The position numbers and the translations under genes were made by a program. Shown one piece after another: positions 1-32,707 of a DNA stretch of 32,707 nucleotides. Every line of letters starts with the position of its first letter. Within the stretch, counting starts at the first letter, position 1. Where the stretch lies: positions 1-32,707 of IMG/VR virus record IMGVR_UViG_3300032524_000046; one strand, 5' to 3'. The stretch is from a virus. Under the pieces are notes generated by a model. The model was not told the origin of the DNA. It worked only from the letters and a program-made list of their open reading frames with translations, and did no database searches.

Positions 1-62
1 ATTGAGAAAGAGCGCAGATATTGATTAGTGACTGGCAGCGACACACCGCCTTTGCCCAAACC
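1..62 (+). promoter_or_regulatory. Promoter-leader repeat copy A, downstream part (-10 box and leader)
   Basis: This is the downstream half of a segment found three times in the genome; its upstream half is at the very end of the window. The -10 box GATATT lies at 17-22, and a GTG codon follows 5 bases later at 28. The match to copy B (complement of 12916-12977) is near-perfect to base 62. The -35 box seen in copies B and C (TTGAAC / TTGACC) would fall exactly at the window join and is absent from this sequence. It would drive the rightward tail operon. The repeat is seen directly; promoter function is inferred from box spacing and gene orientation. Confidence 0.75.
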
Positions 63-66
63 TTAA
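28..66 (+). CDS. Leader mini-ORF in repeat A (12 codons)
   Basis: A GTG start at 28 opens a 12-codon frame reading MTGSDTPPLPKP and stopping at TAA 64-66, 7 bases before the next gene. Copy B encodes the same peptide with one substitution (MTGSGTPPLPKP) and continues in frame into its gene. Copy C keeps MTGS and ends in an ATGA overlap with its gene. The GTG sits where a transcript from the GATATT box would begin, so leaderless translation is plausible. Conservation could also reflect DNA or RNA function instead of the peptide, so this is tentative. Confidence 0.35.
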   Translation: MTGSDTPPLPKP

Positions 67-73
67 AAGTACC

Positions 74-304
74 GTGAAAATACACGCAATAGAAGTACCA
101 ACCTTGGCCACCGCACGCTTGTCACTAGACAAAGCGCTTGGCCTTGCCAACACCATCACGGAAGGTGAAGTGTTGGAAGCCATTGATTCAATCGTTGAAT
201 CAATCACCGGCAACCCACAAGTGATGCGGCAAGCCGCCGTGGAAGATTCCGACCATGACGATGGCTCGGTGGCACCACGCACGCAAGGTGCTTGGCTTGG
301 CTGA
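74..304 (+). CDS. Small hypothetical protein, first gene of tail operon
   Basis: This encodes 76 residues of unrecognised function, starting at GTG 74 just after the leader mini-ORF; no Shine-Dalgarno sequence is visible. The protein is acidic and largely helical in appearance (residues about 14-50), followed by an acidic patch (DSDHDD) and a basic, probably unstructured tail. It lies between the tail tube gene (across the window join) and the tail assembly chaperone, where phages often carry small tail accessory genes. No catalytic motif or membrane segment is seen. The start is uncertain because there is no ATG near the 5' end. Confidence 0.55.
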   Translation: MKIHAIEVPTLATARLSLDKALGLANTITEGEVLEAIDSIVESITGNPQVMRQAAVEDSDHDDGSVAPRTQGAWLG

Positions 305-332
305 TTGACGCCGACCACATCAAACCGCTACC

Positions 333-782
333 ATGGCGGCTTGCACCTTCAAACCAACCAAGGGCCAACAAAAACACATGGTAAAACTTTCACTTGTAAA
401 GACTGATGCCGACCTAGAAACCAACGGAATTTGGGTTGAGTGGGAATTGGGCATCAGGCTACGCATTGCGCGTGCCGGCAACCGTGCCTTTGACACCAAA
501 TTTCAAGCGCTGCAAGAACCATATTTGAACGGCGTGCGCGCCAACACGCTGCCAGCGGCCGTGGCGGAAGAGCTTTTGAAAGAAGCCGTGGCAGAAACCA
601 TCCTTTTGGAATGGGGGAACCTTGAAGGTGATGACGGTGAACCGCTGCCATATTCCGCGCAACAAGCGTTGGAATTCTTCAATGATGAAGCGTTGCGTGA
701 CCTTTACAAATTCGTGTTGGTTACCAGCCAAACGCATAGCCATTACCGCGTTAAGCTGGATGACGACGCCGCAAAAAACTAA
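333..782 (+). CDS. Tail assembly chaperone (lambda G-like)
   Basis: This 149-residue protein precedes the tape measure gene. In siphoviruses this position holds the chaperone that coats the tape measure during tail assembly. Residues 16-60 fit the pattern of phage chaperone proteins (KLSLVKTD, then GIWVEW, then RIARAGN). The 3' end carries the heptamer A-AAA-AAC at 773-779 just before the TAA stop at 780, and the next frame is -1 to this one, so a longer G-T type product is expected from frameshifting. The start was chosen at ATG 333 because its context (ACC-ATG-GC) recurs at many starts here. ATG 378 is a real alternative that would remove 15 residues. Confidence 0.75.
   Translation: MAACTFKPTKGQQKHMVKLSLVKTDADLETNGIWVEWELGIRLRIARAGNRAFDTKFQALQEPYLNGVRANTLPAAVAEELLKEAVAETILLEWGNLEGDDGEPLPYSAQQALEFFNDEALRDLYKFVLVTSQTHSHYRVKLDDDAAKN
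773..779 (+). other. Programmed -1 frameshift slippery heptamer A-AAA-AAC
   Basis: The heptamer is phased X-XXY-YYZ with respect to the upstream chaperone frame (GCA AAA AAC TAA). A -1 slip leads through CTA ATT TCC TGC with no stop and enters the following frame, which runs to 1129. This is the classic arrangement for siphovirus tail chaperones (lambda G/GT, sequence family A/G-rich heptamers). No strong downstream hairpin was worked out. Confidence 0.8.
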
Positions 783-790
783 TTTCCTGC

Positions 791-1129
791 TTGGATTGGC
801 GCCTTGAATATGGCGAACACCAAGCAGGATTAGAAGCGGCCAGCAAACGTGCCGGCAAACAACTAGGCAAGCCAATGCCGGTGCTGTTTCCTGATTTGCA
901 TAGATACTGGCAAGCATTCTTTCGGCTTTCGGCTTCCAGGCGTAGCGGCTATGACGGTGCGGAACCGTTGCAACCGGCCGATGTTTTGGCCTTTTTGGAT
1001 ATCCATGGGATTGTGTGCGTTGAAGAGCGCGGCCGATACGATGATTTCATCACCGTTTTGGATACCACTTTTCTAAACTGGCGCCGGCGCAAGCGCGCTG
1101 AAGTAAAGGCGGCAAACGGTGACACCTAA
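791..1129 (+). CDS. Tail assembly chaperone C-terminal part (T-like), reached by -1 frameshift
   Basis: This is an open frame of 112 residues counted from TTG 791, but it is open back to the slippery site at 773-779 and has no ATG or ribosome site of its own. It is probably translated only as the C-terminal part of a G-T fusion of roughly 265 residues. The T part of such fusions recruits tail tube subunits to the tape measure protein. Visible features are an N-terminal stretch with WRLEYG, a central segment with PDLHRYWQAFFRLSASRR, and a C-terminal basic helix (NWRRRKRAEVK). The stop is 3 bases before the tape measure start. Confidence 0.7.
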   Translation: MDWRLEYGEHQAGLEAASKRAGKQLGKPMPVLFPDLHRYWQAFFRLSASRRSGYDGAEPLQPADVLAFLDIHGIVCVEERGRYDDFITVLDTTFLNWRRRKRAEVKAANGDT

Positions 1130-1132
1130 ACC

Positions 1133-4100
1133 ATGGCCACCGTTTCAGCTTTACGCCTAGTTATTGACGCACGCGGCGCCGCCGCCGGCGCGGCAGCATT
1201 CAGCCGTGCAACGGGGCAGGTGACCACATCGGCCACCGCCGCCGCAACCGCCACCAAAGGGTTGATGGCATCCATGAAGCCGCTGGCGGCTTTCGTTGGA
1301 ATTGCGGCCACGGTAAAGACAATTGCGCAGTTTGAAGAGAAAATGGCGCTGGCCGGCAAGGTTTCCGGCGCCACAGGCCAAACGCTAGTGCAACTCACGG
1401 CCAAAGCGCGTGAATTAGGTGCCACCACTAGATTCACCGGCGCACAGGCGGCAGAAGGCTTGCTGGAGCTTGCACGGGCTGGATTCACCGCACGTGAATC
1501 AATGCTTGCCATTGCTGACAGTCTAGATTTGGCCACCGCCGGCGGCTTGCAGCTTGGTGAAGCCACCGGCTTCATGTCCAACGCCATCAGACAATTTGGG
1601 TTGGATGCCAATGAAGCCGCACGTGTGGCTGACACGTTTGTGGTGATTTCAAACAATGCCAACACCGACGTGCGCCAGCTTGCTGAAGCGCTGAAGTATT
1701 CCGGCACGGTTGCGGCCGCGCTTGGCCAAGACATTGAAACGACGGCGGCCGCCATTGGTGTGCTTGGTGATAGGGGCGTGCAAGGCAGCATGGCCGGCAC
1801 ACAATTGCGCGGCACGTTGCTGGCGCTGGCATCACCGACCGATGCCGCTGCCGCCGGCTTGGCCAAGTTGGGATTGACGCTAGACAGTGTGAACCCTGCC
1901 ACGCACAATTTGTTGCAAATCGCGCAAACGCTTGGCCGCGGCATTGATTCACTGGCCAACCCTTTGGAAGCGGCCGGCATTTTCTCTGAAATCTTTGGCC
2001 GCCGCAACGCTGCCGCCGCCATTGCCATGGCTGATGCCAATGAGAAAATGGCCGATAGCATTGAGCTGGCGAAAGCTTCAGGCGCCGCGCACAGTGACTT
2101 GGCCGCCACCATGCAAAACACCATCATTGGCAAAGCGTTGGCGCTGAAATCCGCGGTGGAAGAAGTCATGTTATCCATGGGGGATAGAGGTCTTGGCGGT
2201 GCCATTAAGGGCATGCTTGACTTGCTCACGGACGCCACGCGCATGCTTGGTGGTGTTGAAGGCGCATTCAATGATTCCACCACCGGCGCCAAGCTTCTGA
2301 CTTTCGCCATCGTTGCGCTGACTGCCAAGATGGTAATTATGCGCACGGTATTTATTGGAAGTTGGCTTGTTGGCTTTGGCGCTGGCTTTGGCGCACTCAT
2401 TGTAAAAATCACATTAACGGCCGCACTCACTGGCACCTTCACCGGCACCATTTGGGCATTGACGGCCGCCATGCTTGCCAATCCGGCAACTTGGTTGGCA
2501 CTAGCCATTGGCGCGGTTGCCGGCGCGCTCTTTTTGTCAACCGGCCGCGCCAATGACAACGCATCAGCCATGGCCGATTTGGCTGATGAAGAGCGCAAGG
2601 TGCGGGAAGAAGCACAAGCCACCGCGTTTGCGGTTGGCGCGTTGTCTGCCGCGCTGGAAATGAAAGACCGCGGCCGCACGGTTGAAGCGTTGATAGTACG
2701 CATTAGCCAACTGAAAGAGTTGCAAGAGGCAATGCGCACAGATGCACGCACAAGCGGCATTGTTTCCGGTGAAGTGCTACAAAAAGGATTGGCGCGCACC
2801 GTGGCAAAGAAAGCCGGCAAGCATGAAATGGCATTTGATTTACCGGCGGCGCGTGGCCGTGGAGCGCTTGGTGCGGCCGACCTTTACGATAAAGCTGCCG
2901 CGCAAGCAAAGGTGACGGCCGAGTTGGAAAAATACACCACCGAGCTGAAAGCGCTTGATGTGGTTTCAGCGGCCATTGCGGCCGGCACTGACACGGCCGC
3001 CGCTTCATTGGAGGATTGGCAACGCAAGATGGCGGAAGGCACCAAGGCTATGCAATCACTTGGTGCGACCGCCGCCGAAACGGCTTTATGGCATGAAACA
3101 CTAACGGTTGCGCAGGAAATGCAGGGTGAATCCACGCGCAAGCTTTCCATCACCGAGATTGGATATATTTTCAAAGAAATCAGTGCGCGCAAAATAGCCA
3201 CCGATGCGGTGGCCGCGCAAGCCGCCGCCGAGCAAGAGGCCGGCGCTTTGGCAATGCGCATTGCGCGTGAAACAGAATTGGCGGCCAACCGTGCCGCCAC
3301 GGCCACCGCCAACCGTTTGCTTGCCAATGAACAATGGTTAGCAAGTTTAAGCGCCACGTATGAAATGACGCGGTTGAAAGCGCTTGGCCTTAATGACTTG
3401 GCCACGCAACTAGAAATCACCGCCGAGCTGACACGCCGCGGCATTGATTTGGAATCTGAAATGGCGGTTGCCGTGCGCACATTGCTTACCGAGCAAGCGG
3501 CACAAAATGCGGTCACCGCTGATGGCACGGTGAAACTTTCGGAAGCCGAGCAAGCCATTCAGCGCTTTGAATTACGCGCACGCGCACAAGGCATTGCCTT
3601 GGAAGAGCTGAAGGGAATTCAGCACCTTCATGCTGATGCGTATGAAATCGCAGCCGCCAAAGCGCAAATCTACGCGGAAGCTGAAAGCTTGGTGATTGGC
3701 AAATCTCGGGAAGAGGCCGCCGCAATACGCAACGCTGCCGCCGCGCTGGCCGGATATGTGGAAGTTAATGCCAACCTTTCAGCGCAGCGCGAATTAACAC
3801 AAGGTGTTCAAGATGCGTGGGGCAATATGTTCATCGGCATCATTGACGGCAGCAAGACCGCGGCGGAAGCGTTTGAAGATTTTGGCAAGCGCACCATGTC
3901 CATGATTATGGATATGGTGGTGAAAAAGGCTTTAATGAATGCCATGTTTGGTGATGGCTCTGAAGGCGCTTCAGGCTTTCTTTCATTTTTGGCGCCGGCG
4001 GCGCCCACCGGTGCTGCCCGTGGCGCGTGGACTGATGGCGCCGCCGGCTCATTCAAGAGCTTTGCGCGTGGTGGAGTGGTCAACAGCCGCACGCGCTTCA

Positions 4101-4333
4101 ACCGCGGCCACGGCAACAGCTTTGAAGCCGGTGAAGCCGGCCGGCCGGAAGCCGTCTTGCAGTTGCACCGCGATGGCCAAGGTGTGCTTGGCGTTAAAAC
4201 CACCGGTGGCGCTGGCGGTGGCAAAAATGTTACTGTAAACATGACGGTGAACACACAAGACGCCGACAGCTTCCGCAGGTCAAAAATCCAAATTCAAAAC
4301 GACTTGCGCACCATGACCACGCAAATTGACTAG
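1133..4333 (+). CDS. Tail tape measure protein
   Basis: This 1066-residue protein sets tail length and travels down the tail tube at DNA ejection. Residues about 80-250 show the TP901-type core of phage tail tape measure proteins (ARELGATTRFTGAQAAEGL, then LAEALKYSGTVAA, then GDRGVQGSMAGTQLRG). Hydrophobic segments lie at about 385-470, and long alanine-rich coiled-coil stretches at about 490-890. The C-terminus, with FARGGVVNSRT and GEAGRPEAVLQLHRDGQG, is the usual end of this family. Using about 0.15 nm per residue, as for lambda gpH, the tail should be near 160 nm. ATG 1133 follows the chaperone stop by 3 bases (TAAACCATGG) without a Shine-Dalgarno sequence. Confidence 0.95.
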   Translation: MATVSALRLVIDARGAAAGAAAFSRATGQVTTSATAAATATKGLMASMKPLAAFVGIAATVKTIAQFEEKMALAGKVSGATGQTLVQLTAKARELGATTRFTGAQAAEGLLELARAGFTARESMLAIADSLDLATAGGLQLGEATGFMSNAIRQFGLDANEAARVADTFVVISNNANTDVRQLAEALKYSGTVAAALGQDIETTAAAIGVLGDRGVQGSMAGTQLRGTLLALASPTDAAAAGLAKLGLTLDSVNPATHNLLQIAQTLGRGIDSLANPLEAAGIFSEIFGRRNAAAAIAMADANEKMADSIELAKASGAAHSDLAATMQNTIIGKALALKSAVEEVMLSMGDRGLGGAIKGMLDLLTDATRMLGGVEGAFNDSTTGAKLLTFAIVALTAKMVIMRTVFIGSWLVGFGAGFGALIVKITLTAALTGTFTGTIWALTAAMLANPATWLALAIGAVAGALFLSTGRANDNASAMADLADEERKVREEAQATAFAVGALSAALEMKDRGRTVEALIVRISQLKELQEAMRTDARTSGIVSGEVLQKGLARTVAKKAGKHEMAFDLPAARGRGALGAADLYDKAAAQAKVTAELEKYTTELKALDVVSAAIAAGTDTAAASLEDWQRKMAEGTKAMQSLGATAAETALWHETLTVAQEMQGESTRKLSITEIGYIFKEISARKIATDAVAAQAAAEQEAGALAMRIARETELAANRAATATANRLLANEQWLASLSATYEMTRLKALGLNDLATQLEITAELTRRGIDLESEMAVAVRTLLTEQAAQNAVTADGTVKLSEAEQAIQRFELRARAQGIALEELKGIQHLHADAYEIAAAKAQIYAEAESLVIGKSREEAAAIRNAAAALAGYVEVNANLSAQRELTQGVQDAWGNMFIGIIDGSKTAAEAFEDFGKRTMSMIMDMVVKKALMNAMFGDGSEGASGFLSFLAPAAPTGAARGAWTDGAAGSFKSFARGGVVNSRTRFNRGHGNSFEAGEAGRPEAVLQLHRDGQGVLGVKTTGGAGGGKNVTVNMTVNTQDADSFRRSKIQIQNDLRTMTTQID

Positions 4334-4338
4334 ACCCG

Positions 4339-5319
4339 ATGGTTCAACACATTAGCCCTATGGCCTTCCACAACGAAAGATTTCCTGAAAACATTTCCTA
4401 TGGCAGCCGTGGCGGCGCAGCTTATAGCACTAATATCATGTCGCTGGATAGCGGCCATGAGGTAAGAAGTGCAAGGTGGTCTTCACCGCGCCACCGGTAT
4501 GACGCCAGCTTTGGCATTGAAGATTTAGATGACATTTATGCCATCATCAAATTCTTTCATGCTCGGCTTGGAACCGCTAACGGCTTCCGATGGAAAGACC
4601 ATCTTGATTACAGCACCGCCGCCAATGGCCGTGATGCTGCCGCGTGGAATGACCAACCGCTTGGCTTGTTTCAGTTGGCGCCAGATTCAATACAAATGCG
4701 GAAGGCTTACACCAACGGTTCAAACACCACCTATCGTGGATTGACCAAAATTGTTGCCGGCACCACCAAAGTTGGATGGGGCGGAAGCGCAAAAACAAGT
4801 GGATGGTCAATAGATGAACAAACCGGAATAATCACCATCACGGATGCCAGCGCCAACGCGCAAGGAATCTATGCGGGATGTGAATTTGATGTGCCGGTGC
4901 GCTTTGGTGAAGAGCTTGACGATGGCTTGATGTTGTCACACGATGCCTTCAACCTTGCAAGCATTCCATCCATTCCAATCATTGAAATCAAAGAGCCGGT
5001 GGTCATGCCTGATGATTATTTTTATGGCGGCGCCAAAGAATACGTTTCCGGCGATGATGTAAGCCATTCAATTGCTGATGGCCGCGTGATTTGGACTGCC
5101 ATGAGTAGCGGCACCGTTACGGTGCAACTGCCGCAACCCACCAATTATTATGCTACTGGCGGCGCTTACTTTTACGCGCTCCACAAAGGCTACGGTGGCA
5201 CGCTTGTAATTAAAAACCATGCCGGCACCACCCTTGCTAGTATGGCTCCCACGCTTGGCGCCTTGTTTGTCATCGTGATTTCTTCCGGTGGCATCAGGTC
5301 TTTTGAGGTTATCGCGTGA
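4339..5319 (+). CDS. Distal tail protein, DUF2460 family with extra C-terminal beta domain
   Basis: Residues 1 to about 205 fit the DUF2460 family (found next to DUF2163 and NlpC/P60 genes in proteobacterial phages and gene transfer agents): FHNERFPENISYGSRGG, RYDASFGIEDLDDIYAIIKFFHARLG, NGFRWKDHLDY. These proteins sit at the tail tip/distal tail ring. The family is normally about 200 residues. Here about 120 more residues follow, glycine- and threonine-rich with alternating hydrophobics (VTVQLPQPTNYYATGGAYFY), a likely trimer-type beta domain that resembles the whole next protein. The next gene starts by GTGA overlap at this stop. An internal ATG at 4360 could also start the protein. Confidence 0.85.
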   Translation: MVQHISPMAFHNERFPENISYGSRGGAAYSTNIMSLDSGHEVRSARWSSPRHRYDASFGIEDLDDIYAIIKFFHARLGTANGFRWKDHLDYSTAANGRDAAAWNDQPLGLFQLAPDSIQMRKAYTNGSNTTYRGLTKIVAGTTKVGWGGSAKTSGWSIDEQTGIITITDASANAQGIYAGCEFDVPVRFGEELDDGLMLSHDAFNLASIPSIPIIEIKEPVVMPDDYFYGGAKEYVSGDDVSHSIADGRVIWTAMSSGTVTVQLPQPTNYYATGGAYFYALHKGYGGTLVIKNHAGTTLASMAPTLGALFVIVISSGGIRSFEVIA

Positions 5320-5708
5320 CCACTTCAATGGCTGAATGGTATGGTGGCAGCACCACGCCTTGGCCGCTTGACGGCACAATCTATACCATTGGCGCGCCGT
5401 TCCTGATGTCACAATATGCGTGGAATTACAAGCGCGTGTGGCAATTCCAGATAACAGCCAATCCGGCGCCGCACGTGCAATTGCCGGATGCGCGTGACAT
5501 TCCACTTGGCGCGGAAATCTATTTTTTGGTTGGCACCGTGGCAACGGTCACACCAATCATCATTCTTGACGCCGCCGGCACGCGCGTTGGAAACCTTCCA
5601 GGGTTGAACGGGCGCAAAGGGATTGTTTGCCTTTTGGATAACACCACGGCCGCTGGCGTTTGGGCAATTCTGGTTGGCAATCTCGGCAACTTCATTGTGA
5701 CAACATAA
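5316..5708 (+). CDS. Small beta-rich tail protein, paralogue of preceding C-terminal domain
   Basis: This encodes 130 residues. The start GTG 5316 overlaps the previous stop (GTGA); ATG 5328 is an alternative. From about residue 52 the pattern VQLPDARDIPLGAEIYFLV, then TPIIILDAAGT, then a closing tryptophan segment parallels the C-terminal domain of the DUF2460 protein (VQLPQPTNYYATGGAYFYA, LVIKNHAGTTLA). I infer a shared beta fold, possibly a tail-tip decoration or carbohydrate-binding domain. No specific family is recognised. It lies in the distal tail cassette, 2 bases before the DUF2163 gene. Confidence 0.7.
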   Translation: MTTSMAEWYGGSTTPWPLDGTIYTIGAPFLMSQYAWNYKRVWQFQITANPAPHVQLPDARDIPLGAEIYFLVGTVATVTPIIILDAAGTRVGNLPGLNGRKGIVCLLDNTTAAGVWAILVGNLGNFIVTT

Positions 5709-5710
5709 CC

Positions 5711-6652
5711 ATGGCACATGACACCAAGGAGTTTTTGCAAGCGCTTTTGGATGGCGGCACGCAATACATTTGCCGCATCTATCGTGTGGTGCGCCTTGAT
5801 GGCGTAACCTTGCGATTCACCGACCATGACAATCTTTTGCAATTCCGTGAAGGTTGGCTTGATGGCGGTGATGCGTTTGCCGCTGAAGAAACCTATTCAC
5901 CAATGCAAGGTTGGAATGGCAGCGCCGCACGCGCGGAATCTGCAATGAAGGTGGCCAATATGGAATTTGCCGGTGCCATCAGTGCCAGCGCAATCACGGA
6001 TGCCGATTTGCACGCCGGATTGTGGAATGGCGCCTTGATTGATGTGGCATGGATTGATTGGCGCTTTCCATGGGCTGGCGCTTTCCGGCATCATCACTAC
6101 CGCCTAACGGATTTTGACTATTCGGAAGAAAGCTGGACGGCACAAGCTTCCAACCTTATGACCGAGCTGCAAAGGCGCTTTGGCAAGAGATACAATAAAA
6201 CGTGCTGGAAAGCTTTTATGTCTGACAGTTGCGGCATTGCGGTTGCCGCCGGCGTCACACATTTCAAGTGCGTGGTGTTGTACAGCCCAAACACGGAAAA
6301 TAGGGAATTCCTTGCTGATGACGTTCCAGGCTTATATGCCGGCATGCGCAACCAATCCACGCACTATTTCCGCGCCGGCCATCTAAAATGGACTAGCGGA
6401 AATAACATTGGCCAGATTTACCCAATTGCGGCGCACCGTACAACTGATGAACGTGTCACGCTGCAATATCCATGCCGCGCAACAATCCAAATTGGTGATG
6501 CCTTTGACATTTGGGCAGGATGTGACCGGCGCTATGAAACGTGCGCCAGCGCCACGCTTGGCGGCGGTGTTGATAACCACTTGCGCTTTGGTGGATTCTC
6601 TGAAATTCCAGGCACATCACAAGTGGCCAAAGCCGGCTTGATGACAGTTTAA
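5711..6652 (+). CDS. Tail tip protein, DUF2163 / phage BR0599 family
   Basis: This 313-residue protein is counted from ATG 5711, which follows the previous stop directly (TAACCATGG). Family-like signatures are LRFTDHDNLLQF near residue 40, the segment ITDADLHAGLWNGALIDVAWIDW (about 97-120; key residues DL, G, W), a cysteine-containing middle with KTCWKAFMSDSCGIAV, and the C-terminal GCDRRYETC followed by NHLRFGGFSEIPG. The last block is the hallmark GCD-C-F-N-GFP-IPG region of DUF2163 proteins. In gene-transfer-agent-like tails this protein forms part of the hub/baseplate between the distal tail ring and the NlpC/P60 peptidase. Order and spacing here match that arrangement. Confidence 0.9.
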   Translation: MAHDTKEFLQALLDGGTQYICRIYRVVRLDGVTLRFTDHDNLLQFREGWLDGGDAFAAEETYSPMQGWNGSAARAESAMKVANMEFAGAISASAITDADLHAGLWNGALIDVAWIDWRFPWAGAFRHHHYRLTDFDYSEESWTAQASNLMTELQRRFGKRYNKTCWKAFMSDSCGIAVAAGVTHFKCVVLYSPNTENREFLADDVPGLYAGMRNQSTHYFRAGHLKWTSGNNIGQIYPIAAHRTTDERVTLQYPCRATIQIGDAFDIWAGCDRRYETCASATLGGGVDNHLRFGGFSEIPGTSQVAKAGLMTV

Positions 6653-6654
6653 CC

Positions 6655-7116
6655 ATGGCCGCAACCTACATCGAAAGAAGCCACCGTGTTGTTTCCGCAC
6701 GTCACGCCATGGTTGATGCCATGTGGAACCTGATGCGCGTGCCGTTCAAGGCTGGCGGCCGTGATTTTTCCGGCGTGGATTGTGCCGGCGTCATCGAGCT
6801 GGCCGCCTATCACGCCGGCTTGGCGTTGCTGCCGCTTGACCCTGATTCATACAACCTTGCCAACCTTCAATCAGTTGATGTTTTGGCGTGCGCAAATCAA
6901 TGGGGCGTGCATACTGGCGACTATCCACGGCATGGTGATTTGGTGCTGACTTGGTTGCTGAATCCGGCGGAACCTTGCCACGGCGGAATCTATGACGCCG
7001 AAACCATCAGCTTGTTGCACGCACGGCCGCGTGGTGGCGTGGTGGCTTCCGATTTTGACAAGTGGAAAATGCGCCGCACGCACGTTTTCAGGCTCCACGG
7101 TTATGACTGCAAATAA
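6655..7116 (+). CDS. NlpC/P60-like tail peptidase 1
   Basis: This 153-residue protein follows DUF2163, the usual place for the peptidase that cuts peptidoglycan peptides during infection. The catalytic cysteine fits C43 in GVDCAGV. A GDLV segment lies at 94-97. Histidine candidates are H109 (in CHGGIYD) and H122 (in LLHA). Length is normal for this tail family. Start ATG 6655 follows the preceding stop by 2 bases (TTTAACCATGG). The 3' end overlaps the next gene by 14 bases. Confidence 0.85.
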   Translation: MAATYIERSHRVVSARHAMVDAMWNLMRVPFKAGGRDFSGVDCAGVIELAAYHAGLALLPLDPDSYNLANLQSVDVLACANQWGVHTGDYPRHGDLVLTWLLNPAEPCHGGIYDAETISLLHARPRGGVVASDFDKWKMRRTHVFRLHGYDCK

Positions 7117-7552
7117 AACCACGCAAGCATTCATTGATGCGGTGCAATCGCAAATAGGCACGCCGTTTGTGTTGCAAGGCCGTAGCGGCTTCAATGTGCT
7201 TGATTGCGTTGGCGCCATTTCGGTGCCGGCCGCCATGGTTGGCGTGGTGTTGGAACCCGTGGCGCCTTACACGCTGAATTGCGACTATTCGGAAAGGCTG
7301 ATTGAATACTTGGCGCGCAACATGGATGCGGTGCCGCTGGATGAAATCCGCGCCGGTGATGTGCTTGCCTTTTGGCTTTCAAAGCCGCGCAAGCCGCGGC
7401 ACCTTGGTACTGTAGTGCCAGGAACCGGCGCCGGCAGCGCCTTAGATTTTGTGCATACTTCGGAAGCGGCCGGCCGTGTGGTACAAAACACGCTGAATCC
7501 ACAGTGGCAAAGCCACATTCACACCGCTTGGCGTTTAAGGGGAATCAACTAG
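7103..7552 (+). CDS. NlpC/P60-like protein 2 (tandem paralogue)
   Basis: This 149-residue protein starts at ATG 7103 inside the end of the first peptidase gene. It repeats the architecture: GTPFVLQGRSGFNVLDCVGA with cysteine C35, then AGDVLAFW at about 91-98, RHLGTVV with H100, and FVHTS with H118. It therefore keeps a plausible Cys-His pair, but its spacing differs from peptidase 1 and identity is low outside the DC motif. It could be a second peptidase with another bond preference, or a structural cap derived from a duplicated enzyme. Most tails of this type carry one such gene. Confidence 0.7.
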   Translation: MTANKTTQAFIDAVQSQIGTPFVLQGRSGFNVLDCVGAISVPAAMVGVVLEPVAPYTLNCDYSERLIEYLARNMDAVPLDEIRAGDVLAFWLSKPRKPRHLGTVVPGTGAGSALDFVHTSEAAGRVVQNTLNPQWQSHIHTAWRLRGIN

Positions 7553-7556
7553 AAAC

Positions 7557-9248
7557 ATGGCCACCGTAGCATTTGCCGCCGCCGCCGCCAACGCTGGATG
7601 GACTGGCGCTTCTTACGCCATTGCCGTATCCATTGGCAGCATCATTGACCAAGCATTTGTCATGCCGGTGTTGTTTCCAAGTGACCCGATTGAAGGCATG
7701 CGCGTTGGTGAAATCAATGTGATGGGAGCTGATGAAGGTCTTGGCGTGGCCATGGTGTTTGGTAGCCATGCGCGTGTTGCTGGCCAAGTGGTTTGGGTTG
7801 GTTCACTTCAGGAAGTCCAACATTCAACTAGCGTTGGCAAATCTGGCAAATCCATCACGTATTCCTATTATGTGGATTGCGCGGTGGTCATGGCTTACGT
7901 TGGCGATGACGCCACCACCGGCGTGCTTTCCAAGGTCAATGGAATCTTTGCCGATGAAAAACGAATCTATGATGACTCGTTGCCATCAAGCCAAGCATTG
8001 ACCAAAACGCATTCCGGCGTTGGTGCGGTTCACTATCCATCGGGTGATTTCATCTATTTCAACCCCTATTATGATGCCAACGTGGTCACAGATATGTTTG
8101 ATGTGTTTGACGTTGGTGATGATGTTGATTTTTCCGGCTTTGCAACCGGCGCAAACAATGTCACCGATGACCAAATTCTTGAAAAAACCACCATTGCCGT
8201 TGGCTCTGGCAAAGGTGCCGCCATCTATGATGCTTGGCGCATGTCCAAGGCCAAGGTGACTGAAGGCGAAAGCGGCAGGGCCATCACGGTTGAAAGATTT
8301 GATGCGCAATGGGCTGATGGCATCCAGCGTAATGGCTTATTACCTCAAATATATTTAGGCGGTCAATCCACGGCAGACACGCACATGGTTAATATTCTCG
8401 GTGCGGCTAACGTGCCGGCATGGATGGATTGCGCCTATATGCGAGTTAAAGGCTTGGCGCTCACTGATTTTGGTTCACGCATTCCCAATTGGGAATTCAT
8501 CCTTTCGGCACATGCCGACTTGCACACCGCCGGCGGCGTCATCAATGCAATCCTGAAGGAAAGCGCGCTGCAAGCCAATGAATATGATGTGACCGGCGTT
8601 TCTTCCCCATCGGTGATTGGCTATGCGGTGAAAACGCCAGTGGCCACGGCCAAGGCGCTTCAACCGCTCATGTTGGCATTCAATATCATTGTGCAAGAGC
8701 GTGGCACGGTGGTTTATTTCCTTGACCGCGCCAACCAGATTGCCAACACCATTGCCATTGCTGATGATTTACTTGGTGCGCGGCTTGGTGAAAATGCTGC
8801 CGGTGGCCGTGTGGAAATCCAAGAATCGCCACTTACTGAAAGACTCGGTGAAGTCACCGTGGCGTTTATTGATTCTGATGATAATGACCAAAAAGCAAGC
8901 ATGGCGCGTGCGCAATTCATGGGGGAATCATCAGCGGCCGCACGTGAATCACCAACGCGGTGGAATAGCCTAGCGGTGAATATGCCAATCACGATGACGG
9001 AAAGCAATGCGCGGGAGATTGCGCACCGCATCATGTTTTCCACGCATGCTGATGTTTTGATGTTCAAGTTTACGCTGCCACCACGTTACATGAAGCTTCA
9101 GGAAAATGACCGCGTTTCATTCACGGCCGGCGGCGTTGCCTATTCGGCAATGATTCAAAAAATAGATGTTGGCGCGCAAAACATCTTGATGGTAAAGGCA
9201 GCGCTTGACGTTGCATCAGAAATGGATTTCTCAATCTGGACTGCATAA
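7557..9248 (+). CDS. Tail hub / tip attachment protein, N-terminal half of the gene-transfer-agent-type hub
   Basis: This 563-residue protein starts at ATG 7557. Residues about 60-120 carry the hub signature VFGSHARVAGQVVWVGSLQEV, then a glycine/serine loop and TYSYYVDCAVVMAYV, then VNGIFADEKRIYDDSL. This fits the putative phage tail protein family (Tail_3 type) at the baseplate hub. The first 45 residues contain a hydrophobic stretch (AVSIGSIIDQAFVMPVLF), also common in these hubs, perhaps to insert into membrane. The rest is beta-rich hub domain. The final part normally fused to this domain is encoded by the separate next gene, one base downstream. Confidence 0.8.
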   Translation: MATVAFAAAAANAGWTGASYAIAVSIGSIIDQAFVMPVLFPSDPIEGMRVGEINVMGADEGLGVAMVFGSHARVAGQVVWVGSLQEVQHSTSVGKSGKSITYSYYVDCAVVMAYVGDDATTGVLSKVNGIFADEKRIYDDSLPSSQALTKTHSGVGAVHYPSGDFIYFNPYYDANVVTDMFDVFDVGDDVDFSGFATGANNVTDDQILEKTTIAVGSGKGAAIYDAWRMSKAKVTEGESGRAITVERFDAQWADGIQRNGLLPQIYLGGQSTADTHMVNILGAANVPAWMDCAYMRVKGLALTDFGSRIPNWEFILSAHADLHTAGGVINAILKESALQANEYDVTGVSSPSVIGYAVKTPVATAKALQPLMLAFNIIVQERGTVVYFLDRANQIANTIAIADDLLGARLGENAAGGRVEIQESPLTERLGEVTVAFIDSDDNDQKASMARAQFMGESSAAARESPTRWNSLAVNMPITMTESNAREIAHRIMFSTHADVLMFKFTLPPRYMKLQENDRVSFTAGGVAYSAMIQKIDVGAQNILMVKAALDVASEMDFSIWTA

Positions 9249-9249
9249 C

Positions 9250-10359
9250 ATGGTTGCCCCCGTCTATCGCGCCACGCGGCCAATCTTGCATGTGCTGAAT
9301 CTGCCGGCGCTTTATCCCACCGATGAAGCGCGGCCAATGCTTTACATTGCAGCGCGCACCGGTGCCGGCCACATGGCCACCACCGCCGCGATTTCGGTCT
9401 ATATCAGCCGTGATGGCGGCACCGTTTATGAATACGCCATGGAATTGCCGGCGCATGCCACCATGGGCATGGTGGTGGCCGTGGAAGGCAACCCATTCAC
9501 CGCTGATGGTGCCTTGGTATATCCAAGTGATTCAAGCGTGGTGGAAACATGGGAGCGCAACGTGTCTTTGCCAATCCAATGGTATGGCGGCTATGCGCCG
9601 CAAACGGTCACGGAATCGGCCGCGCTGGATGGCGCCAACGCCGTGGTGGTTGGTGAAGAGGTTTTGCAATATATGACCGTTGCGGCAACCTATGGCACCG
9701 GCCTTGGCGCCACGGATAGAAGCGGCAATGGCATTTGGCACCATTCTGATTTGTTGCGCGGCCGCCAAGGCACGGAAGGTGAATGCGCGGCCATGGATGC
9801 CGGCATGGTGGTCATTGTGGTAAACCCTTCATCATTGGTTGGCTTGCCGCTTTTGCATTCAGACATTGGCCGCACGCTTCACATCAAAGCCGCCACGCCA
9901 GGATTGGATTTGACCGTGGCGCCGGTGGTTGAAATAGTCTTTGCCGGCCGCAACCTTCAGCCGCACGCACCAACGCACGTGAATGGTGTGCGTGATGCTT
10001 CCAACAATCTCACCATCGGTTGGACACGCCGCACGCGGTCACAAGTTAGATTGATGGGCGTGAAGGCTTTGCCTTACGGTGAAGACACCAATGATTACAT
10101 GGTGGAGATTCTAAGCGTGGCAGAACCCTACACCGTGTTGCGCACCATCCAGGTTGCCGCCGCCGAGCAAACCACCTACACCGCCGCCGAGCAAGCCACC
10201 GATGGATTGACCGCCGGCAACTTGGTAAACATGCGCATTTATCAGAAATCAAACGCGGCCGGCTTTGGCCTTGCTGGCACATGGCGTGTTCCCGCCAACA
10301 CCGGTGGCGCCGCCACGCCAACGCCTGATGAAGTTTTAATGGCTGAAAGAAGGGATTGA
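9250..10359 (+). CDS. Tail hub C-terminal part, separate gene
   Basis: This 369-residue protein starts at ATG 9250, one base after the previous TAA. The central segment (about residues 130-185) matches the hub C-terminus: VVVGEEVLQYMTV, then HHSDLLRGRQGTEGE, the LLRGRxGTE block typical of this family, then VVIVVNPSS. Residues from about 240 look like a fibronectin-III-like domain (PTHVNGVRDASNNLTIGWTRRTR). Together with the preceding gene it would make a complete hub of about 930 residues. An earlier in-frame ATG at 9205 lies inside the preceding gene and is less likely. Confidence 0.8.
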   Translation: MVAPVYRATRPILHVLNLPALYPTDEARPMLYIAARTGAGHMATTAAISVYISRDGGTVYEYAMELPAHATMGMVVAVEGNPFTADGALVYPSDSSVVETWERNVSLPIQWYGGYAPQTVTESAALDGANAVVVGEEVLQYMTVAATYGTGLGATDRSGNGIWHHSDLLRGRQGTEGECAAMDAGMVVIVVNPSSLVGLPLLHSDIGRTLHIKAATPGLDLTVAPVVEIVFAGRNLQPHAPTHVNGVRDASNNLTIGWTRRTRSQVRLMGVKALPYGEDTNDYMVEILSVAEPYTVLRTIQVAAAEQTTYTAAEQATDGLTAGNLVNMRIYQKSNAAGFGLAGTWRVPANTGGAATPTPDEVLMAERRD

Positions 10360-10363
10360 ACCA

Positions 10364-11032
10364 ATGACCACACCAAAATTAGTCTTGAAAACGCTTGTGG
10401 AAGGACAAGCAAACAGTGAACCCACCGTGAATGAAACATTCTTGGTGATTGAAGCTTTGTTGGCCGGCCGCGTGGAAAATGACACCTTGACGGTGCCGGC
10501 CGGCTCTGAATCAAATGGTGACGTCTACTTGGTTGCGGCGGCGCCAACCGGTGCTTTTGCCGGCCAAGCTGGCAAGTTGGCAATCAAGGTGAATGGTGCG
10601 TGGATTTTCAAAGCGCCAACCGGTGGCTTGCAAATGTTCAATCACGCATTGAAGGAATTGCAATGCTACAGCAGCCAAGAAAGCGCTTGGTTTCCGGTGC
10701 AACCACGGCACAGCACTACAGAGCATTGGACTGGCAAATATTGTGAAGCCGGCGCCAAGATATATGCCAAATGTTTTGAAGGCTTGGCGTGTCCAAACAG
10801 CACTACCACCAACCATGCGCATGGCATTACCGGCTTGGTGGTCACCAAACGCATTTGGGTTGAAGGCTCATTGAATGATGGCACCACGGCCGGTGCGTGG
10901 AACGTAGCCAAGGCCGCTGGCGGAGGAACCTACATTCATGCAGACATTGACGCCACCAACATCAAGTTGACTTCCAACCAAAACATCAGCGCTTACATCG
11001 CAGATATTAGGTTGGAATACAGCAAGACCTAA
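10364..11032 (+). CDS. Tail fibre / receptor-binding protein, DUF2793-like
   Basis: This 222-residue protein is the last gene of the tail operon. Residues 1 to about 95 fit the DUF2793 pattern (VNETFLVIEALL, VPAGSESNGDVYLVAAAPTGAFAG, AIKVNGAWIFKAPTGG). The C-terminal part contains HSTTEHWTGKYCEAGAKIY, a motif common in phage fibre tips (ST-E-TGK-DGK-IY), followed by beta-rich sequence ending RLEYSKT. It probably trimerises and contacts the host surface. The stop overlaps by 4 bases the end of the converging leftward operon, so transcription from both sides meets here; no terminator hairpin is obvious. Confidence 0.75.
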   Translation: MTTPKLVLKTLVEGQANSEPTVNETFLVIEALLAGRVENDTLTVPAGSESNGDVYLVAAAPTGAFAGQAGKLAIKVNGAWIFKAPTGGLQMFNHALKELQCYSSQESAWFPVQPRHSTTEHWTGKYCEAGAKIYAKCFEGLACPNSTTTNHAHGITGLVVTKRIWVEGSLNDGTTAGAWNVAKAAGGGTYIHADIDATNIKLTSNQNISAYIADIRLEYSKT

Positions 11033-11217
11033 GCCACGCGGATTGATTCCCATTTCCATGTGATGGCGCCGGCGGGAATAATGCCGCCGCCTACTTCACG
11101 GAATACCACAAAGCATTTTTGCGGTTCTGGATTCTTGCCAAAGCGTGTGGAAACATACCGGTGGCACAAGACGTTGCGCACATTGCTGAAGCCATCGTGG
11201 ACTTCCATCCATTTCAT
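11029..11217 (-). CDS. Small hypothetical protein, last gene of leftward operon B
   Basis: This 62-residue basic protein is of unknown function (MKWMEVHDGFSNVRNVLCHR at the N-terminus, GGGIIPAGAITWKWE near the C-terminus). It starts by ATGA overlap with the preceding 27-codon frame, and its end converges on the tail fibre gene with a 4-base overlap. The alternating pattern suggests a small beta-rich fold. No membrane segment or catalytic motif is seen. Confidence 0.6.
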   Translation of the reverse strand: MKWMEVHDGFSNVRNVLCHRYVSTRFGKNPEPQKCFVVFREVGGGIIPAGAITWKWESIRVA

Positions 11218-11297
11218 GGCGGCTTGGCACGCGGCTTGGCACGTGGCGTGCGCCGCACGGAAGAATAAATGACGGTCAATCGAAAGGTGATTTTCAT
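11214..11297 (-). CDS. Micro-ORF, 27 codons, coupled
   Basis: ATG at 11297 opens a 27-codon basic frame (MKITFRLTVIYSS, then an Arg/Pro/Lys-rich tail with two copies of PRAKPRAKP-type units). It lies 13 bases after the upstream stop and ends in an ATGA overlap with the next gene, fitting the overlap style of the whole operon. It could be a real micro-protein or simply a coupling device. Its short length makes this uncertain. Confidence 0.35.
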   Translation of the reverse strand: MKITFRLTVIYSSVRRTPRAKPRAKPP

Positions 11298-11310
11298 TTG
11301 ATTTTCCGCA

Positions 11311-11619
11311 TCACTGGTCACCTTCACGCGCGGAATATTCGGCCGAGTATTCACCGGAAACCGTGAAGGTGACCGCATCAGCTTCAGCTACACCGTTGGC
11401 AATGGAATATTCGGCCGATTCGCAGTCTTCCCATTCTGCCCAAACTTCCGCGGCGGTTTCCGCGGAATCGGCGCGGTGGTGCTGCCCATAATCCAAGGCA
11501 TCTTGCATGGTGCCATTCAGCGGATTCCAGACAACCCAAAGCGGCTTGCAGCGGTGCGCTTTGCCGTAAAGAATCGTAGCGACAGAGGGATATTCGCCGC
11601 ATTCTTTACAACGTTCCAT
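11311..11619 (-). CDS. Hypothetical zinc-knuckle protein
   Basis: This 102-residue protein begins with MERCKECGEY and has HRC near residue 22, so an incomplete CxxC...HxC metal-binding site is possible. A tryptophan-rich segment (WVVWNPLNG) follows, and then an acidic C-terminal half containing two EYSAEYSA-like repeats. The start overlaps the end of the upstream gene by 14 bases. The acidic charge and small size are typical of phage host-takeover proteins, but no function is assigned. Confidence 0.6.
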   Translation of the reverse strand: MERCKECGEYPSVATILYGKAHRCKPLWVVWNPLNGTMQDALDYGQHHRADSAETAAEVWAEWEDCESAEYSIANGVAEADAVTFTVSGEYSAEYSAREGDQ

Positions 11620-11914
11620 GATTCCCCCCGTGCCGATAGGCGCATTTTAAGCCGTTCTGGCGCACGCCAGCTTGCGCGTGCCAAATCATGCGCCATTTCA
11701 GCCAATCGGCCAGCACATCAGGCCGCGTGGCTGGATGCACGCAAATCACGATGATTTGCGCCGGCAAAGAAAACAACGCGGCAAAGAAGGCAACCAAATG
11801 CGGAACCATGAAGCGCCGCATGGCAGAGATTTCACCGCTGACTAGGCGGCGCCGTTTCCGGTGGTCAACTGCTAACCTTCCGCACCGCGCTGATGTGTTA
11901 TGCCAGAAGCGCAT
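11606..11914 (-). CDS. Small membrane protein, one predicted segment
   Basis: This 102-residue protein has a single hydrophobic segment at about residues 36-58 (MVPHLVAFFAALFSLPAQIIVI), flanked by basic residues. The N-terminal 31 residues are very basic and may be untranslated if an internal ATG (at 11821) is used. It overlaps the ends of both neighbours. Together with the adjacent 39-residue membrane protein it could be a holin/antiholin-like pair, but there is no endolysin beside it, so this is only a possibility. Confidence 0.5.
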   Translation of the reverse strand: MRFWHNTSARCGRLAVDHRKRRRLVSGEISAMRRFMVPHLVAFFAALFSLPAQIIVICVHPATRPDVLADWLKWRMIWHAQAGVRQNGLKCAYRHGGNHGTL

Positions 11915-12017
11915 AACCTAAAATTCCAACGATTTGGAAAAGCACAATTCCGATGGTTTCCAGCTTTGTGAAGCCGTCTTTCAGCGGTGTGCGTGGTGGG
12001 AGTTTATGGTCTTTCAT
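11898..12017 (-). CDS. Short single-span membrane protein, 39 residues
   Basis: ATG 12017 opens a 39-codon frame ending at TAA 11900-11898. The N-terminal 19 residues are charged and soluble (MKDHKLPPRTPLKDG), and the C-terminal 18 form one membrane segment (IGIVLFQIVGILGYALLA). It starts 4 bases after the stop of the upstream gene, and the next gene starts inside its last codons. The clean amphipathic/membrane layout and tight packing support a real gene. It may be a holin-like or membrane regulator peptide. Confidence 0.55.
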   Translation of the reverse strand: MKDHKLPPRTPLKDGFTKLETIGIVLFQIVGILGYALLA

Positions 12018-12021
12018 GGTT

Positions 12022-12366
12022 TCAATCAAGTTTGGTGGATTTGGTCATGGTGCCGCCTATCACGCCGCAACACCGCTGGCGTGCTGCCGCCAAGACGGCT
12101 TGCCACACAAACGGTTGGTGCGCAATCAGCGTGGACACCGGAAGATTGCCTTGGAATTGCTCCACCACCATGCGGTCATGGAAGAAAACGCCAAAGGCCA
12201 GCACCACCGCAATTTCATTGGCAGGATGTTGCGATTCAGTCACCAAGATTTCCGTGGTGCCGGCCAGGATGCCTTCAGCGTGCATGGTTGCCAGCGGTTG
12301 AAGGCCGCACGTGCAATCGCTGATTGGCGATTTGCACGCAGGGCAAAGGTGTGTGGCCGTGGTCAT
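12022..12366 (-). CDS. Hypothetical protein with N-terminal zinc ribbon
   Basis: This 114-residue protein opens with CPACKSPISDCTCG (residues 8-21), a four-cysteine CxxC...CxC knuckle likely to bind zinc. The rest (AEGILAGTTEILVTESQH, NEIAVVLAFGVFFHD) resembles an alpha/beta domain with a hydrophobic core but no recognised family. It starts by ATGA overlap with the upstream gene, so it is translationally coupled. Zinc ribbons in small phage proteins often bind nucleic acid or host RNA polymerase; that role is only inferred. Confidence 0.6.
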   Translation of the reverse strand: MTTATHLCPACKSPISDCTCGLQPLATMHAEGILAGTTEILVTESQHPANEIAVVLAFGVFFHDRMVVEQFQGNLPVSTLIAHQPFVWQAVLAAARQRCCGVIGGTMTKSTKLD

Positions 12367-12905
12367 CCTTTCAGGCGTGCCAGCTCGGCCTTTGCATTTT
12401 TTCTGGCCACCTTTTCTTCAACTTCATGCACCATTTGTGCATTGTGACTTTCTTCAGCCGATTGCGCGCCGGCAAGCAAGTCTTCCACGCGCACCAACAT
12501 CTTTGCTAACGGCTTGCCGGCCAAGCATGGGCGGTCAATCCGGTTGCCATATTTGCCGCCGGTGCGGCGTGAAATGGAATCCTTGCCGGCATGTTTCCAA
12601 CTGCCAATGTCATACGAAATGCACCAATCAGAATATTCATTGCCGGCGCTTGGCTGGCCAATGCGCATGGAAACTTCCGCGCCACCAACCATGCTGATGG
12701 TTGCTGCCAAACATTTCTTGCGCCACCGGCCGGCGCCATCGGTCTTGGTGTTGAAGTCAATGGTTTCCACATTCTCCAAGCCGGCGATGTGTGAAAGGAT
12801 GTTGGCGCAATCTTCAGCCATCCAGGTTGGCACGGCGTAGTTGTCATTGGTGATGGCGCGCTCGACAATGAAAGCCGGCGAAACGGTAAGTGAAAGTTTT
12901 TCCAT
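12363..12905 (-). CDS. Hypothetical protein, first gene of leftward operon B
   Basis: This encodes 180 residues from ATG 12905, or 195 if translation starts at the leaderless GTG 12950, which is in frame and opens with the conserved leader peptide MTGSGTPPLPKP. It has an N-terminal part with VPTWMAEDCANILSHIAG, a central beta-rich part (AATISMVGGAEVSMRIG, DWCISYDIGSWKHAG), and a charged helical C-terminus (EEKVARKNAKAELARLKG). Weak resemblance to the gene at 17469-18269 (LPWWVAADMARLANHF and a W-rich middle) suggests an old duplication. Function is unknown. It is transcribed from repeat copy B. Confidence 0.65.
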   Translation of the reverse strand: MEKLSLTVSPAFIVERAITNDNYAVPTWMAEDCANILSHIAGLENVETIDFNTKTDGAGRWRKKCLAATISMVGGAEVSMRIGQPSAGNEYSDWCISYDIGSWKHAGKDSISRRTGGKYGNRIDRPCLAGKPLAKMLVRVEDLLAGAQSAEESHNAQMVHEVEEKVARKNAKAELARLKG

Positions 12906-12915
12906 GGTGGTGTTT

Positions 12916-13045
12916 GGTTTGGGCAAAGGCGGTGTGCCGCTGCCAGTCACTAATCAATATCGGCGCTCTTTCTCAATTGTTCAACCATAAAGCCAACAAT
13001 CTTGCAACAAAGCCGCGTGCGTGCCGTGGAAGGCCAGCACGCGGC
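12916..13045 (-). promoter_or_regulatory. Promoter-leader repeat copy B
   Basis: Read on the minus strand, this has a -35 box TTGAAC (complement of 12979-12984), a 17-base spacer and a -10 box GATATT (complement of 12956-12961), then 5 bases to GTG at 12950. Upstream lies a hairpin with 9-bp arms 13012-13020 and 13037-13045 and a 16-base loop. The whole block matches copy A, whose hairpin shows a compensating base-pair change. It should drive the leftward operon 12905-11029. The hairpin might also end transcription from the upstream operon, although only TTTG follows it. Confidence 0.75.
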
Positions 13046-13054
13046 AAAGATAAA

Positions 13055-13366
13055 TCAGAAGCTAACAGCATCACGCCACGCTTGGCGGCGCTCTTGGCGT
13101 GTGGAGCGCGCCAAGCATTCATCACAGTAGTGGCTATGACGGTGCCGCCAGATTGCACGTGCGGTGCGCCTTTTCCGGCAACTGATGTTGTCGCACACCT
13201 TTGGAATTTTCGGCGTGCGCCAGTTGCCAACATGCCTTGGCGGCCGTGATTCTATGAAACGGTTGACTTGCGCGCCGGTTGATTTGGTCATGGCTGAAAT
13301 GGCATTCATGGCGGCCAACATGGCCAGCATTCCAGGCGATTTGCGCCGGTTGGGTTTGTCTTTCAT
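13055..13366 (-). CDS. Hypothetical zinc-finger-like basic protein, last gene of leftward operon C
   Basis: This 103-residue, very basic protein has a putative metal site formed by CDNISC (residues 58-63) and HYCDEC (79-84), separated by a basic helix-like stretch. The pattern resembles HNH/zinc-finger DNA-binding modules, but no HNH catalytic triad can be assigned. It starts in an ATGA overlap with the preceding gene and ends about 10 bases before the repeat B hairpin. A nucleic-acid-binding role is a reasonable inference only. Confidence 0.55.
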   Translation of the reverse strand: MKDKPNRRKSPGMLAMLAAMNAISAMTKSTGAQVNRFIESRPPRHVGNWRTPKIPKVCDNISCRKRRTARAIWRHRHSHYCDECLARSTRQERRQAWRDAVSF

Positions 13367-13611
13367 CTTAATTTATTTCTACGGGTTGGCCGCTCGGTTG
13401 CGGCAAGGATGGCAAACATTTGCACCGGCAAAGAAGTGGTGCATTGGCGTTGCCGTTGGATGCGCACCGCGCCACGTTTCACCAACGCGGTGCGCGTTTG
13501 TTGGCTAACCTTTTTGCACCACACTTCCACCGGTAGTGTGAAGGTTGGCGTGGCGGCAAGCAAAGCCATGGCAGCTATTTGCAATGGTGAAGGGTAAAAG
13601 TATTTAGTCAC
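13363..13611 (-). CDS. Hypothetical protein, possible helix-turn-helix
   Basis: This 82-residue basic protein starts at GTG 13611, overlapping the end of the previous gene. The N-terminal LQIAAMALLAATPTFTLP, then VEVWCKKVSQQTRTALVKRG, has the look of a helix-turn-helix with a basic recognition helix. It ends in a basic tail and an ATGA overlap. No family is recognised. The GTG start is chosen from the overlap; there is no ribosome site to confirm it. Confidence 0.5.
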   Translation of the reverse strand: MTKYFYPSPLQIAAMALLAATPTFTLPVEVWCKKVSQQTRTALVKRGAVRIQRQRQCTTSLPVQMFAILAATERPTRRNKLR

Positions 13612-13852
13612 GGGTTACTTGCACATTCATCGGTGGTTGCGTGATTCCCATGATTGAGATTTGAACAAATGCGCCACAGTTTAGGCGGCGCAACTCTTCC
13701 GGCGTTGGTTGCCAGAAAGAAGAGTATCCACCACCTTCAGCATCAAGGTGCCTTTGAATCGGAAGGTTTGGAACATCCACCACGCCATTTGGAGGGCTCA
13801 CTGGTTGACCAGTCAACACGGCATTGCATTCAGGAAGCTTGGTTGGAATCAT
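13604..13852 (-). CDS. Hypothetical protein
   Basis: This 82-residue protein starts by ATGA overlap. It is proline-rich at the N-terminus (ECNAVLTGQPVSPPNGVVDVP), with FWQPTPEELRRLNCGAFVQISIMG towards the C-terminus, a pattern seen in small phage proteins of unknown role. There is no membrane segment or catalytic signature. It is part of the coupled leftward operon C. Confidence 0.55.
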   Translation of the reverse strand: MIPTKLPECNAVLTGQPVSPPNGVVDVPNLPIQRHLDAEGGGYSSFWQPTPEELRRLNCGAFVQISIMGITQPPMNVQVTRD

Positions 13853-14406
13853 GCTTGGCCTTTTGCTAAATAATCTTTCAGCGCTTCATGCTCTTCAGCG
13901 GCCGGACATTCATCCACCGCACCGAAGACCGTGTGATGCCATTCCATGGTGCCATTCACTTCAACTTCCACCACCGGCAAGAATTCATCAAACATGAAGC
14001 CACGGCATGTTGAGCATTCAACAATGATGGCATGCCGCAATGCGCCGGTTTTAAGGTCACGCAACTCAGCGCGCAAGGCAATGCCTTCATCTTGCAGAAT
14101 GCCAAGGCTTTCATGGCAATGCGCAATGTGGCTATTTGCGGCGCCGATGAAGCGCCGGATGTGGTTAGCGTCACCTTGGCCGTGTTGGGGTTGGCTTAGG
14201 TTGTCTGCCACACGCTGGATTTCCCATTCCAGCGCCGCCAGCGCCACCGTGCCGGCGGCTTTATTGTCCAAATAGTGTGCATCCATGACGTGGCGCAAAG
14301 CGGTGCCGGCAGCTTGATGTGCGGCTCGGCCGTTTGGGCTTGTCGTTCTCCAAAATCGCAACGCTGCCATGATTGCAGGATGGTGATAGGTGCGGTTCTT
14401 AATCAT
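13849..14406 (-). CDS. Hypothetical protein with CxxC motif
   Basis: This 185-residue protein starts by ATGA overlap at 14406. The first half is helical (residues 27-115, with a coiled-coil-like GILQDEGIALRAELRDLK). A CSTC motif at about 131-134 precedes an acidic beta-like stretch (FLPVVEVEVNG), and the acidic C-terminus contains CPAAEEHEALKDYL. The CSTC could be half of a zinc site with the later cysteine and nearby histidines. Function is unknown. Confidence 0.6.
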   Translation of the reverse strand: MIKNRTYHHPAIMAALRFWRTTSPNGRAAHQAAGTALRHVMDAHYLDNKAAGTVALAALEWEIQRVADNLSQPQHGQGDANHIRRFIGAANSHIAHCHESLGILQDEGIALRAELRDLKTGALRHAIIVECSTCRGFMFDEFLPVVEVEVNGTMEWHHTVFGAVDECPAAEEHEALKDYLAKGQA

Positions 14407-15059
14407 GCGCCAGCTCCTTCATGGCGGAATTCCCACCATGCGCGGAAGACCAAAGAAAGGGCTTCATTGGCGGCAGCTTCCGGCACAAAATATTGCCCCT
14501 CGTGCATGCCAATCCACACATCCAACGCATCGGCCAGCGCCACCGGCACCGCAACAAAACGTGCCATGGCGCTGGCCTTGCCTTCCACGGATTCCAGGCA
14601 GTTAATCACGGCCAGCTTGCGCACCACCGGTTCAACCGCACGGCCGCACCGCACGTTCAAGCCGTGGCGGCCGCCGTAATCTTCAAGGTCAACCGGCTTG
14701 CCGCTTTCCACGGTGCAAACCACCTTGCTTTCAAGGTCACTTTGCAAGCGTGCAAGATGCCTTTCCAAGCGTGCAAGTGAATCTTCCATCAGCGTGAAGG
14801 CATTACCAGTTTCTTGCCACGTGGCAAAAAGCAATGATGCAATTTGTGTGCTTTGAATTTCGGAATCGGCATTATTCAGCGTTTTGATGTGTTCATTGGC
14901 TCTTGTGATTATGCGCATCAAGCTTGAAGGCAATTTGACACGCCAAGCCTTCAAAACATTTGGCACAGTGGCAAGCACATAGAGTGCGGTCACGCGCCTT
15001 TCAAGGATTGACATGATGGCGCCCGTTCTGGCGCCGGTGGTAGGTTCTGAATCAGTCAT
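14403..15059 (-). CDS. Hypothetical helical protein
   Basis: This encodes 218 residues from ATG 15059, which follows the upstream stop by one base (TAACATG). It is largely helical, with a coiled-coil-like stretch at about 95-125 (LMEDSLARLERHLARLQSDLES) and a tryptophan/phenylalanine-rich C-terminus. No catalytic motif is seen. Operon position suggests an early or DNA-metabolism related role, but nothing in the sequence shows it. Confidence 0.6.
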   Translation of the reverse strand: MTDSEPTTGARTGAIMSILERRVTALYVLATVPNVLKAWRVKLPSSLMRIITRANEHIKTLNNADSEIQSTQIASLLFATWQETGNAFTLMEDSLARLERHLARLQSDLESKVVCTVESGKPVDLEDYGGRHGLNVRCGRAVEPVVRKLAVINCLESVEGKASAMARFVAVPVALADALDVWIGMHEGQYFVPEAAANEALSLVFRAWWEFRHEGAGA

Positions 15060-15060
15060 G

Positions 15061-15342
15061 TTATTTTTTGGGGTTTCTGGTTCGGTAGGCAATCCAAGAT
15101 GCAATGGTCATTGCCATCACTCTGCGGATTTGTTCTTCATTACAGCCGGAATCAAGTGCTAAAAGCCACGTATCCAGCTCTTTTGAACTGGAAGCCGGCG
15201 GTGCCGTTTCAGGGAAAAGGATTCTTGGCAGCCGCATCAGACACCAAAGCAGCGCCATGGTCGAACAAAGCAGCGCGGCCATGGCCAGCATGCAAAAGGC
15301 CATTTGGAGTGCGCATTCAAACACTAGATTGAAGGCCGGCAT
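15061..15342 (-). CDS. Small membrane protein
   Basis: This 93-residue protein starts at ATG 15342, joined to the preceding stop as TAATG. A long hydrophobic stretch covers about residues 8-33 (two helical turns rich in Met, Leu, Cys and Ala), followed by a soluble C-terminal domain (SSKELDTWLLALDSG, EEQIRRVMAMTIASW). The topology is likely N-terminal anchor with a cytoplasmic domain. A holin or membrane-anchored regulator is possible. Confidence 0.55.
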   Translation of the reverse strand: MPAFNLVFECALQMAFCMLAMAALLCSTMALLWCLMRLPRILFPETAPPASSSKELDTWLLALDSGCNEEQIRRVMAMTIASWIAYRTRNPKK

Positions 15343-15608
15343 TATTTTGCAGCTCCACGCCGGCGCCAAGCTTCAGCGGCTTTGGCACCGGCTTTGGCCG
15401 TTAAGATTTGCGTATCATGCCACCGGCGTGAGCGCAAAATGTAGCCTTTGGCTTCAATGCTGGCCAAGTGGCACGTGATGGTGGAGCGTTTCAGGCCAAC
15501 AAATGCAGCCAAGTCTTCATGTTTAGGCACGGCGCCGTTGGATTTCATCATTGTGCGCAAGCCATTGAAAACAATTTCTTGGCAGCGTGTAAGTGGTGGT
15601 CTTTTCAT
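15342..15608 (-). CDS. LexA-type winged-helix DNA-binding protein
   Basis: This encodes 88 residues from ATG 15608, chosen because it gives the ATGA overlap used throughout this operon (ATG 15632 is 8 codons upstream). The pattern LTRCQEIVFNGLRTMM, then VPKHEDLAAFVGLKRSTITC, then HLASIEAKGYILRSRR follows the winged helix of LexA N-terminal domains (LT-RQ-E-L, G-xPS-EIA--LGL-S-S-V--HL--LEKKGYI-R). There is no C-terminal peptidase domain. It is the best transcription regulator candidate in the window. Confidence 0.7.
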   Translation of the reverse strand: MKRPPLTRCQEIVFNGLRTMMKSNGAVPKHEDLAAFVGLKRSTITCHLASIEAKGYILRSRRWHDTQILTAKAGAKAAEAWRRRGAAK

Positions 15609-16054
15609 TTTTTCGTTGGGTTGGTGCGCCATGCTTGAATGCGGCGTGACCTTGCATCAGCGCGCAAGGCTTTTGGCCATTGGCCGGTTGGTGTTATTAG
15701 GTTTGACATGGCGGCGCGGGTTAAAAGCGCGCCCCATGAATTTGATTTGATTGCCGTCATGCAAACGTAATCTTTGGCCGCCGGCGCAATCCACCATGAA
15801 CCAGCGGCAAAGGCACGCACATCTTCAACCGTGAAGGCAGAACCGGTTACCCATGGCAACCGTGCAATGAAGGCATCAAACATGCGATTCATGGCCGGCA
15901 CATACCACGCATTCGCAATGCGCGCTTGGCCATTTGCTTTGCGCTCGGCGCCAGTGCGCTTGGCGGCCGCCGCATCAGCAATCACCGCGGCTTCACTGGC
16001 CGGCATTGGTGTGCCGGCAAAAAGTGTGGCTTGTTTCATTGGTTTTGGTTTCAT
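15605..16054 (-). CDS. Hypothetical protein, possible winged helix
   Basis: This 149-residue protein starts at ATG 16054, two bases after the upstream stop (TAACCATG); ATG 16039, preceded by AAACCAAAACCA, is an alternative. The C-terminal half, with FTVEDVRAFAA, then SNSWGALLTRAAMSNLITPTG, then ADARSRRIQAWRTNP, resembles a phage winged-helix pattern (ED-R, NAWGALFRRA-R-GLI-PTG, R--VW). A replication- or recombination-linked DNA-binding role is plausible but not shown. Confidence 0.55.
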   Translation of the reverse strand: MKPKPMKQATLFAGTPMPASEAAVIADAAAAKRTGAERKANGQARIANAWYVPAMNRMFDAFIARLPWVTGSAFTVEDVRAFAAGSWWIAPAAKDYVCMTAIKSNSWGALLTRAAMSNLITPTGQWPKALRADARSRRIQAWRTNPTKK

Positions 16055-16056
16055 GG

Positions 16057-17175
16057 TTAAAATGACACGTCATCATTTGCCATCATGCCAAAATCATTTT
16101 CGTGCGGGAAATCCGCCGCGCTTTGATTCTCATTTTCAGGCTTTGGCACGTTGTCTGGTGCCGCGCCAATGGGGTAACCATTTTCATCAAAGCCGTGTTT
16201 CAGCATCTTGTATTCCTTCATAATGCCAAAGGTATCAGGAACCTGAAGCATTACCATGCCGGTGTCTTCAAGAATGCCGAGAATGTCACGCGCTTCATGC
16301 AGCTTGCTCAAAGCCCATTGTGATTTGCTTTTTCTAGTGTTGTTCCATGTGTCTACACCAAAAACGGCATCATTGAATGATTTGTATTTAGTGGTTGGCT
16401 TCCACCAACCCTTTGCGCCATGGAATTTGCCAACGTGGTCAAATATCAATCCCTCCCATTTACTACGCGCTTGATGCGTGCATTCACTAAAGCACGCCAT
16501 CAGTGTATTCCATTCCGTTGGCAGCTTCACCGCTTCAGGAAACCAGCCATTGGATTGTGATGCGTCACGGATTCGCGGGTCTTGGCTATGGTTTGGCGTG
16601 CCATCGGCGTTGGTTGCTGGCGGCATCGGCGCCGCCGCCGCTTGGTTCTGGTTTTGGTTCTGGTTTTGGTTGGCCGGCGGTGGCTGGCCATTTCCGTTGC
16701 CTTGGCGGTGCCAGTCACTTGACATTTCATCGGCGCCGTATGCCCACCTTGAAGCACCGACCATGGCCAATGTGCCACGCACCTTCAAACGCTTCCACGC
16801 CATTTCCGGTGAATGCGTTGATTCTGGATTGTTCACCACCGGCAGCGTTACTTGTTCCTTGCCGTTGGCATTAGTTTGCCGGTAAAAGGTCTTGGTGCCG
16901 GTATTGAATCGACAACTTCCGATTTCCTGAAGCGTGCGGCCGGCCAATTCTGGCGTCTTCCTTCCTTCACAAGTGAAGGTGCCACGGTAAGCCACAAAGA
17001 CGCTGCCAACGTCGCAATGGTCAATCTTCATGGTGATGCCTTCCGCACGCTCAATTGCTTCAGCGCCGTTTTTGGTCACGCACCACGTATTGTGCGCCTT
17101 GTAAAAATCAGCATCTTTGCCATCTTTCAGGCCGTATTTGTCTGCCAATGCAGACATGAATTCGTTTGCATTCAT
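16057..17175 (-). CDS. Candidate ssDNA annealing / binding protein with SSB-like acidic tip
   Basis: This 372-residue protein is counted from ATG 17175, preceded by a run of ACCAAAA units. In the N-terminal domain, HSPEMAWKRLKVRGTLAMVG (about 121-140) resembles the EMAEKRAKDRAVLK helix of phage annealing proteins, with an upstream GRTLQEIGSCRF. A low-complexity linker (about 165-190, alternating N and Q, then Ala/Pro) leads to a second, tryptophan-rich domain. The C-terminus is acidic and ends NDDVSF, similar to the DDDIPF tip by which bacterial SSB recruits partners. This combination suggests a DNA recombination/replication role. Family membership needs a profile search; it could also be an unrelated protein. 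Confidence 0.45.
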   Translation of the reverse strand: MNANEFMSALADKYGLKDGKDADFYKAHNTWCVTKNGAEAIERAEGITMKIDHCDVGSVFVAYRGTFTCEGRKTPELAGRTLQEIGSCRFNTGTKTFYRQTNANGKEQVTLPVVNNPESTHSPEMAWKRLKVRGTLAMVGASRWAYGADEMSSDWHRQGNGNGQPPPANQNQNQNQNQAAAAPMPPATNADGTPNHSQDPRIRDASQSNGWFPEAVKLPTEWNTLMACFSECTHQARSKWEGLIFDHVGKFHGAKGWWKPTTKYKSFNDAVFGVDTWNNTRKSKSQWALSKLHEARDILGILEDTGMVMLQVPDTFGIMKEYKMLKHGFDENGYPIGAAPDNVPKPENENQSAADFPHENDFGMMANDDVSF

Positions 17176-17244
17176 GGTTTTGGTTTTTGGTTTTTGGTCA
17201 TGGCATTGTTGCCGGTTAAATGCTTGCACATTGTTGGTTCTTTG

Positions 17245-17472
17245 TCAACCGCCAAGGCCAGCGACAATGCCGGCGCGGATTTCACCATTGAGAAGGTTTA
17301 ACCATTCCCCTTTAGTCTTTGGCGTGTCAACTGATTCACGCTTGAAGCCGCGTTGGTATGGCTCGGCAGCGCGCCAAGCGGTTGCCATGGTTTGCGCTTC
17401 CGCTTTGGTTGGTGCGTATTGGCGGCCGACTACGGCGCCGCCACGCATGAAGGTAATGCGGTGTAGTGTCAT
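17245..17472 (-). CDS. Small hypothetical protein
   Basis: This 75-residue basic protein starts by ATGA overlap at 17472. It begins with a beta-hairpin-like MTLHRITFMRGGAVVGRQY, followed by a helix (TKAEAQTMATAWRAAEPYQ) and ends in a glycine-rich tail. The layout, two strands then a helix with AxAxxxA..WR, resembles short phage proteins that bind nucleic acid such as Arc-like or integrase N-terminal modules, without a confident match. A gap of about 70 bases with ACCAAAA repeats separates it from the next gene. Confidence 0.5.
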   Translation of the reverse strand: MTLHRITFMRGGAVVGRQYAPTKAEAQTMATAWRAAEPYQRGFKRESVDTPKTKGEWLNLLNGEIRAGIVAGLGG

Positions 17473-18269
17473 CGTTGGTACTTTGGCAATTGATTGGCCG
17501 GTGGAATCAGTCTTTCAACCAAATCCACAATGGTTTGCATTGAAGCCGCAAGCGCAAGGTTATGGCCAAAAAAGAGCGCAAAGAATCCTTTGCCGGCCAC
17601 ACGGATTTCAAGCGCACCAAAGGCGCTTTCAAGTGCCACGTTGTTGGATTCATTAAGCGGCCAACGCATGGCCTTGGCCAGCTCCACAAGCTTGGCTTGC
17701 GCGGCTTCACGTTCTCCATGCCGCGCACGGTCACGCTTCTTGGCTTGCTCCATCAGGCTGATGCGCTCGGCGTCAATCTCAAACAGGAACATGATGTGTT
17801 GCACCATTTCGTGGAATTCCCTATCAGCCATCGGCGGCTTTGGCGGCGCTGGCGCGGTGGTGCCGGCACCATACACGCCAAAACCTTCCATGCCGGCTTT
17901 CCAGCGGTCTTTAGTGTCATGTTGCCGGCCGCGTGAACGGCGGCGGCCATGGCCAACGCTCCATTGGCCGCTTCCGGCGGTCACGCTCCATGATTGAATG
18001 CCGTGCATCATTCCAAGCGTGGTATATGAAAAGCTGACACACGCGCCATCAGGCCGCTTTAGATTGAAGCAAAAAAGCGCACCAACCGGTGAACAAGTGA
18101 ACACGTGAAGCGCGCAATCACCGGTGAAGTGATTGGCCAACCGCGCCATATCGGCCGCAACCCACCAAGGCAATGCGCGGCCATCTTTCTTGGCCGCGCA
18201 TTGGAAAGTTTGAATGAGCGCCGCATCAGCGCTGTTTGCCGTGTAAGTGGTTGTTTTGGATTTAGGCAT
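17469..18269 (-). CDS. Hypothetical protein, 266 residues
   Basis: Start ATG 18269 lies 2 bases after the upstream stop. The N-terminal domain (about 1-105) has LPWWVAADMARLANHF and a beta-rich core with a tryptophan-rich SWSVTAGSGQWSVGHG. A basic patch RRRSRGRQHD (about 109-118) and a proline-rich linker follow. The C-terminal half is a charged helix (about 175-215) and a hydrophobic segment. Weak resemblance to the product of 12363-12905 is noted. There is no recognised family or active site. Confidence 0.55.
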   Translation of the reverse strand: MPKSKTTTYTANSADAALIQTFQCAAKKDGRALPWWVAADMARLANHFTGDCALHVFTCSPVGALFCFNLKRPDGACVSFSYTTLGMMHGIQSWSVTAGSGQWSVGHGRRRSRGRQHDTKDRWKAGMEGFGVYGAGTTAPAPPKPPMADREFHEMVQHIMFLFEIDAERISLMEQAKKRDRARHGEREAAQAKLVELAKAMRWPLNESNNVALESAFGALEIRVAGKGFFALFFGHNLALAASMQTIVDLVERLIPPANQLPKYQR

Positions 18270-18271
18270 TG

Positions 18272-18622
18272 TTATCCACCCTGAATCAAATGAATGCGGC
18301 GCAAGGTTTCACGGATTTCACCAAGCTGTTTGGTTCTCCCCAAATCAAGTGCATATTTGGCCAGTTTGCACAGCATGGCTTCAGCAAGATTTAGTGTTTG
18401 CTCCAAATCGTTGGTGCGGATTTCGGCGGCCGTGGTGCTTTCCCACGGCTCGGCGGCATCCACCACCGCCAGCACTTCAGTGGCAATGGCGTTGCCGTTG
18501 GTGTGTGCCAAATCGTTGCGCAATGCGTAATTGTGCAGCACATCAGAGCCACGCATTTTGGAAGCGTGCAACCACACGGAAAGTGCGGTGGCGGTGGAAT
18601 CGGAAAGTAAAATCTGTTTCAT
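18272..18622 (-). CDS. Hypothetical helical protein
   Basis: This 116-residue protein starts at ATG 18622, preceded by ACCAAACCAAAACC instead of a Shine-Dalgarno sequence. It appears all-helical, with NDLEQTLNLAEAMLCKLAKYALDLGRT at about 71-97 followed by a basic terminal helix. It is 16 bases downstream of the first gene of the operon. No function can be assigned. Confidence 0.55.
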   Translation of the reverse strand: MKQILLSDSTATALSVWLHASKMRGSDVLHNYALRNDLAHTNGNAIATEVLAVVDAAEPWESTTAAEIRTNDLEQTLNLAEAMLCKLAKYALDLGRTKQLGEIRETLRRIHLIQGG

Positions 18623-18638
18623 GGTTTTGGTTTGGTGG

Positions 18639-19070
18639 TTATTTGGTCACACAATTGGCGTGCTTGGTGGCGGCGCGCACGGCGCCATGAACCGTGTTGA
18701 ATCGGCGCAAGGTCACGCGGCTTGATTCAAAGGCAGCTTGGTGGTGCAACTCAAAGACGCGGTTGATATTCCCGCAAGTGATGTTGTTGATGGTGTAAAT
18801 GTCGCCACCATTCACGGTGGCCGACTTCATCACCAAGAAGGATGGTTTCTGCCACGCCAACAAGATGTGTTGGCATGGCTTCCGCCGGCGCACCGCGGCA
18901 AGGAATGGCGCAAGCGAGTCACCGGAAAGGCAACATGTCTTTTCATGGTAGGCGGTGCTATTCCTTACGTCCAAGGCTTGCGGCCGCACCATTGCTTCCA
19001 CAAATCCTTCCGCACCATCTTGGATGATGGAAACCTGCCAGCCGTTGGCAAAGTTCAAAGTAATGTTCAT
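18639..19070 (-). CDS. Hypothetical protein, first gene of leftward operon C
   Basis: This 143-residue protein starts at ATG 19070, overlapping (ATGA) the stop of the leader mini-ORF from repeat C. It contains several cysteines (TCC near residue 45, KPCQH, TCGN) and ends with a basic helix (GAVRAATKHANC). It is the promoter-proximal early gene on this strand, a position often used for host takeover, but the sequence gives no recognised function. Confidence 0.55.
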   Translation of the reverse strand: MNITLNFANGWQVSIIQDGAEGFVEAMVRPQALDVRNSTAYHEKTCCLSGDSLAPFLAAVRRRKPCQHILLAWQKPSFLVMKSATVNGGDIYTINNITCGNINRVFELHHQAAFESSRVTLRRFNTVHGAVRAATKHANCVTK

Positions 19071-19117
19071 TTATTCTTTCGTTTGGTTTGGGCGGCGCGG
19101 TTTGCGCTGCCAGTCAC
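19067..19117 (-). CDS. Leader mini-ORF in repeat C (16 codons)
   Basis: GTG 19117, 5 bases after the -10 box, opens the frame MTGSANRAAQTKRKNK. Its TGA overlaps the ATG of the next gene (ATGA), so it would feed ribosomes directly into the operon. The MTGS start is shared with copies A and B, and the rest has diverged into a basic tail. Leaderless initiation is inferred from spacing. Confidence 0.4.
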   Translation of the reverse strand: MTGSANRAAQTKRKNK

Positions 19118-19178
19118 CAATCAATATCGGCGCTCTTTCCCGATTGGTCAACCATAAAGCAAACAATCTTGCAACAAA
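19081..19178 (-). promoter_or_regulatory. Promoter-leader repeat copy C
   Basis: On the minus strand this shows -35 TTGACC (complement of 19146-19151), a 17-base spacer and -10 GATATT (complement of 19123-19128). The -35 is the best match to consensus of the three copies. Identity with copies A and B continues upstream through TTTGTTGCAAGATTG, then stops where the parS-like site begins. It should drive the 13-gene leftward operon 19070-13055. Confidence 0.75.
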
Positions 19179-19192
19179 GTTTCACGTGGAAC
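19179..19192. promoter_or_regulatory. parS-like palindrome GTTTCACGTGGAAC
   Basis: This 14-base site fits the broadly conserved ParB-binding consensus GTTYCACGTGRAAC at every position, with one half-site of the Bacillus type and one of the Caulobacter type. It is the only such site seen in the window. It sits directly upstream of promoter copy C and beside DnaA-box-like sequences. No parA or parB gene is recognised here, so the partner would be host ParB. Confidence 0.6.
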
Positions 19193-19267
19193 CTTTGGCC
19201 GCAATCCAGCCGCCGTGGATTCACGGTTGCAGCGGCTTTCAAGTATTCGGCCAAATGGCCGTGTGCG

Positions 19268-19287
19268 TGTTGATAACGTGTGGAAAA
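19268..19287 (-). promoter_or_regulatory. Two adjacent DnaA-box-like 9-mers
   Basis: On the minus strand, TTTTCCACA (19287-19279) fits the relaxed consensus TTWTNCACA and TTATCAACA (19276-19268) differs from TTATCCACA at one base. They are in the same orientation, 2 bases apart. Chance occurrence of one such site is common; the pair next to a parS-like site and AT-rich repeats is what makes it notable. Confidence 0.4.
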
Positions 19288-19357
19288 GTGGTTGGCGCTT
19301 TGTGCATCCATTTCCCTTGCCAACCGCCGCCGGACTCTCTACGCTCACTTGCGTTCG

Positions 19358-19399
19358 CTGAATTCAATTCGCACCATGTTCCCATTTCATTGAATTCAG
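19358..19399. repeat. Perfect 11-bp inverted repeat, AT-rich
   Basis: CTGAATTCAAT (19358-19368) and ATTGAATTCAG (19389-19399) are exact reverse complements around a 20-base loop. Five T residues follow on the plus strand, so it may form a weak terminator rightward, or serve as a protein-binding or origin element. No gene on the plus strand ends just upstream, which argues against a simple terminator. Confidence 0.6.
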
Positions 19400-19419
19400 T
19401 TTTTATGGGTTCTCTTATG

Positions 19420-19460
19420 GTTGCTAAAATCAATTTCAAAAATTGTATATAGCAACAATT
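19420..19460. repeat. Nested short inverted repeats in AT-rich stretch
   Basis: GTTGCTA (19420-19426) pairs with TAGCAAC (19450-19456), and AATTGT (19441-19446) pairs with ACAATT (19455-19460). The two pairings overlap at ACAA, so they are alternative structures or operator half-sites. The AATTGT/ACAATT hexamer recurs in the palindrome just downstream. Confidence 0.45.
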
Positions 19461-19467
19461 CTTTGTT

Positions 19468-19485
19468 CACAATTGGCCAATTGTG
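19468..19485. repeat. 18-base perfect palindrome CACAATTGGCCAATTGTG
   Basis: An exact 18-base palindrome lies 4 bases beyond the stop codon of the leftward gene 19490-19873. It could be a dyad operator for a dimeric regulator or part of a replication or packaging site. A terminator role is weak because no T-run follows directly on the minus strand. Confidence 0.6.
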
Positions 19486-19489
19486 CGCA

Positions 19490-19873
19490 TCAGCTTCCAA
19501 TGCCAACGGAAGCCGATGCACGTGCCGGCGCACTGGCCACGCCATCAGGAAAATCCAAATCAAGCGCTTCCATGGCCGCCACCATCAGGCCGGCAGCGCG
19601 CTCTTGGTCATCGGCGGTTTCAAAGTCTTGGTTGGCCAGCACGCCTTTGGCAATGCACGTTTCCAACAACCAGCGGCCAGCTTCAGCGGCAAACACCAAC
19701 CGCTCACGCTCTTGCAGTAGTCTTGAAAGAAGACCACGATTCACGCCAACATGGCCGCCGGCCATCTTTATTGGCGCCAACATGCGCAACTCATTCACTG
19801 AAAGCGCCTTGAATTTGGCGCATGGCACATCGTCAATGCGCTTGTAATTCGGTGGTGTTTTGGGCTTGGCCAT
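19490..19873 (-). CDS. Hypothetical protein, divergent to terminase operon
   Basis: This encodes 127 residues from ATG 19873 (MAKPKTPPNYKRIDD). An upstream in-frame extension to 19981 would run into the terminase start and is rejected. It is largely helical (RGLLSRLLQERERLVFAAEAGRWLLE at about 46-71), acidic at about 86-110 and with a small-residue C-terminal tail. It is the only leftward gene between the origin-like region and the terminase genes, a place where regulators often lie, but no DNA-binding motif is convincing. It is separated from the rightward terminase start by about 110 bases, in which I see no convincing promoter. Confidence 0.6.
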   Translation of the reverse strand: MAKPKTPPNYKRIDDVPCAKFKALSVNELRMLAPIKMAGGHVGVNRGLLSRLLQERERLVFAAEAGRWLLETCIAKGVLANQDFETADDQERAAGLMVAAMEALDLDFPDGVASAPARASASVGIGS

Positions 19874-19983
19874 TGTGCTGAAATCACAGTGACCTTGGCT
19901 TTGTGGCTTCCCGCGCATTAAGATGCCAAGGCAAGTTGATGGTGGAGTGTAGCGTGGAATCATTTTGTAACCAACTTGCACAA

Positions 19984-20634
19984 ATGGCGCAGATAAAAAA
20001 GAAGGTCACCAAAAAAGCGGGAAGCAAGAAAAAGGTCATCAAGAAAAAGGTCACCAAGCGCGCCGCAAAGAAGGTGCCGGCAGCCAAGCCGGCAGCCAAA
20101 AAAGCCGGCGTGCGCCGCAAGGAACCAGCCAAAAAGAAGGTCACCAAGAAAAAGGTGACCAAGCGCAAGGTGACAAAGAACCAAGGCGCCAGCAAAAAGC
20201 GCAAGGCAAATGTCAAATGGCACGCCGCCTTTCTTGTTGCGTTGGCCGCCACCGGCGATGTTGGCCAAGCGGCCGCGGTTGCCGGCGTTGCACGGCGCAC
20301 CGCTTACCATCACCGCGAAAGTGACAAAGATTTTGCAGCGGCTTGGCAAGAAACCTTTGAAACCAAGATTGATGAATTGGAAACCAGCGCAATGAATCGC
20401 GCCATCAGTGGATTGGAGCGCCACACGTACTTCAAGGATATGCGCTTGGACACTTACCGCATGTTTGAAACGTCACTAACCATTTTTATGTTGAAAAAGT
20501 GCCGGCCGGAACGGTATGCCGACCGAGCCATAGAAGGTGGCGGATTGTCACCGGAAGAATCCGCGGCCGCAATCCGTGATGCCGTTGCAGCCATGTTTGA
20601 CAGTGTGCCAATGGCGCCGGATACCGATGCCTGA
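19984..20634 (+). CDS. Terminase small subunit with histone-H1-like N-terminal extension
   Basis: This encodes 216 residues from ATG 19984; in-frame starts at 19903 and 19939 are possible but would add non-basic sequence. Residues about 5-78 are a lysine-rich low-complexity tract built on KKVTKK units with AAKPAAKKA, like histone H1 or AlgP tails. Residues about 79-145 fit the small-terminase helix-turn-helix pattern (FLVALAATGDVGQAAAVAGV, then ARRTAYHHRESDKDFAAAW), followed by a helical oligomerisation part and a C-terminal segment. It recognises viral DNA and loads the large subunit. It overlaps the large terminase start by 8 bases. The extension is unusual for this family. Confidence 0.8.
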   Translation: MAQIKKKVTKKAGSKKKVIKKKVTKRAAKKVPAAKPAAKKAGVRRKEPAKKKVTKKKVTKRKVTKNQGASKKRKANVKWHAAFLVALAATGDVGQAAAVAGVARRTAYHHRESDKDFAAAWQETFETKIDELETSAMNRAISGLERHTYFKDMRLDTYRMFETSLTIFMLKKCRPERYADRAIEGGGLSPEESAAAIRDAVAAMFDSVPMAPDTDA

Positions 20635-21937
20635 AGCCGCGCTTCCAGCCAAGTGGAACCGGTTGAATTACCACAAAGAGCAAGCAGCGTGGTGGGCATC
20701 CAACAAGCGCTTTGATGTGGTGCCAGCCGGCCGCCGTTCTGGAAAAACTGAAATAGCCAAGCGCAAAGGTGAAATGCGTGCGCTGAAATACACGGCCGCA
20801 TCCGATGGCTGGATTGTATTTAGTGCGCCAACGCACGCACAAGCCAAGCGCATTTTTTGGAAAGACTTGAAGAGCATGACGCCGGCAGCACTACAGCGCC
20901 GGCAGCCATCAGAATCAGAGCTAACCATCTTTCTGGTCAATGGCGTGGATATGACCGTGTTGGGCATGGATAAACCGGAAAGGATTGAAGGCCGGCCGCT
21001 GGATGGCATTGTGTTGGATGAATACGGCAACATGAAAGCTTCCGTTTGGGAAGAAAACGTGCGGCCAGCGCTTTCAACCCTTGGCCGGCCAGGATGGGCA
21101 ATTTTTACCGGCGTGCCTGAAGGCCGCAATCACTACTACAATTTGGCCATCAAGGCGCAATCGGAAGACCGTGAAAATTGGGGATATCACCATTGGATTT
21201 CCGCTGACATTCTAGACCCAAAAGAGATTGCGGAAGCCAAGCGTGATATGGATGAATTGACATATTTGCAAGAATATGAAGCTTCTTTCATCAACTTCAG
21301 CGGCCGCGCTTACTACGCCTTTGAGCGGTCAACCCATTGTGGCCGCACCACGTATGACCAAGACCGGCCGCTTGTGTTTTGCTTTGATTTCAACATATCG
21401 CCAGCCATTTGCGTGATTGTGCAAGAATCCGTGGCGCTGGATTTGACCATGGTGATAGGTGAAGTGCATATTCCACGCAACGGCAACACGGAAGCGGTGT
21501 GCCGGCGGTTGATTCAAGATTGGGGAAACCACCGCGGCACGGTCTTGTGCTATGGCGATGCCACCGGTGGCGCTGGCGGCTCTGCCAAGGTGCGTGGCTC
21601 TGATTGGGATATCATCCAAGAGGAATTGCGCGTGGTGTTTCGTGACCGCTTGCGCATGCGTGTGCCGCGTGGAAACCCACCTGAGCGCGTGCGCGTGAAT
21701 GCGATGAATAGCCGATTGAAGAATGTGGCCGGTGATATACGCTTAATGATTGATGAACCAAAGGCGCCGTTCTTGGTCAATGACCTTGAAGGCGTTACTC
21801 TTTTGCAAGGTGGCAGCGGTGAAATCGACAAAAAGAGAGATGAAACCATAACACACCTAAGTGATGCGCTTGGCTACTACATCCAAAAGGAACACGCACC
21901 ACTTTCCAAAACCACCACCACCAGCGTTTCAATCTGA
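20627..21937 (+). CDS. Terminase large subunit
   Basis: This 436-residue packaging motor starts at ATG 20627, 8 bases inside the small subunit gene. The ATPase domain has a Walker A-like GRRSGKT at 35-41 and a Walker B with D131-E132 (GIVLDEYGN). The C-terminal RNase H-like nuclease has D254 (CFDFN) and D311 (YGDATG), with a later aspartate probably in ETITHLSDALGYY near the C-terminus. Length and motifs are complete, so it should be active. It pumps DNA into the prohead through the portal encoded downstream. Confidence 0.93.
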   Translation: MPEAALPAKWNRLNYHKEQAAWWASNKRFDVVPAGRRSGKTEIAKRKGEMRALKYTAASDGWIVFSAPTHAQAKRIFWKDLKSMTPAALQRRQPSESELTIFLVNGVDMTVLGMDKPERIEGRPLDGIVLDEYGNMKASVWEENVRPALSTLGRPGWAIFTGVPEGRNHYYNLAIKAQSEDRENWGYHHWISADILDPKEIAEAKRDMDELTYLQEYEASFINFSGRAYYAFERSTHCGRTTYDQDRPLVFCFDFNISPAICVIVQESVALDLTMVIGEVHIPRNGNTEAVCRRLIQDWGNHRGTVLCYGDATGGAGGSAKVRGSDWDIIQEELRVVFRDRLRMRVPRGNPPERVRVNAMNSRLKNVAGDIRLMIDEPKAPFLVNDLEGVTLLQGGSGEIDKKRDETITHLSDALGYYIQKEHAPLSKTTTTSVSI

Positions 21938-22449
21938 TGAAAGAAGGCAAAGTCAAATCCAAAATCCCCAAGGCCGTCAAATTGATTGGCGCCGTGCTGG
22001 CGCTGGCCGGTGGAATATTCGGCACATGCTCTTGTGCATCAGCGTATCCATTGGCCGGCGCCACGGTTGCCGGCGCCGCAACTGCAATGGTCTTCCCGCC
22101 GGCGGTGTTGCTGGCCATTCCGGCCGGCTATGGCATTGGCGTGTTGGCTGAAGGTGATGACGCCACCGGCAAGCTGCAAGAAAACCAAATAGTGTTGATG
22201 GAAACGGTGGCGGCGCTCACGGCCGGCGATGTGGATGCCATCGTGGCCATGCGATTGGAACAAGCCAACAGTGAAGGCGGCATGATTGACCGAGCCACGC
22301 AAGCCATTTATGACTTTGTGAAAATGATGATTGCGGCCGTGGTGTGCCTGATTATCGGTGTGTTTCTTTATGTGCTTTACCGCCGCCACGTTGGGCAAAA
22401 GTTTTACAAGATGGTTTCCGGCGCCAGCAATGCAGATTCAGCAAAATGA
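21937..22449 (+). CDS. Membrane protein between terminase and portal
   Basis: This 170-residue protein starts at ATG 21937, sharing a base with the terminase stop (TGATG). It has an N-terminal hydrophobic stretch at about 14-34 with cysteines (GTCSCASA; not a clear lipobox), a second glycine/alanine/valine-rich hydrophobic region at about 40-72, a soluble middle, and a strong membrane segment at about 129-149 (AAVVCLIIGVFLYVLY) followed by a basic tail. It overlaps the next membrane protein by 4 bases. A lysis role (holin-like) is possible, though the position between terminase and portal is unusual for lysis genes. Confidence 0.6.
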   Translation: MKEGKVKSKIPKAVKLIGAVLALAGGIFGTCSCASAYPLAGATVAGAATAMVFPPAVLLAIPAGYGIGVLAEGDDATGKLQENQIVLMETVAALTAGDVDAIVAMRLEQANSEGGMIDRATQAIYDFVKMMIAAVVCLIIGVFLYVLYRRHVGQKFYKMVSGASNADSAK

Positions 22450-22736
22450 ACGAGCTGAAATCACAATCTGTTTCCAGGCAAACCACCGTGACACTGTATT
22501 TGGTCATTGCCTTATTGATTGGCGTGGCCGGTTATGTGCGCTCTGATGCCACATTCAAAACCACCGTTTTAATGAACCAGCAAGCTTTCCGCATAAACAT
22601 GGCGGCGCTGGCGGAAACCGTAGATTCAAAGACCGCCGACCGCATCACCGTGGGCGTGTTCAACAATTACAACGCACAATTAAAGCAGTTAAATCCAGAC
22701 ATAAAATTGCCGCCACCACCAACGCAAGGCAAATGA
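22446..22736 (+). CDS. Single-span membrane protein, possible spanin- or holin-like
   Basis: This encodes 96 residues from ATG 22446 (ATGA overlap). It has one N-terminal membrane segment (about 14-30, VTLYLVIALLIGVAGYV), then a helical outer portion and a proline-rich end (KLPPPPTQGK). An N-in anchor with a periplasmic helix is the general layout of i-spanins, but no embedded o-spanin lipoprotein frame was identified. It overlaps the portal start by 4 bases. Confidence 0.5.
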   Translation: MNELKSQSVSRQTTVTLYLVIALLIGVAGYVRSDATFKTTVLMNQQAFRINMAALAETVDSKTADRITVGVFNNYNAQLKQLNPDIKLPPPPTQGK

Positions 22737-24157
22737 CCGCAGAAACCACAGTAGATACACCTTCCGGCGCTTTCACCAAAATGGCTGAAGCTTGGCCGCT
22801 TATTAACGATTTGCTTGGCGGAACACGCACCATGCGTGCCGCATCAACCACATGGCTTCCACAAGAGCGCAAGGAAGATGATAAAGATTATGCGGTGCGC
22901 CTGAATCGCTCCATTCTCTACACCGCACTAAAAGACACCGTTGCAAAGCTTTCAGCCAAGCCATTCAGCAAGCCGGTAACACTTACCGAAGAGCTGCCAG
23001 GAATGCTTGCCGGCATGGCTACCAATATTGACTTTTGCGGCACCAACATCACGCAATTCTTGCGCCAAGTCTTTGAAGATGGCGTGCGTTATGGTCTTTC
23101 ACACGTTTTGGTTGATTTTCCAAACACTGGCGGTGGCCTTTCGCTCGGTGAAGAGCGCGCCACCGGTGTGCGGCCGTATTTTGTCCATGTGAAAGCAAAA
23201 GATTTGATTGCGTGGAAATCCACCAAACAAATTGACGGCAGCAAAAAGGTTACACACGTGCGATATCGTGAAGTGCGCACTGAATACGTTGCTGATTTTG
23301 GTGAAGCTGAAGTTGAATATATGCGCGTTATCAATGAGACTGATTGGGAACTCTGGCGCAAAAGGCCTGATGAATCGGAATATCTATTGACGGAAGTTGG
23401 AAGCCACACTTTTGGCGCCGTGCCATTGGTCACTTTCTACACCGTGAAAAAAGACTTTATGACCGCCGAGCCACCACTAGAAGGCTTGGCATGGTTGAAC
23501 CTTGCGCACTGGCAATCATCCAGCGACCAACGCAACATCTTGCGATTTGCGCGCCTTGGCATCATTTTCGGTTCTGGATTCAGCGACAAAGAGCAAGAGG
23601 ATGGAATTGTCATGTCGCCAAACCGCGTGACCATTTCCACCAACCCTGATGCCAAGCTGGCGTGCGTGGACACGCACACCAAAGGCATTACCGCCGGCCG
23701 TGAAGATTTAGACCACCTAGAAAAACAAATGGAGGTTCAAGGGCTACAGCCATTGGTGCAATCGACCGCCAACACCACGGCGCTTGGCCGCGGCATTGAT
23801 GAAGCGCGCACACATTCCAACATCCAGGCTTGGATTTGGGGATTGGATGACGTCTGCAATCAGGCTTTCCGCATGGCTGGAAAATGGGCAGGATTGCCAA
23901 TTCCAGACACCTTCCGGTGCAATATCTTCAGTGATTTTTCCGTGACTCTTTCGGGCAATGAAGACGTGAAGACCCTGATTTTGATGCGGGATAAAGGCCA
24001 AATTACGCAAGAAACCTTGCTGAATGAAACCAAACGCCGTGGCTTGCTGATGGATGATATGGATGTGAAGGCCGAGATTGACGCCACATCCAAAGAAGTG
24101 CCGGCAAGCTTGGATTTTCAAGACCATGCGCCACCGGCCGGCGCCGGTGGGGAATAG
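22733..24157 (+). CDS. Portal protein, DUF4055 family
   Basis: This 474-residue protein starts by ATGA overlap. The N-terminal region (MAEAWPLINDLLGGTRTMRA, TTWLPQERKEDDKDYAVRLNR, LKDTVAKLSAKPFSKP) and the central LNLAHWQSSSDQRNILRFAR fit the DUF4055 portal family. Its place after the terminase and before the MuF-like head gene agrees. It forms the dodecameric ring at one capsid vertex through which DNA enters and leaves. It ends with a proline/glycine-rich tail (APPAGAGGE). Confidence 0.88.
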   Translation: MTAETTVDTPSGAFTKMAEAWPLINDLLGGTRTMRAASTTWLPQERKEDDKDYAVRLNRSILYTALKDTVAKLSAKPFSKPVTLTEELPGMLAGMATNIDFCGTNITQFLRQVFEDGVRYGLSHVLVDFPNTGGGLSLGEERATGVRPYFVHVKAKDLIAWKSTKQIDGSKKVTHVRYREVRTEYVADFGEAEVEYMRVINETDWELWRKRPDESEYLLTEVGSHTFGAVPLVTFYTVKKDFMTAEPPLEGLAWLNLAHWQSSSDQRNILRFARLGIIFGSGFSDKEQEDGIVMSPNRVTISTNPDAKLACVDTHTKGITAGREDLDHLEKQMEVQGLQPLVQSTANTTALGRGIDEARTHSNIQAWIWGLDDVCNQAFRMAGKWAGLPIPDTFRCNIFSDFSVTLSGNEDVKTLILMRDKGQITQETLLNETKRRGLLMDDMDVKAEIDATSKEVPASLDFQDHAPPAGAGGE

Positions 24158-24160
24158 TCA

Positions 24161-26512
24161 ATGGCCGGCGTCAATGATGCGTTGATGAATCGCGGCATCA
24201 GGCATGCGGTTTACCTAGACCATTTAGCCACCACGGAAGTTGACCGCATGGTGACGTGGATGGATAAACACTTGTGGCCAGATATACGCAACACGCTGGA
24301 TGCAAGATTGGCTTCCATTGCGCGCACCGGCAATGTCGGTGGTGCATGGCGCACCACACGCTACCGTGAAATGCTGGCGGCGTTGGATGGCCAAATAAGT
24401 GCTGGCATGGGCATCATGTCCAAAGATGCGGCGGCGCGGCTCACGCGGCTTGGTGCGATAGAGGCGCAATGGGCAAAAACGGCGCTGGCCGATGCGGTGC
24501 CGCTTTCGGTGGTCTTCCGCGCACCAAGCTTGCCAACAATCCGCGCGATTGTTACCAGCCGGCCAATGCAAGGCCGCTTTCTGAAAGATTGGTATGCCGG
24601 TGTTGATGGTGCCTTGCGCAGTAGCATCAGGCAACAAATCAATGTTGGCTTGGCCGCCGGTGAATCGGTGCCGGCGATTGCTGGCCGCATTGTAGGCATC
24701 AAAGGCGCTGAAGCGGGATTCATGGGAAATAGCACACGCGCATTCACTCGGCGCAACGTGCGTGCCGTGGTGCGCACCACCACCAACCATATTTCCAATG
24801 CCGCGCGTGAAGCCACCTATGCTGAAAACGCTGACATAATCAAAGAGGTGCAATGGGTTTCCACGCTGGATGCGCGCACCACAGATATTTGCATGTCTTT
24901 GGATGGCCAGCGCTTCAAAATCGAGCAAGGCCAGCGGCCGCCGGCGCACCACCAATGCCGTTCCACCACCGTGCCAATCACCAAATCATGGAAAGAGCTT
25001 GGCATCAAGAATGCCAAAGACAAGCGGATTGGTGGCCGCGTTTATCGTGACGTAAAAACCGGCATGAATGGCGTGGCGCCTACGCGCATCAACTATGGTG
25101 AATGGTTGCAAGGCCAGCCACATGATGTGCAAGATTATGTTTTAGGCCAGCAACAGGCGGCGCTTTTTCGTTCTGGCCGCGTGAGGTTCCCGCGGTTCTA
25201 CACCGATGAAGGCCGCCGGCTTTCCATCACCGAGCTGGCCAGATTGGAAGGAATACCGGCACCGGTGGTGGAAGCCAAAATGGCCGCAATCCTGAAAGAA
25301 CCTATCACGCCGCCGGCGTTTGACCCTTCAGCCATACGCGGCCAAGCGTTTGCGGAACATGGTGCCGCCATGGAAAAGAGCGCGGCCGCGTGGGAAGAGC
25401 TGGAAGCATTGAAGTGGCGCCAGCAAGGATTGATTCAAGAATACAATGCTGAATATGCACATTTAGAGCGCAGCATCACCAACCGCAACCGCTACGCTGA
25501 AGGTTCTTCTTCATATAACCCTTGGCGCCACCTAACGGAAGCACAGCGCCAAACGGAGTTGGATTTCATCACACACATGCGTGAAGTTTTGGCTGAAGCC
25601 GTGGAGCTAAAGAAAAAGTGGCCATTGCTGGAAGATAAGTGGAAAGACGCATCCAGCGTGGTGCGCAAAGAGTTGCACGCAATGATGGCGCACGGCGGTG
25701 CCGGCGTGCAAATGGATTTGACACTTGCCGGTGAAGGTCACCAATACATGGTGCCAAACGTGCGCAAGCCGGTGAAGGCCATGAAGCCAACCGCGCCATT
25801 TAGGAAAAAAACGGAAGATGCCAGCGCGTTTTTGGAAAGCATGATTTCACGTGACGCGGTTGCCGGCGCAACCAATGAGGCTGAATGGGCGGTGGTCAAC
25901 AAAGAAGTGGCCAAATGGCAGCGGCTTGGTGTTGAAACCAATGAATCAAGAGAAGCTTATGCACGCTTGCGCGCCTTGGAAGCCGGCAAGAATGGCCGCG
26001 TCAAAATGGTGGTCATCCAGCGCAGCGGCAACAACGCCAACCCTTTTGCGCTAAATGAGTCCAATCACATAGTCATTCAGAGCAAGCCGCCAACCGCCGT
26101 GCATGTGCATGAAATGAGCCACATGATTGAAGATAGATTTGCCAAAGAGCAAACGGAAGCTTTCTTGAAATACCGCGCTCGGCTCCACAAAGAAGTTGGC
26201 GCCAACATGATGCCAGGATTGGAGCCAATCGCACCGGTGCATTACAATCCAGGCGTGATGGGCTATGAAGATTTTTTCTTCCAGAAGTATTCAGGCCGGC
26301 GCTACTTCAGCCGCGGCCGGCTTTACGGCACCGAAATCATGTCGGTCTATTCTGAATTTCTCTATGCCGACCCTGCCCTGATGATGCTGCGTGACCCTGA
26401 AGGGTTTGATTTCATGCTAAACTTGTGGCGCGGCATTCCAATCCAGAAACATGCGTGGTTTAAGGCGTTGCCACCAAACATGCAAGCGTGGGTGTTGGAG
26501 CCAATCACATGA
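24161..26512 (+). CDS. MuF-like minor head protein with C-terminal HExxH domain
   Basis: This 783-residue protein starts 3 bases after the portal stop. Residues about 200-270 carry the SPP1 gp7/MuF head morphogenesis signature (VRTTTNHISNAAREATY, then TLDARTTDICMSLDGQ, then HHQCRSTTVPI). A long helical linker follows. The C-terminal domain has HEMSH at 650-654, YSGRRY, and TEIMSVYSEF with E725 and E732 as candidate third zinc ligands, then YADPALMMLRDPEGF. This pattern is known from C-terminal domains of phage MuF-type proteins and suggests a zinc metallopeptidase or its inactive relative. MuF proteins are packaged in the capsid and some carry effector domains, so ejection into the host is conceivable. 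Confidence 0.8.
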   Translation: MAGVNDALMNRGIRHAVYLDHLATTEVDRMVTWMDKHLWPDIRNTLDARLASIARTGNVGGAWRTTRYREMLAALDGQISAGMGIMSKDAAARLTRLGAIEAQWAKTALADAVPLSVVFRAPSLPTIRAIVTSRPMQGRFLKDWYAGVDGALRSSIRQQINVGLAAGESVPAIAGRIVGIKGAEAGFMGNSTRAFTRRNVRAVVRTTTNHISNAAREATYAENADIIKEVQWVSTLDARTTDICMSLDGQRFKIEQGQRPPAHHQCRSTTVPITKSWKELGIKNAKDKRIGGRVYRDVKTGMNGVAPTRINYGEWLQGQPHDVQDYVLGQQQAALFRSGRVRFPRFYTDEGRRLSITELARLEGIPAPVVEAKMAAILKEPITPPAFDPSAIRGQAFAEHGAAMEKSAAAWEELEALKWRQQGLIQEYNAEYAHLERSITNRNRYAEGSSSYNPWRHLTEAQRQTELDFITHMREVLAEAVELKKKWPLLEDKWKDASSVVRKELHAMMAHGGAGVQMDLTLAGEGHQYMVPNVRKPVKAMKPTAPFRKKTEDASAFLESMISRDAVAGATNEAEWAVVNKEVAKWQRLGVETNESREAYARLRALEAGKNGRVKMVVIQRSGNNANPFALNESNHIVIQSKPPTAVHVHEMSHMIEDRFAKEQTEAFLKYRARLHKEVGANMMPGLEPIAPVHYNPGVMGYEDFFFQKYSGRRYFSRGRLYGTEIMSVYSEFLYADPALMMLRDPEGFDFMLNLWRGIPIQKHAWFKALPPNMQAWVLEPIT

Positions 26513-26772
26513 TAAAGCTGACACTTGAAGGCCAGGAATACACCATTGACGCTGGCACCGTCACGGCCACCACCGCCGCGCTGCAATGGATTGCAGACAT
26601 TTGGCAGCGGGAATATGAGTTTCTAAGGGATAACACCACCGAGTTTGCCAGTTTTGAAGACCATGATTTAGCATTGGCACACCGGCTTGCTGGCCAGTTT
26701 CTAGCCATTACGCTTGACCTTGCCGGCCACGTGTCTTCCATGCCGGCCGCCGATGGCCGCACCAAGTATTAG
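26509..26772 (+). CDS. Small hypothetical head-region protein
   Basis: This encodes 87 residues from ATG 26509 (ATGA overlap). It has an N-terminal beta hairpin-like MIKLTLEGQEYTIDAG, then amphipathic helices with acidic residues (EFASFEDHDLALAHRLAGQF). It is located between the MuF-like gene and the scaffold and followed by a strong hairpin. No family is recognised; a minor capsid or assembly role is suggested only by context. Confidence 0.6.
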   Translation: MIKLTLEGQEYTIDAGTVTATTAALQWIADIWQREYEFLRDNTTEFASFEDHDLALAHRLAGQFLAITLDLAGHVSSMPAADGRTKY

Positions 26773-26777
26773 ACAAC

Positions 26778-26808
26778 GCCGGCGCCAATCTATACCATTG
26801 GCGCCGGC
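26778..26808 (+). terminator. Strong hairpin without T-run (12-bp stem) before scaffold gene
   Basis: GCCGGCGCCAAT (26778-26789) pairs perfectly with ATTGGCGCCGGC (26797-26808) around a 7-base loop. No T-run follows, so a classical terminator is unlikely. It may be a processing, mRNA-stability or attenuation element that separates the packaging/portal messages from the highly expressed scaffold and coat genes. Confidence 0.55.
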
Positions 26809-26853
26809 GCAGTATTGCCGCCAACCATTCACCAACAAACCAAAAACGAAAGC

Positions 26854-27645
26854 ATGTTAGAAGCGCAACTTCCAAATCTTGAAGGATTAAATCCAGCAAT
26901 CGCCAGCGAATACGTGAAAGGCGCTGATGGCACATTCACGCTTGGCGTGAATCCAGTGAATGGCTTTTCACTGGAAGACGTGGCCGGCCTGAAAACCGCA
27001 CTTGGCGCCGAGCGCAGCAACGCCAAGGCAGCCAACGCCAAGCTTGAAATCTTTGGCGATTTGGATGCCGGCAAGGCACGTGAAGCGCTGGCCAAGGTTG
27101 CCGGCATGGCAACATGGACACCGGAAGAAAAGGTGAAAGAGCAAATGGCCGCGCACGCCAAGCAGTTGAGCGACAAACACGGCATTGAATCCGGCAAAAT
27201 GCAGGAAACCATCACTGGCATGACCAAGCACCTTTCCAAGCGTGTCATCAAGGGTGATGCCCGTGCGGCCATCGTGAAGGAAGGCGGAAATCCTGATTTG
27301 CTGGAAGCCATCGTGACCAAGCAACTGCAAATGGCCGTGGTTGATGGTGAATATGTCGCGCAAGTGATAGATGAAAAAGGCGTGGTGCGTGTTAGCATGA
27401 TTCCAGGTTCAACCGATGCCATGTCAATCACAGAGCTTGTGGCCGGCCTGAAATCGAGCGAAACCTACGCACCGGCCTTTGCCGGTAGTGGCGCCACGGG
27501 AAGTGGCGGTGGCAATTCAGGCGCGGGAGGCGCCAGCGGGAACGTAGACACAATCTCACGCAAAGATGCGCAAGATACGCCTAAATACCGCGCCGCACGT
27601 GACCGTGCGAATAAGGCAGGACGCCGCCTAGTAATTGCTGATTGA
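26854..27645 (+). CDS. Scaffold protein (putative)
   Basis: This encodes 263 residues from ATG 26854 (MLEAQLPNLEGL), preceded by AAACCAAAAACGAAAGC. It lies directly before the coat gene, where scaffolds are encoded. It is highly helical and charged in the middle (about 45-125, with coiled-coil-like ERSNAKAANAKLE and EEKVKEQMAAHAKQLSDKH), then a glycine/serine linker (about 215-235) and a basic C-terminal helix (RAARDRANKAGRRLVIAD), the typical coat-binding end. No catalytic site of a capsid protease is seen. Confidence 0.75.
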   Translation: MLEAQLPNLEGLNPAIASEYVKGADGTFTLGVNPVNGFSLEDVAGLKTALGAERSNAKAANAKLEIFGDLDAGKAREALAKVAGMATWTPEEKVKEQMAAHAKQLSDKHGIESGKMQETITGMTKHLSKRVIKGDARAAIVKEGGNPDLLEAIVTKQLQMAVVDGEYVAQVIDEKGVVRVSMIPGSTDAMSITELVAGLKSSETYAPAFAGSGATGSGGGNSGAGGASGNVDTISRKDAQDTPKYRAARDRANKAGRRLVIAD

Positions 27646-27695
27646 CCGCAAGGCCACCGGCACCAATTCACCACCGCCAGTAGAGAGGCAAACAA

Positions 27696-28919
27696 ATGGT
27701 TTCCGCAGGAAGTTCCGATTTAGGGGTTTACGACCCTGATTTTTACGTTCAAGAAGGGTTGATTCTTCTTGAAAACGCACTTGGCGCCGCTGCCCGTGTT
27801 TACCGCGGCATTGATACCGAGCGCGCCAGCTTGAAGCAATTTGGCACCGCCAAGTTGCGCCGGCCAGCCAAAATCTTGGAGCAAAATGCGCCAGGAACCG
27901 CGCAAGGTGTTGAAACTGACACCATTGACGTGACCCTTCCTTATTGGAAGACCACCAAAACCACGTTGCGTGATGACGAATTGACCAAATCGGAAGATGC
28001 AATCATCACCGACCACATCGGGCCGGCCATTTATGCGCTGGCACAAGGTCTTGACCAACGCCTTTCACAGTTCATGGCCTTGAATGCCGGCAATGCGGTG
28101 CCGTGGGGAACCACAAGCGCACTGGATAACATTGCCGACGTGCGCACCGCCATGTTTGATGCGCAAGTGCCGCTTGACGATGCAACCAAGTTGCACATGA
28201 TGATTTCCGGTCAAATGGAAAATCAGGCCATGAAAGAACAAGCTTTCACGCAATACCAAGGCGCCGGAAACCAAGGTGTTGAAACCCAAATGACCGGTCA
28301 CCTTGGCCGCAAGTCTGGATTTGAAATCTTTGCCAACCAGAATGCCAATGGTTATGCAATCGGTGGCAACACCTATTTGCAGCACGGCTCGCACGCTGAC
28401 AATGTTGGCGCCATTAACAACGTCGCCAACTACGCCAAAGGCGCGGCCAGCTTTGTGGTGGATGGCTTCACCGGCTCTGAAACCATCAAGCAATGGGAGC
28501 CAATCAAGTTTGTTTTGGATGACGGTAGCGAGTGGTATACCACGGTACTTGCTGACGTGGCCTTTACCACCGGTGCGGGAACCATCACCACCACCGATGC
28601 GTTGCCATCGGCAATGGCTGATAATGCGGTCATAACCTTGCTTGGCACTGGCGCCAGCAAGCCGGTTGAAAACGGCGTGGCATTCCATCGAAACTTTGTG
28701 GCTTTGGCAACCGCGCCTTTGTCGGATTTGCCTAAGCGCATGGGTTTCACTGATGCGCGCATTGGCATTGCAGTTGACCCTAAATCGGGTTTGAGCTTGC
28801 GCAGCCGTTTCTACTACATGCCGGATTTGTCTGAAGTCCATGTGGCTTTTGACATTCTCTATGGCTTTGCCACCATGGATTCCATGCTTGGCACCAAGAT
28901 GGAACGTGACGTTTCCTAA
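27696..28919 (+). CDS. Major capsid protein, P22 coat protein family
   Basis: This 407-residue protein has a ribosome site (AGAGAGG) upstream of ATG 27696. Sequence features of the P22-type coat family are the N-terminal helix (EGLILLENALGAAARVYRG), the region DIDVTLPYWKTTKTTLRDDE-like (key TLPYWK), and the C-terminal block VAFHRNFVALATAPLSDLP, then AVDPKSGLSLRSRFYYM, then VAFDILYGFATMD. It forms the icosahedral shell. The gene is flanked by hairpins on both sides within 100 bases or so, consistent with its own expression level. Confidence 0.88.
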   Translation: MVSAGSSDLGVYDPDFYVQEGLILLENALGAAARVYRGIDTERASLKQFGTAKLRRPAKILEQNAPGTAQGVETDTIDVTLPYWKTTKTTLRDDELTKSEDAIITDHIGPAIYALAQGLDQRLSQFMALNAGNAVPWGTTSALDNIADVRTAMFDAQVPLDDATKLHMMISGQMENQAMKEQAFTQYQGAGNQGVETQMTGHLGRKSGFEIFANQNANGYAIGGNTYLQHGSHADNVGAINNVANYAKGAASFVVDGFTGSETIKQWEPIKFVLDDGSEWYTTVLADVAFTTGAGTITTTDALPSAMADNAVITLLGTGASKPVENGVAFHRNFVALATAPLSDLPKRMGFTDARIGIAVDPKSGLSLRSRFYYMPDLSEVHVAFDILYGFATMDSMLGTKMERDVS

Positions 28920-28945
28920 CGGGGAAGGGGAAAAGGATTCTATTT

Positions 28946-28971
28946 GGTGGCACCGCTTTGGCGGTGCCACC
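28946..28971 (+). terminator. Strong hairpin after coat gene (11-bp stem, tetraloop)
   Basis: GGTGGCACCGC (28946-28956) pairs perfectly with GCGGTGCCACC (28961-28971) across TTTG. There is no T-run after it, so it is more likely a partial terminator or mRNA-protecting structure that keeps coat messages abundant while letting some transcripts read into the head-completion genes. Confidence 0.6.
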
Positions 28972-29019
28972 TTCAACACCGCACCGGCGCTTGCCGGCCG
29001 CTCTTGACGGAAAAAGGAA

Positions 29020-29382
29020 ATGACACACAAAGCAATTCTTACACATTCAGTGACCGGCGAACAAAAGCTAGTTGCACCGGCCGATGTTTGGCGCCACCGT
29101 TCAAGCGGTTGGAACCGCACCGGCACCAAGGAAATCACGGCCGCCGAAGTTTTTGCTGGCGTGCCGGAAGAGGTCACCGGTTGGCTAAAAGATTTGGAAG
29201 AGCTGCAAGCCGCGGCACCAACCATGAAGCGCCACGAAACCATCCTGACATTGGAACAATGGCTTGAAGAAGCCGGATTCCCAGTGGAAGCGCCAACAGA
29301 GGCAATGGATGAAGACAGCGTGAAGGCAGCGCGCAAGGCTTTTGACGCGGCCAAGCAGGCCGCTGAAGGAGGTGGCCAATAA
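29020..29382 (+). CDS. Hypothetical head-region protein
   Basis: This 120-residue protein has an AAAAGGAA ribosome site 3-4 bases before ATG 29020. It has an N-terminal beta-like part (ILTHSVTGEQKLVAP), a middle ending in EEVTGWLKDLEELQA, and an acidic then lysine/alanine-rich C-terminal helix (DEDSVKAARKAFDAAKQAAEG). It could be a capsid cement or adaptor protein, given the place after the coat gene. No family is recognised. Its last bases include the AAGGAGG that serves the next gene. Confidence 0.65.
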   Translation: MTHKAILTHSVTGEQKLVAPADVWRHRSSGWNRTGTKEITAAEVFAGVPEEVTGWLKDLEELQAAAPTMKRHETILTLEQWLEEAGFPVEAPTEAMDEDSVKAARKAFDAAKQAAEGGGQ

Positions 29383-29573
29383 TGACCACGCCAAAACCCT
29401 ACAAAACGCCGGCGCAGGTGATGATTGAATTGATTGGCGCTGGCGGCCGCAAATGCGTGCCGGTGGAAGAGCTGCCGCATTGGCTTGCGCGTGGCTTTGA
29501 AACCGCGCCAGGAATCAACAAGCCAGTGCGCCGCAAAGCCGTGGCGCCGCCACTTCCACCGGCCGAGGAATAA
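29382..29573 (+). CDS. Small hypothetical head-region protein
   Basis: This encodes 63 residues from ATG 29382 (TAATG junction) with a strong AAGGAGG at 29366-29372, the best Shine-Dalgarno in the window. The protein begins TPKPYKTPAQVMIELIGAGG and has GRKCVPVEELPHWLARGFE followed by a proline-rich end. The pattern of a short helix plus a WLARGFE segment resembles small phage proteins located beside head-tail adaptors. Function is unknown. Confidence 0.65.
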   Translation: MTTPKPYKTPAQVMIELIGAGGRKCVPVEELPHWLARGFETAPGINKPVRRKAVAPPLPPAEE

Positions 29574-29576
29574 ACC

Positions 29577-30122
29577 ATGGCTATTGTGGTGGAAGATGGC
29601 ACCGGATTGGCCACCGCCGATTCTTACCTTTCCGTTGCAGGAATGACCACCTATGTGGCCGCCTTCATGCGCGGCAACGTGGCGTGGAGTGGTGCCACCA
29701 CCGCCAACCAGGAAGAATGGTTGCGTGAAGGCACACAAGCGCTTGACTTGCTCTTTGCAGCGCGCTGGCGCGGTGTGCGTTCCAACGAGCTGCAAGCGCT
29801 GGCATTTCCGCGGCGCGGCATCAAAGACAATGACGGCTTCACGGTTGATGCTGACACGTTGCCAACCAAGATTGCCAACGCTTGTGCGGAAATGACGTGG
29901 CGCGCCATGAATGTTGGCGGTGAAGACACCACCACCGGTGATTCAACCAAGCTGATTGCTGATGATTCTGATGCCGTGATTGCAAGTGAAAGCGTTGCCG
30001 TTGGCGGCATCAAATCATCTACGTCTTACATGGGCGGGAAATCCGGCCGCACCGAATACCGCAAGGTTGCCTACATGCTGGCCGCCTTCATCACCATTGG
30101 CGGAAGCATAAGCAGAGGATGA
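29577..30122 (+). CDS. Head-tail adaptor, DnaT-like domain protein
   Basis: This encodes 181 residues from ATG 29577 (TAAACCATGG). The family pattern is clear: MAIVVEDGTGLATADSYLSV, then a helix with TQALDLLFAARWRGVRSN, then LAFPRRGIKDNDGF, then LPTKIANACAEMTWRA. These proteins are annotated as putative DnaT-like ssDNA-binding proteins, but in head-tail gene clusters they act as the adaptor ring below the portal. The C-terminus (MGGKSGRTEYRKVAYMLAAF) is typical. It overlaps the next gene by 4 bases. Confidence 0.82.
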   Translation: MAIVVEDGTGLATADSYLSVAGMTTYVAAFMRGNVAWSGATTANQEEWLREGTQALDLLFAARWRGVRSNELQALAFPRRGIKDNDGFTVDADTLPTKIANACAEMTWRAMNVGGEDTTTGDSTKLIADDSDAVIASESVAVGGIKSSTSYMGGKSGRTEYRKVAYMLAAFITIGGSISRG

Positions 30123-30523
30123 CCAAGCTAGATGACACGCTGCCGGCAAAGGTTCTGGCCTTGGTTGCCACCTATGGAAAGGTCTTGACCTTTTACACCA
30201 ACGCCGGTGAAGGCGTTGGCACCTATGATGCTGCCAACGGCCGTTACACTAGCATTCCAACGGTGGTGACTTATGACTATAAAACATCACCGCCAACGGA
30301 ATATATGCGGCGCCTGAATGATGTTACCGCGGTTGATGCCAAGCTTGAGGTGACCTTGCCGGCCAGCGGGTTGAATGCCACATTTGAATCCGATTTTCTG
30401 CGCGTCAACATGCGCGTGGATTTTGATTCAATCGAGTGGCGCGCCGTCTTCATTGAGCCAATATATAGCGGTGAATTGGTGGCCGCTTACCGCATTGGCC
30501 TTGACCAACACTCTGACGCATGA
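30119..30523 (+). CDS. Head completion / neck protein (putative)
   Basis: This 134-residue protein starts by ATGA overlap. It is beta-rich with AKVLALVATYGKVLTFYT near the N-terminus, then VTYDYKTSPP, VDAKLEVTLPASGLN, and a C-terminal WRAVFIEPIYSGELVAAYRI. Position after the adaptor and before the gp10-like gene, length and beta content all fit the head-closure (stopper) protein of siphoviruses. Assignment rests mainly on gene order. Confidence 0.7.
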   Translation: MTKLDDTLPAKVLALVATYGKVLTFYTNAGEGVGTYDAANGRYTSIPTVVTYDYKTSPPTEYMRRLNDVTAVDAKLEVTLPASGLNATFESDFLRVNMRVDFDSIEWRAVFIEPIYSGELVAAYRIGLDQHSDA

Positions 30524-30960
30524 TGACCGGAAACCTTGCCGAGTTTAATGCCACGGTGGCCGCATTCACGGCGCGCCACGCCACCGGCATTTCCATTGGC
30601 GTAATCATGCGCAAGTTAATGTTGGATGGCTTGGTGGGGTTGGTGAATTACACGCCAGTAGACACCGGCTATTTGCGGTTCAATTGGCAAGCTTCCATTG
30701 GCTTGCCAATCACTTATTCCATTGGTGAAGAAGGTGCGATTTATTCCAACTTCAAAGGCCACGCAAACCGCGGCACAGTAGCCATGCGCGTGCCATCCAA
30801 GGGAGCAATCCCACCATTCCCCATTGCCTTTTTGGTCAACAACGTGGAATATGCGGAACCGGTAAATGATGGCACGCCACACCAAAAGGCCAACATGATG
30901 GTGGAGCGCACGGAACAAGACCTAGTTGCCGGCATGCTGGCCGAGTTGGAGGCCGCATAG
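30520..30960 (+). CDS. HK97 gp10-like neck protein
   Basis: This encodes 146 residues from ATG 30520 (ATG 30523 is also possible). The gp10-like pattern is VNYTPVDTGYLRFNWQASIG, then a beta region, then VNNVEYAEPVNDGTPHQKANMMVERT, where TPVDTG-LR-NW and the Y-N-V-YA-ENG-H-A-GM-E motif are hallmarks. These proteins join the head-completion complex to the tail. The end (LAELEAA) overlaps a GGAGG used by the next gene. Confidence 0.85.
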   Translation: MMTGNLAEFNATVAAFTARHATGISIGVIMRKLMLDGLVGLVNYTPVDTGYLRFNWQASIGLPITYSIGEEGAIYSNFKGHANRGTVAMRVPSKGAIPPFPIAFLVNNVEYAEPVNDGTPHQKANMMVERTEQDLVAGMLAELEAA

Positions 30961-31389
30961 ATGGGATTTGCCGAAGTTCACAACAACATACGCATCAAAT
31001 TTACGGCATTGGTGTCCGCCAGTGCGGCGGTGGCCGCCGAAGACGTGGAATGGGATAATGTGGTATTTGACCGACCAGCAACCACATTAACTTCAGCCGT
31101 GTGGTTGCGTGTTCAAGTGCTTACTGGCCAAAGCATTCAGCGTGACCTTGGCGCCGCTGCCGCCAAAACCACCGGCGTGGTGGTGGTGGGGGTGTTCACG
31201 TCTACCGGCAAGGGTGATAGGCTATCACTTGATGTGGTTGATGAAATCGTTGCAGCTTTCAGAACCACCACGCATGTTGCCGGCGGCGCGCAAGTCAACT
31301 TCCGCACGCCATCGGTAACACACATTGGATTGGCCGGCGCATGGTGGCAAACCAATGTGACAATTCCTTTTCACACCGAAGACGCATAG
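30961..31389 (+). CDS. Tail terminator / tail completion protein, DUF4128-like
   Basis: This encodes 142 residues from ATG 30961, directly after the previous stop (TAGATG), with GGAGG 8-12 bases upstream. It is alpha/beta with an N-terminal helix (VHNNIRIKFTALV), DNVVFDRP, a central strand (GVVVVGVFTSTGKGD), a helix (VVDEIVAAFRT) and a C-terminal strand (GAWWQTNVTIPFH). This is the usual fold order of tail terminators that cap the tail tube and join it to the head. Confidence 0.75.
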   Translation: MGFAEVHNNIRIKFTALVSASAAVAAEDVEWDNVVFDRPATTLTSAVWLRVQVLTGQSIQRDLGAAAAKTTGVVVVGVFTSTGKGDRLSLDVVDEIVAAFRTTTHVAGGAQVNFRTPSVTHIGLAGAWWQTNVTIPFHTEDA

Positions 31390-31401
31390 AAACGAGAAAT
31401 C

Positions 31402-32580
31402 ATGTCTGACACCAATCAAGTTCAACTGGCGATTGCGCCGGAAGCCACCTTCAATGTGCATCCAGGCGCCGGCGCGGCATGGTCTAGTTTGCGCTTTCAG
31501 TCTGAATCACTGAAGCCAAATTTGGCTTTGGCTAGTTCGGATGAAATCCGCGGCTATCGTGACATTCCAGCGCTGAATGCAACCGACAAAGGCAACAGCG
31601 GCGCAATCAACCAATCCGTGTATTTTGATGACAATGGCCTTGGCCAAATCATGCGGCATGGCCTTGGTTCTGGCGCATGGTCTAGTGAGGTGGAAGTGGA
31701 TGCCGCCACGCTTTGCACTATCACCGGCTCCGATAACACCATCACGCGCGCAACAAGCGTTTGGACAAATCTACCATCGGTTGGGGGTTGGATTTATGTA
31801 AGTGGAAGCACGGTTGCAGCCAACAACGGCTTTCACAAGATTGTTTCCGGCACCACCAGCACCATCGTGGTGCCTGATTACTTGGTGGATGATGCAGCCG
31901 TGGCGCTGACCATCATTGAGCTTTCACAAATCACCAATGGCAACACTTTCCAAAGCTTTGCCATTGAGCGCACATATACTGATTTGTCCAACATTTGTGA
32001 GCAATTCATGGGTTGCGGCATCAATGGCTTTTCGGTTGATGCCAGCGGCCAAGGCGTTGCCAAGTTTTCAAGTGATTGGCTTGGCGTAGATAGCGGCTCT
32101 GATGCCGCCGCGGAAACGATTGATAATGCCTTCAGCACCACGCCGGAAATGACCACCACCAATGGCATTCAATGGTTGCGTGAAGGGAAGACTTCAGCCA
32201 TGGCAGATTTGTCGGTTCTTGGCTTTGGCTTTTCGGTGGCCGGCAACTTGCGCAAGCAATATGAGCTTTCACGCTTTGGCGCCAAGGGCATCAAGTTTGG
32301 TGATTTCATTGTCACCGGAACATTGCGCGCCTACTTTGCCAACAGCACTTTGATTGATAAATTCATGGCCATGGGTGAAACGGCGTTGGCCATGGCCATC
32401 AGTGATGAAGTCACCGCACGCGGCAACACTTACTTGTTTGATTTTCCAGCGGTGCGCTTCACCGATGCGCAACGTGTTGCCGGCGGCCGCAATGATGACA
32501 TCATTGTTGATATGCCTTGGCAAGCCATTTATGACGGCACCAGCCACACCATGAAGGTGTGCAAACTGGCCAGCGCATAG
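31402..32580 (+). CDS. Major tail tube protein
   Basis: This encodes 392 residues from ATG 31402. The pattern follows the phage tail tube family of about 300 residues: EATFNVHPGAGAAWSSLRFQ, SSDEIRGYRDI, FDDNGLGQIMRHGLGSGAWS, and a C-terminal half with IERTYTDLSNICEQFMG and VRFTDAQRVAGG. Residues about 95-175 (TITGSDNTITRAT, VYVSGS-like, FHKIVSG) look like an inserted immunoglobulin-like domain that would decorate the tail exterior. The stop is followed within 35 bases by a strong terminator. Confidence 0.85.
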   Translation: MSDTNQVQLAIAPEATFNVHPGAGAAWSSLRFQSESLKPNLALASSDEIRGYRDIPALNATDKGNSGAINQSVYFDDNGLGQIMRHGLGSGAWSSEVEVDAATLCTITGSDNTITRATSVWTNLPSVGGWIYVSGSTVAANNGFHKIVSGTTSTIVVPDYLVDDAAVALTIIELSQITNGNTFQSFAIERTYTDLSNICEQFMGCGINGFSVDASGQGVAKFSSDWLGVDSGSDAAAETIDNAFSTTPEMTTTNGIQWLREGKTSAMADLSVLGFGFSVAGNLRKQYELSRFGAKGIKFGDFIVTGTLRAYFANSTLIDKFMAMGETALAMAISDEVTARGNTYLFDFPAVRFTDAQRVAGGRNDDIIVDMPWQAIYDGTSHTMKVCKLASA

Positions 32581-32611
32581 CCGGCGTTGGTTCTGGATTC
32601 TTTCGTGTTTT

Positions 32612-32645
32612 CCCGCTCCGGCAGCAATGCCGGCGCGGGTTTTTT
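32612..32645 (+). terminator. Rho-independent terminator after tail tube gene
   Basis: The stem CCCGC-t-CCGGC pairs with GCCGG-c-GCGGG around AGCAAT, with one mismatch in the stem, followed by six T (32640-32645). It closes the packaging-head operon just before the upstream half of promoter repeat A, so the tail operon is probably an independent transcription unit. Confidence 0.9.
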
Positions 32646-32707
32646 CTTGGTGTGCTGGCATTCCACAGCACGCACACGGCTTTGTTGCAAGATTGTTGGT
32701 TTTATGG
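32646..32707 (+). promoter_or_regulatory. Promoter-leader repeat copy A, upstream part
   Basis: This is the upstream arm of repeat A, ending at the window edge with TTGTTGCAAGATTGTTGG. It contains a hairpin with arms GTGTGC (32650-32655) and GCACAC (32672-32677) and a 16-base loop. Copy B has the same hairpin with a C-G pair where A has T-A. The following bases (the -35 box in copies B and C) are missing at the window end, and the rest of the promoter is at positions 1-62. Confidence 0.7.

Follow-up and report, generated by a model that had tools for sequence, protein, structure and literature searches.

Genome organization and location of the repeat

The window analysed here (32,707 bases) is the whole IMG/VR virus record IMGVR_UViG_3300032524_000046, which is classed linear and comes from a small uncultured tailed phage. 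The + strand has an apparently complete set of siphophage structural genes, and leftward genes occupy 11.0-19.9 kb. One non-coding repeat was found at three places, with its copy A split between the two contig ends. The features are as follows.

1..62, +, copy A, downstream half at the contig left end, with 16 bases of spacer, GATATT (17-22) and leader
74..304, +, 76-aa ORF with a GTG start, 51 nt after the GATATT of copy A
378..782, +, tail assembly chaperone (annotated ORF from 333)
reaching 11032, +, tape measure and tail genes
11029..12905, -, leftward block headed by copy B, its first gene at 12363-12905
12916..13041, -, copy B, intact, with hairpin (GCCGCGTGC...GCACGCGGC), then upstream tract, promoter-like core and leader
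12956..12984, -, promoter-like core of copy B, TTGAAC-17-GATATT
13055..19070, -, leftward block headed by copy C, its first gene at 18639-19070
15342-15632, -, LexA-type wHTH in the C block (LexA_DNA_bind, Pfam 1.6e-7)
16057-17175, -, protein of the C block conserved with relatives
19085..19190, -, copy C, intact
19123..19151, -, promoter-like core of copy C, TTGACC-17-GATATT
about 19.9-20.6 kb, +, TerS
20.6-21.9 kb, +, TerL
within the structural set, +, portal, head morphogenesis, scaffold and major capsid
31402-32580, +, major tail protein
32612..32645, +, intrinsic terminator behind the major tail protein gene (from sequence and fold)
32652..32707, +, copy A, upstream half; contig right end, stopping before the -35

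The portal is 36% identical to those of the nearest named phages, several of which belong to Mesyanzhinovviridae (YuA-like). The closest fragments (L011, L012 and L110) match the window at 69% identity in TerL. DNA polymerase, helicase and integrase were not recognised among the leftward genes (11029-19873), unlike in relatives of 56-64 kb, which carry replication genes; the window may represent a reduced genome or may encode very divergent replication genes. For the chaperone, ATG 378 is a likelier start than the annotated 333, because relatives begin about there and because it resembles the start region of the first gene behind copy B.

Two further repeats were noticed in the window. A 32-nt segment occurs twice (31/32 identical), at 10765-10796 (+) within a tail gene and at 14934-14965 (-) within a leftward gene, in different frames; its length exceeds that expected by chance. 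A lysine-rich repeat of KKKVTKK units with a 15-base period lies at 19981-20191, in the N-terminal part of the ORF containing the small terminase subunit.

Identity of the three copies and the contig ends inside copy A

The preliminary description had claimed three dispersed copies of one segment, and alignment supported this far beyond chance. BLAST within the window gave 89% identity between B and C over 101 bp (E 1.5e-29), with 93% over an ungapped core of 75 nt; the two differ at 9/93 positions plus 2 gaps. Against B, the upstream half of A was 93% identical (56 nt) and the downstream half 97% (62 nt). A and B are the closest pair, differing at 3/88 core positions (97% over the core). A profile built from the three copies recovered B, C and the two halves of A; no fourth copy was found in the genome, the next match scoring 6 bits. 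A terminator-like hairpin at the upstream side is common to A and B and absent from C. Its presence at the start of these two copies suggests that the cassette also marks a boundary between transcription units.

A -35 hexamer, an exact 17-base spacer and GATATT had been described as shared by all copies. This holds for B and C. In copy A, the contig ends with ...TTTTATGG and starts with ATTGAGAAAG..., and the seven bases between them (TTGAACA in B, TTGACCA in C) are absent from the record. Copy A thus lacks its -35 and the first spacer base there, so the exact 17-base spacer can be read in B and C only.

The genes at the contig ends are the major tail protein (right) and the chaperone (left). 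Among relatives, 20 loci have the chaperone within about 10-234 bp behind the major tail protein, and the same order is present in ctIqW946, phiH1, A1432 and MW2. Since the contig-end genes are neighbours in these relatives, the circle would close inside copy A, and a circular genome of about 32.71 kb broken inside this copy is the simplest reading. The joining of the ends was inferred from synteny, not read. Assembly breaking at a repeat is the ordinary cause of such a break. Loss of ~25 kb between the contig ends was also considered, as most named relatives are 56-64 kb, and was rejected because the end genes adjoin in relatives.

Both contig ends fall within one cassette and exactly seven bases are missing, as would be seen if the break were a physical genome end, with the seven bases forming a 3′ overhang (cos site) lost in library preparation and the repeats serving as packaging sites. 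We consider this very unlikely. Copies B and C retain the seven bases despite the same flanking sequence, and the terminase genes (~19.9-21.9 kb) are about 11-13 kb from A; uncut B and C together with the distant terminase genes argue against a 7-base 3′ overhang. Moreover, in the relative ctIqW946, whose record is circular, the tail genes keep this order over the junction. It is equally improbable that copy A is a repeat-caused misjoin or truncation rather than a genuine third cassette. Copy A is known solely as contig ends, and assembly breaks typically fall inside repeats; however, each of its flanks is unique and keeps the synteny of relatives, in which the chaperone follows the major tail protein, and several bases in its halves set it apart from B and C.

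Placement, promoter-like core and leader

Every copy is non-coding and in sense with its genes, with 10-14 nt between its end and a start codon (GTG 74 for A, ATG 12905 for B, ATG 19070 for C), which bears out the proposed sense orientation directly upstream of gene blocks. Only 2.0% of positions in the window could host a fully non-coding 95-bp segment, and 9% of those would also place it in sense and 5-25 nt before a start; 3/3 copies do so. Spacing between GATATT and the start codon is nearly constant (51 nt in A, 50 nt in B and 52 nt in C).

The cores of B and C show sigma70-type organization (near TTGACA, near TATAAT, 16-18 bp apart), although the agreement is weak: scored against TTGACA/TATAAT, C matches at 9/12 positions and B at 8/12. 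The hexamers alone are not above chance, a scan giving 7 sites with 6.2 expected. Pfam, applied to 20 ORFs lying outside the main structural block, detected no phage sigma factor or RNA polymerase that could use the cores as its promoters. Downstream of the core, a leader of ~50 nt turns A/C-rich and has no Shine-Dalgarno motif ahead of the start codon. At least 80% A/C in the 20 nt upstream was found for 6/36 gene starts, including the first genes behind B and C, versus 2.2% of all ATGs. Translation from these leaders is probably independent of a Shine-Dalgarno motif. A/C-rich runs such as AAAAACCAAAAACCAAAACC, likewise with no Shine-Dalgarno motif, were noted at starts 12905, 17175, 18622, 19070, 333 and 22733.

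We consider it likely, on the basis of repeat, placement, orientation, spacing and analogous cassettes in kin, that the repeat is a transcription-start cassette for the host polymerase, copied within the genome to three blocks. The cassette would consist of the upstream tract, a sigma70-type promoter (TTGA[A/C]C-17-GATATT) and the ~50-nt leader, and host RNA polymerase with the housekeeping sigma factor would most likely initiate at every copy. Copy C would drive a leftward (early-type) operon at 13.1-19.1 kb and copy B the leftward operon at 11.0-12.9 kb. Copy A would drive the 76-aa ORF and probably also the tail genes behind the terminator. The head/packaging block (from ~19.9 kb, +) has no cassette copy, so late genes are not uniformly under the cassette. 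This head block is closed by the terminator at 32612-32645 (CCCGC.CCGGCA..TGCCGG.GCGGG followed by TTTTTT), just upstream of copy A.

The cassette had been assigned to the tail operon and both leftward operons. Three blocks are indeed headed by copies, but the gene immediately behind A is the 76-aa ORF, which has no Pfam or PHROG match and no match among the related loci searched. In relatives this ORF is absent from that place between the major tail protein and the chaperone. Because it intervenes ahead of the chaperone, "tail operon promoter" is only one option for A. The constant distance from GATATT to GTG 74 favours ORF 74-304 being a real gene. The 28 bp between it and the annotated ORF 333 showed no terminator, and the tail genes may therefore be served by copy A as well. 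Morons are extra phage genes with their own promoter and terminator, situated between genes that are adjacent in relatives. The terminator, copy A and the 76-aa ORF resemble a moron in lying between genes that neighbour each other in relatives, with ORF 74-304 splitting a pair adjacent in 20 of them. They differ in that the terminator precedes the cassette and none was seen behind the ORF.

The start region of the first gene behind B (ACCAAACACCACCATGGAAAAACTTTCACTT) has the chaperone start (CCAACAAAAACACATGGTAAAACTTTCACTT) as its best non-self match in the genome, scoring 17 versus 12 for the next; 0/5000 shuffles reached 17. This match, together with A and B being the most similar cassettes, suggests that cassette and gene start may once have been copied as a unit, with ORF 74-304 inserted behind A later. 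The first gene behind B is also weakly similar to a gene of the C operon, 17469-18269 (z 5.1). The copies themselves would have arisen through duplication inside the genome, and their near-identity could also be explained by recent duplication without selection. Recombination between copies, the risk raised in the preliminary description, is plausible; no recombinant was seen.

A common regulator of the three blocks, for example the encoded LexA-type wHTH, is possible; on the other hand, identical promoters may simply share the host polymerase. Conservation reaches well past the hexamers and the C operon encodes a LexA_DNA_bind protein, as might be expected if the main role of the conserved unit were to be bound, as an operator or within the leader RNA, by a phage factor (for instance the wHTH at 15342-15632) that switches the three blocks together. 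This appears unlikely. Inspection by eye revealed no palindrome kept in all copies, and no compensatory changes were found in a leader hairpin, which was not used further. Moreover, the wHTH travels with the 16057-17175 gene in relatives and also weakly matches replication initiators.

Other known elements were searched for. Rfam gave no match to the cassette. CtrA-controlled phage promoters have clustered TTAA-N7-TTAA sites in intergenic gaps (PMC9437464); the window contains 4 one-mismatch CtrA boxes versus 5.75 expected, none inside the cassettes, and this reading was rejected because the sites were not enriched and were absent from the cassettes. DnaA boxes were fewer than expected. Directly upstream of copy C, at 19178-19193, lies a near-parS palindrome (AGTTTCACGTGGAACC) with 2 mismatches to the consensus, the 14-bp core of which resembles chromosomal parS; at a looser limit of 3 mismatches, at least one such site occurred in 39% of shuffles.

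Comparable cassettes in relatives and in known systems

Related phages had been suggested as a place to look for the same cassette, and its sequence was absent from all searched relatives. Three parts of the cassette, used as DNA patterns against IMG/VR, gave no match once the window's own record was left out, BLAST against phages and plasmids gave none, and the cassette profile reached only E 0.6 at best against 179 related loci. As the sequence is kept in no relative, cross-species conservation lends the motif itself no support.

In the close relatives L011 and L110 (TerL about 69% identical), a sigma70-like TTGCAA-16/17-TAGAAT or TAAACT occupies the place of copy C, followed by an A/C-rich leader with CAAACCAAAC or CAAAACCCAAAAT before the ATG. 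Repeated cassettes of other sequence emerged when 117 loci of 9 kb or more, the window among them, were each compared with themselves, calls being made by reading alignments; the cases inspected were selected and do not amount to a controlled test. Besides the window, 22 loci contained dispersed repeats, some of which are coding paralogues. L046 has four dispersed copies of TTGACG-16-TAGAAT/TAGGAT followed by ACCACAAAACCAA, AAGGAG/AAGGAA and ATG, with leaders likewise A/C-rich. Nine related copies (E < 0.001) occur in the L174 record (49,468 bases), every one on the same strand at 16.5-25.6 kb; each of three inspected precedes a start codon. Bordetella phage MW2 has two copies of TTTACT-17-TATACT ahead of annotated starts, and L057 has a similar pair of promoter-leader repeats. 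L106, L103 and a long MW2 pair are less clear as cassettes. The cassettes of L046, L174, L057 and MW2 resemble that of the window in being a promoter-like segment plus leader, in sense before start codons. They differ in sequence, which is particular to each phage, and in having Shine-Dalgarno-like motifs; L046 and L174 also have more copies.

The repeat is dispersed over both strands at high identity in this genome only, which would fit a neutral or mobile repeat that happened into a few intergenic gaps. However, its orientation and distance to three start codons are fixed, and the same architecture recurs in kin with other sequences, making such an origin extremely improbable.

Repeated regulatory start elements in phage genomes are already known (PMC3203893, PMC4351075). 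In cluster K mycobacteriophages, a 13-bp SAS site (GGGATAGGAGCCC) is tied to translation starts, often accompanied by the 17-bp inverted repeats of ESAS (PMC3203893). The window's repeat is similarly a phage-specific element directly upstream of gene starts of varied families, as are SAS/ESAS, mostly in one orientation (PMC3203893). It is distinguished by a unit of ~100 bp with promoter hexamers, in which a conserved inverted repeat was not seen; in sequence and structure it is not a GGGATAGGAGCCC-type site. In cluster O mycobacteriophages, SigA promoters have been predicted and 17-bp repeats described, and deletions there were put down to recombination among the repeats (PMC4351075). As in the window, several host-sigma-type promoters start separate operons on both strands and repeats are dispersed, whereas the cluster O repeat is a palindrome mostly off promoters and the window's repeat is the promoter-like segment itself (PMC4351075). 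Given the comparable repeats of related phages, repeated start cassettes look like common phage gene wiring, not a new type of system.

Finding the dispersed promoter-leader repeat peculiar to a phage points to its likely transcription starts even when no host is known, and so gives a handle, from sequence only, on operon structure in uncultured phages. The cassette also suggests where small inserted genes such as ORF 74-304, and a shared regulator, might be sought. As a tentative and rather doubtful extension, YuA-like kin might copy one phage-specific promoter-leader unit to several operons, with gene conversion, possibly by their own recombination protein, keeping the copies alike. If so, each phage would have a private promoter family that a single regulator could re-set and that could travel with new genes.

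Other rearrangements were observed among the related loci. L016 has a 133-nt perfect inverted repeat (8815-8947 and 9186-9318) ending at the contig end, which is probably an assembly artefact. In L114 (1-9992), the early block (the 16057 homologue, then the wHTH) points at the terminase genes, the reverse of its direction in the window and L011, which is an inversion between relatives. In L112 (9020-12230), the major tail protein gene is present three times in tandem.
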